64,000 nucleotides of DNA from a virus, in the IMG/VR virus record IMGVR_UViG_3300035034_003571, positions 62,001 through 126,000 of that record; one strand, written 5' to 3'. Of this stretch, positions 1 through 64,000 are shown piece after piece; within the stretch, counting starts at the first letter, position 1, and every line of letters starts with the position of its first letter. The notes under the pieces are model-generated. The model was not told the origin of the DNA. It saw nothing but the letters and a program-made list of their open reading frames with translations, and did no database searches. The position numbers were made by a program, and so were the translations under genes.

Positions 1-1981
1 CAGTTCCTATATTACAATCAATTTCCATTATGAATATCCCTGAATCTCCTCCACTTGGATCATACCAAGAAGGGATAAAAGGAGAAGACGTTCCTCCAGT
101 ATATTCAGATAGGATCCAGGGATAATCACCGGTTGCTCCCTGTATATTTGATGAATTGATATTAGAGATTCCTATTGCAGAACCAATAGGCCCTCCGCCG
201 GATGCACCTCCAGGGTAATTACCATATACAAATTCACCAGCTTCGATATTATTTTTATATCCCCCAAGTATATAAACAGATTCGTTATTTTCTGAATTTT
301 TTATGTCATAGATGTATGTAGAATCTCCTCTAACCTTATTATAGCCCTTCAATTGACCTAATTTATTATAATAAACAATCAATCCCATTTCAGATGGTAT
401 TGGTGAACCTGAAGTAGAGTTTGTATTATTAACAATTTCCTCGGTTCCGTCAGCTTTTATACCCAAATTTATTGAAGACGCAGCCGGTAAACTAATACCA
501 ACAATATAAATATCTCCTATGACGTTCACACTAATATTGCTGGCAGAAGAAATGTCTGTCGATCCAGTTAATCCAGTTAATCCAGTTATCCAGGTATTTG
601 AAGGAATTTTTCTCGATTCTTTTAATTCAAAATAATCTGGGATTTCGCTTTTGTTCCAATATTCTTGCTTTCCTGCACTACCGTCAGCAACATCAGAAAT
701 AGGAACACTAAGGAATAAATTACGCCTATCTAATCCTGGATTATCCCCAGCAAGGTAAAGATCCTGATATGTCCTCCAAGAAGGATATTCCCAAGAATAT
801 TTATCAACCTTTGGGGTTTTTAATCCATCTGATGGAGTATGGTATATAAAATTCCATCCAGTAGCACCAATATTTTTAGCTGATGCATATACATGAGGCG
901 TTATAAAATTAAATAAAGAAATGTCATTTAAACATGTTATTAGAATTTCGTCTGGGTAATATGTAGTTTCTTTATTTTTTGATTTTTTCCAAAAAGATAT
1001 AATTTCGGTAACTTGATCACTAGGGATTTCAGAGTTACTTTCAGTATAATTTACAATGATATCTCCATTAAAGTAAAAAAGCCCATTACCATTTTCGTTA
1101 TATCCATCACCTACCGTGAAAAATACTTGTCCGTTAGAAGATGCTTTTACTATAAATATTTCAGATGGAGAAGGAATATCGGAATTCGAAGAGTTCCAAA
1201 CTTTATATTCACCCTCAGAGGAAAGGAAAACTAATCCCTCCTTAGTACCAATCCATAAATTCCCATCCTCATCAAAATCTAAACTATATACTACCGAAGA
1301 AGGTAATCCGGAATTTCCGGAATTTAATATTTTAACAGAGCCTAGAGTATTACCAACATCTAAAAGGTCTAATTCCACTCTGGAACTCCCCCCATTAAAT
1401 ATTAATATACCTATTTCTGTAGCTACCCAATATTCATAAGAATTTCCTTCAATACCTTTAGCTTTTATATCATATGTGTGATTCCATGTATAACCTTCTA
1501 ATATTTCAGACCATTTATTTAAGGATTCTTCATACCTATATAAATACCCTCCTGTTGCTCCAGAGGATCCTGTTGCTCCTGTAACTCCTACACCTCCGTT
1601 AAGCTCCGTTATAAAAGCTAAAGTTTCTCCTCCAAAAGGGCTTGAATAAATTTTACTAACCTCGTAAGAATCTCCGGTAATACCTAAATCTTCTAAACCC
1701 CAAGTTTCTGAATCTTGAGAATATTCGCCGGTAAGTTTAAAAACGATTACATCAGAAACATAAGGAGCAGTAGCACAACCAACCCATTTATTTCCTATCG
1801 GGTCTATTGAGATTGATCTAGTGTCTAAATAATATGGAGAATTACTAGGAACTGCGGAATTTGTAAAATTATATTTATTAAAAACCGATCCGTCGTATTT
1901 TACTACATCTGCTCCAGTAATCCAGATATCATTGGATCTATCTATACTAATATCTGTTATTATATTTCCTAAATTTGCCAT
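1..1981 (-). CDS. Partial beta-propeller fibre-like virion protein
   Basis: The minus-strand frame is open from the ATG at 1981 to the left edge of the window, giving 660 codons, so the C-terminus lies outside. The ATG overlaps the stop of the upstream gene (TAATG). The translation has repeated propeller-blade motifs such as NDIWITG near residue 18, EYWVATEIGILIFNG and GNLWIGTKEGL, the pattern of two-component-regulator or kelch-like propellers. It also has short glycine-threonine linkers (VTGATGSSGATGG, TGLTGLTG) of the kind common in phage fibres; the second is encoded by 9-base direct repeats near 562-592. It is the last gene of the baseplate/tail block, so a distal tail fibre or receptor-binding role is inferred. 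The domain recognition is by eye; the exact family is not certain. Confidence 0.75.
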   Translation of the reverse strand, partial: MANLGNIITDISIDRSNDIWITGADVVKYDGSVFNKYNFTNSAVPSNSPYYLDTRSISIDPIGNKWVGCATAPYVSDVIVFKLTGEYSQDSETWGLEDLGITGDSYEVSKIYSSPFGGETLAFITELNGGVGVTGATGSSGATGGYLYRYEESLNKWSEILEGYTWNHTYDIKAKGIEGNSYEYWVATEIGILIFNGGSSRVELDLLDVGNTLGSVKILNSGNSGLPSSVVYSLDFDEDGNLWIGTKEGLVFLSSEGEYKVWNSSNSDIPSPSEIFIVKASSNGQVFFTVGDGYNENGNGLFYFNGDIIVNYTESNSEIPSDQVTEIISFWKKSKNKETTYYPDEILITCLNDISLFNFITPHVYASAKNIGATGWNFIYHTPSDGLKTPKVDKYSWEYPSWRTYQDLYLAGDNPGLDRRNLFLSVPISDVADGSAGKQEYWNKSEIPDYFELKESRKIPSNTWITGLTGLTGSTDISSASNISVNVIGDIYIVGISLPAASSINLGIKADGTEEIVNNTNSTSGSPIPSEMGLIVYYNKLGQLKGYNKVRGDSTYIYDIKNSENNESVYILGGYKNNIEAGEFVYGNYPGGASGGGPIGSAIGISNINSSNIQGATGDYPWILSEYTGGTSSPFIPSWYDPSGGDSGIFIMEIDCNIGT

Positions 1982-4275
1982 TATAAGCTTCCTCCTATTT
2001 TAATTCCCGATCTTCTATCGATCCCATCCTCAGTATGATTTTCTGATAATGCACCATAACTAAAAGTTTTCATATGAGAGCTTATTCCCAAATATGTACT
2101 CTTCGTTTGTATCCACGGTTCTATATCTATATATTGAGGATATTCTGGATCCCCTGTAGAATTAAATCTTCCAAAGTCCCAAGTCATTGGGGTATTTAGT
2201 AACTTAGAAGAAACAAGTCCATAATATGTTGATTCAGTAAGTATGCCATTTCTAAAAATTCCATAAGATTCCTTTACAGTAACTGAACTAATAAGAGGAT
2301 TTCTTATTTCTAATGAAAGACCTGCCCTATTAGGACCTCCAGTTCCTCCGCTAGTTATAGTACCTGTTATGTTATCAGAATATGGAGTTGGTAAAGTCCA
2401 GTATTCATCAGCAACTGCTATAAGGTCGTTTAATCCACCAGTAAGTCCCATATCAGGATCGGAAATATAAGCATTGATATAGCTAGCTATTCCTATTCCA
2501 TATTGGGTATCTTCTACTAATATCCAAGATCCATCTACAGAATCGTTCCCGTAAGCTTGCGCGCATGCAGTTGCCCCCAGAGAAGGTCCGATTGATCCCA
2601 CTGGGTCTATTGATTCTGGGACTGTTATAGGTCCATCATTTCTAGCTTGTGTATCAGGTAAACCAAAATATACTGGAATCGTAACTGAATCTCCATCCCA
2701 ATAATCTACCTTAATATCTATTCCTAGAGGAGGTATACTAGAATTCGGAGTATTGTTTACTCCTACCTCTTCTATGAAGCTTAAGCTTGGTTCGTCCGGT
2801 AGAATGTATTGGGAAGGAATACAAGGATATTTTCCTATAAAAGTCCCCGTTCCCCCCGTTCCCCCAATATTAATTTTTTCTTGTGTTATCTCTAGTGTGT
2901 CCGGATAAAATCTAGCCCATTGCCCTTGTGTTATCCTAGAATCGGCTCCTATGTGAGTATCTGCTGATGTTATTATCCCGAGTGTTGGAGGGGATTCAAA
3001 ATATGCAGTGGGTCCTGGAGTTGGTAAACCTATTGGGTTTTTGAGTAGATTTTCTATAGTAGTTTTATGGATCTTTGCGGTTCCGTTAGATTCCTTTCCG
3101 TTCACTAAATTACCCCTACTATATAAAGAAAGATATGACCTTTGAAACGGATTTATAGAATCATCATAGAAAGTATCTCTAATTAAAGCAAATTCTGGAT
3201 TAACTATTTCGTTAGCCAACGGGGATGGTATTTTTATATCAGAAGAGTAGTTTCCTTCTTCTATATTAGCTCCCAAAAAATCAGGAGAAGCTGTCCCACC
3301 AATTGCATTTAAAGTGTCCAAATTATTTACTCTGTATCTACCATTGAATTCTATATTAAATGGCGAAAATGCTCTACCTCTTATATAAGATACCTCATTA
3401 TTAACGTGAGGATAGTACAATCCAGTGGGTCCTGTAGCTCCCCAATAAGTGTTAGCAAAATCTGTTTTAAATTCTATTTTGTTTAATACTGATCCATCGG
3501 ATAAAGTATACGGTTCCTCGTACCCTCCCGTAGCTTCCCCTCCAATTTTAGTGGAATAAGAATATCCTAGTCCGTTAAATCTATTACTATTACTAATATC
3601 ATTAAAGAGGTTTCCGTAAGGTGTAGAGGCTATGGATCCAAGTGAATTTAAATCCGAAGCATATGGAATTGGTATATAATTATAAATTTCAGATATTTCT
3701 TCAACTGGACCCAGTTTACTAATTCCTAGCTGTTTATTTTTATTCCCAATAGCAAAAGGACTAGAAGAAAATAAATTCACATTGGAGATATAAACTGTAC
3801 CCGAAGATGCTGCATGAGATCCTGTTAAAGTTTCCCAATTCATATAACTTAAAGGTCCAATTGGATCTTTTGAATTAACTCCTCCAAAAGTAACTCCGGA
3901 AGCTAAAGCCCCGTCAGAGGGAAAAGTCCATTCAGAGTAATTAGGATCTCCAATACTAGTATTATTTATAAATAAAATTTCACCCATAAAAATAGGGGAA
4001 TCTATACTAAATTCAAAATCAACACCCCATGGAGAAGCAGCAACTTTAATTATTCCAGTTTTTAATTCAGTGTTAGAAACAGAATAAGAATCGTCGGTAG
4101 TTAAGGAAACTGAGAAATCTCCAACGTTATTATAAACTACAGATGGATTTGTAGATGTGGATCCCGTAGGAGATCCTCCAGGGAAATCCCAAGAGTAGTC
4201 AGTAATGTCACCTAAGCTATTGTTAGTGAAGTTTACAGTATCTCCTTGGAATATATTTAATATTGGATTAGCCAT
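1981..4275 (-). CDS. PKD-domain tail fibre or baseplate-associated protein
   Basis: This 764-aa protein begins with a PKD-type immunoglobulin-like domain at about residues 8-78 (GDTVNFTNNS, then YSWDFPGG and a closing VGDFSVSLT strand). A second, degenerate copy may follow at about residues 95-130 (GEILFINNTS, SEWTFPSDG). The rest is rich in G, S, T, N and P with GATGPTG-type linkers, typical of extended virion proteins. PKD domains in phage structural proteins are usually linked to binding carbohydrate or to spacing on the virion surface. It lies between the 1386-aa wedge protein and a propeller fibre protein, with which it overlaps by one base. A fibre or adhesin role is inferred from composition and position; I recognise no receptor-binding domain. 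Confidence 0.65.
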   Translation of the reverse strand: MANPILNIFQGDTVNFTNNSLGDITDYSWDFPGGSPTGSTSTNPSVVYNNVGDFSVSLTTDDSYSVSNTELKTGIIKVAASPWGVDFEFSIDSPIFMGEILFINNTSIGDPNYSEWTFPSDGALASGVTFGGVNSKDPIGPLSYMNWETLTGSHAASSGTVYISNVNLFSSSPFAIGNKNKQLGISKLGPVEEISEIYNYIPIPYASDLNSLGSIASTPYGNLFNDISNSNRFNGLGYSYSTKIGGEATGGYEEPYTLSDGSVLNKIEFKTDFANTYWGATGPTGLYYPHVNNEVSYIRGRAFSPFNIEFNGRYRVNNLDTLNAIGGTASPDFLGANIEEGNYSSDIKIPSPLANEIVNPEFALIRDTFYDDSINPFQRSYLSLYSRGNLVNGKESNGTAKIHKTTIENLLKNPIGLPTPGPTAYFESPPTLGIITSADTHIGADSRITQGQWARFYPDTLEITQEKINIGGTGGTGTFIGKYPCIPSQYILPDEPSLSFIEEVGVNNTPNSSIPPLGIDIKVDYWDGDSVTIPVYFGLPDTQARNDGPITVPESIDPVGSIGPSLGATACAQAYGNDSVDGSWILVEDTQYGIGIASYINAYISDPDMGLTGGLNDLIAVADEYWTLPTPYSDNITGTITSGGTGGPNRAGLSLEIRNPLISSVTVKESYGIFRNGILTESTYYGLVSSKLLNTPMTWDFGRFNSTGDPEYPQYIDIEPWIQTKSTYLGISSHMKTFSYGALSENHTEDGIDRRSGIKIGGSL

Positions 4276-4300
4276 TGTTATACTTTATCTATTTATCTAA

Positions 4301-7300
4301 TTAAGTACTATATGTAAAATCTGGTTTATTTATAGGATTTGCTCCTGGAACTGTTCTTGGTGCTGGATAATCAGAAGTTGCTCCAGGTGTTGTATTAAAC
4401 GTATATCCAGTAGGTCCTCCAGTAGATAACGAGTCTCCGTAATCTTCAGAAGGGTATACTCTATAATCAAAATTCTTTATATTTTCGTCATCAGAAGAAT
4501 TTAATTGTTCAGCAACTTCCGTTAGAGTTAACGAATTTCCAGAAAAAGTAACTCCAACTGGAAATGGGACAACTTCATTAGCTGGGGAAACCTTAATGTG
4601 GTCACCGTCTTTAATTCCGTATATGTCGAAACCGCCCAACCAGTCATTATTATATTCAAAATCATTCCAAGAATGTGCGTAAAGATCATCCCACGTAACT
4701 TCATCTCCGAAATCATCCCATGACATTCTTTTTGTTCCCCACCACCTTAGATTATTATTAGGTAAATCTAGATCTGTTTCTCTCCATTCAATATAATCTT
4801 CAGTTGGATTAACTCCACCGGAAAATTCAGAGTCTGAGGAAATTAATGTAACTGAACCTTCAGTTAATACACTAAATCCAGTACCATTAGCTCCTTCATA
4901 GTTATCATCATTAAAAGATACGTTAATCTTTCCGCTATAGGGGTTATTTAAGTCAGTAGAAGCTACGTAATCTGGAGTTGTATATGTTTTATTAATTTCT
5001 GAAATTAATGAGCTTACGGTTGCCCCTATTTCAAGATCTAAAATAATATTAGCAATTTCCCTTTTTTCCACATAAACCTTTATTGATCCACCTCCAGTAA
5101 CAAGCTGATCAGGATAAAAATTACTATCGACAGATAAGTAACTTAAATTAAATTCAACACCAATCTGCTGCTCTAAAACTTTGGGTATAACAAAAGTAAA
5201 CTCGTCCGCTCCAAATGGAATTATGACTGGCCAATCCCCGTTTATATCTGGTAAAGATCCTTTAATATAAATAGTGGATCCATCAACAAAATTATGGGGA
5301 GTTGTAGTTTTAATTTCAGCAAAAGAGTATTGAAAAAGACTTCCAACCCTATTAGAAATTATTGATGCTATTTCTAGATCGTCTTGAGCGAATGTAAATT
5401 CAGCTGATGGAGAAATCCCATCTATATTAGATTTAACTAAAACATTTTGTCCTTCATATGCAGAATTTCCATAGTTTATAAAATTTAATGCATCATATGA
5501 TATGGTTTTTCTTGCTTCTTCGTATGTACTTCCTTCCCCTGGATATTCCCAAATCCCTGAATAATCATTCCATGGACGAATCATTTGATCCCATGTATAT
5601 TCCACGTTTTCATGATATCTGGTCCAAGCATCAATATCTATGGTTCTTGGAGAAACCTCTACAGCCTCGTCTATAATCTTAGTACTTCTAAAATTATATG
5701 AATCATAAACATGGCAAGTTAATTTATAAATTCCGGTATATGGTAAAAAATGGGGAATTTTATAAAAGTCCATTATAGGACCTCTAAATCTAAATTCGTA
5801 AGGAGTTCCTTCCTGATTAGTATCTTTTACTATTATCCATTCAATCTCTACATAATTGGAGAAATTAATATTATCCCAAGTCAATAGACTTAAATTTTGC
5901 TTATCTGAAAATATAGAAGATTCGCCAAAAGTACTAGTTCCTAATCCAGTAGAAATTGTATATAAACCCGTTGTATAATCTATATCTATTATCTGCCCTA
6001 CCTCATCTAAATAAATAAAACTTCCGGTAGAATCGTCGCCTTTAATAGTTACAGATTCCCCTACCTCCATTACAGGAATCTGTAAGGAATCCCAGGTTAC
6101 GTTTAATTCGTCCCAAGTAACCTCGTCTAGCTCTAAAGTAAATATAACAGGCATTCCAATTGGAGCTGGGAATATTTCTCCCGTTTTAGGATCTATAAAA
6201 GAATTTGGATCGTATCTATAATCTCCAAGTTCTACGATTTCTCCATTTTGCTTTTTCCTATAAAAACCCTCTATAGATTCAATAAGAGATCTAGCCTCTT
6301 TTCCAGAATACTTTTGATTATTAGATAGAGGATTAGAAATGTTACCAAAGTCAGAAATTGCTGGAGTAGTTGTAGTTATTGCCCCATTCATATTTGGATT
6401 TTCTATTCCAGAGTAGTAATAAAGATCTATATTTTCACCTGGGGTTAGATCTAAAATGATTTCCTCCCCGTTTTTTGCTCCGTTGTTTATTACTCCGTCA
6501 GGAGGATCTAAACCTAAGCCAGAATCTCTGGTTATAAATAGCGGATAATCTTCGGAATCATTTCTTATAATGAATCTTTTTCCCCTCTGGAATGATAGAG
6601 TTGGATTATTACCTAAATATCCACTAACTCTAAATGCATCTCCATAACCAGCAGAGGTAAAAGTTAAACTTATGACATCGTTATAGTTACTAGGTATCTG
6701 TATTGAATTTACATTTTTCCTAACTCCGAAAGCACTAAGATCTTCAATAAATCCAAAATCCGGGTTTATTGAAAGTTCTGGATTGAATCCAGAATCAACA
6801 TCTAACCTATCTACAGTATCACTCCAAGACCTAGTATTATAAATATTATAATAAACCCCCTCTCCCGTTATATCTATAATTCTCGCATTGAGAGGAAGAT
6901 ACGTTTCCTTTAACCTTTCCTTTAGTGCAAATAATTTAAGAATTACCTCCTCTTGTGAAAACATAAAAACGTCTTCCATTATAGGATACCCGTAAGGGTC
7001 TGTATCCCCAGTAGGTCTTTGTATATCATAATAAAGACCGAAAAAAGAAGTCTTCTTGTAGGTATTACTGGGAACTAATGTACTTCCGGACGAAACATCT
7101 AAAACATAATCTCCATCTTCATTGGGACCATATGTTTGGGTCAATTTATATTTCCCTGTATTCTCGTTATCGAGTACATCTTTTATTAATACATTTTGTG
7201 TATATTTTCCATCTACTGATCTTATTTCTTCCAAAAATCCTGTGGTAGATTGGAGCGGGGTTATAACAGCCTCGTTATATTTAACATTAAGCCAATATTC

Positions 7301-8461
7301 CTTAACCCTTAAATCTTGATATCCAAAAAATCTAATTGCATTTATTAATCCTCGATAGCTTCCAATATAGGGGAATATTTCTTCCCCTGCAATCATTAAT
7401 TCCTTTCTTTTCTCATTGATCTCTATATAGTCAGGAAGAGGCTCGCTTGGGTCATGATCTCTAAGTATTGTGGAATCTTTCGGTACAAATGCCCTTCCCA
7501 AATTTCTAGTTAAAACATCCAGTCTTTCGTCGTCACCGATAACTTCACCATAAAAATCTAATTCTAGAACTTTCACCGGACCATTATCAGTTAGCTCTTC
7601 AACTACCATTTTTCTCTCGTAAACTTCGGCTCCAATATTAATGGTATTCATAGCTACATTTATAGCTAAATGGGAACTAATATTTTCAGTAGTTACAATA
7701 TATCCATCTTCATAAAAATCACTAGCATCTTCCAGAATTTCATATGCAACATTTGGGTAATTATAGATAGCAGGCTCGCCTGTTTCTGGGTCATTTTCCG
7801 AAACTTTATAATTAAATATTATATTAGTTACGTCTGTATTCCCATATTTATTATTAGTCCATCGGGTCCTCCATATATTTTTAGAATTAATATCAGGATC
7901 AGAATGAGGATATCCAAGTACTACTGGTCCATCTGAGACTTCTTTGAATTCTTGAATTACATATACCTGAAAATTCTCAAAAAGCCCAGCTGAAACTTCT
8001 TCGAAATATGCAGCCCCTTTAAAGTATCCCCCTGGTCTATCAATATATGACGTTTCGAAATATAATTTTTTACCATCTCCTATAAAAGTGTTCCCTGTGA
8101 AAGCTTTGAATGTAACCTCAACCTCAGTAGAGCTTAAAGTAATAGAATCAACTTTTCCTGATATTTTATTAGGACTAGCAAGTATAGAAATATCTATGGT
8201 TATTTCCGCTCCTTTTAAAAGATAATCAGAAACCTCAGAAGCCCACATTTCTATAGAAAATCCATTTACGTCTTTTATATTAAGAGTGATTTTATTCTGT
8301 GAATCTAACAAAGAAACGTCTACGTTTCCTTTTATGGAAGAATCATCATCAGAGACATACAAAAATTCCGCATCCGCTGAACTAGCTCCGGTAGGGCCAA
8401 CATATTCAAAATTTAAAGGATCTCCTTTTTTATCAAAAAATAATAAATTTCTATTAGCCAT
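4301..8461 (-). CDS. Very large baseplate wedge protein (gp7-like candidate)
   Basis: At 1386 aa this is the longest protein in the window. It directly follows gp25, gp6 and a small 176-aa gene, where T4-like phages place the large wedge subunit gp7 (1032 aa in T4), so a wedge role is inferred from synteny. Around residues 360-400 a segment with IGSYRGLINAIRFFGYQ resembles the helical segment of phage tail proteins of the P2 gpI/gp7 type. The C-terminal half has repeated Trp motifs of the form T/S-W-D-x-L/F (TWDELNVTWDSLQ, YTWDQMIRPW, MSWDDFGDEVTWDDLYAHSW). N- and C-termini carry GPTG linkers. I cannot show homology to gp7 by eye; it could be a lineage-specific baseplate or fibre-attachment protein. 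Confidence 0.55.
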   Translation of the reverse strand: MANRNLLFFDKKGDPLNFEYVGPTGASSADAEFLYVSDDDSSIKGNVDVSLLDSQNKITLNIKDVNGFSIEMWASEVSDYLLKGAEITIDISILASPNKISGKVDSITLSSTEVEVTFKAFTGNTFIGDGKKLYFETSYIDRPGGYFKGAAYFEEVSAGLFENFQVYVIQEFKEVSDGPVVLGYPHSDPDINSKNIWRTRWTNNKYGNTDVTNIIFNYKVSENDPETGEPAIYNYPNVAYEILEDASDFYEDGYIVTTENISSHLAINVAMNTINIGAEVYERKMVVEELTDNGPVKVLELDFYGEVIGDDERLDVLTRNLGRAFVPKDSTILRDHDPSEPLPDYIEINEKRKELMIAGEEIFPYIGSYRGLINAIRFFGYQDLRVKEYWLNVKYNEAVITPLQSTTGFLEEIRSVDGKYTQNVLIKDVLDNENTGKYKLTQTYGPNEDGDYVLDVSSGSTLVPSNTYKKTSFFGLYYDIQRPTGDTDPYGYPIMEDVFMFSQEEVILKLFALKERLKETYLPLNARIIDITGEGVYYNIYNTRSWSDTVDRLDVDSGFNPELSINPDFGFIEDLSAFGVRKNVNSIQIPSNYNDVISLTFTSAGYGDAFRVSGYLGNNPTLSFQRGKRFIIRNDSEDYPLFITRDSGLGLDPPDGVINNGAKNGEEIILDLTPGENIDLYYYSGIENPNMNGAITTTTPAISDFGNISNPLSNNQKYSGKEARSLIESIEGFYRKKQNGEIVELGDYRYDPNSFIDPKTGEIFPAPIGMPVIFTLELDEVTWDELNVTWDSLQIPVMEVGESVTIKGDDSTGSFIYLDEVGQIIDIDYTTGLYTISTGLGTSTFGESSIFSDKQNLSLLTWDNINFSNYVEIEWIIVKDTNQEGTPYEFRFRGPIMDFYKIPHFLPYTGIYKLTCHVYDSYNFRSTKIIDEAVEVSPRTIDIDAWTRYHENVEYTWDQMIRPWNDYSGIWEYPGEGSTYEEARKTISYDALNFINYGNSAYEGQNVLVKSNIDGISPSAEFTFAQDDLEIASIISNRVGSLFQYSFAEIKTTTPHNFVDGSTIYIKGSLPDINGDWPVIIPFGADEFTFVIPKVLEQQIGVEFNLSYLSVDSNFYPDQLVTGGGSIKVYVEKREIANIILDLEIGATVSSLISEINKTYTTPDYVASTDLNNPYSGKINVSFNDDNYEGANGTGFSVLTEGSVTLISSDSEFSGGVNPTEDYIEWRETDLDLPNNNLRWWGTKRMSWDDFGDEVTWDDLYAHSWNDFEYNNDWLGGFDIYGIKDGDHIKVSPANEVVPFPVGVTFSGNSLTLTEVAEQLNSSDDENIKNFDYRVYPSEDYGDSLSTGGPTGYTFNTTPGATSDYPAPRTVPGANPINKPDFTYST

Positions 8462-8992
8462 TTAAAAAACTCTTTTATTGTTTTTAGGTACAGTATAATT
8501 AAAAAAGTTTTTTATTTGTTTTACGCTTTCTATCAAAGCAAAAATAACTTTTTGTAATTCTTTTAATATGGATTCTTTTGTAGGATCTCTAAAAATAACA
8601 TTCGACATTGTATTTTCCATAATACTCTCCTTATAATCATACCCTTCCCTAACGTTATCGTTAATAGAATCTCTCACATCTTTTAAATTATCAGTAGGAT
8701 CAAAAGCGTAATATTTCCTTTTCATATTTGAAGGAACTATATGAGTTAATATTTCATTATATTCATTAGGATCCGAACAAGGAGAATATTTATATTCACC
8801 CCTAGAATTTATAATTACTCTTCTATATCCAGAGCATCCCATATTATATGCTCTATCCTCGGCAAGTTCCACAGTATCATAAACATCTTTTTTAGAATAT
8901 TTCGTACTGACACTGGACCTAAGTTTTAAGCCTACCGGAGAATAAGTAAATGCTTCATTCTCTTCAAAATATGGGGTATAGTCTCTTTTCAT
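8462..8992 (-). CDS. Small baseplate-region protein with GC-G...PC motif
   Basis: A 176-aa protein of unknown function packed between gp6 and the 1386-aa wedge protein (0 and 4 bases of spacing). Residues about 40-85 contain AEDRAYNMGCSGYRRV followed by YKYSPCSDPNEY. From memory, similar short modules with GC-G and (M/S)PC occur in virion proteins of other large marine phages, but I cannot verify this. The last 50 residues are predicted helical and hydrophobic (ILKELQKVIFALIES). Its conserved place among wedge genes suggests a structural or assembly role. No enzyme motif is visible. Confidence 0.55.
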   Translation of the reverse strand: MKRDYTPYFEENEAFTYSPVGLKLRSSVSTKYSKKDVYDTVELAEDRAYNMGCSGYRRVIINSRGEYKYSPCSDPNEYNEILTHIVPSNMKRKYYAFDPTDNLKDVRDSINDNVREGYDYKESIMENTMSNVIFRDPTKESILKELQKVIFALIESVKQIKNFFNYTVPKNNKRVF

Positions 8993-8996
8993 ATTA

Positions 8997-10721
8997 TTAT
9001 TGGTTTTTGGCTATCAAAGCTTTTTTCTGTTGTGCAGACCTTTGGGCTCCATAACCCTTTGGAACTATTTCGGTAACGGTAATATTTAAACTTCCGGGTT
9101 TATTTTTAACTATTCCTTCATCAAAGAAAAGTCCATCTCTATCTTCGAACCCACCTCTTAGAAGTACTAATTCATCTTTGTCCATAATTATATCTCCATA
9201 TTCGTTAAGACCCAATAATTTTGATTTTTCTCCCGTAGAAAGGTTGTTTAATTCTTTAGTAGTTAATTTATTAGCTTCGTTTTTCTGTCCTATAAAATAA
9301 AAGGAAACTGAATCTATTCCAGGAATACCTTCAATTATAGCTATAATATCTGATTTTGGAACTCTATCTCTTCTTTTTAGGTTTATAAAATATTCACCTA
9401 ACTGGTCCCTGATATTATCCTTTATTATATCTATATCATATCCCTCAAAAACCGTTATTACTGCATTTCCAACATATCTAGTTATACTAGGTTCAAGGAT
9501 TTTAACAACAGTAGAAGCTATCATAGAACCTGAATCTTCTATAAGATTAAGAACTTGTAACCTCTGCGATCTAGTTAACAAGAAATCTTGGATGTCTAAA
9601 TCAAAATAATCCTCGTTGGATTCCAAGTTTAAGTTAACATTTGGAACCAAATAAATATAGATAACATTATCATCCTGTAGATTATTATCATCGAAGGTAG
9701 AAAATGCACTAACCTGAGAAAATACACCAAGTCTTTCTAGAAAAATTTCATAGTTTTCAGCATTAGCAAAAACAAAGGATCTACTAGTTTTAGGTGCAAC
9801 TAACTTTATTAATTCAACAGATTCAGGATCGGCTCCAAATGAGGGATCAACTTCTGGCTTTATTTCTAAATAATTATTTAGATTTACTTCTCTACCAAAT
9901 AAATCCTCTCCAGAATCACTGAATACGAAAGTTAAAGGATTATCCCTAGTTGATACCATATTCCCGGCAAATCCTAAAGATTCTAAATATCTAACTCTAA
10001 TTAAAGATCCTCTTTGTGGAACTTTTCCAAAATTAGTATTTCCAAAATAAATATCTACCCCTGTTGAAATCCCACTTTTAGAAAGAAATCCCCTTCCGTC
10101 ATATGGTATATCATAAAGGGAATCATATTTTTCCCATTTTTCTTCATTAACAAATACATTAACATATTGTTGATCTACATAAGCTCCAGCAATACTATTA
10201 ACATTAAAACTTTGTAAGTTTCTCTGAGTTCCGGTAAAAGTAGATTCTTTAAAAGTTCCTTGAACTATTTTAAATTTCTTTAAATTTCCAGAGGTCAATG
10301 TAAATTTGGTTTTATTTTCATTCATTACTAGGGTATAAAACAAACCATTCTGTTCACATCTAATCCTAGTATTATTATTCAATATTATAGCACCCCCATC
10401 TATATCAGATTCCTTATTGTTCCATTTTAAATAAACTTCCCCTTGAGCAGTAGTTGCTCTTCCTGGATCATAACCTGCTATCCTAGCCAAACTTTTAACC
10501 GAATAGTCTCTAGTAGCTTGCATTATATTTAATTCAGTTATAGAGTCTTCTATAAAATAAAGAATTAACTGAGAAAGGTTCTGTAAAACAAACAGAATTT
10601 GTCCCCATGCAGAAGCAACGGTAAAAACATTTCTTGATTGATCATAAGCTCTCTGTAAATAATCAAAAGAATCTGCTACCAATCCTTGTATTAAAATGTT
10701 GTTTTTCTTGAATATATTCAT
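8997..10721 (-). CDS. gp6: Baseplate wedge subunit gp6 / baseplate J family
   Basis: This 574-aa protein is the gp6/baseplate-J wedge component that forms the ring linking the wedges around the hub. The best signature is the segment at about residues 224-255: YFGNTNFGKVPQRGSLIRVRY, ending LGFAGN, which matches the family pattern of a FGDG-like turn, P-x-x-G and a closing GN. The helical N-terminus (YDQSRNVFTVASAWGQIL) and the AGYDPGRATTAQGEVYL strand also fit. T4 gp6 is 660 aa, so length is near normal. It sits 5 bases after gp25, the same gene pair found in T4 and P2 (gpW-gpJ). Identification is firm at family level. Confidence 0.85.
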   Translation of the reverse strand: MNIFKKNNILIQGLVADSFDYLQRAYDQSRNVFTVASAWGQILFVLQNLSQLILYFIEDSITELNIMQATRDYSVKSLARIAGYDPGRATTAQGEVYLKWNNKESDIDGGAIILNNNTRIRCEQNGLFYTLVMNENKTKFTLTSGNLKKFKIVQGTFKESTFTGTQRNLQSFNVNSIAGAYVDQQYVNVFVNEEKWEKYDSLYDIPYDGRGFLSKSGISTGVDIYFGNTNFGKVPQRGSLIRVRYLESLGFAGNMVSTRDNPLTFVFSDSGEDLFGREVNLNNYLEIKPEVDPSFGADPESVELIKLVAPKTSRSFVFANAENYEIFLERLGVFSQVSAFSTFDDNNLQDDNVIYIYLVPNVNLNLESNEDYFDLDIQDFLLTRSQRLQVLNLIEDSGSMIASTVVKILEPSITRYVGNAVITVFEGYDIDIIKDNIRDQLGEYFINLKRRDRVPKSDIIAIIEGIPGIDSVSFYFIGQKNEANKLTTKELNNLSTGEKSKLLGLNEYGDIIMDKDELVLLRGGFEDRDGLFFDEGIVKNKPGSLNITVTEIVPKGYGAQRSAQQKKALIAKNQ

Positions 10722-10726
10722 TTCTA

Positions 10727-11104
10727 TTAAAATACTTTTAAACTAACTACTGGGATGTTACTATTGTCTCCTGCTACCGGAATATAGAAATCAAAAAGCC
10801 CTATATCTCTCTTAGTTCCTAATTGAAATTTTACATCAAAAGATCCACCAACATTAGAAAATTCGGGGGCGTAAGTAAATATATGCTTTCTAATTTGCTC
10901 TTTTATGGAATCTTCAGATAGATTCATTTCAAATAAAAGAGAATCTAGACCTAGACCAAAAAGCGGATCCCCCAGAACTTCACCTTTATTGGTTAACAGA
11001 AGCATCTTAATTTGACCTATGGCCATTTCTACTTTATCATTAACCTCTAATTGTCCTTCCTTATATCCTGGGTCTGACGGGTCTCTATTGTAAATTTCTT
11101 TCAT
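10727..11104 (-). CDS. gp25: Baseplate wedge subunit gp25 (gpW/lysozyme-like fold)
   Basis: A 125-aa protein matching gp25, the small wedge protein that contacts the sheath and nucleates its assembly. Visible signature: LLLTNKGEVLGDPLFGLGL at about residues 35-53, followed by SLLFEMN, the classic motif of this family; length fits T4 gp25 (132 aa). The ATG at 11104 lies 21 bases after a GATATATA candidate late promoter. It is the first gene of the gp25-gp6-wedge run and is separated from the upstream structural gene by an opposing homing endonuclease gene. Confidence 0.9.
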   Translation of the reverse strand: MKEIYNRDPSDPGYKEGQLEVNDKVEMAIGQIKMLLLTNKGEVLGDPLFGLGLDSLLFEMNLSEDSIKEQIRKHIFTYAPEFSNVGGSFDVKFQLGTKRDIGLFDFYIPVAGDNSNIPVVSLKVF

Positions 11105-11123
11105 AGGAAATTCTTAGTTTCCT
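11103..11123. repeat. 7-bp inverted repeat in gp25 leader
   Basis: TAGGAAA and TTTCCTA flank a 7-base loop, directly upstream of and touching the gp25 start codon. In the mRNA it could form a small hairpin that covers the start. It has no T-run, so I do not read it as a terminator. Confidence 0.45.
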
Positions 11124-11125
11124 AT

Positions 11126-11133
11126 TATATATC
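11126..11133 (-). promoter_or_regulatory. Candidate late promoter GATATATA for gp25
   Basis: Perfect GATATATA on the minus strand, 21 bases before the gp25 ATG. It resembles T4 late promoter element TATAAATA and recurs before other transcription units in this window. Confidence 0.6.
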
Positions 11134-11167
11134 ACAAGATCCGTGATTGAGAAATTATTTTATTTAT

Positions 11168-11175
11168 GATATATA
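11168..11175 (+). promoter_or_regulatory. Candidate late promoter GATATATA for homing endonuclease
   Basis: Perfect GATATATA on the plus strand, 18 bases before the ATG at 11194. It is divergent from the gp25 promoter 35 bases away, so both genes appear to use the same promoter type. Confidence 0.55.
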
Positions 11176-11193
11176 GAGAAAATACGGCAAGAT

Positions 11194-12477
11194 ATGAATA
11201 ATTTATATGATATATTGAGAGAGCTTAAATCTAGAAAAAATCCCCAAGTTGGTCCAGTTTTAAGGAAGATTAAAAGAGATGAGATAATTATTAAGCATAT
11301 AAACAAAGAAACTAGATTTCTTGATAGTATATATAAAAATATTTCCATTCAGCAAAGATTTTATCACGTATGGTTTAATATAACAAACCCTCCAAAATGT
11401 GAGTATTGTGAAGATGTAAAAAAATTCTCACAATACTCTAGATTTTCTATAGATCAAAATAAAAAGGATTCAAATTATTATAAATATTGTGGAGGGATTA
11501 AATGTATAACCAAAGATTTTATAGAAAGAGGTTGTGGGAATCAAGGGTATGGTGCATTAATAGCTAAAATAAAAAATGATCCGAAATTATACGAAGATCT
11601 TTGTTCAGAAACAAAATTCTTGGATGTTTTTTATGATGATATATCAAATTCCCAAAGATTCTATCACATTTTTTTCGAATCTTACGAAATAGAAAAATGT
11701 GAATTTTGTGGAACCCCGAAAAAATTCACATTTAATGATAAATTTTCTACCAATAAAAATAAAAGGGATTCAAATTATTGTAAATCATGTAATTCAAAAG
11801 AATGTATTTTATTGGCAACTATTAAAGAATCAAAAAAAGGGGTATTTAATAAATATGGGGTTACGAACATTTGGGAAATTCCAGGATATCGAGAAAAATT
11901 AACTAACACGAATTTAATCAAATACGGGAGCGAATATATTATGGGGAGCGAACACTTTAAAGATAAAGTAAAGGAAACTATAAATATTAAATGGGGAGGT
12001 GACCATCCAACTAAACACGAAAAGACTAAGAATAAAAAATACGAAACGAATCTAAAAAAATATGGATTTTCCTGCGCATTACAAAATTCACAAATCCAAG
12101 AAAAACAACTTAAGTCCTGTTTTAAATCTAAAAAATATAAAATGACATCGGGTAAAATTGTTTATGTACAAGGATATGAACCATGGGCATTAGATATTTT
12201 ACTAGCAAAATATCAAGAAAATGATATTATAGTTGATAAAACGGGGATTGAAAAATATATAGGGAAGACGAAATATATTAATGAAAATAATAAAACATGC
12301 ATATATTTCCCAGATATTTATATTAAATCTATTAATGAAATAATCGAAGTGAAATCAGAATACACATACCTAATAAACGAAAACGAAAATATTCTCAAGA
12401 AAAATGCTATACTCAATAAAGGGATTAAATTTTCTTTTTGGATTTTCGACATTAATAAAAACCTAAGAATAATTTAA
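11194..12477 (+). CDS. Free-standing homing endonuclease with zinc motifs and PD-(D/E)xK-like core
   Basis: A 427-aa plus-strand gene inserted between minus-strand virion genes. The N-terminal half holds two related units, about residues 40-110 and 130-210, each with paired Cys motifs (CEYCEDVKKF with CGGIKC; CEFCGTPKKF with CKSCNSKEC), so an internal duplication with zinc sites is likely. Residues about 215-300 have repeats of the form K-Y-G-x-x (NKYGVTNIWE, IKYGSEYIMG, KKYGFSCALQ) typical of DNA-binding linkers in phage homing enzymes. The C-terminus has YFPDIYI followed by IIEVKS, a PD...ExK arrangement like Vsr/EDxHD homing nucleases. Selfish mobility is inferred; no intron boundary is visible. 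Confidence 0.65.
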   Translation: MNNLYDILRELKSRKNPQVGPVLRKIKRDEIIIKHINKETRFLDSIYKNISIQQRFYHVWFNITNPPKCEYCEDVKKFSQYSRFSIDQNKKDSNYYKYCGGIKCITKDFIERGCGNQGYGALIAKIKNDPKLYEDLCSETKFLDVFYDDISNSQRFYHIFFESYEIEKCEFCGTPKKFTFNDKFSTNKNKRDSNYCKSCNSKECILLATIKESKKGVFNKYGVTNIWEIPGYREKLTNTNLIKYGSEYIMGSEHFKDKVKETINIKWGGDHPTKHEKTKNKKYETNLKKYGFSCALQNSQIQEKQLKSCFKSKKYKMTSGKIVYVQGYEPWALDILLAKYQENDIIVDKTGIEKYIGKTKYINENNKTCIYFPDIYIKSINEIIEVKSEYTYLINENENILKKNAILNKGIKFSFWIFDINKNLRII

Positions 12478-12504
12478 CATAATCGATTGATTATCAACAT
12501 ATTA

Positions 12505-13299
12505 TCAATTCCATTGAAGGAAAAAATGCGGAGTATTTTCTCCGTCTATCATATCTTTAACCTCCTGAAGTTCATTTTCTCCGTCGGTTCTTAAGTCTGA
12601 AGGGTTTACCTGGACCCCGCCAGGAAGATTATAGTTGAACGCACTTAGCATTCTCGCTAAGTTTATTTTAGCTCTAGCTATAGTATATCTTACGAATAAT
12701 TCATCGTCATATAATTCATCATCATCCAAAGCAACAAAGCATCTTATAGCTACATCTACTCCTCCTGGATCGAAAGCTCCTTTGTTACTTTGTGGACCAG
12801 ATTCTCCTCCGACTCCACTTCTGTATGGATCCCTACCTAAAATAGTTAGTTTCTTAGAATTTTTATTCCATTTATAGGCAAACGTTTCTAGCATATAAGC
12901 TCTAGCTAAATCAAAATATGAATACATTACTGTTCTATATACTAAGTTGTCTCCCACGAAAGGTGACATTAAAAGTTCAGATCCTAGAAGTTTGGAATCT
13001 CCGAAATCCTTGTCTGGGTTTCCACTTATTCCAGTTCCATTAACTTCTCTAACGTCATGAACCGTTATGATTTTAGCTGGAAGTACTATCTGTCTGGTTC
13101 TTCTAAATTCTTGATGGTTAAAAACCTCACTAGCAACTACCATTACTCTTTCTTCTACAGCGTACTGATAATTATCATACATCCATGCTCTAGCTCTTTT
13201 TATTATCCTTTTAATTTCAGGTTCTTTTAGATTATAAGGTAAAGAACAGCTATGTGAAAGATCATCCTGTATTTCTTTTATTAATTCGGCTTCGGTCAT
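12505..13299 (-). CDS. Structural protein, possible neck/connector or tail component
   Basis: A 264-aa protein with no enzyme motif. It has a helical N-terminus (IKRIIKRARAWMYDNYQYAVEE), a central beta-rich part and a helical part near residues 205-230 (YTIARAKINLARMLSAFNY). The N-terminal pattern of a short acidic helix, LPYNLKEPEIKRIIKRA and a Tyr-rich helix resembles virion proteins of other T4-like jumbo phages that are annotated only as structural. It sits 4 bases after the amidoligase-like gene and before the gp25 operon. T4 gp13/gp14-type neck function is possible but not shown. Confidence 0.5.
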   Translation of the reverse strand: MTEAELIKEIQDDLSHSCSLPYNLKEPEIKRIIKRARAWMYDNYQYAVEERVMVVASEVFNHQEFRRTRQIVLPAKIITVHDVREVNGTGISGNPDKDFGDSKLLGSELLMSPFVGDNLVYRTVMYSYFDLARAYMLETFAYKWNKNSKKLTILGRDPYRSGVGGESGPQSNKGAFDPGGVDVAIRCFVALDDDELYDDELFVRYTIARAKINLARMLSAFNYNLPGGVQVNPSDLRTDGENELQEVKDMIDGENTPHFFLQWN

Positions 13300-13303
13300 C
13301 TAA

Positions 13304-14704
13304 TCAATTATCATTTTTAAAAAAGAAGTCTTTGCTTTTATCGTTCTTATCTTTTAATCTAGAATCAGTAACAAACCTAGCATTTCTTTTTTCCGACCAT
13401 CCTTTAACGGTCTCAGTAGTTTCGCTAATTTTAGCATTTTTAGCAGTATTTCCCGCTCTTAGTACTCCCCCCTCTATATCGCAGTCAATTTTTTTACCTT
13501 TAGAATCTATAAAGCAATCTATTAACTTATTAGAAAATTCAACGGAAGTATCTTTTATTTTACTGTTTTTGATATTGGATCCTCCAGCTACTTCAGAGTC
13601 TATAATTTCACTACCCCCAACTTTACAAGAATGAAAAACACAGTTTTTTATAACTGAATTTTTAATATCACAATTTATTAGATCAAAACCAGAAATATTA
13701 AAAGCGTCTCTTATTTTAGCATCTTTTACTTGGAATCTACCTACACTGGTATCATAGTTCAAAAATCCTCTTTTTAAATTCCCATCCACTATAAGGTCAA
13801 ATATTTTATCCCTTATTGTTGTATAGTAGGTTTTTATATTTTCGTCCCCTCCTTTAAGATCAACTAATATATGAAAGTCAGGATAGTGAGTAAAAAACCT
13901 TTGGGGATTTGAAAAACTACTAACCACGTTTCTATACTCCTTCATCATAGTTTCCAACTTCGAAACATCATCTCTAGAATAACCAGAAATTCTGCCGCTT
14001 AGAATATCATAAATATAAAGACATACATAGTCCATTATTTCCCTGATATCTTTAGATTTTTTCTGGTAATCAAGCCCTCCTATGTAACGGATTTCAATAT
14101 AGCCCTTAGAAAGTTTAGAAAAATTTACCCCATAATACTTATCTTCTGGGATTTTAAATAACTTCGGATCGATATTTCTTATGTTTTCAACAGAAGAAAA
14201 TCTATTCCTAGGTATTACTCTTTTTATAGATTTAGCATATACATTATTTGATCTATTTCCGAATTTTTTATAGATCATTCCTTCATTAAAACCTAAAATA
14301 AATTTGAGCCTATCTATATGTTCTATTCTATTTTTTAAATCAGTATCGAATTTATCGAAGCTTATAGAAAATTGGAAAGAACAAGAATCCGTAGTATACG
14401 CATTCTTGTCTATCCATCTTAGCATTTTATAAAATATTGGTATGGCTTCATTATAAGGTAAAGGTCCCGTTATCAACTCATACATTTTAGATCCTCCTGA
14501 ATAATCAGGTTCTAATTTAAAGGTATTTCTATCAACCTTCATTTTAGAATGGTACTTATCACAAAGCTCTACATTCTTACCAAGAACTTCGGAAATAGAT
14601 TTCCTCATTTCTCCTTTAAGCATTCCAGAAAAGAATTCGAATTCGAATCCTATAACGGAAGAGGCTAATGCAGTTGCTTTATCAAAGTGGTTTCTTTTAT
14701 TCAT
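13304..14704 (-). CDS. Amidoligase-like protein with C-terminal beta-solenoid
   Basis: A 466-aa protein. The N-terminal half fits the glutamine-synthetase-like amidoligase family: GFEFEFF at residues 19-25, an acidic strand near 64-68, ELITGPLPY at 76-84, and a Cys/Ser then Q-F-S strand near 105-112 where family members have a metal-binding H-x-H-like strand. The family forms amide bonds using ATP, often to modify peptides or proteins. Residues about 330-430 are a ladder of short repeats (FDLINCDIKNSVIKNCVF, SEIIDSEVAGGSNIKNSKI), consistent with a right-handed beta-solenoid. It overlaps the S1-domain gene by 8 bases and lies inside the baseplate block, so it may act on or be part of the virion. 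The His positions look altered, so activity is uncertain. Confidence 0.55.
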   Translation of the reverse strand: MNKRNHFDKATALASSVIGFEFEFFSGMLKGEMRKSISEVLGKNVELCDKYHSKMKVDRNTFKLEPDYSGGSKMYELITGPLPYNEAIPIFYKMLRWIDKNAYTTDSCSFQFSISFDKFDTDLKNRIEHIDRLKFILGFNEGMIYKKFGNRSNNVYAKSIKRVIPRNRFSSVENIRNIDPKLFKIPEDKYYGVNFSKLSKGYIEIRYIGGLDYQKKSKDIREIMDYVCLYIYDILSGRISGYSRDDVSKLETMMKEYRNVVSSFSNPQRFFTHYPDFHILVDLKGGDENIKTYYTTIRDKIFDLIVDGNLKRGFLNYDTSVGRFQVKDAKIRDAFNISGFDLINCDIKNSVIKNCVFHSCKVGGSEIIDSEVAGGSNIKNSKIKDTSVEFSNKLIDCFIDSKGKKIDCDIEGGVLRAGNTAKNAKISETTETVKGWSEKRNARFVTDSRLKDKNDKSKDFFFKNDN

Positions 14705-15863
14705 CCGATATCATCGCGAAAATTTTTCCTGCTATAGGATCTACCTCATAAATTACTACAGTAGTTTCGTCTCCCGTACCCAAATCTGCTGCACTATGAC
14801 TTAGATTATCATTAGGAACTAAAGCTAATGAACTAATTTCTGGAATTTCTACAAGAACCCCCGTCTTTTTTTTATGCTTAACTTTAGCGCTAAATTTAGG
14901 ATTTTTTCCATTGTTTATTTCAGCCTCAAGTTCATACAACCTTAAAGTCTTTTCTAGTGGTTCAGAAAAGGTTAGAGTTAATCTATTATTATCTCTAACC
15001 TCTTTTACATAGAATTCTATTTCGTCACCTGGGCTAAAGCTACTTAGTTCACTAAATCCACCCAATTCTGTTTTATGAAGTAATCCAGTATAAATATCTT
15101 CCCATTCAACAAAAACTCCAAAACTAGAAGTACCTGTTACTAATCCATGATATTTTTTAGTAAGATCCAATTCTTGAATTTTATGCTCCATTATTTTTTC
15201 AAGATATTTCTTATAAGAAATAATGAAAATATCCTTAGTTGGAATATAACTGTCGACCATAACAGGAATCTCTTTTCCTATATAAGCTTCGAAATCGGTT
15301 ATTTTATTAGCAGCAGCCAAAGATCCTGGAAGGAAACATTTTATTCCAGAAATATTAGCGATATATCCACCTTTGTTAATAGATTCAACTATAGCAGTAT
15401 ATGCAACTTTTTCCTCCTTTATCTGCATAAATAATTCAACTTTTAGACTATCTAAATAGTGATCTATGGCTGAACCGAAGTAATCGTCATTAACCTTTCT
15501 AACTACTAGAGTAATTCCAGTACCTACAGAAAAATCTAACCCAATTATATTTAATTTCTTGGCAGCTTTTAATTCTTTATTTAAGTCCACATATACGGTC
15601 TGTCCGCTTTTAGTGGAAGCAAAAACTTCTCCATCCAAAACACTATCTACCGTACATCCATAGGCTTTCCCCTCGGTTAGATCTTTAGGTTCATATAGTA
15701 TCCCACTATTGAAATAAGCATCATATATGGCCTTATCCTCTTGATTTAAATTTTTACTATTTCTAGATTTTATCCTCTTTCGATAGGTTTTAGCATCTAT
15801 CGCTGATTCCTCATAAGCTTCCCAATCAAATTCTTGGTCTTCTACTACTTTTTCTTTGTTCAT
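14697..15863 (-). CDS. Multi-domain S1 RNA-binding protein (ribosomal protein S1-like)
   Basis: A 388-aa protein with tandem S1/OB folds. The clearest is about residues 233-302 (KYHGLVTGTSSFGVFVEW, then GLLHKTEL, FSPGDEIEFYVKEV, LTLTFSEP). Others lie at about 62-130 (EGKAYGCTVDSVLDGEVFAS), 150-215 (AYTAIVESINKGGYIANISG, then FLPGSLAA) and 315-388 (FSAKVKHKKKTGVLVEIP). This is the arrangement of bacterial ribosomal protein S1, which brings mRNA to the 30S subunit. The first 55 residues are charged and lack S1 character. An own GATATATA promoter lies 27 bases upstream. A role in phage mRNA translation or RNA binding is inferred; a structural role because of its tail-block position cannot be excluded. 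Confidence 0.75.
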   Translation of the reverse strand: MNKEKVVEDQEFDWEAYEESAIDAKTYRKRIKSRNSKNLNQEDKAIYDAYFNSGILYEPKDLTEGKAYGCTVDSVLDGEVFASTKSGQTVYVDLNKELKAAKKLNIIGLDFSVGTGITLVVRKVNDDYFGSAIDHYLDSLKVELFMQIKEEKVAYTAIVESINKGGYIANISGIKCFLPGSLAAANKITDFEAYIGKEIPVMVDSYIPTKDIFIISYKKYLEKIMEHKIQELDLTKKYHGLVTGTSSFGVFVEWEDIYTGLLHKTELGGFSELSSFSPGDEIEFYVKEVRDNNRLTLTFSEPLEKTLRLYELEAEINNGKNPKFSAKVKHKKKTGVLVEIPEISSLALVPNDNLSHSAADLGTGDETTVVIYEVDPIAGKIFAMISDE

Positions 15864-15886
15864 TTTTTTAGTTTTAAAACGTGATT

Positions 15887-15909
15887 ATCTTATATATCTC
15901 ATATAAGAT
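15887..15909. repeat. Perfect inverted repeat over the S1-gene promoter
   Basis: ATCTTATAT, a 5-base spacer, and ATATAAGAT form a perfect 9-bp inverted repeat that contains the GATATATA promoter element of the S1-like gene. It could be a protein-binding operator or be chance in AT-rich DNA. Confidence 0.4.
15891..15898 (-). promoter_or_regulatory. Candidate late promoter GATATATA for S1-like gene
   Basis: Perfect GATATATA on the minus strand, 27 bases before the ATG at 15863, in a 65-base gap between genes. Confidence 0.6.
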
Positions 15910-15928
15910 TAATTTAAATCTTTATTTA

Positions 15929-16516
15929 TTATAAAGGAATAGAATCTATCAAAGATGTAAGATTAGCAATCTGATCAAACAGAAGAAGTAGAGAAGATGG
16001 CAAAACGTAAAGAATCTCGTTTGCTGCTTTTAATAAACGGCCGAAAGCTGCGGTAATAGATGATAATAATCCAGACAAAGTATTTTTAGAAGTTTTAGTT
16101 AAATTTAAAGCGTATACTGGATTGGGTGCAACTGGAGGTGTTCCGATAGCGGGAGGCAAAAGAATATTTGCTATAATGCTTGTAACGTCAGGTGGAATTC
16201 TTTCAACCCCTTCCTTTAATATTTTATATTCCTGTTTAACTATAGATATTTGTTCGGTAACTGATTTCTTTAAATTAGCTCTTAAAGTTTCCTCCGCCTC
16301 TTCCCTTTTTTCGTTTGCTTCACTAATAGCTTGCTCCTCGTCCATTCCTCTATCTATATTCTCTTGAATTTCTTCGCTAACTATAGTATTATAGGATCCG
16401 AGTCCAGCACTCTTAGCTACTAAATTATTAGTTACTTGATCTTCATTAAGTCCCGGTAAATTTTCGCCCAAATCCCCCAATTTTTTAATCAAATTTTCTT
16501 GCTGTTCTATAGACAT
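15929..16516 (-). CDS. Unknown helical baseplate-region protein
   Basis: A 195-aa protein I do not recognise. Residues 55-110 are charged and strongly helical (DEEQAISEANEKREEAEETL), likely coiled coil. A Pro-rich spacer (LPPAIGTPPVAPNP) at about 118-132 leads to a hydrophobic helical C-terminus (SGLLSSITAAFGRLLKAAN, then LYVLPSSLLLLFDQI), which could be amphipathic or membrane-active. It follows the gp5-like spike gene by one base and ends just before the S1-gene promoter region, so it is the last gene of the hub/spike run. A hub accessory or chaperone role is possible. Confidence 0.5.
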   Translation of the reverse strand: MSIEQQENLIKKLGDLGENLPGLNEDQVTNNLVAKSAGLGSYNTIVSEEIQENIDRGMDEEQAISEANEKREEAEETLRANLKKSVTEQISIVKQEYKILKEGVERIPPDVTSIIANILLPPAIGTPPVAPNPVYALNLTKTSKNTLSGLLSSITAAFGRLLKAANEILYVLPSSLLLLFDQIANLTSLIDSIPL

Positions 16517-16517
16517 T

Positions 16518-17177
16518 CTATTTAGTTTTAGTATTTTTACTTAATACTCCAGAGGGTAAAGGAATAACTGGGGGAGCTCCGGAACTAGGATGAGTATGAG
16601 TATCATAGATTCTTTTAAAAGAATCCCCTTTAATAACAGATTCTATTGCTCCTTCTCCTAATTCTATATTTCTAGAATTCACAATAACTTTCCTTTCCTC
16701 CATTCTTATTTCATCGTCTCCCATTTTTACAACAACTCTAAGATCTCCCCCGTCTCTAGTATCCAATTGAATTTTTGCATTATCTAATTCTAAAAGTAAA
16801 CCATCTCTTTTTGTATATAAGATTTTCAATGGTCCGGGTTCTGACTCTGTATCATATAATAAAACATGAGATCCCTCATATGAATCCCTTATTTCGTCTA
16901 ACATTACTTGGGAATATGAATGGATAAATTCATAATAGATATTATAGTAATTATCTCCATCCATATCTATTCCCACTACCGCACCTACTCTAGGAATGGA
17001 TATGGTTCCAGATGCATTTCCTCCGGCGAAAATAATACCACCAGCTTGATCCGCCCACGGAAGATCTTCGTCTTCTATATCATCAAAAAGACCGAAAACT
17101 CTTATTTTAGCTCTCGCCTGGTATAGAGGATCTTTGTTGTCCACTATAATTCCATATCTAGTCTTTCCTTCCGGCAT
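16518..17177 (-). CDS. Baseplate central spike, gp5/gpV OB-fold type
   Basis: A 219-aa protein. Residues 1-95 match the gp5 N-terminal OB domain that plugs the hub: YGIIVDNKDPLYQARAKIRV, then EDLPWADQA and the GAVVGIDMDGDNYYNIYYE strand. Residues about 110-185 form short beta repeats (LELDNAKIQLDTRDGGDLRV, EIRMEERKVIV) as expected for a trimeric beta-helix stalk. The tail DTHTHPSSGAPPVIPLPSG is the usual end of phage spike stalks. Unlike T4 gp5 (575 aa), there is no lysozyme domain, so it is closer in size to P2 gpV. It sits between the 989-aa hub-region protein and a helical protein. Confidence 0.8.
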   Translation of the reverse strand: MPEGKTRYGIIVDNKDPLYQARAKIRVFGLFDDIEDEDLPWADQAGGIIFAGGNASGTISIPRVGAVVGIDMDGDNYYNIYYEFIHSYSQVMLDEIRDSYEGSHVLLYDTESEPGPLKILYTKRDGLLLELDNAKIQLDTRDGGDLRVVVKMGDDEIRMEERKVIVNSRNIELGEGAIESVIKGDSFKRIYDTHTHPSSGAPPVIPLPSGVLSKNTKTK

Positions 17178-17179
17178 TA

Positions 17180-20149
17180 CTATTCGTTATATTTTTCGTC
17201 TTTAGGATGATTGTCTCCCAAACTAAGATCGTATTTAGTATGAGGTTTAGCATTAGGAATATCTTTAACTTCTTTTTCTTTAGTATCGTTAAAATCTCCA
17301 TTAGTTATAGGATATACATTACCTAAGGTTTCTTTTCCATTAGCCATTTTCTGTTCTCCGTAAACATTATCTGATGGACCTTCGTAAGATCTCCCATCTA
17401 TTACGTTAGAATTTGGCCTTTTAACTCCTAAATCAGAACCCGGAGAATTAGGATAAACGTCTCCTTCTGGCCCTATATAATCCCTTCTAGGTACACCTAA
17501 ATCAGCTCCAGGAGAATCAGGATAAACGTCTTCACTTAAAGTTTTATTTTCTGGAAGAGTCGGAGTATTATAAACATTTTCGGGGGAATTTAAATTATTA
17601 TTACTTTCAACATCTCCATATATGTCCTCTTTAAATTTTGGATAAACTCTATCAGGTACTCCTAAATCAGCTCCAGGTGAGGTAGGATAAACATCTCCGT
17701 TAGGTTTTGGATAAGCTCTATCAGGTACTCCTAAATCAGCTCCAGGTGAGGTAGGATAAACATCTCTATCACCATCAGGTTTTAGGTAAGTTCTCTCCGT
17801 CCCTCCCAAATCAGCTCCAGGTGAGGTAGGATAAACATCTCTATCACCACCTGGTTTTAGGTAAGTCCTACCCGCACCTCCTAAATCAGCTCCAGGTGAA
17901 TCTGGATAAACGTCTCCGTTAGGTTTTGGATAAGCTCTATCAGGTACTCCTAAATCAGCTCCTGGGGAATCTGGGTAAACGTCTCCGTTAGGTTTTGGAT
18001 AAGCTCTATCAGGTACTCCTAAATCAGCTCCTGGGGAATCTGGGTAAACGTCTCCGTTAGGTTTTGGATAAGCTCTATCAGGTACTCCCAGATCAGGCCC
18101 GGGTGACGTAGGATATAAATCGTCGTTGACACCAGGATAAACTCTATCAGGTAAACCTAAATCAGGTCCTGGTGAAGTAGGATATAAATCGTCGTTGACA
18201 CCAGGATAAACTCTATCAGGTACACCTAAATCTGGTCCTGGTGAATCTGGATATACATCATCATTAACTCCAGGATAAACCCTATCAGGTACACCTAAAT
18301 CTACTCCTGGTGAATCTGGATAAAAATCGCCTTCTGGTTGTGGATAAACTCTATCAGGAACCCCCAAATCTACTCCCGGGGAATCTGGATAAACGTCGTC
18401 ATCAACTCCAGGATAAACTCTATCAGGAACCCCCAAATCTACTCCCGGGGAATCTGGATATACATCATCATTAACTCCAGGATAAACTCTATCAGGAACC
18501 CCTAAATCTACTCCCGGGGAATCTGGATAGACATCTCCTTCTGGTTGTGGATAAACTCTATCAGGAACTCCCAAATCAGATCCGGGTGAATCTGGGTATG
18601 AATCACCCTCTGGTTGAGTATAAATTCTATCTGGTGGACCTCCAAATCCGCTTTCTTGTGGATCAGATCCAGAGAAATAAGCATTATCACCCTCCAATAC
18701 ATCTTGGGATGTTGAGAAGTTGTATACATTTTCAAATATTTGTACTGGTTGTCCGGAAGCTTGAGAGGTTAAATTAGCTACCCCCTCTGTAATCATATCT
18801 CCTATAGCACCTGAAACAAAATTAGTAAGTAAATCCTGTCCAGCTCCAAGTAAATCCCCTACTATACCTTCACCAAGTTTTGGAAATTTTTGAACCGAGG
18901 ATCTGTTGGATTCCCAGCCATCAGACAGAACTAAGGGTAATCCATCTAATCTAATATTTGGATATTGGTTTTTAACCTTTACTCTTCCGACATGAACTCT
19001 AAATGCTTGCGTAGCTTGCTCTGCGGAGGTAGTACCCACATCTAAACTACTTTCTATAGGATAACTATCATCAAAATCAAATTCACATTGGCTACACTCA
19101 TACATCATAACTGGCTTGATCCCTGCTTGATCCGATTGAGCCGCTAATACGTCATATTCTGTTTGTATTCCTGACTGCTGGGTCAAATTACCAACAAAAC
19201 TGTTAAACGACCCTCCTGGAGAAGAACCCCCTGGATATATTTTATTTATTCCGCCCTGAATTTTATTTAAAGCATTAGTAGTTCCTGGGTTCATATTTGA
19301 TCCAAGATATGCACTAAGGTCATCTACCGCTTTAACCGCTGCTGCACTCCCTAAAAGTCTGGCAGTTTTATTTAGGTTTCTTATTTCAGAAACGAAAATA
19401 AACATCTTAAAATATTTGAGGTTCTTAGGTAAAAGCTCTCTCATATACTCAGCATCAAACGTAGAAATCCTATATAAATCAGCTAAAGCCGACATTCTAA
19501 GATTCATAGACTCCAGACAATTAAAAGTTAAAACTTTATTAGCCGTTCTTTGAGCATTAAACGTATCAGTGAATTCTGAATTATAATCAGATCTTGCTAC
19601 TGAACTTAATTCATCTAATCCCTCTATCGACTGGAAAAACCAGGGTGAATTTTTATTTATATTTTGAAGCAATGTTTTAAATTGCTTAAGCATATCAGAT
19701 CTTTTACCCCCTCCTCTTCCAAAATTTAGAGTATCCGCAAGCCCACCTAATTTGTTTCTATCAACATTAAAAAAATCTAAACCTCTATCTAATATTACAC
19801 CTTCTCTAATACCCCCAATACCGTCACTTAATGTAGATGACTGATTAAAATCAAATTCTCTTTCCTCTAGGTAACCTTGTGCAGAATAATAAGCTATACT
19901 GGAGTCAGATGGAAAATGATCATATTCTAGTTGTCCGAAAGGATTTTGAGCAAAAAAACTATTAGTATCTCCAGTGTAATTAGTATCCTTAAATAGAGGG
20001 CTTGGAGGTTGTCCGTATGAATCTACCGGAAGTCCTCCAAAATCAAAAACTATTTTAAATCCTAAATAAGTTGGATCCTCATAATTTCCTTGTGTAGAAA
20101 GGTTAAACCCTTTCATAAATAAACTTCTATCTTTAGCTGTTGCTCCCAT
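17180..20149 (-). CDS. Tail/baseplate protein with 16 tandem Pro-rich repeats
   Basis: A 989-aa protein in two parts. Residues 1 to about 490 look like a virion protein: a helical part (SALADLYRISTFDAEYMREL, then FKMFIFVSEIRNL) followed by CSQCEFDFDDSYP and AFRVHVGRVKVKNQYPNI, a strand pattern I associate with tail-tube or tube-initiator folds (gp48/gp54 type), low certainty. From about residue 518 to 909 there are 16 copies of a unit of about 23 aa with core YP(D/T)SPGxDLG-VPDR-YP. The end is charged and lysine-rich. It lies between the gp27-like hub and the gp5-like spike. The repeat number is likely to vary between relatives. Confidence 0.65.
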   Translation of the reverse strand: MGATAKDRSLFMKGFNLSTQGNYEDPTYLGFKIVFDFGGLPVDSYGQPPSPLFKDTNYTGDTNSFFAQNPFGQLEYDHFPSDSSIAYYSAQGYLEEREFDFNQSSTLSDGIGGIREGVILDRGLDFFNVDRNKLGGLADTLNFGRGGGKRSDMLKQFKTLLQNINKNSPWFFQSIEGLDELSSVARSDYNSEFTDTFNAQRTANKVLTFNCLESMNLRMSALADLYRISTFDAEYMRELLPKNLKYFKMFIFVSEIRNLNKTARLLGSAAAVKAVDDLSAYLGSNMNPGTTNALNKIQGGINKIYPGGSSPGGSFNSFVGNLTQQSGIQTEYDVLAAQSDQAGIKPVMMYECSQCEFDFDDSYPIESSLDVGTTSAEQATQAFRVHVGRVKVKNQYPNIRLDGLPLVLSDGWESNRSSVQKFPKLGEGIVGDLLGAGQDLLTNFVSGAIGDMITEGVANLTSQASGQPVQIFENVYNFSTSQDVLEGDNAYFSGSDPQESGFGGPPDRIYTQPEGDSYPDSPGSDLGVPDRVYPQPEGDVYPDSPGVDLGVPDRVYPGVNDDVYPDSPGVDLGVPDRVYPGVDDDVYPDSPGVDLGVPDRVYPQPEGDFYPDSPGVDLGVPDRVYPGVNDDVYPDSPGPDLGVPDRVYPGVNDDLYPTSPGPDLGLPDRVYPGVNDDLYPTSPGPDLGVPDRAYPKPNGDVYPDSPGADLGVPDRAYPKPNGDVYPDSPGADLGVPDRAYPKPNGDVYPDSPGADLGGAGRTYLKPGGDRDVYPTSPGADLGGTERTYLKPDGDRDVYPTSPGADLGVPDRAYPKPNGDVYPTSPGADLGVPDRVYPKFKEDIYGDVESNNNLNSPENVYNTPTLPENKTLSEDVYPDSPGADLGVPRRDYIGPEGDVYPNSPGSDLGVKRPNSNVIDGRSYEGPSDNVYGEQKMANGKETLGNVYPITNGDFNDTKEKEVKDIPNAKPHTKYDLSLGDNHPKDEKYNE
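17423..18598 (-). repeat. 16 tandem ~69-bp coding repeats (YPxSPGxDLG unit)
   Basis: I count 16 cores of the form YP-D/T/N-SPG-x-DLG, mostly 23 residues apart; two units carry a 2-residue insertion (GGDRDV, DGDRDV) and one a 32-residue insertion. Neighbouring copies are more alike than distant ones (VDL, PDL and ADL groups), which suggests recent duplication within groups. At DNA level several copies are near identical. It is in frame and protein-coding, not a CRISPR. Confidence 0.9.
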
Positions 20150-20170
20150 TCTTATATTTATCTTTTTCTA

Positions 20171-21679
20171 TTAAACATCGCCAATACCTGAATCGATTGG
20201 ATAATATTTAGGAAAATTCCCCGAGGTGTTTAAGACCCATGTTTTTTTCCTTAGATTAAATCTTTGCTTTATAGTTCTTTCCTGATCATCATAAAATGCT
20301 TCATATCCGCTAATAACATATAGTCCACTTAGGAATTTATCCAAGACTGGCTTTCCGTCATTAGATTGTAAACCATCCCCAGAATTCCCCTTTCTTTTTC
20401 CTTGCTCTTTTACATAGATCTCTACAGGAATTACCTGTCCCCTGTAAGCGAAAGGTAAATATCTAGAAAATTCTATAACCAATCTAAATTTCATAGAATC
20501 CAAAATATTTATTTCATTCTGAACCTCAGCATGATTATAATTTATATGGGTAGTTGCAGAATCCCCAGTTTTACTAGATCCCGCCCAAATTGTTCTTTTT
20601 TCTTCTTTATATAGATTTTCTGTAGATCTTCCTTTTTGTAAATATGTATTTTCACCTATATCGGAAGTAGTTATTGCTTCTATTTCATATTTACCATATC
20701 CTCCATTTTCCTCTCTTTCGCTATCATAATATTGGATCTCTGAAACATACCCACTTTTGTTAGCATTTTGGCCCGAATCTGAAAGTAGGGTATAGCCTTC
20801 TATAAATATAGATAATCCCCTATTTTCGTCTCTATTACTGAATATTAATGGGATCTCTAAAAATCCTAATTCCATCCCAGGAATTATAGAATCGTCGTCT
20901 AGATTTCCGCCTCTTCCAGTAGATAAAGCTTTTATATTTTCAGCTTCCATTTTTCTTATTGAAAATTGGTTTCCTAGATTTACGAAGTTTAGGTTATAAT
21001 ATACATCCACCCACACATCATAATAAGAAAAATCGTCTTTGTATGAATGTTGAGAAACTTCCATTATGAAATCATAATAGGAAAAATTAGGACATATCCA
21101 AGTCATATTGTCGGTTAAACCCATATCATTAGTAGAAAACCCAAGACCTAAATCTTGTGAAACCTCCAGAAGAGTCTCGCAGGAGGTTTTAGCTCTAAAA
21201 GCTTTAGTCCTTTGTGTATATAATCCAGGGATTCTACATTCTCCTAGTACAGAAAAAGTTTGGTCTATACCATCTGAATTATCTTCTATAATATTTATAG
21301 GGCTTCCTCCAACACTCAAAATATTAAAATCCATTCTTATAGGCTTGTATACGTCACCTACTGCTCTTATATAAATTGAAAATATGTCACCATCTTTAGG
21401 ATATCCTGCGGAAAGAAAAATTCCGTCTGTCATTACAAAAGAAAAACTACAAACTGGCAGAAATCCATTAGTTTCTAATTCAAAAGAGATTAGCTTGGTA
21501 TCAACTCTAACCCCATTAATACTAATATAAGGCTTTTTATAACCAACTTTTTTGGAATCGACATCAAATACTACGGTCTTGTCAAATTCCCCCTCCTTAG
21601 TTCTATCAAAGGTAGCTATAGGATCTAGTTTAATAGATGCTTTAGTAATAGATTTTATTTCGATTTCTGGATTAGCCAT
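20171..21679 (-). CDS. Baseplate hub protein, gp27/gpD-like
   Basis: A 502-aa protein that fits the hub subunit linking the tail tube to the spike. Early residues form beta strands (YISINGVRVDTKLISFELE, then PVCSFSFVMTDG) and the middle has FRAKTSCETLLEVSQDLGL followed by MTWICPNFSYYDFIMEVSQH, the pattern of gp27/gpD hub domains in which a helix leads to a F/Y-DFI segment. The C-terminal third (RGQVIPVEIYVKEQ, LSGLYVISGYEAFYDD) is again beta-rich. It lies directly after the gp53-like gene (1-base overlap) and before the repeat protein and spike, matching hub order. T4 gp27 is 391 aa, so this is longer. Confidence 0.65.
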   Translation of the reverse strand: MANPEIEIKSITKASIKLDPIATFDRTKEGEFDKTVVFDVDSKKVGYKKPYISINGVRVDTKLISFELETNGFLPVCSFSFVMTDGIFLSAGYPKDGDIFSIYIRAVGDVYKPIRMDFNILSVGGSPINIIEDNSDGIDQTFSVLGECRIPGLYTQRTKAFRAKTSCETLLEVSQDLGLGFSTNDMGLTDNMTWICPNFSYYDFIMEVSQHSYKDDFSYYDVWVDVYYNLNFVNLGNQFSIRKMEAENIKALSTGRGGNLDDDSIIPGMELGFLEIPLIFSNRDENRGLSIFIEGYTLLSDSGQNANKSGYVSEIQYYDSEREENGGYGKYEIEAITTSDIGENTYLQKGRSTENLYKEEKRTIWAGSSKTGDSATTHINYNHAEVQNEINILDSMKFRLVIEFSRYLPFAYRGQVIPVEIYVKEQGKRKGNSGDGLQSNDGKPVLDKFLSGLYVISGYEAFYDDQERTIKQRFNLRKKTWVLNTSGNFPKYYPIDSGIGDV

Positions 21680-22239
21680 TAACCATTAGGTGATGTTGTG
21701 TCCGGTCCTAAAAATATAAGACCACTTCTAGTAACTGTTCCTCTTTCACCAACATCTAAAACATTTGGCGGAAGAGTCCCAGTTGTTCGATTTCTAATAT
21801 TTGATTTAGCAAGATTTAAATATTCTTCTCTTCCTTTAGAAACTGAAAATTTCTTACTCTGTTGGCTTTTTCTAAATCTTTGATTAGAATTGCTTTCTCC
21901 TGGAGTTGCGAACGAAATTTCTTTTCTTTTTTCAAAAGCCAATTCAATAGAAGATTCTTCAGGAATGAAGAGTACGTCTCCTTGATCTATAGCGAAAGGG
22001 TTTGATATTCCACTGACTTTCATTAAAGTTCCACATTTACCTTGAGCTCCGAACTTTCTATGAGAAATTAGATCGGGCCTCATGACTTCATCAGATTTTA
22101 TGGTATGTAAACCACTAAACCTAAACCCGGAATCTATTCTTATAGAAGATTCAGTTAAATCCCATATACCGAATCTATTCCCTGATGGTTCTGGATTGAA
22201 TATATTTTTATTCCTTTGATTTGTATCTATATTAAGCAT
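21679..22239 (-). CDS. gp53: gp53-like baseplate wedge / LysM-type protein
   Basis: A 186-aa protein. Residues about 50-95 read DEVMRPDLISHRKFGAQGKC followed by MKVSGISNPFAIDQGDVLFIP, which matches the gp53/LysM-type signature in phage wedge proteins (RPDL-x-S, then NGISNPF-x-IxxGDxLxIP). In T4, gp53 clips neighbouring wedges together. The rest is charged and shows no enzyme motif. It is 2 bases after the 602-aa protein and overlaps the hub gene by one base. Confidence 0.65.
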   Translation of the reverse strand: MLNIDTNQRNKNIFNPEPSGNRFGIWDLTESSIRIDSGFRFSGLHTIKSDEVMRPDLISHRKFGAQGKCGTLMKVSGISNPFAIDQGDVLFIPEESSIELAFEKRKEISFATPGESNSNQRFRKSQQSKKFSVSKGREEYLNLAKSNIRNRTTGTLPPNVLDVGERGTVTRSGLIFLGPDTTSPNG

Positions 22240-22241
22240 AA

Positions 22242-24050
22242 TTACCTTCTTTGACTATTTTGGGTTTTTATAAAGTCATTAACTTGTTCCAAAGCTCCAG
22301 CTCCTTGTAACTGTCCGGTATCGGAATCAGCTTTAGCTTCAGATATAGCATTAGAAGAAACCTCTAGAGTAGATTGATAAAGTCTTCCTCTACCCCTATT
22401 AAACATACTTTCTATTTCGCCCTTTTCTCTTCCTCTCCCGTGCTTTAAATTAAACGTTGCGGTAAATTCAGTTGGGAAATCATCTGGACCCAATTTTTCT
22501 CCAAATTTAATATCAACTCCATCACATATTAAATTTCCTATCATAGCTATAGGATTTAGTGGATTACCTACAACCAAATGCCATTCTCCTATTGGGGCTC
22601 CAGTAAAATATGAAAGATTGAATTGTATATTTCTCATTAGACTACCTGACAGAAGGTTTCTTAAAGCTCGATCTCCAGCAGCTACTGCTTCTTCGTCAGT
22701 CATATCAGTATTTGATATAGTGTCATAAAAGGATGAAGAAAATTGAACAAACTCTGCGGAGCTTCCAACAATTTCGGAGTCCCCTTGAACTGTATTAGAA
22801 AGATTAGCTATTATACCTTCAGAATCTTTACCAACACTAGACATATATGTTTTTAAAAATGTTACAGGGGCAGCATAAAATTGACGTAACCCGTCATCAC
22901 CTCCAAGAAATCCTATAGCGGGAAATGAGTTATCATATCTTATATCAGGTCTTAAAAAAGTACCGTAATTTGTCCCGATAGAAAGGATATTAGCAAACAG
23001 ATCTAGAAATGAAGCTTTAGTATTAACTTGTCCCAATGAGGTTAATTCATAATGAAAATCCAAAGATATGTCTGAATTCTCAAAAGTAAGTCCAGCTCCT
23101 CTATAATAAGTTTTGTCTATAACATCTACGGAGGTAAAAATATAATCTGATAATGGACCGTCAGCGTCAGTTCCCCTTTCTCTAGCCCAATATTGTAACT
23201 TAGCATCAGTCATAGTTCTTTCCCCTTCCTCAGTAGAGGCAGAGGCTAAAGCAGTTAATGAAATCAAAGCATTTTTTATTCCATCTTCTCCGGTTACTAC
23301 TTCCTCTCCTTTAGCTAAAAGTAATCCTAAAATACTTTTAGAAAATCCTTGATCCGATGCTTTTTGGTTTAATATGGAAGAAGCAGACTTTTCATCCCAT
23401 ACCATTCCAGTACTAAAAGAGATTATATCATTTATAGAATTTCCGGTATTCCCTCCAAACCATGTTATAGCTTGAGCTACTGGTTTACCAGCACCTTTTA
23501 GTTTATGTAAATCTGTTTCTTTTACTACATTCGGAAGTGAAAGGTTATCTAACATCGGGGTTGGATATCTCCTCAATGTTACCATATAATTATTTGGAAT
23601 TTTTCCGTAAAATTTACAGTATAAAAAATCTGACCAATTATATGGAGCACTACTTCCGCCTAATATAGCAGAATTTAATGAATCCTCATTCTCTCCTGGG
23701 CTAATTGAAAGGTTAACTAAATTTTGGGCTGTAGGATTTTTGGATTTAGTAGAGGAAATATTTCTGTTAAATGCTCTATTTTCAGAAAGATAATATTCAG
23801 CATTTAATTCTTCATTCTGACCCTGTCCTGATCCAATCCCATAAAATAGGAATTTTCCATATTTTCCATGCTTTCCTCCGTTTTTAGCACCCTGATAAAA
23901 TAAGGTAGCAGCAGTATTTCCCATTGGATTTGATATTCCTCCAATATTACTCATCCGACCTATTACCGAATCGGAAGTTTCCTCCCTTATCGCTTCCGTA
24001 ATGTTAGGGTTTCCTCTATTTGCGGGGTCATAATAACCATCCATTGCCAT
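22242..24050 (-). CDS. Tail-tube/baseplate structural protein
   Basis: A 602-aa virion-type protein. The N-terminal part is Gly/Asn/Ser-rich and loop-like. The C-terminal part has GEWHLVVGNPLNPIAMIGNL, then FGEKLGPDDFPTEFTATFNL and IESMFNRGRGRLYQS, a pattern I associate with tube-initiator or tube-cap proteins of large T4-like phages (x-W-x-V-x-VGNP...GP-ND-P-x...E-I-x-x-M-F-N-x-G). Two possible starts (MAM) are three bases apart; the first is used. It is placed before gp53-like and the hub. Precise role is not proven. Confidence 0.55.
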   Translation of the reverse strand: MAMDGYYDPANRGNPNITEAIREETSDSVIGRMSNIGGISNPMGNTAATLFYQGAKNGGKHGKYGKFLFYGIGSGQGQNEELNAEYYLSENRAFNRNISSTKSKNPTAQNLVNLSISPGENEDSLNSAILGGSSAPYNWSDFLYCKFYGKIPNNYMVTLRRYPTPMLDNLSLPNVVKETDLHKLKGAGKPVAQAITWFGGNTGNSINDIISFSTGMVWDEKSASSILNQKASDQGFSKSILGLLLAKGEEVVTGEDGIKNALISLTALASASTEEGERTMTDAKLQYWARERGTDADGPLSDYIFTSVDVIDKTYYRGAGLTFENSDISLDFHYELTSLGQVNTKASFLDLFANILSIGTNYGTFLRPDIRYDNSFPAIGFLGGDDGLRQFYAAPVTFLKTYMSSVGKDSEGIIANLSNTVQGDSEIVGSSAEFVQFSSSFYDTISNTDMTDEEAVAAGDRALRNLLSGSLMRNIQFNLSYFTGAPIGEWHLVVGNPLNPIAMIGNLICDGVDIKFGEKLGPDDFPTEFTATFNLKHGRGREKGEIESMFNRGRGRLYQSTLEVSSNAISEAKADSDTGQLQGAGALEQVNDFIKTQNSQRR

Positions 24051-24056
24051 ATCACT

Positions 24057-24407
24057 CTATTCTAATATTTCAGCCCATTCTATATTAAAAGTATATTCTT
24101 CTTTGTTAAATTCTTTTAAGATGTTTTTTAAGCTATCTATAAAAGGATCTCCCAATTCTTTATACGTTACTAATATATCATTGGACCTTGTACTATATAT
24201 TCCTTGAGTGATTTTCTTCTGAATTGAATAATTTATTACAAACTCTGATTCTGGAGCTAAGTCTTTTAGATCATAACCCAGCTCTTTTATGATTTTAAAA
24301 ATGTCGACAACATAGAAACTATTCCCATTAGAAAATCTTCTTTTAGCTTCCTTTATGGAGCATCTTGCAAGATAGAAATTTATTTCCGTTCGTTCGTTAT
24401 CTGACAT
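24057..24407 (-). CDS. Unknown small protein in tail block
   Basis: A 116-aa protein, acidic at the C-terminus, with alternating helices and strands (YLARCSIKEAKRRF; FYVVDIFKIIKELGYDLKDL). I recognise no family. It is 6 bases before the 602-aa tail protein and 14 bases after a small basic protein, so it belongs to the same transcription unit and may be an assembly factor. Confidence 0.5.
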   Translation of the reverse strand: MSDNERTEINFYLARCSIKEAKRRFSNGNSFYVVDIFKIIKELGYDLKDLAPESEFVINYSIQKKITQGIYSTRSNDILVTYKELGDPFIDSLKNILKEFNKEEYTFNIEWAEILE

Positions 24408-24421
24408 AAATATATTATACT

Positions 24422-24733
24422 TTATTTAGATTCTACTTCATCAGTAGTATCGCTAGATAAAAACCCAAATGGGTCACTATCTAATGAAAACTCCAGGCCA
24501 TCCATAGAAGGACTATTTAACGAAATACCTTCTTGACTTTCAGTGGATTCTTTTTTAGCTTCCTTTTTTAAATCAAAATTCATAGACCTTTCCAAATTCT
24601 GTCTATGTACTTCCTTACCAGCTCTTATTTTTCTAGCTCTTAGTTCTAATGCTTCTTTAGAAAGGGGGTTACTAGGTTTTTTAAATCCTAGTTGCTTTTC
24701 CATAGCTCTTCTTCTTCTTCTTGCTTCGCTCAT
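24422..24733 (-). CDS. Unknown small protein with basic N-terminus
   Basis: A 103-aa protein whose first half is strongly basic and helical (MSEARRRRRAMEKQLGFKK, RARKIRAGKEVHRQNLERS) and whose last 45 residues are acidic and Ser-rich (GLEFSLDSDPFGFLSS). The layout suggests an RNA/DNA- or protein-binding helix with a flexible tail. A tape-measure chaperone-like role is possible in this location but not supported by sequence. Only 2 bases separate it from the upstream gene. Confidence 0.45.
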   Translation of the reverse strand: MSEARRRRRAMEKQLGFKKPSNPLSKEALELRARKIRAGKEVHRQNLERSMNFDLKKEAKKESTESQEGISLNSPSMDGLEFSLDSDPFGFLSSDTTDEVESK

Positions 24734-24735
24734 TT

Positions 24736-25302
24736 TTAAAGACTTAAATTATGTCTACTATTATCTTTTTCAATAGGACTTTTTTGTGAAGGGTTACTTA
24801 TATTCATTCCCATGACGAATTTAAAAAGTTTAAGGAATAACCCAGGAATGAAAATATCTCTAGTTTTTATAACATCATTCGCTGGAATGAATTTAAAATT
24901 TCCCTCTTTGTCTATTTCGTTTTCTAAATCAGTAACATCTACAGCAAAACAAGGATATTCACTATCCACGAATTTAGAAGCTGTTGAAGTTCCTAAGTAA
25001 TACCATTTATCTGGATCATCTACAGAAATTCCAGATTTTTCCGAAAGTGCTTTTTTAGCAGAAGAAAGGAGGTCTGGGTCACCAGAATCTGCAATTCCAC
25101 TTAAGGCGGAAACATCTAATCCCCCGTTCCTAAATGGATTTTTTTCGTTAATAACTCCTATTAATAAAGGTAATTTATCACTATCGCAGGTAAATGGCAT
25201 TACTACAACTTCCATTGACATTGATCTTACCCCAATAATACCTTCTCTTTCGACCAATTGATAATCGTCAGTCGAATGTAAGATCTTATCTGATTTATTC
25301 AT
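24736..25302 (-). CDS. Nudix-fold-like protein, degenerate box
   Basis: A 188-aa protein. Residues 20-125 show the order of a Nudix fold: REGIIGVRSMSMEVVVMPF, a strand LPLLIGVI, a loop, then LLSSAKKALSEKSGI at about residues 79-93 leading into WYYLGTSTAS. The last resembles a Nudix helix, but the catalytic REUxEE residues are replaced (KALSEKSG), so hydrolysis is doubtful. The C-terminus is hydrophobic (GLFLKLFKFVMGM). It overlaps the upstream gene by 8 bases. Nudix relation is my inference by eye; a plain structural protein remains possible. Confidence 0.4.
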   Translation of the reverse strand: MNKSDKILHSTDDYQLVEREGIIGVRSMSMEVVVMPFTCDSDKLPLLIGVINEKNPFRNGGLDVSALSGIADSGDPDLLSSAKKALSEKSGISVDDPDKWYYLGTSTASKFVDSEYPCFAVDVTDLENEIDKEGNFKFIPANDVIKTRDIFIPGLFLKLFKFVMGMNISNPSQKSPIEKDNSRHNLSL

Positions 25303-25927
25303 TTTCGCTTGTATTTTTAATATCCTCGTAGTATGTATTCAATATAGAATCCGAAAGAGATTTCTTTATATCATCTATATTTAAACTAGAAATGACATAA
25401 TCTACTATTTCCTCTCTTGCTCCATCAAAAGAGTTCGTTAATACAGAATATAGTTCCTTAGGTGGAAGATTTATTTTTATCGAAATATCAACATCAACCA
25501 TATTAGGTTTTTGCTTACTTAATAGCCCATAAATGGGTGAGGCCTTATTTACTTTAACCCCTAGGGGAGAATTCTTAGTATAATTGATCGAATTAACCTC
25601 AGACTTAGAATTTATTTTTGGAATGTCGGAAGGAGTTTCCCCCAAATTAACTGGGGATATGGGGAAAGTTTCTACAAATTCATTTAATAGCTTTTTATTT
25701 AATCTTAGCCCACTTTTAAAAACAAGAAATTCTATACTCCCCTCTTCGACCATGTGCGAAAAATATTCCACCCCTCCTGCATTTTCTCCTTTGATCCACT
25801 GGAATTCGAGTAATTTAAAATCTTCTAATAGGTCCTCTGTATTTTTACTAGTGTCCAGTTCCATTTTATAATCTTTATTTTCCGTAGTTTTTTTCTTTCT
25901 ATTCCAAAAATCCCACTTGAAAGTCAT
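25295..25927 (-). CDS. Unknown protein
   Basis: A 210-aa protein with a basic start (FKWDFWNRKKKTTENK), a central region with FQWIKGENAGGVEYF and EFLVFKSGLRLNKKLL, and a C-terminal alpha/beta part (VDVDISIKINLPPKELYSVL). No known motif. It is the first gene of the run that leads into the tail block; a weaker promoter-like GATATAAG lies about 28 bases upstream of its ATG. Confidence 0.45.
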   Translation of the reverse strand: MTFKWDFWNRKKKTTENKDYKMELDTSKNTEDLLEDFKLLEFQWIKGENAGGVEYFSHMVEEGSIEFLVFKSGLRLNKKLLNEFVETFPISPVNLGETPSDIPKINSKSEVNSINYTKNSPLGVKVNKASPIYGLLSKQKPNMVDVDISIKINLPPKELYSVLTNSFDGAREEIVDYVISSLNIDDIKKSLSDSILNTYYEDIKNTSENE

Positions 25928-26008
25928 AATTTACCGTTAATTCGGTTTACTTAATCTTATATCTAAAATTTAGTAAATAGTTCCAATTAAAATTAGCTAT
26001 TATAGATG

Positions 26009-26929
26009 TTATGTATTATCTCTTATAAAGGATTCTATTTCCTTTATATCTAGATGTGATTTTAGCACTTCTTTGAGAAAATCTATATTTCCCCCAGTTG
26101 TTCTATCCTCCTGAGATTTTCTTTTTAATTCTAATTCGGATTTTAATAAATCCTTTAATGAATTTTCGGATTCTGGAGAATCTTTTATGGTAGGGGAGGA
26201 TATTAGAGAACTGAATATGAAATTTTTCTTTATTTCAGAAAATGAATCTCCAGAAATCTCATAATTTTCATTTTCAATTTTAATTCTACAAGAGTTTACC
26301 TTACCTAAGTATAAGGAAACCTGAGGATCTTTACTCCCCCTTTTTTCATAAATTTCTATAGATGCTATGGGACCTTTATCCTTTCTTTTGAATTTATAAT
26401 ACCTCTCATCGTTTCCGGTAAAAGAATGGAGGTCGCTTTCAAATTTATCTAATTCTGAGATTACTTCCATATTACCAAACTCCTCCATAAGTATTTGGGT
26501 TTCTTCTATACAAATAGATTTCGGGTCTTTATTATGATTTAGTTTTTCTTTGTAATATTCATTTAAATATCCTTCAAGAAATTCATAAAGAGAATCCATA
26601 TTTTTTTCGTCTCTAGCCCACTTAGAATCATTTAATATATTTACCTCCTCTGGATTTTCCATACTTCCTGGAAAATTTATAGAGTTTTGTGGAATTTCTA
26701 TATTTTTAATTGAATCCCCCTTTCCATACGAAATGCTACATATTTTATCTTCCACTACTATAGTCATCCCCGGAAAATTATCCTCCTCCGAATCCTCGTT
26801 AAATTTTTTGGAAACAAATCCTATTTTATTTCCCTTTAGTTTTTTATAGGATCCTATAATGATCTCAGAAGTAGTATCATTAGATTCTTTTAGAAAATCC
26901 TCGTATTTGATAACTTTATTATCTATCAT
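26009..26929 (-). CDS. Unknown protein with capsid-targeting-like N-terminus
   Basis: About 306 aa if started at the ATG at 26929; a TTG two codons upstream is the only alternative and gives nothing better. The N-terminus IKYEDFLKES closely resembles the T4 internal-protein targeting peptide (YQEFIAEA) and contains an L-K-E/S site matching the gp21 L-x-E cleavage rule. The rest is charged, alpha/beta, with no enzyme motif that I can name (IYEKRGSKDPQVSLYLGKVN). It overlaps the upstream gene by 11 bases. A prohead-packaged internal protein is inferred from the N-terminus and the neighbouring head genes. Confidence 0.5.
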   Translation of the reverse strand: MIDNKVIKYEDFLKESNDTTSEIIIGSYKKLKGNKIGFVSKKFNEDSEEDNFPGMTIVVEDKICSISYGKGDSIKNIEIPQNSINFPGSMENPEEVNILNDSKWARDEKNMDSLYEFLEGYLNEYYKEKLNHNKDPKSICIEETQILMEEFGNMEVISELDKFESDLHSFTGNDERYYKFKRKDKGPIASIEIYEKRGSKDPQVSLYLGKVNSCRIKIENENYEISGDSFSEIKKNFIFSSLISSPTIKDSPESENSLKDLLKSELELKRKSQEDRTTGGNIDFLKEVLKSHLDIKEIESFIRDNT

Positions 26930-27365
26930 TTCCAAATATAACTTTAATTCTAAAATCTTTAGGGTTCATAGATTTATTCATATCTATTTCCACCTTAGTG
27001 GGTTCTGATGGAATCAAAATATCAGCTTTTACCGGGATTATATTTTCGGCTTCAGTATTTTTTCCTGGTAGTATATCTATTTCATATTCTTTTTCCTCTC
27101 CTGAATTTTCCGTTTTAACCTCTAGTTCTATGGAGGATACTAAAAAATCTATGGTACTTATTCCGGAATTCCCTGATAATACTCTAGCTGAATAGTCAAT
27201 TTCACATTCCACAGAAATTATATTTTCTAATTCTTTCGGCTTATTAAATATATCTAGATCCATAGAAGCAACGTCTACACTAAAATTCATATCGGTATTA
27301 AAGCTCTTGTCCTTCTTCTTTCTAGAAGCAAAGGTACCATAATCATAAACTCTTCTTTTTTCCAT
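26919..27365 (-). CDS. Unknown protein, first gene of its unit
   Basis: A 148-aa protein: basic start (MEKRRVYDYGTFASRKKKDK), then beta-rich strands (FSVDVASMDLDIF, ISVECEIDYSARV, STIDFLVSSIELEV, PVKADILIPSEPTKVEIDM). The fold looks like an all-beta domain. It has no recognised family. Its ATG lies 37 bases after a perfect GATATATA, so it starts a transcription unit that continues leftward. A virion role is suggested by position only. Confidence 0.45.
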   Translation of the reverse strand: MEKRRVYDYGTFASRKKKDKSFNTDMNFSVDVASMDLDIFNKPKELENIISVECEIDYSARVLSGNSGISTIDFLVSSIELEVKTENSGEEKEYEIDILPGKNTEAENIIPVKADILIPSEPTKVEIDMNKSMNPKDFRIKVIFGNDR

Positions 27366-27402
27366 TTACTAGGGTATTTTTGCAGACCACCGTCTTCCAT
27401 AT

Positions 27403-27410
27403 TATATATC
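27403..27410 (-). promoter_or_regulatory. Candidate late promoter GATATATA
   Basis: Perfect GATATATA on the minus strand, 37 bases before the ATG at 27365, in a 135-base divergent gap. Confidence 0.5.
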
Positions 27411-27458
27411 CAAAATACTAAACGGATTATTTTATATCGGCATATGTTGGGAGGTTTA

Positions 27459-27466
27459 AATATATA
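27459..27466 (+). promoter_or_regulatory. Candidate late promoter AATATATA, plus strand
   Basis: AATATATA, one base off the GATATATA consensus, 34 bases before the ATG of the plus-strand gene at 27501. Confidence 0.4.
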
Positions 27467-27500
27467 AGTAGCTATCAAAAGCTAAAACAAAATACTAGAG

Positions 27501-28247
27501 ATGGAAAAATTAAACCCAATATGGTTTCTAAAACATCCTTTAGATCCTGAGCATAAATCTTACATTCTTTTGGATAAATTAAAAGAATATCAGCAGGAGC
27601 TTAAGAAAGATCAAATAAGTAGCACAATAGGTAAAGTACTTACTATTATTAAAGATTTAAACAGATTCAAAAAAGAAGGAATGATTACCAAGGAGTCATA
27701 CGAAAGTTTGGATGAAGGGGATAAAAAAGTTCTTACTTTCTATAAGAACCTAACCAAAGGTGATGTAGAATTTAACGAGCTTCATGAGGTAATTAATAAA
27801 TGTTTAGAGATACTTTATAGATATGCAAATATAGGGGTTGACTTATTAAACGAAAGAAATAGCAAAATAAAAACATTCGAAATTATTCCACCATCAGAAA
27901 CTAAAGGGGATAATAACTTTGGATATTTATTTATAAGAAATATGGTAACCGATGAAATCTTTACCTATTTTTGGTCAGAATCTGAAATGAGAAATGAAAG
28001 CGGAATTAATCAGGTTGGTATAGGAATGAGAAGAATTAATACAGTAGATCCAACTTATTTTTCATTATCATATATTCATATAGCCCATGAAATTCTAGAT
28101 AAAAGCATGAGCATTAAACCTAAAAAAACTCCAAGAATTTTAGTTTGTGAAATCTCTGAAAATTTCCAAGAAAATTCGGAGATTATAAAAGCAGCTAAAG
28201 ACAAATTTTTAGAAAAATTATCTAACGAGAAAGGTAAATTGATTTAA
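27501..28247 (+). CDS. Unknown plus-strand protein
   Basis: A 248-aa protein, one of only three convincing genes on the plus strand. It starts with WFLKHPLDPEHKSYILLDKL and has a long helical N-terminal half, then an alpha/beta C-terminal part (YLFIRNMVTDEIFTYFWSE, RILVCEISENFQ). No homing-endonuclease motif is visible, unlike the other two plus-strand genes. Its stop overlaps by 4 bases the end of the convergent transglycosylase gene. From its length, charge and own promoter I judge it real; function unknown. Confidence 0.6.
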   Translation: MEKLNPIWFLKHPLDPEHKSYILLDKLKEYQQELKKDQISSTIGKVLTIIKDLNRFKKEGMITKESYESLDEGDKKVLTFYKNLTKGDVEFNELHEVINKCLEILYRYANIGVDLLNERNSKIKTFEIIPPSETKGDNNFGYLFIRNMVTDEIFTYFWSESEMRNESGINQVGIGMRRINTVDPTYFSLSYIHIAHEILDKSMSIKPKKTPRILVCEISENFQENSEIIKAAKDKFLEKLSNEKGKLI

Positions 28248-28954
28248 ATTGAACAGGAAGGGTTTATGAATTTGGAAGTTGTACCCGCACCTTGATCTGA
28301 GTTATATCTTTTCTTCCACCAACTAGCTTGTTTTTCTTTAGTTTTTGGTATAGGGACCAACCTTTCTTTGGTTATATTAGTTTCTGAATCGAAACTATAA
28401 CTTCTAGCTCTTACCCCTATAAACATACGGGCTGCTAAAGCATTATAAAGGGGTTTAGAAAGACTTTCGAAAGGAACTTTGTCCCAATCTAATCCAAGTT
28501 TATTTTTTATTTCCCTTTTACATTCCATTAAATATTTTTTTATTTTATGGTTTCCTGTAGAAGGATCTCCCTTGTACCCCACGGTATTTAAAGATGTTTT
28601 TTTATCTAATTGAAATATTCCCTTAGTAATATTAGATCTTTTATAAGTTTTTGAGTTAGTCCCATAACAGCTTTCAACCGCAGCTACGTTTAGCATAAAT
28701 TCAGAAACCTCTCCAGGATCTTCAAAAATCCCATCGGAAACCAGATTAACTATTTTTGTAACAAAATCTTTAGCACCTGTTGTTTTGTAATAATCTTCAA
28801 TATCATCTTCAATTCCTTCTTCAGGAATAGCTCTCATAGCTTTCCACTCAAGATCACTTATAGAATACTTGTCCTTTAATTTATCTATAACAATTGGACT
28901 GGAGGATTCTAATAAGTTCTGGGAAAACTGGGAAAAGTTATAAAGGGATTTCAT
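28244..28954 (-). CDS. Lytic transglycosylase-like enzyme with capsid-targeting-like N-terminus
   Basis: A 236-aa protein with the core of a soluble lytic transglycosylase (SLT/lysozyme-like) fold: AAVESCYG with likely catalytic Glu94, then KGIFQLDKK at 111-119 and LYNALAARMFIG later in the domain, matching the family order ES-x-x-x-x...GxxQ...N-x-x-A. Such enzymes cleave the glycan strands of peptidoglycan. There is no signal peptide; instead residues 1-18 read like a T4 capsid-targeting peptide (YNFSQFSQNLLES) with an L-L-E/S site. I infer a head-packaged wall-cutting enzyme rather than a classic endolysin, though endolysin is the main alternative. Confidence 0.7.
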   Translation of the reverse strand: MKSLYNFSQFSQNLLESSSPIVIDKLKDKYSISDLEWKAMRAIPEEGIEDDIEDYYKTTGAKDFVTKIVNLVSDGIFEDPGEVSEFMLNVAAVESCYGTNSKTYKRSNITKGIFQLDKKTSLNTVGYKGDPSTGNHKIKKYLMECKREIKNKLGLDWDKVPFESLSKPLYNALAARMFIGVRARSYSFDSETNITKERLVPIPKTKEKQASWWKKRYNSDQGAGTTSKFINPSCSI

Positions 28955-28962
28955 AAATAAAT

Positions 28963-29415
28963 TTAATTATCGAAATCCGAAAGTTTTACTATGCTACTTT
29001 TTTTAGGTTCCGAATTTTCGTCTTCAATTGAATTGGAAGACTCTTCTATAGATTCTGATTCGATATCAAATTCTCCTATCTTTAATATAGTAGGAATCCC
29101 CTCAAAATCTTTACCTTCAGTAACAGCTGTACTTGGCTGAGCAACTATAGAAGGTGCTGCATTATCTATTGTATATTCTCTGTTTCCTTTTTCATTATAC
29201 CCAGGTACTTCTATTCCAGAGGATTTTCCAAAAACTGCATCTGCATATCCAGCAAAATCATAAGCTGGTTCTCTTTTAATTTTATTCAATCCTGTTTTAT
29301 CACTAGAATCTACTTGATTTTTCGGATCTAAAGGTTTAAAAACTTCGTCGTGTACTTTACCTCTAAATGCTTTGAAATCTAATACTTCTCTCTTTGAAAC
29401 GTCTTTAATATTCAT
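28963..29415 (-). CDS. Unknown protein of the head block
   Basis: A 150-aa protein, low complexity toward its C-terminus (IEESSNSIEDENSEPKKSS). It begins MNIKDVSKREVLDFKAFRGK, a start with some likeness to the other head-block N-termini (an F-x-x-F pattern) but no clear L-x-E site. Middle segment YDFAGYADAVFGKSSGIEVP is the most ordered part. Nothing identifies a family. It is 8 bases before the transglycosylase gene and after a 233-aa helical protein. Confidence 0.45.
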   Translation of the reverse strand: MNIKDVSKREVLDFKAFRGKVHDEVFKPLDPKNQVDSSDKTGLNKIKREPAYDFAGYADAVFGKSSGIEVPGYNEKGNREYTIDNAAPSIVAQPSTAVTEGKDFEGIPTILKIGEFDIESESIEESSNSIEDENSEPKKSSIVKLSDFDN

Positions 29416-29422
29416 AATGTTT

Positions 29423-30124
29423 TTACTTTTTAGCTAATGCTTTTGCGAAAGATTCACCCCCGTCTTTTAAAAGATCTTTTATATAGCCACTTACAGCGGA
29501 AGCCTCTTTCTTTTCACCTCCACCAGGTTTTACTTTTTCGGCTCCTGTTTTAACCGCTACCTTGTCTAAGCCTTTAATAGTTTCTCTTCTTTCTGAGCTT
29601 CCCATGGTATCTATGATATCATCCACTTTAAAAGTTTCCGCTGGAGATTTATCCTTAAATATATTACGTAAGAAATCCTGTATATCAGAATCTAAATCCT
29701 TTCTTTTAGCTAGTCTATCACTAAGGGATTCTCTTAAGGTTTTATATAAAAATCCATCAGCTTCTATTCCCACGGATTCTGCGATTTCATCAAATCCACT
29801 AACTTGTAAAAATTCTACAAGACCTTCAGAAATTTTAGGTATGAAAAAATCCCAGTTATTATGTTTCCCTGAAACTATCCCGTAATATTCGTCAATGTCT
29901 ATTGCTTCAAAAATCTCTTGAATCAATTTGGATAATGGACTTAATTCTCTAATTCCGAATCTTTCTAATATCCAAGATGCTACTTTTTGTTTAATAGCAT
30001 TTCCGAATCCATTACCCAGCATTTTTAATCCAGTCAATAGGCTATCAGCAAATCCTTCATCGATTTTACTAACTTCGGAGGGAGACTCAAAAGAATTAAA
30101 TGGTGTAATGTATTCGTTATTCAT
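29423..30124 (-). CDS. Helical head-block protein with I-x-E site
   Basis: A 233-aa mostly helical protein. Its N-terminus (ITPFNSFESPSEVSKIDEG) holds an I-D-E/G motif at residues 21-24, fitting a T4-type prohead protease site, and ends with GFADSLLTGLKMLGNGFGN, an amphipathic Gly-rich helix. The C-terminus is lysine-rich (GAEKVKPGGGEKKE). A perfect GATATATA lies 22 bases upstream of the ATG, so it begins a unit that includes the next gene and the transglycosylase. An internal or core-head protein is inferred. Confidence 0.5.
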   Translation of the reverse strand: MNNEYITPFNSFESPSEVSKIDEGFADSLLTGLKMLGNGFGNAIKQKVASWILERFGIRELSPLSKLIQEIFEAIDIDEYYGIVSGKHNNWDFFIPKISEGLVEFLQVSGFDEIAESVGIEADGFLYKTLRESLSDRLAKRKDLDSDIQDFLRNIFKDKSPAETFKVDDIIDTMGSSERRETIKGLDKVAVKTGAEKVKPGGGEKKEASAVSGYIKDLLKDGGESFAKALAKK

Positions 30125-30146
30125 CCGGATTCGGTTTTATTTAACC

Positions 30147-30154
30147 TATATATC
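30147..30154 (-). promoter_or_regulatory. Candidate late promoter GATATATA
   Basis: Perfect GATATATA on the minus strand, 22 bases before the ATG at 30124. Confidence 0.6.
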
Positions 30155-30172
30155 CGAATTACTTATAGAAAC

Positions 30173-31570
30173 TTATCGAGAAAGGAATAAGTCTGTAGCC
30201 CTTTGTCTATAGGCTAATTTGTCTTTCACAATCTGTGGATTTTTGAGAGGGACCTTTTTTCTATCTATAATGGAATCCGGTAACAATGGTCTAAAAGTAT
30301 CCTTTAGAATCTTCTTATTAGTTCTCCATTCCAAAGGAAGATTCAAAGCAAATCTAACTATATCTATATTTAAAAAAGGACTTCGAAGTTCTAGTGTATG
30401 TGCCATTGACATTTTATCTAACCTAGGCAAATGATAATAGGTAAGCTCTTCAAATACATCAGATTTTTGGGAATCATATTCATGGATTCTTGAATATCCT
30501 CCAAAAAGCTCGTCTGCTCCATCTCCGGAAATTACTATCCTATTATCAGAATCTTTTTTTATTGATTCAAATAAGTGGTATTGTGGAATAACAGAACCTA
30601 GATCTACAGGGGTTTCGTTCCATTTTTTGTATATCTCTTCATTATTTCTATCATCCATTGAATAGTCAAGGAAATTTACAGGAATGTCCAGGTGCATACT
30701 TAGCTCGTTAACGAATTCGGTTTCCCCATTTTCTATACTATACCACCTTACCTCAGCCTCTAAATCCTTCAGAATAGATGCTATTATGGATGAATCCAGT
30801 CCGCCCGAGACCAATACAGAAATTGGATACCCTTTAGATATAAGCCTATTACTAACCGCCTCGTGCATTTTATCCCATAGCCAATTCATATGCTCTTCAT
30901 ATGACTTACCTCTAAGCTCATCTATAGGTCTATTCCATCCAGTATAATAGTTTCTATATTCAGTAATGAATTCGGGAGAATCTATATTATAACCAACTAT
31001 AGTATTTGCTGGGATTTTTTTAATATCCAGATAAGGTGTTCTGTCATCTGAATTATATCCCCATTTTCTAACCGTACTTATGTAAGACTCATCTCTTTTT
31101 GATTCTTCTTTTATAAGTCCCTTTATTTCAGAGCAAATTTCTCCTCCCTGATTTACATAAAGAATCTTTTTTCCCAACGGATCAGTAAATGCGGTAACGT
31201 TTCCAGTATTTGAATTATAAATGACTATCGCCCAAAATCCATCCCAGGATATTATATGAGAAAGATAGAATCCCGCAAATGCTTGTATATTATTTCCATT
31301 ATAACTGGAAAATAAATTAACCAGATATTCAGTATCAGAAGAATAAGAACTTTGATCGTAATTAAAGATTTCTCCATTAAACATTAAATAAACTCCAGGT
31401 GAAATTTCAATCGGTTGGTTCCAGTTATCTCCATCTCTCGTTTGTATAGGAAGTCTGTGATGGCATAAGGTTACTCCCATAGCATCTACGGAATCCCATT
31501 CAGTTCCTCTATGAGAAATCTTATTTAAATCTTCTTGATTTTTGGATTTAGTTAGTATAATCCCGCACAT
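30173..31570 (-). CDS. asnB: Asparagine synthetase (glutamine-hydrolysing), class II
   Basis: A 465-aa protein with both AsnB domains. The N-terminal class II glutaminase has the nucleophile Cys2 exposed after Met removal, RGTEWD, HHRLPI and FNGEIFNY at 64-71. The synthetase domain has the PP-loop SGGLDSS at 255-261, SGDGADELFGGY at 348-359 and DKMSMAHTLELRSPF near 405. All key residues I can check are kept, so it is probably active, forming an amide from Gln nitrogen with ATP. It is shorter than E. coli AsnB (554 aa). It overlaps the kinase-like gene by one base. Substrate could be free aspartate or another carboxylate, since AsnB-like enzymes also modify peptides and sugars. Confidence 0.9.
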   Translation of the reverse strand: MCGIILTKSKNQEDLNKISHRGTEWDSVDAMGVTLCHHRLPIQTRDGDNWNQPIEISPGVYLMFNGEIFNYDQSSYSSDTEYLVNLFSSYNGNNIQAFAGFYLSHIISWDGFWAIVIYNSNTGNVTAFTDPLGKKILYVNQGGEICSEIKGLIKEESKRDESYISTVRKWGYNSDDRTPYLDIKKIPANTIVGYNIDSPEFITEYRNYYTGWNRPIDELRGKSYEEHMNWLWDKMHEAVSNRLISKGYPISVLVSGGLDSSIIASILKDLEAEVRWYSIENGETEFVNELSMHLDIPVNFLDYSMDDRNNEEIYKKWNETPVDLGSVIPQYHLFESIKKDSDNRIVISGDGADELFGGYSRIHEYDSQKSDVFEELTYYHLPRLDKMSMAHTLELRSPFLNIDIVRFALNLPLEWRTNKKILKDTFRPLLPDSIIDRKKVPLKNPQIVKDKLAYRQRATDLFLSR

Positions 31571-32121
31571 TAATTAATGATGTTTTTTAAGATATCTATA
31601 GTATTTTTATTGAAAGAATTCTCTATTTTTACTATAGATATATTTCGATCTTTAGATTTTGAATATTCTATGAAATAATTCATTAGATCAGATTCTTCTT
31701 TCCTAGAAGATTCGTTCTTATCCCAATGGTCCTTGTTAGCTCTATCTCCTTTCGGGTTATCCCCATACAGATATATAAACTTAACATTAGACATTAATCC
31801 CTTTTTTATAAAAAGGTCCATTTCTCTTCTACCCTCCTCTTTAGATATACGGCCTTCTAAGACTCCCCAAGTCAATACACTAAATATTCCTCTATCTATA
31901 ATACATTTATCTTTTATTAGCCCATCCTTTATCATTTGAAGTAACATAGATTCTTTACCTATAGCAAATTGATGGGTACCTATTGAATTGTCTGACATGC
32001 TCATTTCGCTAAACCAATAGGCAAATTCATACTGAAATCTACGAATTCCCGTAACTTTTGAAATTCTTTCGGAAATGTACGACTTTCCGCTATTTCTTGA
32101 ACCTTCTATAAAATAAACCAT
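31570..32121 (-). CDS. P-loop kinase-like protein (deoxynucleotide/thymidylate kinase type)
   Basis: A 183-aa protein with an N-terminal Walker A EGSRNSGKSY at 6-15, an FQYEFAYWF segment, a DRG motif (CIIDRGIFSVLTWG near 95-108) and a charged lid-like region (NPKGDRANKDHWDKNESS). This matches the small P-loop kinase superfamily such as thymidylate or deoxynucleoside kinases, in which the DR motif binds the acceptor. The specific substrate cannot be read. It is co-transcribed with asnB (stop and start overlap by one base), which may mean a shared pathway. Confidence 0.6.
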   Translation of the reverse strand: MVYFIEGSRNSGKSYISERISKVTGIRRFQYEFAYWFSEMSMSDNSIGTHQFAIGKESMLLQMIKDGLIKDKCIIDRGIFSVLTWGVLEGRISKEEGRREMDLFIKKGLMSNVKFIYLYGDNPKGDRANKDHWDKNESSRKEESDLMNYFIEYSKSKDRNISIVKIENSFNKNTIDILKNIIN

Positions 32122-32160
32122 TGAATTTTAATAATTATAGAAATACAAAAAATAATGTTT

Positions 32161-32517
32161 CTATTTATATGGAGAAAAATAATCTTCCGGAATATTATTA
32201 GGGTCTATTCCCATAGATTTACATATTCTAATAAATCCTTCATCTTTTAATAATACAGCCTTAACGTCATCTGGTTGATTATCTATCATGTCTTGATAAA
32301 TATCCTGATATTGAAGAGAATATTCAAATAAACAGATCTCTAATTTCTGATCGAAGCTTAAACTTTTTCGTTTCATTTGAATGTCAGCTTTTATAGAATC
32401 AAGCTGTGCATTAGTACCGCTCATTGTACTTTTTTTCATGCTAGAATAATCTGGGAGTTCGCTATAACAGGAAGTTAATAATATAGCGGAAAGTAGGAAT
32501 AAAGATAAATTTTTCAT
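32161..32517 (-). CDS. Small lipoprotein
   Basis: I start this at the ATG at 32517 (118 aa), because the longer reading needs a TTG and would put 8 charged residues before the signal. The signal peptide is MKNLSLFLLSAILLTSC with a lipobox LLTSC and lipidated Cys17. The mature part is helical and charged, without Cys. A strong terminator lies just upstream, so it needs its own promoter or is the start of the lipoprotein-kinase-asnB run. Candidates are a superinfection-exclusion protein or an outer-membrane spanin; neither is proven. Confidence 0.65.
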   Translation of the reverse strand: MKNLSLFLLSAILLTSCYSELPDYSSMKKSTMSGTNAQLDSIKADIQMKRKSLSFDQKLEICLFEYSLQYQDIYQDMIDNQPDDVKAVLLKDEGFIRICKSMGIDPNNIPEDYFSPYK

Positions 32518-32549
32518 TTTTTCGTTTTTTGTTACATTCAAATATAAAC

Positions 32550-32578
32550 AAAAAACCCCAGACCATTACGATCCGGGG
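32550..32578 (-). terminator. Rho-independent terminator after the 826-aa head gene
   Basis: Minus strand: stem CCCCGGA / TCTGGGG with a 9-base loop, followed by TTTTTTG. It lies about 20 bases past the stop of the 826-aa gene. Confidence 0.8.
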
Positions 32579-32597
32579 CTATTTATTTTGGGGCTAT

Positions 32598-35078
32598 TTA
32601 TTTCTTTAAATCTTCATCTGTAACCTCTATACATGCATTAGAAGGAGGCTGGGGTACATCATCAAATTCTTTAGAATTCATTCTTTTTAAATGGGTCTCT
32701 AAAACACCTAAGTTATTAAAGGTTCTTTTTAAATTAGATCCCAAAGATTTAAATTTACCATTTTCTGGAATTTTTCCCAGAACCTCTTTTAACGCGGAGC
32801 CAAAATAAGCTCTAACGCTTCTCCCTGAACCTGCAGCTAAACCAGTAACCCTCATAGTAATTCCATTTTCTCCTAGGAATAAAATAGGACCTTCTGAGGA
32901 TTCTCTAAATTCGTTATAATATCCGTCATTATTAAGTCTTTCTATAACATCATTAGTTAACACGTTTTCTCTTATCCAAGAAGCAGAAGTGATCATTTTA
33001 CTACCGTCGTGGGTAAACATACCAGATAGCATAATTAATAAATTATTTATCCCAACAAAATCTTCTATTCCAAGATCAGCGTCACCCCTATCAGCTTCAT
33101 CCTCTTGTATCAAATTAACAAAGGCTTTTTTAATAGGGCCTTTAAGATCCTCCATACTTATATAAGAAGTTTCAGATTCTAGTATAGATTTAACTTTTTT
33201 ATAAACCCCTTGGATTTTAATATCATCGTTTTTTAATACTCTGTCAAAAAATTCACTAATCTTTGAAGCAGATTCGGATCTTTTTAGCATTCCGATTTTA
33301 TTATAGATTCCTGTGTAATTTTTTATAAAGTTTGGATAATCTTCTGAGTCTTCTCCATTAACTTCTTCCCATTTAACTATATTTAGAGGAGTATAAAGAC
33401 TAGATTTTTTAGAATTAGTAGAATATAGACCTCCTTCTAAAAAGAAGAAGTCTTGAGAATCCTCAGAATTTTCTATTGCATATTCCCAAGATTCCAAAAA
33501 TTTCTTGCTATATTTCTTTTTAAGAGCTCCGTCGTCTCTAATAAAATTTTCAGCTTCCAAAGTAACTCCGCCTTTTCTTAAAGATTTAGCTACTTTTTCA
33601 CTTAGTGCTTTAGCATCAAAATCCTCTCCTTCTCCAGCTGATTTATTTAAAACTTTGGAACCTTTGGATTTAACCCTAAATTCTTCATAGTACGTATTTA
33701 TATCATCACTCAAAGCCGATTTATCCAGTCTTATTTTATCCGATTCATTTATTGAAAAGAAATCAGAGGTGCTCAATACTTTTTTAGCCTTAAATTTTTC
33801 TAATGAATTAACTACGGATTCGTTAGTGACAGTTTCTTTCATAACGTCCAAAGACTTTATTATCTTTTCTCTGTCTGAAGATTCAATAAAATCAGAAGCT
33901 AAAAGTATATCTAAAAGCTCTCTATCAACTTCACCAGTAACGTTCTTATTTCCACTTTGTTTTTGTAAAGCAGCAATAACAGCAGATGTTGCATTTCCAT
34001 ATTTTCCGTCTGCTCCTCCTTTATCTTTCAAGAAAGAATTTATTGTACTTACTCCGTTCATAAGACCTTTTTGTAAATTATAAATAAACTCAGATTCATC
34101 GAACTTGTCGTCACTATCTTGGTCACCAACTTTTATCGGAAAAGCTTCCTCGTTAAACTTACTTTCTCTATCCTCTATCTTATCTTGAATTATCTGCTCT
34201 GCCGTTACTTGAGCGGACGTAGCCGTTGCGAAGTGATCAAGAGCTTTTGTTACTAAAGTAACTATATCTCCATACACATCTTTTAATTCTTCATCATTCT
34301 CAAGATTTTTTAATTCCTTTTCAGTTGCAGATAAAATAGACTTATTAAAGTCAGCTTGGGTTTTAGCTACCATTTTTTCTAGATCTTTCAGAATGTCTTT
34401 ATCTTTAGAACCCGTACCATCTCTAGTAGTATCCAATGCAGTTAACCTTTGAGATAACTGAGAAAATTCTCTTTTCCAATCTTTACTATACCCGTTTCGG
34501 CTGTTTTTATTTTCCGCGGAACTCATTAGGTTAGTTAATTGATCTCTAAGTCTTTTTACCCTTCCCCTATATCCTGAAAGAAGCTCTTCATTCAAAACTT
34601 CATCTTCTGAAAATTCTAACGATTCGTTCTTTTTAGAAAGTTCGTCAGCTATTTCGTTTAAAGATCCCTGTAGTTTCTCTGCATTTTCTTTTGAATATTT
34701 TACAAAGTTTCTTCCTTTTTCTTTAGATAAAGCTTCAGTCTTTTTTATGGCTTCTATAAAAACATCTATAGATTTCATATAAAGATCTTTAGCGTCGGAA
34801 AAATTTCCGTCCGCTACTTCACTATCATCTGAATATTCTTTAATTTTAGCTAGTAGTTCAACCCCAGTTTTTGAGCTGAATATATCACTAAGCTTAGTTT
34901 TTATAACAGATATTTTTCTATCTTTTTTTGGGGCTAAGTCAAAGTTTATTCTTTTAAAAGTTTCTAATGACGTATCAGCAACCTTTTTCATTAATTCGTC
35001 GACCTTTTCATTTTCAAAGATCTTATCGTAATTAGAAAATTGTCTAGCTACTGGATTTATTTTAAAATATTCCTTCAT
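32598..35078 (-). CDS. Large head-interior protein with peptidoglycan-binding domain
   Basis: An 826-aa mostly helical, charged protein. Around residues 340-400 it has a PG_binding_1-like domain: INSFLKDKGGADGKYGNATS, then VIAALQKQSGN and VDRELLDILLAS, matching the L-x-x-x-G-DGxxGxxTxxAVxxFQ pattern. The start is MKEYFKINPVARQF with an I-F-E/N site at residues 20-23. Further L-x-E sites (VLNEELLSGY, SVVNSLEKF region) occur. It lies in the head block next to coiled-coil proteins and downstream of the capsid gene. I infer an internal head protein, possibly with a cell-wall contact role on injection. A CATATATA promoter variant is 24 bases upstream. Confidence 0.55.
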   Translation of the reverse strand: MKEYFKINPVARQFSNYDKIFENEKVDELMKKVADTSLETFKRINFDLAPKKDRKISVIKTKLSDIFSSKTGVELLAKIKEYSDDSEVADGNFSDAKDLYMKSIDVFIEAIKKTEALSKEKGRNFVKYSKENAEKLQGSLNEIADELSKKNESLEFSEDEVLNEELLSGYRGRVKRLRDQLTNLMSSAENKNSRNGYSKDWKREFSQLSQRLTALDTTRDGTGSKDKDILKDLEKMVAKTQADFNKSILSATEKELKNLENDEELKDVYGDIVTLVTKALDHFATATSAQVTAEQIIQDKIEDRESKFNEEAFPIKVGDQDSDDKFDESEFIYNLQKGLMNGVSTINSFLKDKGGADGKYGNATSAVIAALQKQSGNKNVTGEVDRELLDILLASDFIESSDREKIIKSLDVMKETVTNESVVNSLEKFKAKKVLSTSDFFSINESDKIRLDKSALSDDINTYYEEFRVKSKGSKVLNKSAGEGEDFDAKALSEKVAKSLRKGGVTLEAENFIRDDGALKKKYSKKFLESWEYAIENSEDSQDFFFLEGGLYSTNSKKSSLYTPLNIVKWEEVNGEDSEDYPNFIKNYTGIYNKIGMLKRSESASKISEFFDRVLKNDDIKIQGVYKKVKSILESETSYISMEDLKGPIKKAFVNLIQEDEADRGDADLGIEDFVGINNLLIMLSGMFTHDGSKMITSASWIRENVLTNDVIERLNNDGYYNEFRESSEGPILFLGENGITMRVTGLAAGSGRSVRAYFGSALKEVLGKIPENGKFKSLGSNLKRTFNNLGVLETHLKRMNSKEFDDVPQPPSNACIEVTDEDLKK

Positions 35079-35098
35079 TTTGGATTTTATTTTTTCTA

Positions 35099-35371
35099 TT
35101 AGTATATATGAGATGAGTCTCCACTGTTTGCCTTTTTCATCATTGAAGACGAAAGATCTCTAAGTAACCCAGGCATTTTTTGATATAGGTTAGCCTGTAC
35201 GTTTATAGATCTAGCTTTATCCTCAATAGTTTCCGCGTCTTTTTGTTTTTGTAATTCCTCTGAAATATCTTCTCTAAGCTTACTTATCTTAAGCTTAATT
35301 TCAGTTATACTAGTATTTACGTTTTCGTTTATTTTCTTTTGAAAATCCGAAAATAATTCTAAATCACACAT
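35099..35371 (-). CDS. Small coiled-coil protein
   Basis: A 90-aa charged helical protein (INENVNTSITEIKLKISKL, SEELQKQKDAETIEDKARS) that overlaps the upstream gene by 8 bases. No domain is recognised. It ends at the region that holds the promoter-like CATATATA of the next gene. Likely a core or assembly protein of the head, by position and coiled-coil character. Confidence 0.5.
   Translation of the reverse strand: MCDLELFSDFQKKINENVNTSITEIKLKISKLREDISEELQKQKDAETIEDKARSINVQANLYQKMPGLLRDLSSSMMKKANSGDSSHIY
35103..35110 (-). promoter_or_regulatory. Candidate late promoter variant CATATATA
   Basis: CATATATA on the minus strand, 24 bases before the ATG at 35078; it overlaps the last codons of the small coiled-coil gene. 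Confidence 0.35.
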
Positions 35372-36245
35372 ATCTATTAGCTATTGTTATTTTTGTTCTA
35401 AGGTCTCTGATTTTTTCCATACTATCCATAGAAATTTCTTTAAGCTCTTTACTAACCTCTTCCTTTGATTCAGGGGACGCTTTTATTTTGTCCATTAAAG
35501 ATTCCTTTTCTTTATCTAAAACGGCATATTTTTCGTTTCTTTCTTTCCTGATATATTTAACCAGCTTTTTCAATTGGATAGAATCCATAGACTTTACTCT
35601 ATTTTCAAAAGATTCGTGAGTCATATCTAGAAGTTTTTCCATAGAAGCTTCAGAATCTCCCTTAGAATATTTGAAAGATATTAAAGATCCATATTTACTT
35701 CTAAATGCAGAATCTTTCTTTTTAGCCCTTTCCATTGAACTTCTGTACTTTCTATATAGTTCATCAGCCGTTGTATCACTGGAGAGTGACTTGGCTTTCT
35801 TATACATATCTTCTGCAAGATCACTTTCTAAATTGGAAAGTTCAAGGTCCCAGTATGCTTTCAGCCTATCCGTTTTTTGAACCATTTCTTGTCCCCTTGT
35901 TTTTAACTTCTTTAGATCGCTAGAATGCTTTTTGGTTAAAGCATCTAAAACTTTTTCTTTTCTAGAAAGTATTCTATCGATCTTTTTTCTTTCTGCGGGG
36001 TCGCTTTTAGTTTGTTCTTTTTCAACTTCTAATGAATCTATATCAGAAATTATATCTTCCCATTCATCAACATACTCATTTTCCACCTTTTTGATATCAT
36101 CTAAAATATCATCTAGCTTTGAAACTTTACCCCCGAATTTTTTACTAAGCCAGTTTATAGCTTTATCATATCCTGCTCCTTCCTCGACAAGATCTGGATT
36201 CTTTGTAGATCTCCAATCGTTGAATGCTAAAACTTTTCTATTCAT
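35364..36245 (-). CDS. Coiled-coil head-core-like protein
   Basis: A 293-aa, nearly all-helical, Lys/Glu/Asp/Ser-rich protein (DELYRKYRSSMERAKKKDS, KYIRKERNEKYAVLDKEKES). The N-terminus AFNDWRSTKNPDLVEEG ends with L-V-E/E at residues 19-22, a potential prohead protease site, behind an aromatic F-x-x-W pattern as in other head-block starts. Long coiled coils and this leader are as expected of prohead core proteins. It lies 2 bases after a similar 372-aa gene. Sequence similarity between the two is not obvious. Confidence 0.55.
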   Translation of the reverse strand: MNRKVLAFNDWRSTKNPDLVEEGAGYDKAINWLSKKFGGKVSKLDDILDDIKKVENEYVDEWEDIISDIDSLEVEKEQTKSDPAERKKIDRILSRKEKVLDALTKKHSSDLKKLKTRGQEMVQKTDRLKAYWDLELSNLESDLAEDMYKKAKSLSSDTTADELYRKYRSSMERAKKKDSAFRSKYGSLISFKYSKGDSEASMEKLLDMTHESFENRVKSMDSIQLKKLVKYIRKERNEKYAVLDKEKESLMDKIKASPESKEEVSKELKEISMDSMEKIRDLRTKITIANRYV

Positions 36246-36247
36246 TA

Positions 36248-37366
36248 TTAAGATATTTTTTTAATTATTTCCTTTACAAAACTTTCGGATGAATTTTTTC
36301 CGAGTTTATTAAAAAGATCTATTATATATTTTGTTGTACCAGATCCGGCATCCTTTCCGTCTGATACCGTTGAATTTATTTTATTTATGATAGAAGTAAA
36401 ATCTGATTCCTTTTTCATTTTGTTTTCTACCCCTTTTGCATTTTTACCTAAACTTCTATAAAGATCTAATAAATTTTTAGAAGAATCTATAGCATTACTT
36501 AATTCAATAAGCTTCTTTTCTTTCTTTTTAAAAAATCCATTTGTGCTACTTTCAGGTTTTGATTTTATAGAATCTACTATTAAATCTAATTCGGATTTTA
36601 ATACATCCTTCATTTTTAATATTTCTTCTTCCAATTTAGATTTCCTCTCGATTACTTTTTCTCCCTCCTTACTTTCTAAATATTTTCGTTCTTTTTTAGG
36701 ATCAATTTCATTTACCTCTATTTCAGAAGTCTCCTCAGGTTTAGCTGAGAAAGAATTTACTAGTTTTTCTACTTTTTCCCTAGCTTTTTCATATTTAGTT
36801 TTTAGTTCGCTAACCTCTTTAGGATCTGAAGCTTTTTTCTTAGCATAGTTATAAGTAAATTCTGCTATTTCATAATCTTTATCTGAAAGTTTTAATTTAG
36901 CATATTCTTTTCTCCTAGCTTTACGAGCAACTGCTTTTTCTATAAGGTTAACACCATTTTTCATTTTGGCTCTTTGATTATTCATGAAAGACTTAAGCTC
37001 TTCGCTTTTTCTAATTCTTTGTCTTTGTAAAGTTTTTACTAATGGTGAATTACCTTTCCTGGAAGCTTCGTCGATTTTAATTTCTATTTCATCTATAGAA
37101 TCCTCATAATCATAAGATTTCTTAATGGTCTCTTTTTCTATATCAGATAACTTTTTAATTAGATCGTCTATCATTTTTATATAGGAAAGGGAGCCTAAAA
37201 AATTCTTTGATATATTATTCTTGATATTATCCAAAAGATTTAGTTTTTCATTAAGTGAAGAACCCATCATATAAGATATCACATCAGAAATTAGTTCCTG
37301 ATCCTCGACCAACGAATATAATTGACTTTCGTTTAAAAAGGATTTAAATGAGGATAACTTATACAT
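36248..37366 (-). CDS. Coiled-coil head-core-like protein with targeting peptide
   Basis: A 372-aa helical, lysine-rich protein. Residues 1-14 (MYKLSSFKSFLNES) are among the best T4-like capsid-targeting peptides in the window, with L-N-E/S cleavage at 11-14; another L-N-E occurs near residue 39 (SSLNEK). The remaining protein is long coiled coil (IDEIEIKIDEASRKGNSPL, ELKTKYEKAREKVEKL). It is the first gene after the capsid terminator, with a perfect GATATATA 23 bases upstream. A core/internal prohead protein is inferred. Confidence 0.6.
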   Translation of the reverse strand: MYKLSSFKSFLNESQLYSLVEDQELISDVISYMMGSSLNEKLNLLDNIKNNISKNFLGSLSYIKMIDDLIKKLSDIEKETIKKSYDYEDSIDEIEIKIDEASRKGNSPLVKTLQRQRIRKSEELKSFMNNQRAKMKNGVNLIEKAVARKARRKEYAKLKLSDKDYEIAEFTYNYAKKKASDPKEVSELKTKYEKAREKVEKLVNSFSAKPEETSEIEVNEIDPKKERKYLESKEGEKVIERKSKLEEEILKMKDVLKSELDLIVDSIKSKPESSTNGFFKKKEKKLIELSNAIDSSKNLLDLYRSLGKNAKGVENKMKKESDFTSIINKINSTVSDGKDAGSGTTKYIIDLFNKLGKNSSESFVKEIIKKIS

Positions 37367-37389
37367 AATTATATAATATACATTTTATC

Positions 37390-37397
37390 TATATATC
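37390..37397 (-). promoter_or_regulatory. Candidate late promoter GATATATA
   Basis: Perfect GATATATA on the minus strand, 23 bases before the ATG at 37366 and just past the capsid-gene terminator. Confidence 0.6.
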
Positions 37398-37410
37398 GTT
37401 ACCCAATAAA

Positions 37411-37441
37411 AAAACCCCAAGCTAATTAGCTTGGGGTTTTT
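37411..37441. terminator. Strong bidirectional terminator after the major capsid gene
   Basis: CCCCAAGCTAATTAGCTTGGGG (37415-37436 in two arms of 9-11 bp) is flanked by A-run and T-run, giving a U-tract on either strand. It lies 24 bases past the capsid stop on the minus strand. Confidence 0.9.
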
Positions 37442-37464
37442 ATTATTAAACTGTGCTTTATTTA

Positions 37465-39138
37465 TTAAGATAAACCTCCAGAAGGTACCTTCACACTGAA
37501 TGTGATGTACATTGTTTCAGGTAAATGACCAGCTTCAACTAGAGAGTATCTAGATTTAACTGCTACCTTAGGTGACATAGTACCTTCAGAGATTGTCTGA
37601 ATGCTTTCTGCCATCATGTAAGGCATGAACTTAATACCTGGCTCATCGTCTCCACCTTTTCTTCCAACTAAAACTCTGTTGTCTGAGAACGCCATGTTCT
37701 GATCAACATATACAGTCATACCTGCAAGCGAACCTACTGGGTAAAGTGTACCGTTGTTTTGAGTTAAAGTATTAGAGAATGGTGCAAATGTGAACTGAGA
37801 GATGTCTTGAAGTGCACTTGCTACATTAGCGTTAGTAACGATAAAGTTAGCAGGACCTCTTCTTCCTCTGTTAGCTACAACGTTTGCAGATGCTAAGATT
37901 CTAGAAAACAATCTTCTCTGAAGAGTAGACAAGTTTTCATATCCTCCAGCAACTGGACCATCTGGAATAGCCATTACTGTACCCACGTCTTCTTTTCCAA
38001 CATAAGCAGGAGTGTTACCAGCACCTGTATCACCTATTTCTAGGTTAAGGTTAAGGTTAGTTCCTTCTGTTGTTAGGAATTGCAAGTGGTTTGACCATCC
38101 TAAAGAGAATGCTCTTGCCAAAATGTGCTTGTTGATTGCTTGAGATACCTCATTAACCAATGCGTTTTCGATCATAGAAACTACGTCGATACCGAATTGC
38201 TTGTTAAGATCTTGGATTTGCTCCGTTGTTACTGATGCAGCTACTTGGAAAGTGTCTGCTTCAACAAACTTAGTGAAAGTCGAAAGACCTAAAGATTTGT
38301 AGTAGTTAGATTCACCTACACCTCTTAACATTGGGTTGTAAGTTTTCGTTCCATCTACATAAGGACCTTGAAAGTCATCAGTGTTGTTAAAACCAGCACC
38401 AGAGAATCCTTGAATGTGATCTTCTAGAGTTTTAACCAATACTGCGTTACCAGCAACTGTACCACCTGTATCGATAGCCGCTCCTGATAAAACTGTACCA
38501 GCAACTGTACCACCGTTAGTAAGAGCTGTGATTCTCAAAATTGGGAATCCATCAATTCTTGATAGACCTACAAAAGAACCAGTTAATAAGGATGCAGGTG
38601 AAGCTGGAGGATTAATTACAACTGCTGTCCCTACTGCCATAGTATCAAAAACTGCCGCTGCAGTAGGATCTACTGGAAATTTAATAACATCCGGTGCGTT
38701 ACCATTTTGTGCTGTACCGTCAGATACACCACCTAGTTCACCACCAGCGTATACGTAATCCAAGTAGGATAATACTCCCGTTGGTCCAGACATTGGAATA
38801 ACTGGGACGATATCAAACCCAACAGTTTTCGCTGCTACCTGAATTGCTAAAGGTAATAGTGATGGGAATTTATCTCCAGATCCTGAATTGTCTGAATTGT
38901 AGAACCCTTGGTTAGGTGTTCCTGTGAAGTTACCATTTCCTGGGTAAGCAGGAGGAGCAACAGCACCCATACCGTTAACAGTACCAAGTGTTTGGTATGC
39001 TCCGGCTGATTCATTTAATGAATGATAATGACAGTATTTAGTCAACCATTCTTTTTTGCCTTCGTCTGTAATACCAGCTTTCGACTCGATTAGAGGTGCC
39101 CAGGTATCATAGATTTCTGCTTCGTTAATTAATTTCAT
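37465..39138 (-). CDS. gp23: Major capsid protein, gp23-like
   Basis: A 557-aa protein matching the HK97-fold capsid protein of T4-like phages. The start AEIYDTWAPLIESKAG aligns by eye with T4 gp23 AELLNKWKPLLEGEGL. A propeptide ending at H-S-L-N-E/S (residues 41-44) is predicted, equivalent to the T4 cleavage after LTE at residue 65. Other family marks: QIQDLNKQFGIDVVSMIENA-type helix near 315, RRGPANFIV near 425 and AGMTVYVDQNM near 480. Codon use here is clearly richer in C/G third positions than its neighbours, as expected of a very highly expressed gene. It is followed by a strong terminator. Confidence 0.93.
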   Translation of the reverse strand: MKLINEAEIYDTWAPLIESKAGITDEGKKEWLTKYCHYHSLNESAGAYQTLGTVNGMGAVAPPAYPGNGNFTGTPNQGFYNSDNSGSGDKFPSLLPLAIQVAAKTVGFDIVPVIPMSGPTGVLSYLDYVYAGGELGGVSDGTAQNGNAPDVIKFPVDPTAAAVFDTMAVGTAVVINPPASPASLLTGSFVGLSRIDGFPILRITALTNGGTVAGTVLSGAAIDTGGTVAGNAVLVKTLEDHIQGFSGAGFNNTDDFQGPYVDGTKTYNPMLRGVGESNYYKSLGLSTFTKFVEADTFQVAASVTTEQIQDLNKQFGIDVVSMIENALVNEVSQAINKHILARAFSLGWSNHLQFLTTEGTNLNLNLEIGDTGAGNTPAYVGKEDVGTVMAIPDGPVAGGYENLSTLQRRLFSRILASANVVANRGRRGPANFIVTNANVASALQDISQFTFAPFSNTLTQNNGTLYPVGSLAGMTVYVDQNMAFSDNRVLVGRKGGDDEPGIKFMPYMMAESIQTISEGTMSPKVAVKSRYSLVEAGHLPETMYITFSVKVPSGGLS

Positions 39139-39174
39139 AATTTAAGCTTTTTTTTATTTTTTACGATTTCCGTT

Positions 39175-41130
39175 TTATCTTCGTCCAAATCTTCCTTCTA
39201 AAGCCTTAGCAACATTAGCAACATAATTATTAGAATATCCTGTGCTTGTTGTAGGTCCAGATTCTTTTTCGGATTCTGATTTTTGATTCTCGTTTAACTT
39301 CTGAAGTCCAATTGGATTAGATCCAAGGTTTCTAGTTGACCAGAAATCTTTTATTTGGTAAGTAGTTTCTAAATTCCTTAGAGCTGCCTGAGCCATTATA
39401 GAATTTTGGTGACCTTCTGAAAGGGTTTTCCAAGATTCTTTATATTCCTCTGGCATTTCATTGATGAATTTATATTCTGACTCTCCTTTTGGTTTTTCAG
39501 ATTCGTTAAGAACCGTTTTTTGTGCCTTTTGTACTTTGGCACCCTCTGGAGTCTCTGTCTTTTGTGTTTGGACAGACTCAATAAGTTTATCTATACTTTC
39601 TGAAAGATTTGTATAATCTCCAGCAAAGCCTGATTCGTTTAAGTTAGCAGTAGATGCAAGGTCAGCCTTTTTTCTAGCTATTTCGCCCTCATTTAATGGC
39701 TGTGCTTCATTTACTGCATTTATATTTTCTGAAAGGTATTCGGAATAAGAAATAGATTTTGTAAGTTTCTCTGACAAATAATCAGAAAAGTCTAATCCTT
39801 TATTAAGATTTTCAGAAAGATACTCAGAATAAGAAATATTATTATTTACATTTTCTGCAATATGCTCACTGTAACTTATACCTTGATCCATTTTTTCTGC
39901 GATGTATTCAGAATAAGCTAATCCCTTTTCAAGTCCTTCAGCTAAATATTCAGAATAAGCAATGTTATTGTCTACGTTTTCAGAAACGTATTCTGTATAA
40001 TTAATTCCTTCCTCTACCTTTTCTGCTAGATATTTAGAATAGCTAACATTTTTATCTACATTTTCTGCTACGTATTCAGAGTAAGCAATTGACTTGTCAA
40101 GATTTTCAGCTAAATATTTTCCGTAGCTAATTGACTTATCAAGATTCTCTGATAGGTATTTACTATATGTAATGGAATTATCTAAATTTTCCGCTAGATA
40201 AGAACCATACTTCATGGCATTATCTAGGTTTTCAGCAAGATACTCGCTATACTTTTCTAGTTTAGAAACTCTCTCTTCTAAATTTGAGGTATCCGTTGGA
40301 GACTCCGTACTTTCTGATTCTTTTATTGTACCAATAGCTGAATTAATTTTTTCTAATTCCGCTTTGATAAGAACCGAATAGTCGTTCATGTCCTTTACGG
40401 TAACAAACTCTTTACTGTTTTCTTCCATTCTGGTAGACTTATTTTTATCCTGATTATTCAAAATTTTTGTGAATTCGTTCACGTCTTTGATTTTATATAT
40501 CTCCATGCTAGATTCTTTTTCTAACCCTAAAGACTGGTTTATACATTCTAGACCGTTCGTAACACTTTTGTTATGAAAATCACTAAATGTTACCCCGTTA
40601 CTCTCATACACCCTTTCTAATTGAGCATCCTGAAATCCAGGGTCTGCAACCAGATCGTATGTAAATATTTTTTTAATAGCTACTTTTTTATTTTCCCCAA
40701 CGGTACCAGCTGCTCTAGATGAAATTGATATTGGGATTCCCGCATCAACTAAGCCTTTAGCTATTTTTCCAGCTGGGGTATCTAATAGTTTTACTTTAAT
40801 TCTTAAAACTCTAGCTTCTTTATCGTAAATAAGATCCTCCACTACGTGTGAAATGTTTTTTAGAGAAACATCAAATTTCTCTGGGTGATCTAATTCACCA
40901 ACTAATCTTCTAGAAGTTATTTTTTCTTTTAGATATTCTAAATGAGGCATATATTCAGCCTCATCATAAATTCGGTTATTGTTATTTTCCTTTCCAAAAA
41001 CCGCTGCTACTCCTTCCAAATAATAATCTCCTGAGGAATCCACAGTTTCATTTAGTTTAGTATACTTTAGGCTTTCGTCTTGCCTATGAAGCATAAAAAC
41101 CAAATCATTATATTTTTCGTTTATATTCAT
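39175..41130 (-). CDS. gp21: Prohead protease fused to scaffold (gp21-gp22 type)
   Basis: A 651-aa protein. Residues 1 to about 180 are the gp21 serine protease: GELDHPEKF with catalytic His82, SISSRAAG with Ser near 137-138 and FTYDLVADPGF near 157-166. Residues about 250-650 are scaffold-like: 13 tandem 14-residue repeats (core YSEYLAENLDKSIS), then a tail with several L-N-E sites (QPLNEG, ANLNESG, TVLNESE, QKLNENQ). T4 encodes protease and scaffold separately, so this is a fusion. K-L-N-E/T near residue 25-29 may be a self-cleavage site. It lies directly upstream of the capsid gene, with a GATATATA promoter 22 bases before its ATG. Confidence 0.85.
   Translation of the reverse strand: MNINEKYNDLVFMLHRQDESLKYTKLNETVDSSGDYYLEGVAAVFGKENNNNRIYDEAEYMPHLEYLKEKITSRRLVGELDHPEKFDVSLKNISHVVEDLIYDKEARVLRIKVKLLDTPAGKIAKGLVDAGIPISISSRAAGTVGENKKVAIKKIFTYDLVADPGFQDAQLERVYESNGVTFSDFHNKSVTNGLECINQSLGLEKESSMEIYKIKDVNEFTKILNNQDKNKSTRMEENSKEFVTVKDMNDYSVLIKAELEKINSAIGTIKESESTESPTDTSNLEERVSKLEKYSEYLAENLDNAMKYGSYLAENLDNSITYSKYLSENLDKSISYGKYLAENLDKSIAYSEYVAENVDKNVSYSKYLAEKVEEGINYTEYVSENVDNNIAYSEYLAEGLEKGLAYSEYIAEKMDQGISYSEHIAENVNNNISYSEYLSENLNKGLDFSDYLSEKLTKSISYSEYLSENINAVNEAQPLNEGEIARKKADLASTANLNESGFAGDYTNLSESIDKLIESVQTQKTETPEGAKVQKAQKTVLNESEKPKGESEYKFINEMPEEYKESWKTLSEGHQNSIMAQAALRNLETTYQIKDFWSTRNLGSNPIGLQKLNENQKSESEKESGPTTSTGYSNNYVANVAKALEGRFGRR
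39706..40251 (-). repeat. 13 tandem 42-bp coding repeats (YSEYLAENLDKSIS unit)
   Basis: Thirteen units of exactly 14 residues (two heptads), starting at the Tyr codon 40249-40251 and ending at 39706. Consensus Y-S-x-Y-L/V/I-A/S-E-N/K-L/V-x-x-x-I-x. Units differ in DNA, so this is old or selected repetition. The third to sixth residues fit L/V/I-x-E. Confidence 0.9.
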
Positions 41131-41152
41131 TAGGAATAGTTATTTCTTTATG

Positions 41153-41160
41153 TATATATC
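41153..41160 (-). promoter_or_regulatory. Candidate late promoter GATATATA for protease-scaffold gene
   Basis: Perfect GATATATA on the minus strand, 22 bases before the ATG at 41130. It probably also serves the capsid gene, which has no perfect copy of its own. Confidence 0.6.
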
Positions 41161-41196
41161 AATCCTTTTTAATGAAATTTATTCGGTAAAAATGGA

Positions 41197-43680
41197 TTAA
41201 GCATATTTTATGTCATTCTTTACAGAGTCGACTAATTTTTTAGCTATTTTAAATGACTCGCCATCAACTTTTTTATACTCTCTTTTTCTATCTCTAGCTC
41301 CGGCTTTAGCATTTTTAAAGGAGATTTTATAAATAACCCCTGCTCTTTTCATAGCTTTGATTTTGGTTATATTTTTCCAGCTGTCTATTTGAAGTGTTTT
41401 TATTTCTTCTTTAGTTAGAAATTCATCCATTATATTAACACCCTCTCTCTTAACTCGATCTTTAATAAGTATAGAATTTTGTCTCTCCTTATATTTTACA
41501 TCATCAGGGGTAGTTACTAAACCTTTATCTGAATTTGATTCGTCGTCTTTAGATTTCATATCTTTTTCAGAATCGATAGGTTCGTTATCTTCTTCGTCCT
41601 CTTTTTCACTCTCGGTATCTTCTATAGAAATTTCTTGAACTCCTTTAGTTGCATTTGTAAATTCAATATCTGCAGAAGAAAATACAAGTACAGGCTCTCC
41701 ATTTTCTACAAATAGACTTTCATTTTCTACTAAAAATAATCCCAGGTTAGGAATTTTTTTCTGGTCCCCTATTGAAGGATCCGCATACGAAGCAGTATCA
41801 AAATCATAAATAGCAACACCTACTGGATTAGCTAATTGACTAGGAGTTAATTTAACAGTGCTTGATTCGGAATCTTCTTCAGCTTCTTTTAGAAAATCTA
41901 CTAGGGTTCTTTTGATATTTAAATTTAAGCCCCCTTCAAATCCCTCAGATTCGTCTATATCGTTTCCTTCACCAAACCCAAAAACTTCTTCTATTTTAGA
42001 ATTACTTAGACTGTTAATTGTTTTAGTATCTAATACATTCCCGGAAAGGTTTATAATGTCCCCGTCCTTATCTTCGAAATTGAATACAAATTCGTCTGGT
42101 GCATTTTTTAGCTTGCCTATTAAATAGTTGGGTGCTTTCTCATACACATTTTTAAATGCATCCCATTCTGAATGTCCTTGGTATAAGTAGGGGAGTAAGA
42201 TTCCTTTATCGCTTTCGATCTGGATCATTTCATGATCTAAATCATCATTATCAAAAAATCCTCTTTCTATCTTTTCTGAATTATCAAAAGCTAGCATAAC
42301 CAGAGCATTTTCACTTAATGCTTTTTGGAGTCCTTCCGAATTCGCTTGAGTCATTATAAACAAAGATCTTTCCTCATATTCACCTACCTTTATTAATTCC
42401 ATAGTAGTTCTAGTTTCGTCGGTAGCTACCCACTCCATCCAAGATCCCGAAGGTTGGGACCAACAAATCGTTATTGGGATTCCCGCTTGAATTTCTCCTG
42501 GGTTAAAGTTACCTTTAGCAAAGTCTTCCACCTCACTATATTTAGGTGCTTGTGAAGATCTATTCCAAGACCAAAGTGAATATGCTGCGTCGGCAAGCAT
42601 AAGAACTTCACCCACAAAAGGTATAGCTTTACTAAATGCTTTAGAACCTACCTTAGCTGCTGTTTTCCCCATAAATTTCGGAAAAAGCTTACTAGTTCCA
42701 GATCCCCTCATAAAAGCCCTCAATAAACCAACCGGCCTAATTCTTTTAATTCGGGAAGCTCTTAATGTAGAGGATATTCCTCCTCTAGTATTTTTTAATG
42801 AAGCTAAACCTCCTATAGTTCCGAATCCGGTTTTAATATATTTTGTAGCCTTAGCCAATCTCTGAGCTTTTTTAATTTTTGCAGCGGCCTTTGCAGCGGC
42901 CTTTGCAGCGGCCTTTGAAGGTCCGGTAACTCTTTGAGCTACCCCGAGAAAGCTTCTAACTCCTTTACTAAAAATCCACCTTCCGATGATTACCTTACCA
43001 GCAGCTATTCCTCCATAGACTATTAATCCGGTTACTGCCAAAGCCCCGCCAACAATTATTGATTTTTCGAGTACATCCTCTATAATTTCATTAAAATTAT
43101 CTTCATTGGAAATTTTTCCAGTATACGGAATCGCATAATCAATATTTATTAAATTAAAAGTATCAGATCCAGTTTTCATTACTTTGGCTCTATATGCCTG
43201 TAGACTTTCGACCATCCCATCAGAATCGTCTTCTTCACCAACGAAGTTAAGAAATAGGGCTACGGTTTCGTCATCCATTTCAGAGGGTGTAAAAGTTTCT
43301 TTTAAATCACCCGATTCTATTAATCTATTATATGCAAACCCAAATTTTATCGCTTTTTGAGTTAATTCTTTAGTAGATTCTTCCCCTTTATCTTCGGCTT
43401 CGTTTATAGATTCATTATTTTTATTAATAAAAGAGTAAAAGTCATTTAAGGTAGAAACTATTTTATTTTCATTTAGTACCTTAGATTCTTCATTATATAA
43501 AGATTCAGCTTGCCAATCTCTAGGATTTGCCTTTAGCCATTCATGAAAATCTTTAGATTTTGCCCACCACTGAAAATCTTCTAATGAGGATTCTTCTCCT
43601 CTAGCATCTGTCGGAATAGCTAGAAGAGGTGTAGTTTCTCCTTTTTTATATGAGCCCTTTCCGGGCGATAATAATATCAT
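41197..43680 (-). CDS. Large head-block protein with membrane segments and Ala-Lys repeat
   Basis: An 827-aa protein. The acidic N-terminal 190 residues hold L-N-E and I-N-E sites (VLNENK, ESINEAEDK). Residues about 205-235 form a Gly/Ala/Ile-rich hydrophobic stretch (IIVGGALAVTGLIVYGGIAA), followed by a strongly basic region with AAAKAAAKAAAK near 262 and KKAQRLAKATKYIKTG. A second hydrophobic segment is near 355 (IPFVGEVLMLADAAYSLW). The C-terminal part is alpha/beta then acidic (EKEDEEDNEPIDSEKD). It lies between the nucleotidyltransferase and the protease gene. A membrane-active internal protein ejected with DNA is a plausible inference. Confidence 0.5.
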   Translation of the reverse strand: MILLSPGKGSYKKGETTPLLAIPTDARGEESSLEDFQWWAKSKDFHEWLKANPRDWQAESLYNEESKVLNENKIVSTLNDFYSFINKNNESINEAEDKGEESTKELTQKAIKFGFAYNRLIESGDLKETFTPSEMDDETVALFLNFVGEEDDSDGMVESLQAYRAKVMKTGSDTFNLINIDYAIPYTGKISNEDNFNEIIEDVLEKSIIVGGALAVTGLIVYGGIAAGKVIIGRWIFSKGVRSFLGVAQRVTGPSKAAAKAAAKAAAKIKKAQRLAKATKYIKTGFGTIGGLASLKNTRGGISSTLRASRIKRIRPVGLLRAFMRGSGTSKLFPKFMGKTAAKVGSKAFSKAIPFVGEVLMLADAAYSLWSWNRSSQAPKYSEVEDFAKGNFNPGEIQAGIPITICWSQPSGSWMEWVATDETRTTMELIKVGEYEERSLFIMTQANSEGLQKALSENALVMLAFDNSEKIERGFFDNDDLDHEMIQIESDKGILLPYLYQGHSEWDAFKNVYEKAPNYLIGKLKNAPDEFVFNFEDKDGDIINLSGNVLDTKTINSLSNSKIEEVFGFGEGNDIDESEGFEGGLNLNIKRTLVDFLKEAEEDSESSTVKLTPSQLANPVGVAIYDFDTASYADPSIGDQKKIPNLGLFLVENESLFVENGEPVLVFSSADIEFTNATKGVQEISIEDTESEKEDEEDNEPIDSEKDMKSKDDESNSDKGLVTTPDDVKYKERQNSILIKDRVKREGVNIMDEFLTKEEIKTLQIDSWKNITKIKAMKRAGVIYKISFKNAKAGARDRKREYKKVDGESFKIAKKLVDSVKNDIKYA
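42881..42916 (-). repeat. Three tandem 12-bp repeats encoding KAAA units
   Basis: GCAGCGGCCTTT (plus strand) is repeated three times without change, encoding K-A-A-A three times. Perfect identity implies recent slippage. Confidence 0.85.
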
Positions 43681-43694
43681 AATCTATATTTTAT

Positions 43695-44474
43695 TTACTC
43701 TTCTGAATATATCCTATCATAGGATTTTGATATAAGGTCTATAAGTCTCCCTATATATCCACTATTTCTAAGCTTTTTAAAAGCTAGATTGCCTATAGAA
43801 AACTCTCCTCCTTTAGATAATGCCTCTTTTCTCATCTTCATTATCTTATCTTTTCTCTTAGTAGCTAAGTCATATAGTTCTTTAGCATTCGAAGGAATTT
43901 TTTCGCTAGATATTAATTTACTTTCTAGGCTATCTATTTCTGAGGAAATGGAAAGGTACTTTTTTTCTATATCTTCGTCTCTTATATCAGGCTCTTTGTG
44001 ATTTGGTTTTTTAATCCATTCATTATTTAATAAGGAATATAAACCAGTGGACTTATGCGGTTCTTTTATATCTTGGACATAAACTTCGACTTCGTGACCT
44101 CTTATTCTAATATCATGTCTAACGTTCCATACAAACCTTATCCCATCAAAAGCTGCCTTTGTAAGTTTCTTTGGAGCATCTATTTTGTCGAAATCGACAA
44201 GGACATGAACATCAAGATCAGAAAAATCAGTATAATTGTAATTAGCTATAGACCCAGTTAATTGAATATCTTCTATTGGAACATTCTTAGCTATATTTTT
44301 ATACTTAGAATAGAATTCCTCAGCTATACTAACAAGCTTCTTTCTAACGCTAGGGTCCAAATCAGCAGAGTCCTCATCCTCGTCCCAAAAAAGAGGATTT
44401 AAAGAATCATGATAATATTGGGTAGATTCTTTTAGTAATTTCCAACTGGAAAGTGTTTTTTCTAAATAACTCAC
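43695..44474 (-). CDS. Nucleotidyltransferase with capsid-targeting-like N-terminus
   Basis: A 259-aa protein with a GTG start. Residues 72-92 hold the pol-beta NTase signature LTGSIANYNY then SDLDVHVLVD (GS at 74-75, Asp86 and Asp88 as metal ligands), with a third acidic strand EVEVYVQD near 128-135. These enzymes move NMP to a protein, RNA or small molecule. Residues 1-17 (LSSWKLLKES) look like the targeting peptides seen nearby, with L-K-E/S at 14-17. It could be a packaged effector that modifies a host target, as T4 Alt does by ADP-ribosylation; target unknown. Promoter and start lie inside or beside the upstream terminator. Confidence 0.7.
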   Translation of the reverse strand: MSYLEKTLSSWKLLKESTQYYHDSLNPLFWDEDEDSADLDPSVRKKLVSIAEEFYSKYKNIAKNVPIEDIQLTGSIANYNYTDFSDLDVHVLVDFDKIDAPKKLTKAAFDGIRFVWNVRHDIRIRGHEVEVYVQDIKEPHKSTGLYSLLNNEWIKKPNHKEPDIRDEDIEKKYLSISSEIDSLESKLISSEKIPSNAKELYDLATKRKDKIMKMRKEALSKGGEFSIGNLAFKKLRNSGYIGRLIDLISKSYDRIYSEE

Positions 44475-44510
44475 AAAAAAAGCCGTTTAGATTATATATC
44501 CAAACGGCTT
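44475..44510 (-). terminator. Terminator after the 3'-5' exonuclease gene
   Basis: Minus strand: stem AAGCCGTTT / AAACGGCTT with a loop that contains GATATATA, followed by a run of seven T. It lies about 20 bases past the exonuclease stop. Confidence 0.8.
44493..44500 (-). promoter_or_regulatory. Candidate late promoter in a terminator loop
   Basis: Perfect GATATATA, 18 bases before the GTG start at 44474, entirely within the hairpin of the upstream terminator. Confidence 0.55.
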
Positions 44511-44529
44511 CTAGTGGTTTATGTATTAT

Positions 44530-45237
44530 TTAAAATAGAAGGGATTTCATTACTTTCATTACTGCTATAACATCATCCTCACAATATTTTACAATATCTT
44601 TTATATTTCCTGAATAATAGAAAGGGGAAACTAAAGATCCGTCCATTTTTCCCTTAGGGGAAGGAATTCCCATAGAGCATGTGAGTAGATCCAAACTTAG
44701 GGTCTTTTGCATCTGCCAACTTCCAAAAGAAAAAATATCTGCAGTATCTAAAAAATTAATCTCCCATGGTTTTTTTCCATAAACTCTAAGGTTTGAAGAA
44801 GGTTCTATTCGATTATAAAGCATTCTTTTTCCTATACAAGGGATATCAAAGGCTTTTAAGTTATGTCCACAAAGCTGCCAATTTTTTGCTAGAGCGTTAT
44901 TTAATATTTTATTTACCTTATTCAACAAATCAGTTTCTTCCTCATCATAAACGGAAAAAAGTTTCATTCCGTCAGGGGAATTTTTATCAAAGGTTCCGAA
45001 AGATACGCAAACTATTCTAGAAAATTCTGGTTCCAAACCTGCTCTATCTCTAAATATAGCGGAAGGTGATGCAAACTCATAACTTTTTTTAGAAGCTATA
45101 TAATATTCAGCTCTTTTTTCCCAAAGTTTTGCAAGTCTAGGATTTTTTTCTTGGAGAGTTTCGAAATCTTTTTCTATACCAACGGTTTCTACATCAAGAT
45201 ATAGACAATTTTCTACTACTTCCTTAGCTATAAACAT
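44530..45237 (-). CDS. DEDD-family 3'-5' exonuclease (PolB-exonuclease-like)
   Basis: A 235-aa protein with the order of a DnaQ-like exonuclease: Exo I LYLDVETVG (Asp15, Glu17), Exo II LCGHNLKAFDIP (about 145-156, Asp), and Exo III YCEDDVIAVMKV near 219-230 (Y-x-x-x-D type). It best resembles predicted exonucleases related to the proofreading domain of DNA polymerase B that are common in Bacteroidota. Role: trimming 3' DNA ends in phage repair or replication. It follows the UvdE-like gene by 19 bases. Confidence 0.8.
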   Translation of the reverse strand: MFIAKEVVENCLYLDVETVGIEKDFETLQEKNPRLAKLWEKRAEYYIASKKSYEFASPSAIFRDRAGLEPEFSRIVCVSFGTFDKNSPDGMKLFSVYDEEETDLLNKVNKILNNALAKNWQLCGHNLKAFDIPCIGKRMLYNRIEPSSNLRVYGKKPWEINFLDTADIFSFGSWQMQKTLSLDLLTCSMGIPSPKGKMDGSLVSPFYYSGNIKDIVKYCEDDVIAVMKVMKSLLF

Positions 45238-45256
45238 AATTTAAAATATTTAGTTG

Positions 45257-46162
45257 TTAAGACTTTACCCTATCTATAATTACGGGTTTTAGAGATTTGT
45301 ATTCATTAATGTACCTATAGCAAGAAAGTTCCTTATAGTTACTTTCTATAGCTACACATATATTTTTATTGAAAGTTGGGATCCTTTTATTTAAATGATT
45401 TGAAATGGTCCGAGACTCCGGAATTCCATTTTGATTGAAATTAATAGGTTCCGCATGTATTACTAGGGGTAATCTTTTTTTGCTCCATGTTGAAATACTT
45501 AAAGCTAGAGCATCTCCGTGAGTTAGAGAACCTGGATTGAAATAATGTCCAATAGTTCTGAATACTATCGGAATCTTATAAGTTAAGCTTAATTCTGTTA
45601 ATAAATCCTTAACCGAAAATAAGCTAGGTCTATCGTCATTAACAACCATAATTTTATTTCTCACTCTTTCATTCAACAAACTTTTAAAATTACTAGCAAA
45701 CCTAATCATTGTTTCTTTTCTATTCCCGTAAGCACTTCCTACCCTAACTATAATTCCTCCTTCTGGGTATATCCAATCCATTATGATATCTAGATTGTCT
45801 AATCCACAGCAGGTACTAGTAACAATTTTTTCTTGCATGCTTCCAAGAAAATAATCTTTAGGAACATAAAAAAATACCCTATGATTATTAACCTTTATTT
45901 TTTCCTTAAGCGGAATTAATAAAGCTCTACATTTTATTATATCGTCTCCTACAATATGATTATTAAAAATTTCTGATATGAATTCAAATTCAGAAATGTC
46001 CACTACTGTAGTGGAAAATCCTTTTTCTATATTAAATGATATAATATCAAGTATCCATATAGAAAAATCCAGTTGTGGATTGTCTTTAGTTACTTCCCGC
46101 ATTTCTTCCGAAACCGGTTCTCCTAAATAAGTAAGTTCGTATTCTGGGATTCCTATTTTCAC
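45257..46162 (-). CDS. UV-damage endonuclease (UvdE)-like protein
   Basis: A 301-aa protein with a GTG start. The region GGIIVRVGSAYGNRKETMI, FASNFKSLL, KIMVVNDDRPSLFSVKDLL, then IPIVFRTIGHYFN follows the UvdE TIM-barrel order (strand, NF-helix, ENDD-x-(Y/F)-x-x-x-D-L-L, GIPxVFDxHHH). The C-terminal AIESNYKEL fits the UvdE (M)xEaKxKE motif. However, the metal ligand Glu of ENDD is Val here, and the His cluster is reduced to one His, so activity may be changed or lost. The family nicks DNA 5' of UV photoproducts. Confidence 0.55.
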   Translation of the reverse strand: MKIGIPEYELTYLGEPVSEEMREVTKDNPQLDFSIWILDIISFNIEKGFSTTVVDISEFEFISEIFNNHIVGDDIIKCRALLIPLKEKIKVNNHRVFFYVPKDYFLGSMQEKIVTSTCCGLDNLDIIMDWIYPEGGIIVRVGSAYGNRKETMIRFASNFKSLLNERVRNKIMVVNDDRPSLFSVKDLLTELSLTYKIPIVFRTIGHYFNPGSLTHGDALALSISTWSKKRLPLVIHAEPINFNQNGIPESRTISNHLNKRIPTFNKNICVAIESNYKELSCYRYINEYKSLKPVIIDRVKS

Positions 46163-46204
46163 TTTACTATTTTATTATTATAGCAAATAATAGGTTATTG
46201 TTTC

Positions 46205-46687
46205 TTAACCACCTACGGTTTCTATTCCTAGGTCAGAAGATGTATAAACTCCGTCTGGGTTTTCACCTTTAGGGAAATCGATTTTAAAATCACTTATAAC
46301 TTGTCTGTGCCCTTTATCACCGAAATCTACATGCTCTATGGTATCTGGTTTAAGTTCCATTACCTTTTCGCCATTTTTGAGCTTTTTGGAAGATACCTGG
46401 ACATGGATTACGAATCCTTTATTATCCTCGGTTCTTTTGGCTTTAACGATCATACCAGCTACTTTTTTGTCTTTCTCGTCAACAGGAACACCTATAACTA
46501 AATCCCCCATTCCAAACTCAGATCCTGATACTTCTCTTTTAACATTGGGATCTGGACCGACTTCTATTCCTAGATCTTTGAAAGGTCTGTAAGTAATTTT
46601 AAATATACCATTTCCTCCCCCGTCCCCGTACGAGTCACCGAATGCGCTACTGTCAAAAAATTCGTTTATACTTTTAATATTCTTCAA
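46205..46687 (-). CDS. Small head-block-type protein with I-N-E leader
   Basis: A 160-aa protein with a TTG start; no in-frame ATG precedes it. The leader MKNIKSINEFFDSS resembles the targeting peptides of the head proteins, with an I-N-E site at 7-9. A Gly-rich stretch (GDSYGDGGGNG) follows, then a compact beta domain (GDLVIGVPVDEKDKKVAGMI, FVIHVQVSSKKL). No family is recognised. The N-terminus and location suggest a virion-internal protein. Confidence 0.5.
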   Translation of the reverse strand: MKNIKSINEFFDSSAFGDSYGDGGGNGIFKITYRPFKDLGIEVGPDPNVKREVSGSEFGMGDLVIGVPVDEKDKKVAGMIVKAKRTEDNKGFVIHVQVSSKKLKNGEKVMELKPDTIEHVDFGDKGHRQVISDFKIDFPKGENPDGVYTSSDLGIETVGG

Positions 46688-46708
46688 GTGATGTAAGTAT
46701 TTTTCCTT

Positions 46709-47257
46709 CTATTTATCTAACTTTTTTAAATATTCTATACTTTTCTTGATTTCGTTTGCAGTTTCATAGTCTTCTAAACTAACTGCTTTTTTTAAATCCA
46801 TTCTAAGTTTATCCAAATCATTATAAGCTTCAACAGTTTCTTCTGGTAAAGAAGGATCCATTAACATTATCCTTTGTGGACAATATAAAACTTCCAGCCT
46901 AGATTTAGTTTCAAATTCTAATGAGTCGTTTATAGTTCTTTCGTCTTCCTCGTCTTCATAGTCATCCTCGTCAGAATATATACTAAGATCCCATTCATCA
47001 TTAGTCCAATAAATATTCCAGTGGGAATATTGCATAGAAGGGATCTCATTTCCTATCATATATTTTATAACACTCCGTAATTCGTGCTTTAAATCTTTAA
47101 CGGTAATTTCCTCAGACGGTTCTTTTCTTTTAAGACCGGGGATTGCAAAATTAGTGAGACCTATTCCATAATTAAAAGAATGATGTACTTTTAATAGCGC
47201 CTCCCAATCTATAGCTTTTATTACCGAATTTAATAATTTTCTATGGTTTTCTTTCAT
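46709..47257 (-). CDS. Unknown protein with C-terminal UVR motif
   Basis: A 182-aa protein. The C-terminal helix-pair LRMDLKKAVSLEDYETANEI then KKSIEYLKK matches the UVR motif that links UvrB and UvrC and also occurs in ClpC-type proteins (L-x-x-x-M-x-x-A-x-x-x-x-D-Y-E-x-A-x-x-x-R/K-D-x-I). The N-terminal part is unrecognised and has a very acidic spacer (DEDDYEDEEDER) near residue 95. The motif mediates protein-protein contacts, so a partner is expected. It lies in the replication/repair block. Confidence 0.55.
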   Translation of the reverse strand: MKENHRKLLNSVIKAIDWEALLKVHHSFNYGIGLTNFAIPGLKRKEPSEEITVKDLKHELRSVIKYMIGNEIPSMQYSHWNIYWTNDEWDLSIYSDEDDYEDEEDERTINDSLEFETKSRLEVLYCPQRIMLMDPSLPEETVEAYNDLDKLRMDLKKAVSLEDYETANEIKKSIEYLKKLDK

Positions 47258-47266
47258 TTAAGTCCA

Positions 47267-47695
47267 TTATTTTCCTGATGTTTTTAATTGCGCTTTTAAA
47301 GAAGTAAGCCAATCTCTATATTTATCCGGAAAGAACTCTTTTAATTCTGACAATTCTCTGGAACTTACAGAAAATTTTTCTTTTATGAAATCCTCGACCT
47401 CACTAAAATCATCAAAAGATGGCTTAGAGGAGCTTTTAGTTTTTTTAGGTTTATTAGTTTTTGTATAAATCCATGTGGGTTGTCTGGAGTAATTTTTAGA
47501 TAAAGTTCTATGCCACCAATCAACTACTGGATATGGGTTTATTTTTAATCTATTAAACTGGTCTGCTTGAATTGGAAATTGTATAGCCATTATCCTATTG
47601 ATCATAAAATAATTTCTTTTCTTATCAGAATTACTTACTTTATCCCATTCAGAATCTTTTTTAAAAATAGTTTTTACTAAGTCGAATAGTTCCAT
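47267..47695 (-). CDS. Possible clamp-loader small subunit (gp62-like), uncertain
   Basis: A 142-aa protein starting MELFDLVKTIFKKDSEWDKV, then NYFMINRIMAIQFPIQADQF and NPYPVVDWWHRTL. The first 70 residues recall the small clamp-loader subunit of T4-like phages (L-F-D-x-L-K...Y-x-x-x-N-R-x-x-S), whose partner gp44 is encoded 3 kb upstream. The second half is basic then acidic and helical. It is 2 bases after the flap exonuclease. The assignment rests on a weak N-terminal pattern and context only. Confidence 0.35.
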   Translation of the reverse strand: MELFDLVKTIFKKDSEWDKVSNSDKKRNYFMINRIMAIQFPIQADQFNRLKINPYPVVDWWHRTLSKNYSRQPTWIYTKTNKPKKTKSSSKPSFDDFSEVEDFIKEKFSVSSRELSELKEFFPDKYRDWLTSLKAQLKTSGK

Positions 47696-47697
47696 AT

Positions 47698-48852
47698 TTA
47701 AAATAATTTAAAAGGGTCATATTGGCTAGGAGTGCTGCTAATTTCACTATTTCCCGAAGTAACCCATGAAGTTCCTTCTAATATATCGGTCCTGTCTAGT
47801 ATTACATTTACTTTTGGGTTCTTCATTGCTCTTTCTATTTCATCACTAATTCCGGAAAGAACGTAGGGAGGATATGAGGATTCAGAAAGCCACATAAGAT
47901 CAAAATTTCTTATTAGATTTTCCTTAGCAATTTCCCTATTGACTCCGCTATCAACCCCCTTAATTATTTTTATTGATTGTCCAGCTACCCATTCCATAAA
48001 ATCCTCATTCTCCAGAAGTTCATTAAAACTTAAATCAGCCCATTTGGAATCTAAAAAAAGGTCCCATATTTTCGCTGCTTTATTTTCAGTAACTCTAGTT
48101 AATCTACTTTCGGGGGTTAATCTGAATGACCATATAGCCGGAACATCATCACCTTTATCTCCGGATAGGATTTTAGTAAAGATAAACTTTCTCCTATCTA
48201 CTATATTAACTTCCGCTTTATTCAATAGATCCTTAAGCTTCTCTTTATCTTTGTCCATCGCAGAACCCATGTCAAATATAGTAATCTCTTTCTTCTTATT
48301 TAGATATTTTTCTCTCCAAAAGGGATCTATAGTGATGAGATTGTTTTTGGATTTGGAATTCCATGCTATCGTCCATGTATCATTGTCTCTAGTCTCCGCT
48401 AGCTGATGTAAGTCACCATCACCAGACACTATTATGGTATTCTCTCCTAAGTCTTTAAAATGTTCGACCCATCCCCAAATTAGATCGTCACCCTCGGCAC
48501 CTTTAGATTTAGAAAAAATAAATCCCATTTTTTCTAAATGTTCACCGAAAGAGTGCATAAGATTGAAAAACGAACTCCAGTCAGGGCTATCCTTACCTTT
48601 CTCTTTTCTACTACTTTTATAACCTTCATAATAATCTTTCCTCCAGCTTCTATCATCAGCAGTAAATATTAGCCTTCCACCAGTAGGTAAGCTTTTTAAA
48701 GTATAACATAGATCAGTAGAAACCTTCCTAATAAACATAGCCTGATCTTCCGCGGAGGCTAATTTTTCCGCTGGGTCTATATCTCCGTAACCTGCAAAAA
48801 CCCCGAAAGTTTTATGGAAAATATAGTTTCCGTCACACAGTATATTTATCAT
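47698..48852 (-). CDS. rnh: 5'-3' flap exonuclease / T4 RNase H family
   Basis: A 384-aa protein of the FEN/PIN superfamily. It shows ILCDGNYIFHK at residues 4-14, the RDYYEGYKSSR-like segment (KDYYEGYKSSRKEK), GAEGDDLIWGW near 117-127, SGDGDLHQLAE near 141-151 and a helix-turn region SGDKGDDVPAIW near 230, giving the acidic cluster that binds two metals. In T4 this enzyme (305 aa) removes RNA primers and flaps during lagging-strand synthesis. Extra length is at the C-terminus. The gene faces a divergent homing endonuclease. Confidence 0.85.
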   Translation of the reverse strand: MINILCDGNYIFHKTFGVFAGYGDIDPAEKLASAEDQAMFIRKVSTDLCYTLKSLPTGGRLIFTADDRSWRKDYYEGYKSSRKEKGKDSPDWSSFFNLMHSFGEHLEKMGFIFSKSKGAEGDDLIWGWVEHFKDLGENTIIVSGDGDLHQLAETRDNDTWTIAWNSKSKNNLITIDPFWREKYLNKKKEITIFDMGSAMDKDKEKLKDLLNKAEVNIVDRRKFIFTKILSGDKGDDVPAIWSFRLTPESRLTRVTENKAAKIWDLFLDSKWADLSFNELLENEDFMEWVAGQSIKIIKGVDSGVNREIAKENLIRNFDLMWLSESSYPPYVLSGISDEIERAMKNPKVNVILDRTDILEGTSWVTSGNSEISSTPSQYDPFKLF

Positions 48853-48874
48853 GGTAATTATTTATTTCATTATA

Positions 48875-48882
48875 GATATATA
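48875..48882 (+). promoter_or_regulatory. Candidate late promoter GATATATA for GIY-YIG gene
   Basis: Perfect GATATATA on the plus strand, 17 bases before the ATG at 48900. The overlapping TATATATA on the minus strand may also serve the divergent flap-exonuclease gene. Confidence 0.55.
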
Positions 48883-48899
48883 TACTCAAAAGGTTTCTT

Positions 48900-49742
48900 A
48901 TGAAAGATTATTACGTATATGTTTATTTAGATCCAAACGATCCTGGGGATTTTGAATATGGTGATTTAAGATTTACTTTTAAACCTTTCTATATAGGGAA
49001 GGGGACTAAAGATAGATGCTATAGTGGGATAAGAGATAAGGGAAGATTCTATAAGGTTAGTAAAATAAAATCTATATTAAAAACCAATAAATTTCCTATT
49101 ATAACTAAAATTTATGAAAATATTAGTAACCAAGAGGCTATGGAAATTGAGAAATCTTCGATAAAGTTAATAGGTAGGAATGATTTGGGCCTTGGGCCTC
49201 TCACTAATATGACAGATGGTGGAGATGGTGGACCTGGATATTTACACAAAGAAGCATGGAAAAAAATTCTTTCCAAACCAGTTATCCAATATGACAAGAA
49301 AATGAACCCGCTAAATGAATTCAATTCCATAAAAGAAGCAGCAGAAACACTTGGTATATTTAGCCAAAATATTTCTTCAGCTTTAAATAAAAAACAAAAA
49401 ACCGCTGGGGGATTTATCTGGGCGTATAAAAATCCAGAGGATTTTTTACAGGGCCATCTAAAAACAAAATCCAAAATGCCCAGCCACTCAGAGGAAACAA
49501 AAGATAAGATGAAGAAATCTGCTAAGAGAGGGGAAGATCATCCCATGAGCAATAAAACAGGGAAAGATCATCCAAGGGCTAGATCCATAAGACAAGAAAC
49601 ACTTACTGGAGATTTAATTAAAACCTGGGGATCTTTTCAAGACATTAAAAGGGCTCTTGGTTTTTCTCCATCTAATATATGTAGATGTTGTAAAGGAGAA
49701 GTTAAAAGAATTGGGGGTTTTAATTGGGAATATGTAAATTAA
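48900..49742 (+). CDS. GIY-YIG homing endonuclease
   Basis: A 280-aa plus-strand gene. The nuclease domain starts with YYVYVYLDPND, then FKPFYIGKGTKDRCYSG near 27-43 and a helix with Glu (SNQEAMEIEKSSIKLIGRND) giving the GIY-YIG catalytic set. After it come NUMOD-type DNA-binding modules: a helix-turn unit VIQYDKKMNPLNEFNSIKEA near 127-146, a NUMOD3-like H-S-E-E-T-K-D-K-M region near 200, and a second S-I-R-Q-E...F-Q-D-I-K-R-A unit. It sits between the flap nuclease and the guanylate-kinase-like gene, whose stop it abuts by 2 bases. A free-standing selfish element is inferred. Confidence 0.88.
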   Translation: MKDYYVYVYLDPNDPGDFEYGDLRFTFKPFYIGKGTKDRCYSGIRDKGRFYKVSKIKSILKTNKFPIITKIYENISNQEAMEIEKSSIKLIGRNDLGLGPLTNMTDGGDGGPGYLHKEAWKKILSKPVIQYDKKMNPLNEFNSIKEAAETLGIFSQNISSALNKKQKTAGGFIWAYKNPEDFLQGHLKTKSKMPSHSEETKDKMKKSAKRGEDHPMSNKTGKDHPRARSIRQETLTGDLIKTWGSFQDIKRALGFSPSNICRCCKGEVKRIGGFNWEYVN

Positions 49743-49743
49743 A

Positions 49744-50286
49744 TCACTTTTTAAAGTGCTTTAAATAATATTGGAAAGAAGATTTTTGAAGTATCTCCAT
49801 TATTTCAGGATCTCCGAAATTAGGATTCGTTATAGACATATCAAAATCTGTATATTCCAAAAAATCAGATCTGTCTGTACTTAGTCTCCTTTCAGCACTG
49901 TCCGAATCTTTTCTATTTTTCAATCTTTCTCTCCTAGTTTTTTCGTCAATATCAATATAAACTATAAAAGAATCCTTTCTGTCTTCAGGTTTTAATTTTT
50001 CTACCCCGCTAGGAGTCATAATTAATAAATCGGATTTTTGAAATTCAGAAACAGAGGTTCCGTAAAACCATCCGTTGAATTCAACATATTCATAAAAAGA
50101 ATCAGGGGCTTCCAAAAAATATTGGCGGTCTACAAAATAATAGTCTATTCCGTTTTCTTCTTCTTCTCTAATAGGTCTAGAAGTATGAGAAGTACAATAA
50201 GTCAAATTCCATTTATTTTCTAGAAGCTCTCTCAGGTAATCTTTTCCCGATCCTCCTTTACCTACTAATATTATTCTATTCTTCAT
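49744..50286 (-). CDS. gmk: Guanylate kinase-like nucleotide kinase
   Basis: About 180 aa from the ATG at 50286; a TTG just before it adds one residue only. Walker A VGKGGSGKDYL at 8-18, then TSHTSRPIREEEENGIDYYF, which is the guanylate-kinase signature (T-S-R-P-x-R-x-x-E-x-x-G-x-x-Y-x-F), and FVEFNGWFYGTS-like segment (EYVEFNGWFYGTSV) binding GMP. The lid RRERLKNRKDSDSAERRL is present. It would phosphorylate GMP or dGMP, supporting nucleotide supply. It overlaps the preceding gene by 11 bases. Confidence 0.82.
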   Translation of the reverse strand: MKNRIILVGKGGSGKDYLRELLENKWNLTYCTSHTSRPIREEEENGIDYYFVDRQYFLEAPDSFYEYVEFNGWFYGTSVSEFQKSDLLIMTPSGVEKLKPEDRKDSFIVYIDIDEKTRRERLKNRKDSDSAERRLSTDRSDFLEYTDFDMSITNPNFGDPEIMEILQKSSFQYYLKHFKK

Positions 50287-50563
50287 CAATTTCTAAATTA
50301 TTAAACCTATTCATAGCATCTTCTAATTCGATACATGTCCACGCCCACTTACCAAAATCTTCATTACCTGGGAATTTTTCCCTTTCAGGTAATGATATAC
50401 CAAAAACAATTTTGGGTTTATCTATTTTTATTTTAAAAACCTCATAAGCAAAGGGGGTTTCTTCTTCTGGATTACTCTGAGAATAAATCATGGCTTTATC
50501 CCCCCTTTTATAAACCTTATACAAAAATCCGTTTTTTTGAATTTCTTCTTTTAGTAGTTCCAT
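50276..50563 (-). CDS. Unknown small acidic protein
   Basis: A 95-aa protein with a strand-rich body (GFLYKVYKRGDKAMIYSQ, AYEVFKIKIDKPKIVFG) and an end resembling a conserved cap (FPGNEDFGKWAWTCIELEDA). I do not recognise it. It is translationally coupled to the clamp-loader gene (1-base overlap) and to the guanylate kinase. Its place suggests a replication accessory protein. Confidence 0.5.
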   Translation of the reverse strand: MELLKEEIQKNGFLYKVYKRGDKAMIYSQSNPEEETPFAYEVFKIKIDKPKIVFGISLPEREKFPGNEDFGKWAWTCIELEDAMNRFNNLEIDEE

Positions 50564-51513
50564 TATTGTTTCATTATTTTTTGAACCTGATAAAATAGGG
50601 AAAGTAAGCTAACCATAGGATCTATTACCTGTCCTCTTTGAGCTTGGTGCTCTGCAACCTTAACTATAATCCCCGGAATCTTATCAATATGTTCTGTTTT
50701 ATTTCTAAGTATCCAATCTATAAATTCTCCACCCAAAGCTGTCATGACATCTTCCACTTTAGATGAATATTGGCCTACTAGAACCTGATAATTAGATACT
50801 GGATCTGGTTTATTTACCAAAAGAAGATAAAGATCCTCAAATGACCAACCGGAATTTTTAATCTTAGCTATATCAATAACTTTAGTACCGTCAATAATCC
50901 AAGATTGTATTCGGTTTAAAGCACTTCTTAAATCAGGAAAATTTATTCTAGTAAATTCATTTAGAGATTCCTCATCTATAGCCATACCTATTTTTGAAAG
51001 TATAAGGCTGATTCTTTTCTGCCATTCCTCTTTCATATACTCTTCCTCTTTGGCATTAACTGGGTCAAAGTTAATAATCTCAAATCGACTTTGTACAGGA
51101 TCGGGTACATTATTAATCCAATTACAGGTAGCTATAAATCTAGTATTGCCCTGGAATTTTTCTATCGTACCTCTTATAGCCTTATAAAATTGGGCAGAAG
51201 CGCCATCAAACTCGTCAAGTATAACCACCTTCATGGGAGAAATCCCATCCATGATACTAATAGATCTACAAAAGTCATTTATTTTACCCCTGATTACATC
51301 TACAGAACTTTCATCTGAAACGTTTATAAATTTACTAGGATATCCTTTAGCTAATATTTTAGCCAAAGTTGTTTTCCCGCATCCGGGAGAGCCTGCTAAG
51401 AGTATGTGTTGATTTAACTCGGTACTTTGGAAAGAACTTCTAATTCTTTCCGGGAGTATCATTTGTTCTACTTTATTGGGTCTTAATTTTTCAGTTAGAA
51501 GTTCTTGCAGCAT
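50563..51513 (-). CDS. gp44: Sliding-clamp loader large subunit, gp44-like AAA+ ATPase
   Basis: A 316-aa AAA+ ATPase matching T4 gp44 (319 aa). Walker A GSPGCGKTT at 41-49; Walker B VVILDEFDGA at 97-105; sensor 1 FIATCNWINNV near 131-141; arginine-finger motif QSRFEIINF near 146-154; the clamp-loader domain ends with helices (LRSALNRIQSWII). It loads the sliding clamp for DNA polymerase. It is preceded by an 83-base gap with no perfect GATATATA, so an early or middle promoter may drive it. Confidence 0.9.
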   Translation of the reverse strand: MLQELLTEKLRPNKVEQMILPERIRSSFQSTELNQHILLAGSPGCGKTTLAKILAKGYPSKFINVSDESSVDVIRGKINDFCRSISIMDGISPMKVVILDEFDGASAQFYKAIRGTIEKFQGNTRFIATCNWINNVPDPVQSRFEIINFDPVNAKEEEYMKEEWQKRISLILSKIGMAIDEESLNEFTRINFPDLRSALNRIQSWIIDGTKVIDIAKIKNSGWSFEDLYLLLVNKPDPVSNYQVLVGQYSSKVEDVMTALGGEFIDWILRNKTEHIDKIPGIIVKVAEHQAQRGQVIDPMVSLLSLFYQVQKIMKQ

Positions 51514-51596
51514 CCTTATTTATATTTGGATACTATATGGAGAAATATACTATAAGTTTCTTTTTTCCTTACAATAAAGCTAAATTTGGAAGGTTA

Positions 51597-52115
51597 TTAT
51601 AAAAAATTTAACAAAACCCTGTTCGAGGTTGAACAAAATGAGTAGCTGTCTTGAGATTTAGCTATATAATTTAAATTCTTTTTCTTTTTAACCTTAAAAC
51701 CTATAGCAACCTCTTCACTAGAACAAATTTTTATATTGCTAGTTTTTGAAGGTAAAAATCTAAATAAAGTTAATAGGGAATGCCTTCTAATTTTGTATTC
51801 TAAAATTCCGCAAATACTTCCTAATGTAGAGTTTTCATCAAAATCTGTCACTGTACATATATCATCAGAAAAAATAGTATCGAAAACCCATCCCCCTTTA
51901 ATATTAGAGTTTATTAAAGCATATTTTAGAGGGAAAGAAAATTTTGCATATTTCAAAGAATCTAATTCAGATAACTCAGAATTAAAATATTTTAGACCTT
52001 TACCATTCCAGGTAATTATAATTCTTTCTCCTATGGGATGTTCCTCTATATAGAAAAGCTTCCAATTTTTTAATATATCTACGTTTTTATTATATCCTGG
52101 GAGATTTTTAATCAT
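51597..52115 (-). CDS. Unknown protein, possibly a degenerate ligase-like nucleotidyltransferase fold
   Basis: A 172-aa protein. Residues about 20-80 read FYIEEHPIGERIIITWNGKG, then FPLKYALINSNIKGGWVFDT, which follows the order of the adenylation domain of ATP-dependent DNA ligases (E-x-K-x-DG-x-R, strand pair, then a VFD strand). The nucleotidyl Lys position is His here, so adenylation seems lost. The second half (RRHSLLTLFRFLPSKTSNI) also fits the R-x-x-L-L pattern after the ligase VFD strand. This is pattern-matching by eye; the protein may be unrelated. It lies alone between clamp loader and HldE-like kinase, with gaps on both sides. Confidence 0.35.
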   Translation of the reverse strand: MIKNLPGYNKNVDILKNWKLFYIEEHPIGERIIITWNGKGLKYFNSELSELDSLKYAKFSFPLKYALINSNIKGGWVFDTIFSDDICTVTDFDENSTLGSICGILEYKIRRHSLLTLFRFLPSKTSNIKICSSEEVAIGFKVKKKKNLNYIAKSQDSYSFCSTSNRVLLNFL

Positions 52116-52199
52116 AGCTAATTTTGAGTTAACAAATATAGATTAAAAAATTAAAAGAGGGCAGAGGTATTTAAGACTTTTAATTAAAAATTATATATT

Positions 52200-53201
52200 C
52201 TACTTACTATCGGAGTTATACTTAAGCATCTTACATGCCTCCACCAACTCACCTAGCTCAACTGGGGTTGCTCCCATGTACCTACAAGATATATGCCCAC
52301 TTATATTAGAAATTTCTAATGTATTATCTATATCTATTTTAGAAGCCATACACAAAGATAAAGTAGCTACTAAGCTATCTCCTGCACCACTAGCATCAAA
52401 GACGTAAACCTTATACCCTTCTACTAATTTCGTTTTATCTTCTTTAACGTATAATAATCCACCACTTCCTAATGTTACTATTAGCGAATCTATTCCTGTT
52501 TTTCTTATGAAATCAAAACAAAGCCCTTCTAACTCCTCTTTCGTTAAATCAACTTCCAGAGGAAGTCTATTAATAGTTTTCATATAATTTAAATTCGTCC
52601 TCAGTATATTCACTGAAGCTAGAGAATTTAATTTATAATTGGAGTTGTGATAATTAGGGACATCCAGGATAATCGGTACGTTAGCAGATAAAGCTTTAGA
52701 AATAACAAGATCCAAAATCTTTTCGTCTATAAACATTCTACCACTATCCTGAATTATTACAGCTGAGTATTCCTTGATATTAGAAATTTTATCTTCTATA
52801 AAATTATAAATCTTATCCCTAGATTTTATAGGTGATGTTGGGGTATCTATTCTAGCTACATGTTTACCTGAACTAAAAACTCGAGTACTTAAAGAATTTT
52901 GATAATCATCCAAGGTTAATATAAGATCCTCTGGTAATGCAACTTCCTTGAATTTATTTTTTATTAGCTTTTCTAGAGCATCCTTTCCGACAATACTTAA
53001 AATATCGCAGGATCCCTCTAGACTAATTATATTATTTGCTATGTTTCCTATACCTCCTAATTGGTATTCAGTGAACTCCCTTTTAACTATTGGAATTGGG
53101 GATTCATAAGAAATATTGGACGAAGTCCCCATGATATACTCGTCAAAAACTAAATCACCAACGAGTAATATTTTACCCGCTTTAAATTCTATTCCTTCCA
53201 T
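52200..53201 (-). CDS. PfkB/ribokinase family sugar kinase, HldE (RfaE)-like
   Basis: A 333-aa kinase close to the N-terminal domain of HldE, the ADP-heptose pathway kinase. Signatures: LLVGDLVFDEYIMG at 12-25, the SPIPIVK stretch, QLGGIGNIANNI at 47-58 (sugar/substrate contact), NILRTNLNYM near 203-212 and the PfkB signature VFDASGAGDSLVATL near 265-279 with the catalytic Asp in GAGD. A C-terminal cytidylyltransferase domain, found in two-domain HldE, is absent. It is 8 bases after the second portal gene. The likely activity is phosphorylation of a heptose or related sugar phosphate. Confidence 0.75.
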   Translation of the reverse strand: MEGIEFKAGKILLVGDLVFDEYIMGTSSNISYESPIPIVKREFTEYQLGGIGNIANNIISLEGSCDILSIVGKDALEKLIKNKFKEVALPEDLILTLDDYQNSLSTRVFSSGKHVARIDTPTSPIKSRDKIYNFIEDKISNIKEYSAVIIQDSGRMFIDEKILDLVISKALSANVPIILDVPNYHNSNYKLNSLASVNILRTNLNYMKTINRLPLEVDLTKEELEGLCFDFIRKTGIDSLIVTLGSGGLLYVKEDKTKLVEGYKVYVFDASGAGDSLVATLSLCMASKIDIDNTLEISNISGHISCRYMGATPVELGELVEACKMLKYNSDSK

Positions 53202-53209
53202 TTTTATTT

Positions 53210-54823
53210 TTATAAAGTAAAGTTACTTTCTCCTCCTGATTCTTCTGCTCCCTCTTCTCCTGATCCTTCAGCTTCTTTTTTCTTTTCGAAGATCTTTTTT
53301 ATTTTTTCCTTATACCTAGAATTGGCTTCTATTTCGTCTGGAGTTAATCCAAGGAATCTTTGTACTAAAAAATTTGGATCGAAATAAGCCTCTTCCTCTT
53401 CCCCAACTTTTTCAGAAAGAGTAGATAGAGTAGATATGAAAGAAGCTCTTTTAGCAAGATGTCCGAGTTTAATTTTTAAATCAAACTCGCTCTCTTTTAC
53501 GAAATTTATACCTAGATTAGATTTAAAAGATTGATCCGATGCCAAATCTGGGTAATCTAAACACATCTGAATGTATAGAGGTTTTATTAAAATCTCTTGG
53601 AAATTAGATCTCAATCTATTCAGGAATTTATCAAACCTCATTTCATCCCTTTCCATCTGATCTATATTTATTTGATGGTTAGATGGGGTTCCTCCTTTAG
53701 CAGCAAATCTAGCATAAGGAATTTTAGAATCTTGTTTTAGTTTATTGAAAAAATACGTAACAGTTTCCATGACATTAAAATCAGGGCCGTTTGGATTCAG
53801 AGATTCTATCTGTGGACTTTCCCCATTTTTTTCAGGAAACATATAATTTTTATAAAACTGTACTTTTGGTCTTCCGTTAATTGTTAATTCTCCACTGCTA
53901 TCATCTAGGTCTATTTCTTCCTTGTAATTGGACATTAATTGGCCCAGTGTTTGAAGCGCTTTTTGTTGAGATTGAGTACCAACAGGAATAATAAATTTAA
54001 GTCTATATGAAGCGTTCATTACGTTCCATATAACCCTAGTATTTTCCATTATTCTTAATATATTATAGGATCTAACTAATCTTTCGATATAGCTAACCCT
54101 AGATATAGCATTACCTTTTGCATAAGAAAGATATATTACCTGCTCGTCTTTAAGCTTTCTAGTTAAATTTGCATTCCCTGGGTATTGTATCCAAAACTGT
54201 TCAAATTTATCAGGTCCAACTTTTTCTACTGTAGGTTGCAAAGAAATTGCATCAAGTTCTTTAAATCCGACTATATTTTTCCCAGTGTTATCGTAAACTA
54301 TTTCTAAAGCCAAAAAACCGTCTATAAGAAATTGCTTCATGTATTGCCAACCTAAATTTGAATTAGTAAAGCCAAAAAGTGAATATATTTTTCGAAAGTT
54401 TTCGAAAACCTTATCTCTAACCTTATCTTTTAAATCCAGATTTACCATTTCTGGGTAAGCAAAAAAGTTTTTGGAATCTTGGACTATAGCTTCGTCCGAC
54501 ATAGTATCTAATATGAATTCAATCTCACCATTTAAAGAAAATTTTCTAAGAAAATCCCTTTTTCCTCCATAATCTTTATCAAAATATGCTATATATTTTC
54601 TTACTCTAGTATCTTGTAAAGCTGAAGTCCATCTGAAAGCATCAGAAACTGTAGCTCCGACCCCTTCTGAGTTAACAAAACCAGATTCGGTCTTCCCTAT
54701 AGACTGGGAATTCCTTATTATCATATCTTGATACTTCATACCGAACCTTGAAACCTTACTAAGGTTTCTAAATAGGGTAGTCAAAGATTGTCCGCTTCTA
54801 ATATTATCTAAAAATCCTGCCAT
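53210..54823 (-). CDS. gp20: Portal protein gp20-like, copy B
   Basis: A 537-aa protein homologous to T4 gp20 (524 aa), the dodecameric vertex through which DNA passes. Family marks: REYIAYFDK-like segment (RKYIAYFDKDYGGKRDFLRK), EIEFILDTMSDEAIV, IYLSYAKGNAISRVSYIERL near 228-247, KALQTLGQLMSNYK, and the wing/crown stretch MERDEMRFDKFLNRLRSNFQ near 405-424. It is closely related to the neighbouring copy A and starts with the same MAGFLDN. The C-terminus is Glu/Gly-rich. Its start overlaps the stop of copy A (TAATG). Confidence 0.9.
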   Translation of the reverse strand: MAGFLDNIRSGQSLTTLFRNLSKVSRFGMKYQDMIIRNSQSIGKTESGFVNSEGVGATVSDAFRWTSALQDTRVRKYIAYFDKDYGGKRDFLRKFSLNGEIEFILDTMSDEAIVQDSKNFFAYPEMVNLDLKDKVRDKVFENFRKIYSLFGFTNSNLGWQYMKQFLIDGFLALEIVYDNTGKNIVGFKELDAISLQPTVEKVGPDKFEQFWIQYPGNANLTRKLKDEQVIYLSYAKGNAISRVSYIERLVRSYNILRIMENTRVIWNVMNASYRLKFIIPVGTQSQQKALQTLGQLMSNYKEEIDLDDSSGELTINGRPKVQFYKNYMFPEKNGESPQIESLNPNGPDFNVMETVTYFFNKLKQDSKIPYARFAAKGGTPSNHQINIDQMERDEMRFDKFLNRLRSNFQEILIKPLYIQMCLDYPDLASDQSFKSNLGINFVKESEFDLKIKLGHLAKRASFISTLSTLSEKVGEEEEAYFDPNFLVQRFLGLTPDEIEANSRYKEKIKKIFEKKKEAEGSGEEGAEESGGESNFTL

Positions 54824-56412
54824 TATTTATCTTCTTTATTATCACCTTCTTCATCACCCCTTTCGTCTTCTTCATCCTTCTTTTTCTTTTCATCAGCAGC
54901 TCTTTTCTTAGCTTCTTCATTGGACTTTATATCTTCATTATTTAAGCCCAGATATTTTTCTATTAAATATCCAGTAGAAAAGAAGGGTTCATTTTCAGAA
55001 ATGTTTATTTCCATTAATCCATTAATTGATTCCAATTTATTATTCATGGTTTCAATTTCCTGATTTACCCTAAATGGATTATCAGAAAAATATTGTAAAC
55101 CCAATTGACTTTTAAATTGATAGTCAGTTGCAAGAGCTGGGATTTCTTTACACATCTGAATCCATATGGGCTTTATCAAAATGCTTTGGAAATTAGATCT
55201 CAATCTATTTATAAATTTATCAAATCTAATTTCTTCTCTATCCATCCCATCAGCACCATCAGAATAATTCCCCTGTGTTCCACCTTCAGGTCCTTGGAAT
55301 CTGGAAGAAGGAACTTTAGATTCCTGAATTAGTTTATCATAAAAATATGCTAAAGGTTGCATATCATTAAGGTCTGGCCCCGCAGTATCCAAAGGTTCTA
55401 TACTAGGAGTACCATTTACTCCCGAAGGAATCAGATAATTCTTATAGAATTGTATTTTAGGTCTCCCGTCCATCGTTAGCTCCCCGCTTTCGTCATTGAA
55501 TTTAATATCTTCCTTATAGATACTCATTAATTCTCCCAAAGTTTGCATAGATTTTTGAGGAGACTTAGTACCTATAGGAACAGTCATTTTCATTCTAAAT
55601 GAAGAATTCATAACAGACCATATGATCCTAGTATATTCAATAATTCTTAGTACGTTATATGGTCTTATTAGTCTCTCTGCATAACTTACTCTGGAAATAG
55701 AATTTCCCTTCGCATAAGAAATATAGATTATTTGAGAATCATAAAGGGTTCTTCTTTTTCTTTCGTCGTCGGGATACTGTATCCAGATAGGAATGAACGA
55801 GCCATCTTTCTGTTCTTCCACACTTGGTAAAATACTACTAGAATTAAGTTCTTTAAAACCTATAATTTTTTTCCCGTCGTCATCATAAATAATTTCGAAT
55901 GCAAGTACTCCCTCTATTATTAATTGGCGGAAAAAATGCCAAGCAGTACCATCCTCATTAAATCCCCACAGAGAATAAATACTCTTGAATACTTTATCTA
56001 ATTTATCTTTAACCTTTTCATTAGCATTTGAAAGATTCAAAAAGTTAGGAGTAGCAAAAAAATTGGAGGGGTCAGTATTGATTGCTTCGTCGCAAACTAA
56101 ATCTAATATAAATTCAATCTCAGGATTTAACGAAAATTTCCTAAGGTAGTCTTTCTTTCCCTCATATCCCTTATCAAAATAGGTAACATATTCTCTAGTG
56201 GTTGTATCCTGTCTACCTAAAGAATATAATAAAGCTTCATCGCTTATAGGACCATTTTGTAGAAAAACAGCTTCAGTGGCACCTACTGCCTGAGAATTCT
56301 TAATGACTAAGTCATTATATCTCATACCAAAAGTACTTAATCCCTTAACAGAATCTTTTATTCTATTAAATAGATTATTACTACTAGGTTCATTATCTAA
56401 AAATCCCGCCAT
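54823..56412 (-). CDS. gp20: Portal protein gp20-like, copy A
   Basis: A 529-aa protein, full-length and homologous to T4 gp20 and to the adjacent copy B. Shared marks: TREYVTYFDKGYEGKKDYL, EIEFILDLVCDEAI, IYISYAKGNSISRVSYAERL, SMQTLGELMSIYKED and DREEIRFDKFINRLRSNFQ. The two proteins align over nearly their whole length by eye, differing most at residues 20-60 and in the charged C-terminus (here KKKDEEDERGDEEGDNKED). Neither shows a frameshift or loss of a conserved block. It comes first in the operon, after the 208-aa gene. Confidence 0.9.
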   Translation of the reverse strand: MAGFLDNEPSSNNLFNRIKDSVKGLSTFGMRYNDLVIKNSQAVGATEAVFLQNGPISDEALLYSLGRQDTTTREYVTYFDKGYEGKKDYLRKFSLNPEIEFILDLVCDEAINTDPSNFFATPNFLNLSNANEKVKDKLDKVFKSIYSLWGFNEDGTAWHFFRQLIIEGVLAFEIIYDDDGKKIIGFKELNSSSILPSVEEQKDGSFIPIWIQYPDDERKRRTLYDSQIIYISYAKGNSISRVSYAERLIRPYNVLRIIEYTRIIWSVMNSSFRMKMTVPIGTKSPQKSMQTLGELMSIYKEDIKFNDESGELTMDGRPKIQFYKNYLIPSGVNGTPSIEPLDTAGPDLNDMQPLAYFYDKLIQESKVPSSRFQGPEGGTQGNYSDGADGMDREEIRFDKFINRLRSNFQSILIKPIWIQMCKEIPALATDYQFKSQLGLQYFSDNPFRVNQEIETMNNKLESINGLMEINISENEPFFSTGYLIEKYLGLNNEDIKSNEEAKKRAADEKKKKDEEDERGDEEGDNKEDK

Positions 56413-56428
56413 TAATTGTTATTTTATA

Positions 56429-57055
56429 TTATACCCGAGGATCAGCTTTTAATTTCATTTGATATTTCTTATATATCTCAGAAATTCTTAAACCAATAAC
56501 AGAGTCGAGATTTATATATGGAATAGCTTCCCAATCTGAGTAATCTATTACTTCAATATTTCTAAAGAATTTTCTTTTAAATCCTGTATATGAAACCGAA
56601 TATCCCGTTCCCCCTAATAGTTTTTTAATAGTTTTAGGTCTAAGATCCAAAGGTATTTGATTTGATGTTATTTGGTTTGAGTTTTTATCTATAACCTCTT
56701 GGTAGTATTCAAAAACTTTTTTTAGAATTTCCGCCCTATATAAATGCGGAGTTACTATAAAATCTATAAAAAATTCTATCTTAGTCCCATCTTTTAATTT
56801 TTTCCCAGCTCCACAGTACAAGCCCAAAGGCATATGGTTAATATATTCTATTTTGTTACTTAATTTTGAGTCAGTAAAATAGTCGAAAATATATACTTTA
56901 CCAGGAATTAGATTACCATTAAATGTTTCTTTAGGAGCTTCTGATTTACCTCTAGAATATTTTTTTCTAAAAAGGTTCTCAGTATTTTTCATAACTTTTT
57001 CTACAGATCTTCCATTTTCTAGTTTATATTCCAGAATTCTATCATCAAAATTCAT
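56429..57055 (-). CDS. Packaging-region protein, unknown
   Basis: A 208-aa basic protein between the gp4-like nuclease and the portals. The middle reads GKVYIFDYFTDSKL, MPLGLYCGAGKKLKDG, IVTPHLYRAEILKKVFEYY, which resembles a short domain in other T4-like phages (G-x-x-Y-x-F-x-Y...(F/M)PL...GxNxHYL-x-x-x-R-x-x-L) that I know only as an unnamed virion or packaging-linked protein. C-terminal SDWEAIPYINLDSVIGLRIS is also typical of that group. Role possibly head completion or DNA-end protection; not proven. Confidence 0.5.
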   Translation of the reverse strand: MNFDDRILEYKLENGRSVEKVMKNTENLFRKKYSRGKSEAPKETFNGNLIPGKVYIFDYFTDSKLSNKIEYINHMPLGLYCGAGKKLKDGTKIEFFIDFIVTPHLYRAEILKKVFEYYQEVIDKNSNQITSNQIPLDLRPKTIKKLLGGTGYSVSYTGFKRKFFRNIEVIDYSDWEAIPYINLDSVIGLRISEIYKKYQMKLKADPRV

Positions 57056-57534
57056 TTTCCTCTAAATAAGAAATTTTCATCCACTACCTTAAATTTAAAT
57101 CCTCTCTTACCTGCCCACTCTATCGCAGCTTTGAATTTAGCTTGGTTTGTGATGTATACCTGCATTCTATGATTATAAGCCTTCAGCTTTTTTTCCGTTT
57201 TTGCTCCCTCAAAAACTGGTTTTTCTACTTGCCTCTCGGGTTTTACTTCTAAAATCCATTCTTCGGTATCCCCGTCTCCCTTATCAGACTTAACATAAAA
57301 GTCAACATAATATTTATGAATTTTTTTATCCAGTGGATTATAATAATCTATAGGCATTGGTTCCGAAGCCCATTTTAATATAGATTCGTTTAAATCACAA
57401 TAAGAACAAAATCTATATTCCCAAGAAGATCTACAAATTATATTGTGAATATCGCCTATGTATTTTTCAGGATTTGTAGGTTCGTATTTACCAGATCTGA
57501 AATTCCCATTGGGCTTTATTTTTTTAATAGACAT
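57052..57534 (-). CDS. gp4: Head completion nuclease, gp4-like
   Basis: A 160-aa protein with a clear gp4 (T4 head completion) pattern: FRSGKYEPTNPEKYIGD at 12-28, ICRSSWEYRFCSYCD near 33-47, WASEPMPIDYYNP, HKYYVDFYVK and EWILEVKPERQ near 94-104, then NQAKFKAAIEWAGKRGFKF. The D...E-x-K placement (VDFYVK, LEVKPE) is a PD-(D/E)xK-type nuclease core. The protein acts late in head maturation before tail joining. It overlaps the 208-aa gene by 4 bases. Confidence 0.88.
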   Translation of the reverse strand: MSIKKIKPNGNFRSGKYEPTNPEKYIGDIHNIICRSSWEYRFCSYCDLNESILKWASEPMPIDYYNPLDKKIHKYYVDFYVKSDKGDGDTEEWILEVKPERQVEKPVFEGAKTEKKLKAYNHRMQVYITNQAKFKAAIEWAGKRGFKFKVVDENFLFRGK

Positions 57535-57537
57535 TAC

Positions 57538-57894
57538 CTATATATTATAATTTCCAGAATCTCCTGTTATATGGCTAAATGGAATAGTGTTAGGGCTTTT
57601 TGGTGGATGTATTTTTTTCCATCCTTTAGCAAATCCGTTTTTACCTATTTGAGTAAAATAAGCGAATGGGTTATTAGATTTTTCCGGATTGAATCTATTC
57701 CAATATTTTATAAGGTCCTCCATAGCTGAAGCCATGCAATCGTTTCTATCGTCTGGATTTTTATAAGCCATTCTTTTTGCTATACCCTCTATCATTAAGG
57801 TAAACATATCAATCATTTCTCGAGTAAGTTCTCCAGCTTCTTTAGATTCTTTAAATGCTCTCATTAAATCTACATTTCTAACATAATTAGCCAT
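57538..57894 (-). CDS. gp55: Late transcription sigma factor, gp55-like
   Basis: A 118-aa protein that fits T4 gp55-like minimal sigma factors of large phages. It has helical sigma-2-type elements: LTREMIDMFTLMIEGIAKRM, then DRNDCMASAMEDLIKYWNRF and the conserved NPFAYFTQIGKNGFAKGW near 80-97, which is the region 2.3-like DNA-melting helix. In T4 it directs host RNA polymerase to late promoters (TATAAATA) together with the clamp. Here the AT-rich GATATATA elements are the candidate targets. Its own promoter variant is 19 bases upstream. Confidence 0.8.
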   Translation of the reverse strand: MANYVRNVDLMRAFKESKEAGELTREMIDMFTLMIEGIAKRMAYKNPDDRNDCMASAMEDLIKYWNRFNPEKSNNPFAYFTQIGKNGFAKGWKKIHPPKSPNTIPFSHITGDSGNYNI

Positions 57895-57913
57895 ATTTAA
57901 ATTTATTTTACTT

Positions 57914-57921
57914 TATATATT
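57914..57921 (-). promoter_or_regulatory. Candidate late promoter variant AATATATA for gp55-like gene
   Basis: AATATATA on the minus strand, 19 bases before the ATG at 57894. If functional the sigma factor would feed its own transcription. Confidence 0.45.
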
Positions 57922-57950
57922 TTAGTCCAGGATTCGCTAATAGTTCCCAA

Positions 57951-57984
57951 ACAAAAAAGGTCTACTTTATTAGGTAGACCTTTT
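57951..57984 (-). terminator. Rho-independent terminator after the 704-aa gene
   Basis: Minus strand: AAGGTCTAC / GTAGACCTT stem (arms 57959-57965 and 57974-57980 core) with an 8-base loop and a TTTTTT run. It lies about 20 bases past the stop at 58001. Confidence 0.85.
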
Positions 57985-58000
57985 ATTGATATATTTATAT

Positions 58001-60115
58001 TTATACTTTTTCTTCTTCGGAATCTAATTCACCTTCAGTCTCTTCCGAAGGAGTTTCTTCGCTACCTTCAGCTTCTTCTCCTGAAGTTTCTTCGCTACCT
58101 TCAGTTTCTTCACCTGGAGTCTTACTTAAAGCTTCTTCCAAATCAACAATTTCGTCTATTTTATATTCTCCAGTTTGCCCGTTATCATGAAGAACTGTAT
58201 AACTACCAGATGAACCATCTATAGATATAACTTTACCAGTATCTCCAGATTCTTTAATTTTAACAAGACTTCCTATATTAAATTTTTCATCTTCGGTAAT
58301 ACTCTCTATAGAAGAATAATCAATAGAATCGAATTTTTCTATTTCAGAATTAATAGTAGCCCATTTTTCTTTTAACTTAGAAATATTATTTTCCAACATT
58401 TCTTTAGCTTTTTTTATTTCTTCTGAATCAGATAGTTTAGAATTTATTCCAATAGCATTATTTATTTTAGCTAATTCATTCTCTACAACTTTAAGGTTTT
58501 CTAATACTTTAGTTCTGTCATTTACCATAACAGATTTAATCTTATCTTCACCTTCTAAATATTCAGTAAGACCTTCAGAAATGTCATAATTCAGATATTC
58601 TTTAACAAATTTAACAGCTTGCCTTCCATTAGAGGGATATAAGGAATTTTCATTCATAGAAGGGTTTACTTTATTTACATAAATTTTTCCTTCCCATTTA
58701 ATTAGATTTACTTCCGCTCCTTCATATAATTTAGATCTTACACTTTTTATAAAATCTAATTCAACAATACTGTCAAAATTTTCATAAAGCCTTATTATAT
58801 CATATACTGATTTAGATCCATTAGATCCAAGAACTCCAGAAAATTTAGATTCTAATAACTTAGCTAACATATTCTTATTATCAAAGCTTAATTTAGAGGT
58901 GTTTACATAAACAAAGTTAGAATCATTTTCGTTTACTATAGAGATCTTATCTTTTCCTACGTAATAGATTATACCTTTTTCGTTAATCCTTAGGTTTTTA
59001 CTAGAAAATGCTTCGTTTAAAGACTTGAAATTGTTATCTATACTTTCTTCATTAATAGTAACCACCCCTTCAGTATTTGCTCTGAAGTATTTTCCACCTA
59101 TAGAAAAATATGTATTATTCTCAGAAAGGAATATGGGAGAGTAAACTTTAGCTACAAATGATTCTCCTTGCTGTGAAGGTATATTTAAAGATCCCGTTTC
59201 TTTAGATTCCATTTCATTTAATTTATTTATTAAGTTTCCGATTATCGGATTGAATGACCAGGTTCTAAGGTTTTTAGATAAAAGTTTATTTGAGTTAGAT
59301 CCTTCCTGTAACCATTCGTTCATAATATTAGCAGCTTCAGCATAGAATTTCCATCCTGCACTTCTCTTAATGGAAAAAATTGCTTTCTCCACTTCCACTT
59401 CTGCTAGGCTTTCTTTTAAAACCTTAGATAGTGACTCTTTTTCTTTCTTAACTACATCATCCCATTCAAAATTGCCTAATTCATTTACAAAATTTTCTAC
59501 AATTATAGATTCTGGTAAATTATGAGATTTCATAAGGTTACTGTATTTACCAATTAAAACCTTAAAAGATGAATGCTCAAAGATAGAAGAATTAGATAGT
59601 TTGGATATAGCTTTAGTAACTCCTAATGGTTTATAAGATGCTCTAGCTTTTTCCGTCTCGTCTACGCTTTCCATCTCTTTTTTTGAATTCTTTTCTATTG
59701 CGATTTCAATTAGATCTTCATCCGAATATTTAGCCAAAGCTTCTTCCCCAGCTTCTTCTTCTTCGTCGAAAATAAAACCTAATAGATCTTCTCTGGACAT
59801 TTCATAGAATTTATCATCTCCTGATGCTTCTACAACTTCTTCAGACTTATCAGAATAAGATCCGCTATTTTTACTTGAAAATCTTCCAGAATCCCAGCTT
59901 TCCATTAATTTAGAAGCTGCTTCTTTAGAAGATTCCATTTCTTTTTTACGGAACTGTTCCGGTAAATTTTTTGAAGATTTTAAGCTTTCCGTAAGTTCTT
60001 CCTCTGTAATTTCTTTTCCTGACTTTACCTCAGATAGGTAATGCTCAAGTATTTTTTTGTCACTCCCCGATTGTGTCGAGGTTAACATTTCTTCTATCTT
60101 ATTAGCTAAGTCCAT
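58001..60115 (-). CDS. Large acidic helical protein with KOW/Tudor-like domain
   Basis: A 704-aa mostly helical, highly charged protein. Residues about 225-520 form a more ordered core (FSIKRSAGWKFYAEAANIMN, VAKVYSPIFLSENNTYFSI). Around residue 610-660 there is a small beta barrel-like unit (FNIGSLVKIKESGDTGKVIS, YTVLHDNGQTGEYKIDEIV), like KOW/Tudor-type folds. The C-terminal 45 residues are almost all Glu, Ser, Gly and Thr in repeated GEE-TEGSEE units. Many L-x-E sites are present (YLSEV, LSEN, SLNEAF), so it may be a packaged or processed head protein. It has its own promoter and terminator, i.e. a monocistronic unit. Confidence 0.5.
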   Translation of the reverse strand: MDLANKIEEMLTSTQSGSDKKILEHYLSEVKSGKEITEEELTESLKSSKNLPEQFRKKEMESSKEAASKLMESWDSGRFSSKNSGSYSDKSEEVVEASGDDKFYEMSREDLLGFIFDEEEEAGEEALAKYSDEDLIEIAIEKNSKKEMESVDETEKARASYKPLGVTKAISKLSNSSIFEHSSFKVLIGKYSNLMKSHNLPESIIVENFVNELGNFEWDDVVKKEKESLSKVLKESLAEVEVEKAIFSIKRSAGWKFYAEAANIMNEWLQEGSNSNKLLSKNLRTWSFNPIIGNLINKLNEMESKETGSLNIPSQQGESFVAKVYSPIFLSENNTYFSIGGKYFRANTEGVVTINEESIDNNFKSLNEAFSSKNLRINEKGIIYYVGKDKISIVNENDSNFVYVNTSKLSFDNKNMLAKLLESKFSGVLGSNGSKSVYDIIRLYENFDSIVELDFIKSVRSKLYEGAEVNLIKWEGKIYVNKVNPSMNENSLYPSNGRQAVKFVKEYLNYDISEGLTEYLEGEDKIKSVMVNDRTKVLENLKVVENELAKINNAIGINSKLSDSEEIKKAKEMLENNISKLKEKWATINSEIEKFDSIDYSSIESITEDEKFNIGSLVKIKESGDTGKVISIDGSSGSYTVLHDNGQTGEYKIDEIVDLEEALSKTPGEETEGSEETSGEEAEGSEETPSEETEGELDSEEEKV

Positions 60116-60140
60116 TAATTTTAAGTTTTTTTATCTTAAG

Positions 60141-60148
60141 TATATATC
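60141..60148 (-). promoter_or_regulatory. Candidate late promoter GATATATA for the 704-aa gene
   Basis: Perfect GATATATA on the minus strand, 25 bases before the ATG at 60115. Confidence 0.6.
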
Positions 60149-60196
60149 CCATGGGTTTGGGAAACCTTTCTGTTCTATATATTCAACATTATTTTA

Positions 60197-60652
60197 TTAT
60201 CTTGCGATTAATATTTCTATTTCAACTATTAATTCGCTATGCGGGTTTTCTATAACTATACCACTATCATAAGAAAGATCCCATCCCACCGTTGGGTTGG
60301 AGTCAGAATCTATTCTATCTCCGCTAAGTATCATTAATTCACCAATAGGGTTAGTATTTCCTTCATATGTCCAATTAAGGTATTTTTCTACGGTAGTGGT
60401 ACCTTCTGGATATTTTACAGTAAATGCAATAAATCTTACATACCCGTCTGCATCTCCAACGTCGCTCTGAGCTAAAAGTAAAGATTTTCCTGGACCTAAT
60501 TTATACTTAGTTTTAGCATAACTAGAGATTTCCATATTAAATAAACTCAGATCGAAAATCTGTGAGGTTGGAGACTCTTTAATAAGGTCAGTTCCATCAA
60601 ATATAAATCCGTCTCCATCATCAGGTGGACAAAAAATAGGTTCGGTAGCCAT
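60197..60652 (-). CDS. Virion-like beta protein, copy 2 of a related pair
   Basis: A 151-aa beta-rich protein. Its C-terminal half (YLNWTYEGNTNPIGELMILS, then GIVIENPHSELIVEIEIL) resembles that of the upstream 197-aa protein (SLYWSYGPSGADD, GDFLCLSG, FTNPNENVVRLKIIT). No signal peptide or enzyme motif. Small beta-sandwich proteins in this position of large phages are often decoration or fibre-tip proteins, but this is inferred. It overlaps the upstream gene by one base. Confidence 0.5.
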   Translation of the reverse strand: MATEPIFCPPDDGDGFIFDGTDLIKESPTSQIFDLSLFNMEISSYAKTKYKLGPGKSLLLAQSDVGDADGYVRFIAFTVKYPEGTTTVEKYLNWTYEGNTNPIGELMILSGDRIDSDSNPTVGWDLSYDSGIVIENPHSELIVEIEILIAR

Positions 60653-61245
60653 TAGTTTGCAGTTATTATTTTTAGTCTTACTACATTCTCATTTGGATTT
60701 GTAAAATAAAAACCTTTAGAATTCCATGCATTTCCAGTAGCTCCTTCCTTTATAGCCCCACTGAGGCAAAGGAAATCCCCCATAACATAATTTTGAAAAT
60801 CGTTATCGTCTGCTCCAGAAGGTCCATAACTCCAATATAAAGACCTTTGGTTATCAGGAGCTTCTGGTAAATATTCAGCATAGCCAAATAAAAATCCTAT
60901 TCTATCGTTAGTTTCTTCGAAGTATCCAGGATCGAAATAAAAACAGGATTCGGGTTTGATAGCAAAGGTTTGGTTTTGGAATCCCGAAAAAGATTGTATG
61001 GGATGAAAAAAATCACCCAGATTTATACTTTCCTCTACGTATTTTTTCCAAACAACATTGAAAGAATCATGAAAAAATCTAATTCTTCTAGGTTCATTAT
61101 AATCACAAAAAGTTAGCTGTACTCTAGGTATGTCCTTTTTGCTTTTTGCTATTATGGTATATTCGGTTTCGAATAAATCTCCACTAGCCCCAGGAGGAAT
61201 CGGTCCTGTAGCATATCCTCCTGATATATTTGGTAAACCCGCCAT
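60652..61245 (-). CDS. Virion-like beta protein, copy 1 of a related pair
   Basis: A 197-aa beta-rich protein starting MAGLPNISGGYATGPIPPGA, a loop-like Gly/Pro leader. The middle is aromatic-rich (RIRFFHDSFNVVWKKYVEES, CFYFDPGYFEE), and the C-terminus aligns with the smaller downstream protein. The relation suggests duplication then divergence. Function unknown, probably structural. It begins 4 bases after the stop of the four-TM membrane protein. Confidence 0.5.
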   Translation of the reverse strand: MAGLPNISGGYATGPIPPGASGDLFETEYTIIAKSKKDIPRVQLTFCDYNEPRRIRFFHDSFNVVWKKYVEESINLGDFFHPIQSFSGFQNQTFAIKPESCFYFDPGYFEETNDRIGFLFGYAEYLPEAPDNQRSLYWSYGPSGADDNDFQNYVMGDFLCLSGAIKEGATGNAWNSKGFYFTNPNENVVRLKIITAN

Positions 61246-61249
61246 TAAT

Positions 61250-62017
61250 TTATTCTAAATTTTCTGGATATCTTTTAATAATATCCTTTTTTTCTTCGAT
61301 CTTATTGGAGTTAACGTTTGGGATCCCTGAATAATGTTCAGAGCTTAACATTCTCCCCTTTGTTTCTATACTTTCTTGAGTAGAACTATTACCTCCATCT
61401 ACTTCTAATATCGGGGTTTCCTGTTCTTTTTTCACTCCGATAGTCTCTTCAAGATCAAATTCTTTCTCGTCTTCTGATTCAATAAGATCCTCATATTTAT
61501 CTTCGTCTTCCTCTATTTCAGAGACAATATTTTCATTCTCTTTTATTTCTAAAATTTTCTCGTCTTCTTCATCTATATCATGACCCTCAGGTTTTATATA
61601 ATCTACTAAGCTTTTAATAAATCCTAAAGCTACTAAAGGAAGTATAGCTCCACTAATTATGGATAAAACCCTTTTTTGGTATATGACCTCTTCATCAACT
61701 AGATCAAATAATTCTACCCACCCCGAAAAATTTTCTAAATTTGTAAAGGCGTAATAAGTATTACCCATAGCTTGCATTAATGTTAATACTATAAATAACA
61801 TCCAGACTAGTCCTTGATTCATCTTTTTTAAAGCTATAATAGATGCCAATGATGCTGCTGCTCCAACCTCAAATGCTATAGCTAAAGATATTGCCAACCA
61901 TTCGGGATTAGATAATCTAAAAAATTCAATTACGTGAATGGTCGATATGAGGGATACCATAAGATATAGCGTTACAAAAGTACTTACTATAAACCCAGAA
62001 ACTATTTTATTTTTCAT
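61250..62017 (-). CDS. Four-TM membrane protein with acidic cytoplasmic tail
   Basis: A 255-aa protein. Four hydrophobic helices lie at about residues 7-27 (VSGFIVSTFVTLYLMVSLIS), 41-61 (LAISLAIAFEVGAAASLASI), 70-88 (LVWMLFIVLTLMQAMGNTY) and 118-138 (ISGAILPLVALGFIKSLV). The remaining 115 residues are very acidic (EEDEDKYEDLIESEDEKEFD). No transporter signature is visible. It overlaps the next membrane gene by 11 bases. It may remodel the host envelope or act in superinfection exclusion or lysis; no further evidence. Confidence 0.6.
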   Translation of the reverse strand: MKNKIVSGFIVSTFVTLYLMVSLISTIHVIEFFRLSNPEWLAISLAIAFEVGAAASLASIIALKKMNQGLVWMLFIVLTLMQAMGNTYYAFTNLENFSGWVELFDLVDEEVIYQKRVLSIISGAILPLVALGFIKSLVDYIKPEGHDIDEEDEKILEIKENENIVSEIEEDEDKYEDLIESEDEKEFDLEETIGVKKEQETPILEVDGGNSSTQESIETKGRMLSSEHYSGIPNVNSNKIEEKKDIIKRYPENLE

Positions 62018-62315
62018 TTTTGTCTATTTTAGTTCTAATATCAGACAAAGAAATCTTACCCTTATCCAAATCGTCTTCAAATATTAAATATTGAAACATT
62101 ACCTGCTCCATCTCCTTCTCTACTTCCTCCCTGGTAATTATATCTATATTCTTTATTTCCTTGTGTGTACTGTCGGTATATGCTGAGATTTTTTTAGTAT
62201 CTTTTTGGATTTTATCCATATCTCTGCTCATTCCGCACTGTTTTAAAAAAAGTAGAGCTAATAATGAAATAATTACTATCCAACTGTACTCCTTTATTTT
62301 TTCTAATGTTTTCAT
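62007..62315 (-). CDS. Single-TM protein with coiled-coil tail
   Basis: A 102-aa protein with one N-terminal membrane helix (WIVIISLLALLFL) at about residues 12-25 followed by a charged helical region (EIKNIDIITREEVEKEMEQV). This layout is that of an anchored coiled-coil protein such as an inner-membrane spanin or an accessory subunit for the four-TM protein it overlaps. No paired lipoprotein gene is next to it. A perfect GATATATA lies 25 bases upstream of its ATG. Confidence 0.5.
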   Translation of the reverse strand: MKTLEKIKEYSWIVIISLLALLFLKQCGMSRDMDKIQKDTKKISAYTDSTHKEIKNIDIITREEVEKEMEQVMFQYLIFEDDLDKGKISLSDIRTKIDKNEK

Positions 62316-62340
62316 AATTTTTATCTATAATTATATTAAG

Positions 62341-62348
62341 TATATATC
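62341..62348 (-). promoter_or_regulatory. Candidate late promoter GATATATA for the membrane-protein unit
   Basis: Perfect GATATATA on the minus strand, 25 bases before the ATG at 62315. Confidence 0.6.
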
Positions 62349-62363
62349 TAAATTAAATTTACA

Positions 62364-62391
62364 CAAAAAAACACCCCAATGGGGTGTTTTT
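62364..62391. terminator. Bidirectional terminator between two membrane-protein genes
   Basis: ACACCCC-AAT-GGGGTGT (62371-62387) is flanked by an A-run and a T-run. It lies downstream of the 69-aa gene and just upstream of the next promoter. Confidence 0.85.
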
Positions 62392-62405
62392 ATAGAATTT
62401 AATAT

Positions 62406-62615
62406 TTACTTCCCTATCTTTTCTTCTAATTCCTCACAGTTTTCTGAAAGTTCCGATTGAAGCTCATATAGAGAACTAATGTCATCTTCCAAAATCATAA
62501 CTGTTCTACTTAAAGATCTTATTTTTTTGAATAACCAAAAGCCAGACCATATTATACTAATAAAGAAAAAAATAAGAAATACTACATTCAAGGTTAATGA
62601 AAAACTATAAATCAT
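62406..62615 (-). CDS. Small single-TM protein with coiled coil
   Basis: A 69-aa protein with one long hydrophobic helix at residues 5-28 (LTLNVVFLIFFFISIIW) and a coiled-coil C-terminus (SSLYELQSELSENCEELEEK). It is one base from the stop of the upstream 167-aa gene, so the two are likely co-expressed. Small anchored coiled coils can be holins, antiholins or spanin-like, or inner-membrane scaffolds for replication factories. The sequence does not decide. Confidence 0.5.
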   Translation of the reverse strand: MIYSFSLTLNVVFLIFFFISIIWSGFWLFKKIRSLSRTVMILEDDISSLYELQSELSENCEELEEKIGK

Positions 62616-62616
62616 A

Positions 62617-63120
62617 TTATTCAGTTTTTAATCCCTGTTGTAATCCAGCAAGTTCATTTTCCAAAGCTTTTAGTTGTCTAACATCTTCGGTAGATCTTTC
62701 TAATGCCTCATCTAAAACTTTTAAAAGCTCAACATGCTCCTTAGCCTCTTCCAATCCATTCCCTGTAGTTTTTGAAACGAAATAGTGGGTAGCTTGCAAC
62801 GGTAAAGATTCCATATAAACAAATCCGTCCTTAATTCCAGATTTCCTAGTTTCCTCAAGTGTTTTATTTACCTCAATAACTCCCAATGCTTCCTTATTTG
62901 CCCACGCAACCTTATTGTTTATGAAATCCTCTAGCCTTTCTAAAAGAGGTCCAGTCATTCTTACTGAATACACCTTACCTTTCATTTCCTCTGTCTTATC
63001 AAGGATTCTTTCCTCTGTGATCTTAATAGCTTCTTGATCTAATTCTGGTAGATTATCTCCGACAGAATTAATATCTATAGCTTCTACGTCTTTCTCTTTT
63101 GTTTTGTTTGCCTTTGCCAT
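62617..63120 (-). CDS. Unknown helical protein
   Basis: A 167-aa protein with a lysine-rich start (MAKANKTKEKDVEAID), a central segment VYSVRMTGPLLERLEDFINN and a coiled-coil C-terminus (VELLKVLDEALERSTEDVRQ). No family is recognised. It is 31 bases after an AATATATA promoter variant and precedes the small membrane protein, so these two form a short unit. Confidence 0.45.
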   Translation of the reverse strand: MAKANKTKEKDVEAIDINSVGDNLPELDQEAIKITEERILDKTEEMKGKVYSVRMTGPLLERLEDFINNKVAWANKEALGVIEVNKTLEETRKSGIKDGFVYMESLPLQATHYFVSKTTGNGLEEAKEHVELLKVLDEALERSTEDVRQLKALENELAGLQQGLKTE

Positions 63121-63151
63121 TTAATTTCTTTGTTATTTTAATTATAGCAAG

Positions 63152-63159
63152 TATATATT
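63152..63159 (-). promoter_or_regulatory. Candidate late promoter variant AATATATA
   Basis: AATATATA on the minus strand, 31 bases before the ATG at 63120. Confidence 0.4.
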
Positions 63160-63178
63160 GAAAGTTTCATTTAAAAAT

Positions 63179-64000
63179 TTACCTGTTATGATCCAAATAT
63201 ATCTTGAGTGGTTCTCTCAGATCTTTAACAGGATATAATTTGGCAGGACCTTCTGGACCTATATGGCATAGAAACCCGCTATGGGTTTCTATGCCAATTT
63301 CTTCCAGGATAAGCCGATATAAACTTATTTGAATAGAATATTCATTATGGCTATTAGCATAAAGATTAGAGAAAGGTCTAAATAATTTTTGATACCTTCC
63401 CTTAGGGTGATTATCATCTTTAAATTCCTTATTGGTCTTCCAGTCACCAATAACTAATAATACCTTTTGTAGTTTTTCGTCCCAAAATAATAGAGGTTGA
63501 TCCACAGTACCTGCCAATCTCCATTTTTTAGAAAAAAGTTTAAGCTCTGGTTTTAGTGGAACAAATCTATTTAATTTCTGAGAATATACTTCCAGAAATT
63601 TCATACATCTTTTTTTAACCTCGTCATTAGGGGATGAATAATGATCCGGGATATTTCCTGTTCCCCAAGAAAGCCAAAAATTTTCTATCCACTCATGAAC
63701 AGCAGTACCGAGTACATTTGCAACATCGCCTTTAAGTTTCCATTCCGCTAAAATTTCACTTTCTGAAATCCCTCTTTCTTTAGCTTTTCTTTTAGCCCAG
63801 TATTCTGATTCAAACTCTTTTTTAAAAACTTTTATAAAAGTAGTAACTGAATCAAACTTAATTTCCTCGTAAGTATAGACATGTTCCTCCTCTTCGAAGG
63901 TAAAAAGAGGATCATCAAAGTATTTTAATTTTTCCTCAATTTCCAACTTTTTCTTAATCAATATATCGGGAAATGACTCTATCAAAGGAGTGGGGTAATT
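63179..64000 (-). CDS. PD-(D/E)xK nuclease, RecB/Cas4-like (partial at right edge)
   Basis: At least 273 codons. The frame is open to the window edge, and the only start inside is a TTG at 63985, so the true start probably lies outside. The RecB-type order is visible: a Y-T-Y-x-E-I strand with FDSVTTFIKVFK, then GTAVHEWIENF (His of the RecB/Cas4 family near residue 95), AGTVDQPLLF (motif II Asp), and VLLVIGDWKTNKEF (motif III D-W-K). It ends with YRLILEEIGI, the conserved Q-x-x-x-Y region preceding it (YSIQISLYRLILEE). The family cleaves or resects DNA ends. Confidence 0.8.
   Translation of the reverse strand, partial: NYPTPLIESFPDILIKKKLEIEEKLKYFDDPLFTFEEEEHVYTYEEIKFDSVTTFIKVFKKEFESEYWAKRKAKERGISESEILAEWKLKGDVANVLGTAVHEWIENFWLSWGTGNIPDHYSSPNDEVKKRCMKFLEVYSQKLNRFVPLKPELKLFSKKWRLAGTVDQPLLFWDEKLQKVLLVIGDWKTNKEFKDDNHPKGRYQKLFRPFSNLYANSHNEYSIQISLYRLILEEIGIETHSGFLCHIGPEGPAKLYPVKDLREPLKIYLDHNR

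Follow-up and report, generated by a model that had tools for sequence, protein, structure and literature searches.

Why should a phage of the T4 type carry two complete portal genes side by side? In tailed-virus assembly the portal is the fixed reference point, from which the head is begun and to which both the packaging motor and the tail are attached; the twelve chains of its ring have so far been regarded as identical. One gene that yields a homo-dodecamer is usual for the T4-type portal family, but is not part of the definition of that family. The locus lies in a window of 64,000 nucleotides (G000:C1:62001-126000), which is the whole stretch of DNA that we analysed and comes from a linear IMG/VR record of 131,159 bp, itself probably a fragment. 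An initial annotation had described two gp20-type portals of 537 and 529 aa that lie side by side with an overlapping stop and start, and our analysis confirmed their coordinates, their lengths and the TAATG overlap (Table 1). We refer to the upstream copy as portal A and to the downstream copy as portal B.

Table 1. Positions in the window of the portal pair, its junction and the associated head-module genes.
Feature	Position	Strand	Length	Match or remark
Major capsid protein (MCP)	37465..39138	(-)		phrog_138, 4e-33
Head maturation protease domain protein	39175..41130	(-)	651 aa	phrog_207, 4.8e-35
Portal B, downstream copy, T4 gp20-type	53210..54823	(-)	537 aa	PF07230, 201.8 bits; phrog_213, 2.5e-55; B clade SH-aLRT 97
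TAATG junction	54821..54825	(-)		A stop and B start share one base, 54823
Portal A, upstream copy, T4 gp20-type	54823..56412	(-)	529 aa	PF07230, 204.7 bits; phrog_213, 1.3e-58; A clade SH-aLRT 99
Protein of no known family	56429..57055	(-)	208 aa	directly upstream of A; no Pfam or PHROG match
T4 gp4-like head completion/head closure protein	57052..57534	(-)		phrog_218, 4e-46; syntenic
T4 gp55-like late sigma factor	57538..57894	(-)		phrog_234, 4.3e-14

Both copies are intact T4 gp20-type portals with no internal stops. Each exceeds the curated cut-off of 22.9 bits for PF07230 (Portal_T4) and matches PHROG 213, 'portal protein', across most of the length of that family. Alignment of A with B gives 49% identity over 504 aa (E 2e-177), and a chance likeness of the two is thereby excluded. 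AlphaFold models of A and B, built with alignments of 47 rows, reached moderate confidence (mean pLDDT 63.6 for A and 63.2 for B; pTM 0.54–0.57), at which detail at the level of domains is uncertain. The best structural matches of both models were to T4 gp20 (PDB 3JA7, 6UZC and 9MKB), with E-values of 2e-16 for A and 1.5e-18 for B and TM scores of 0.41–0.60 over the T4 rows (about 440–560 columns). A profile alignment onto 3JA7 runs from wing to crown, and the models of both copies agree with a T4-type portal fold that comprises wing, stem, clip and crown. We take the models as support for the portal family and fold, not for interface detail. Where the pair departs from the family pattern is in gene number, as every dual record has two full genes.

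To follow the pair beyond the window, we searched IMG/VR with A, B and alignments and then took a census of portal ORFs. Relatives with one or two portals, the comparison that the initial annotation had proposed, proved plentiful: full-length A–B tandems stand at 188 loci, and 98 loci from sister and more distant lineages carry a single portal. Because some tandem loci are stretches of the same contig that overlap, distinct A sequences (96) or identity clusters (63 at 95%, 8 at 70%) give safer counts for the tandem. Gene order is invariably A followed by B at the IMG/VR tandem loci, and the gap between the two genes is −1 to 23 nt in all 43 dereplicated genomes measured. The census contained no A without B and no B without A except at contig ends and at two loci, L068 and L199, in which one copy is frameshifted by what looks like sequencing error. 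Two complete portals where T4-like phages normally carry one, as first noted for this locus, are thus an obligate pair throughout a clade, set against single copies in its sisters and in the phage collection described below. The dual-portal group is a large, mostly uncultured clade of big T4-related phages. An assembly artefact, which the initial annotation had named as grounds for dismissing the pair, falls away, as dozens of independent assemblies carry both copies. The chance that the pair is such an artefact, or that one copy is a decaying pseudogene, is negligible; both ideas are refuted, since 63 clusters carry the pair in independent assemblies, dN/dS is about 0.02–0.03 and the reading frames are uninterrupted. 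The clade probably infects Bacteroidota. Several of its nearest named relatives do so (Lak/Prevotella, Tenacibaculum and Chryseobacterium), and upstream regions are A-rich with almost no Shine–Dalgarno-like motif, as is expected in Bacteroidota.

Described phages follow the single-copy pattern. Across 50,697 phage records, A matched in 1,099 at 1,101 places and B in 2,088 at 2,090 places, and the only two-place records listed were LR756501 and LR756503, which share the same length and the same coordinates; the second of the two places in LR756501 is the 342-aa ORF described below. Unlike the A–B pair, the collection has one full portal place per record, and none of the 50,697 records held a comparable A–B pair in a search that may omit records very near the window's own genome. 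In the open-access literature we found no report of paired or mixed portal genes in a phage clade, although a report that we did not see may exist; the nearest match, in PMC11376236, concerned Wolbachia prophage islands with 'two portal proteins', and the other near match was figure wording only (PMC10276861). The portal family is known, and the obligate paired arrangement is new. The closest single-copy homologues are the portals of huge phages (LR756500, LR756502, the Lak phages and loci L016–L018, L244–L263 and L311–L375), the nearest at 46–54% identity. The gene order around the portal is conserved in these phages, but they carry one full portal and fall outside the A+B clade.

Portal-derived sequences of other kinds occur among these giants. 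LR756501, a 735-kb phage, encodes a second portal-like protein of 342 aa (L031:1219-2244, around 142302-142835 of LR756501.1) that keeps the wing and stem without clip and crown, and a full portal is encoded elsewhere in the record. It resembles the pair in being an additional gene of portal origin in a related giant; unlike the intact A–B tandem, it is truncated and lies far from the main portal gene, and it apparently arose independently. The same record has two terminase-like matches (610627-611040 and 700298-700732 of LR756501.1; loci L163 and L161) in ORFs of 760 and 394 aa, which may be explained by another terminase, by a split gene or by an intein. Two single-portal giants have short ORFs that are possibly portal fragments or chimeras: a clip-like-only ORF in LR756500 (L032:1297-1866; LR756500.1 255914-256339) and, at L165 (482-kb record G001, near 260068), an ORF resembling the clip end and the stem helix that follows it. 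A search for a stand-alone clip-like protein in the dual genomes returned only the two full portals.

A portal tree of 18 dual genomes and 16 single-portal relatives recovers A and B as separate clades (Table 1) that together form a third (SH-aLRT 98), with the single-portal lineages branching outside, and an earlier tree with other taxa gives the same picture for A and B. The A and B subtrees largely match, with the same two main groups in each. A gene order of 704-aa protein, sigma factor, gp4-like protein, 208-aa protein and portal is common to the dual phages and the L017-like single phages, the latter with one portal. These sequence comparisons are most simply explained by a single tandem duplication on the branch leading to the dual clade, with strict co-inheritance thereafter. 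AU tests did not reject trees in which sister lineages join A or B (p 0.39), such that a copy may have been lost there, and the terminase tree is weakly resolved (79/82). A recent duplication was rejected, as the two copies are about 50% identical in each genome and form separate clades; identity among A sequences falls to 49% across the clade. Ancient duplication and the retention of both copies are, at the level of sequence, established.

The same comparisons weigh on a simple explanation, in which the second copy is redundant and merely raises the amount of portal protein. The tandem arrangement and likely co-expression would suit such a dosage effect, but A and B are distinct orthologous groups, about 50% identical everywhere, that have been kept over deep divergence without loss. 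Median A–B identity within a genome is hardly above that between genomes (50.3% versus 49.6%), giving no sign of whole-gene conversion between the copies, and about 12 portal subunits suffice per virion. We regard dosage as very improbable.

Both copies evolve under similar constraint. Median dN/dS (NG86) is 0.029 for A and 0.020 for B, from 45 comparisons that are not independent and were restricted to dS below 2; the values are approximate because dS is often near saturation, and they indicate strong purifying selection on both genes. Eighty positions are invariant in both single-portal groups, and 69 of them are kept in A and 69 in B; the stem branches of the two copies in the portal tree are 0.19 and 0.17, and total tree lengths on one fixed shared topology are 3.94 for A and 4.21 for B. 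Asymmetric neofunctionalisation was rejected, as invariant positions, stem lengths and tree lengths show no asymmetry. With portal domain borders transferred from T4 (PMC4493910), domain-wise conservation is nearly equal in A and B. The least conserved parts of both are the N-terminal 20–60 region, the crown and the C-tail, so that the divergence first noted at the N-terminal 20–60 and the C-terminus was broadly right and extends to the crown. An exception is the first four residues, which read MAGF in 41 of 43 A sequences (MPGF in the other 2) and in 43 of 43 B sequences. Strictly group-specific positions number only 8–10 (8 fixed differently at 80%), some of them in the clip, wing and stem. 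We found no clear complementary A/B interface among these few positions. Residual rates of A and B correlate weakly (Spearman 0.22), the only positive value among 21 gene pairs; it is not significant on its own and counts slightly for a mixed ring.

This symmetry bears on the proposal that only one copy acts as the genuine portal while the other serves a second role, for example as an initiator or scaffold ring, a second neck ring, a terminase decoy or a terminase regulator. The 342-aa protein of LR756501 suggests that related giants may put portal paralogues to new uses, and the few group-specific clip and wing residues of the dual clade could be read in the same way. A copy recruited to another job would, however, be expected to lose invariant positions, and retention of 69 of 80 by each copy counts instead for a mixed ring. 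Divergence is symmetric, no domain has been lost, rates are equal and dN/dS is low in both, and we consider a second role for one copy distinctly unlikely.

The pair lies within a head module. It adjoins the gp4-like and late sigma genes, with the protease and MCP genes about 10–15 kb downstream (Table 1), and the position of the 208-aa protein is kept in the dual loci and in single-portal loci L016–L018 and L124. Full portals number exactly two in each dual record, against a single terminase, a single full-length MCP and a single neck-protein match; contigs checked for portal copy number reach 373 kb, again with exactly two full portals each. A general duplication of head genes was rejected, as terminase, MCP and neck protein each give one full-length or one significant match per dual record. 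Apart from the portals, the search for tandem paralogues in the record found only three collagen-like proteins of 537–561 aa with Gly-X-Y stretches, which are probably tail fibres, at G000 42504-47490 (locus L129), outside the window. The neck-protein match in dual phages (L386–L388 and relatives) sits in ORFs of about 730–850 aa, a size much larger than that of T4 gp13. Directly downstream of B is a gene for a PfkB-family carbohydrate kinase (window 52200-53201), which evolves fast and was detected at many, not all, dual loci. Amid the minus-strand genes are plus-strand genes encoding a homing-endonuclease-like DUF7487 protein (11194-12477) and a GIY-YIG/NUMOD protein (48900-49742).

We favour the explanation that the portal gene was duplicated, that both copies were retained as an obligate pair and that one hetero-oligomeric ring is assembled from A and B together, to which we assign a probability of roughly 55%. 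A hetero-oligomeric ring predicts obligate pairing and symmetric constraint, and both are seen: co-retention of the paralogues has no exception in the census, the narrow gap suggests co-expression, and the two paralogues are constrained alike. On this reading a single portal gene underwent one tandem duplication in an ancestor of this T4-related clade, and the tight junction, TAATG in the window, may couple translation such that A and B are made together. The two products would then enter the same portal ring, in the simplest form six A and six B in alternation. The T4 neck has a dodecamer of gp13, with arms that reach in between neighbouring clips, and a hexamer of gp14 (PMC12270204), and it is on account of this arrangement that we take six-and-six alternation as the simplest form. 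With A and B together in one ring, the capsid would still meet twelve wings, and the terminase and neck twelve clips; the 6-fold symmetry of the ring could match the hexameric neck and tail, and the group-specific clip and wing residues may provide different partners for neighbouring subunits. That the whole clade builds its portal as an obligate A/B hetero-oligomer, with symmetry lowered from 12-fold to 6-fold, we put at about even odds.

Conservation of both copies could also arise from two separate homo-dodecameric rings, one of A and one of B, serving different stages, different capsid forms or two vertices. Two working portals would likewise keep the single-portal invariant positions and the whisker equally, as A and B do, and would conserve all surfaces that contact capsid, motor and neck; T4 gp20 without its first 73 residues also forms homo-dodecamers on its own (PMC4493910). 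Against separate rings, each record has one terminase and one full-length MCP with no sign of a second head or motor, and no sampled lineage has lost either copy. Stage-specific transcription is unlikely because A and B overlap, or nearly so, in every genome measured, leaving little promoter room. Separate rings are conceivable but rather unlikely overall. Among the three options raised by the initial annotation, symmetric conservation thus speaks for a mixed ring rather than for a second role of either copy, and a stage-specific ring retains some of the probability.

The pair shares with T4 gp20 its family over nearly the full length and the same head module of gp4-like, gp55-like, protease and MCP genes. 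T4, by contrast, has one gene and a homo-dodecamer, whereas the window has two obligate, anciently diverged genes, known from sequence. Duplication of a T4-type head gene into two specialised subunits of one particle has a precedent in the capsid and vertex paralogues gp23 and gp24, which differ from A and B in forming the shell and not the portal and in diverging strongly in role and number. The phage lambda portal has been reported with two subunit forms, gpB and gpB*, but these come from one gene by proteolysis, and here there are two genes.

If A and B do share a ring, we know of no earlier genetically encoded mixed portal, and the clade would serve as a natural experiment in how portal symmetry is read by the motor, the capsid and the neck. 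The dual clade, standing beside single-portal sisters at the same locus, offers a natural comparison for whether subunit identity matters to the motor or to the capsid mismatch. For virus surveys, counts based on the g20 portal marker overestimate the dual-portal group by a factor of two.
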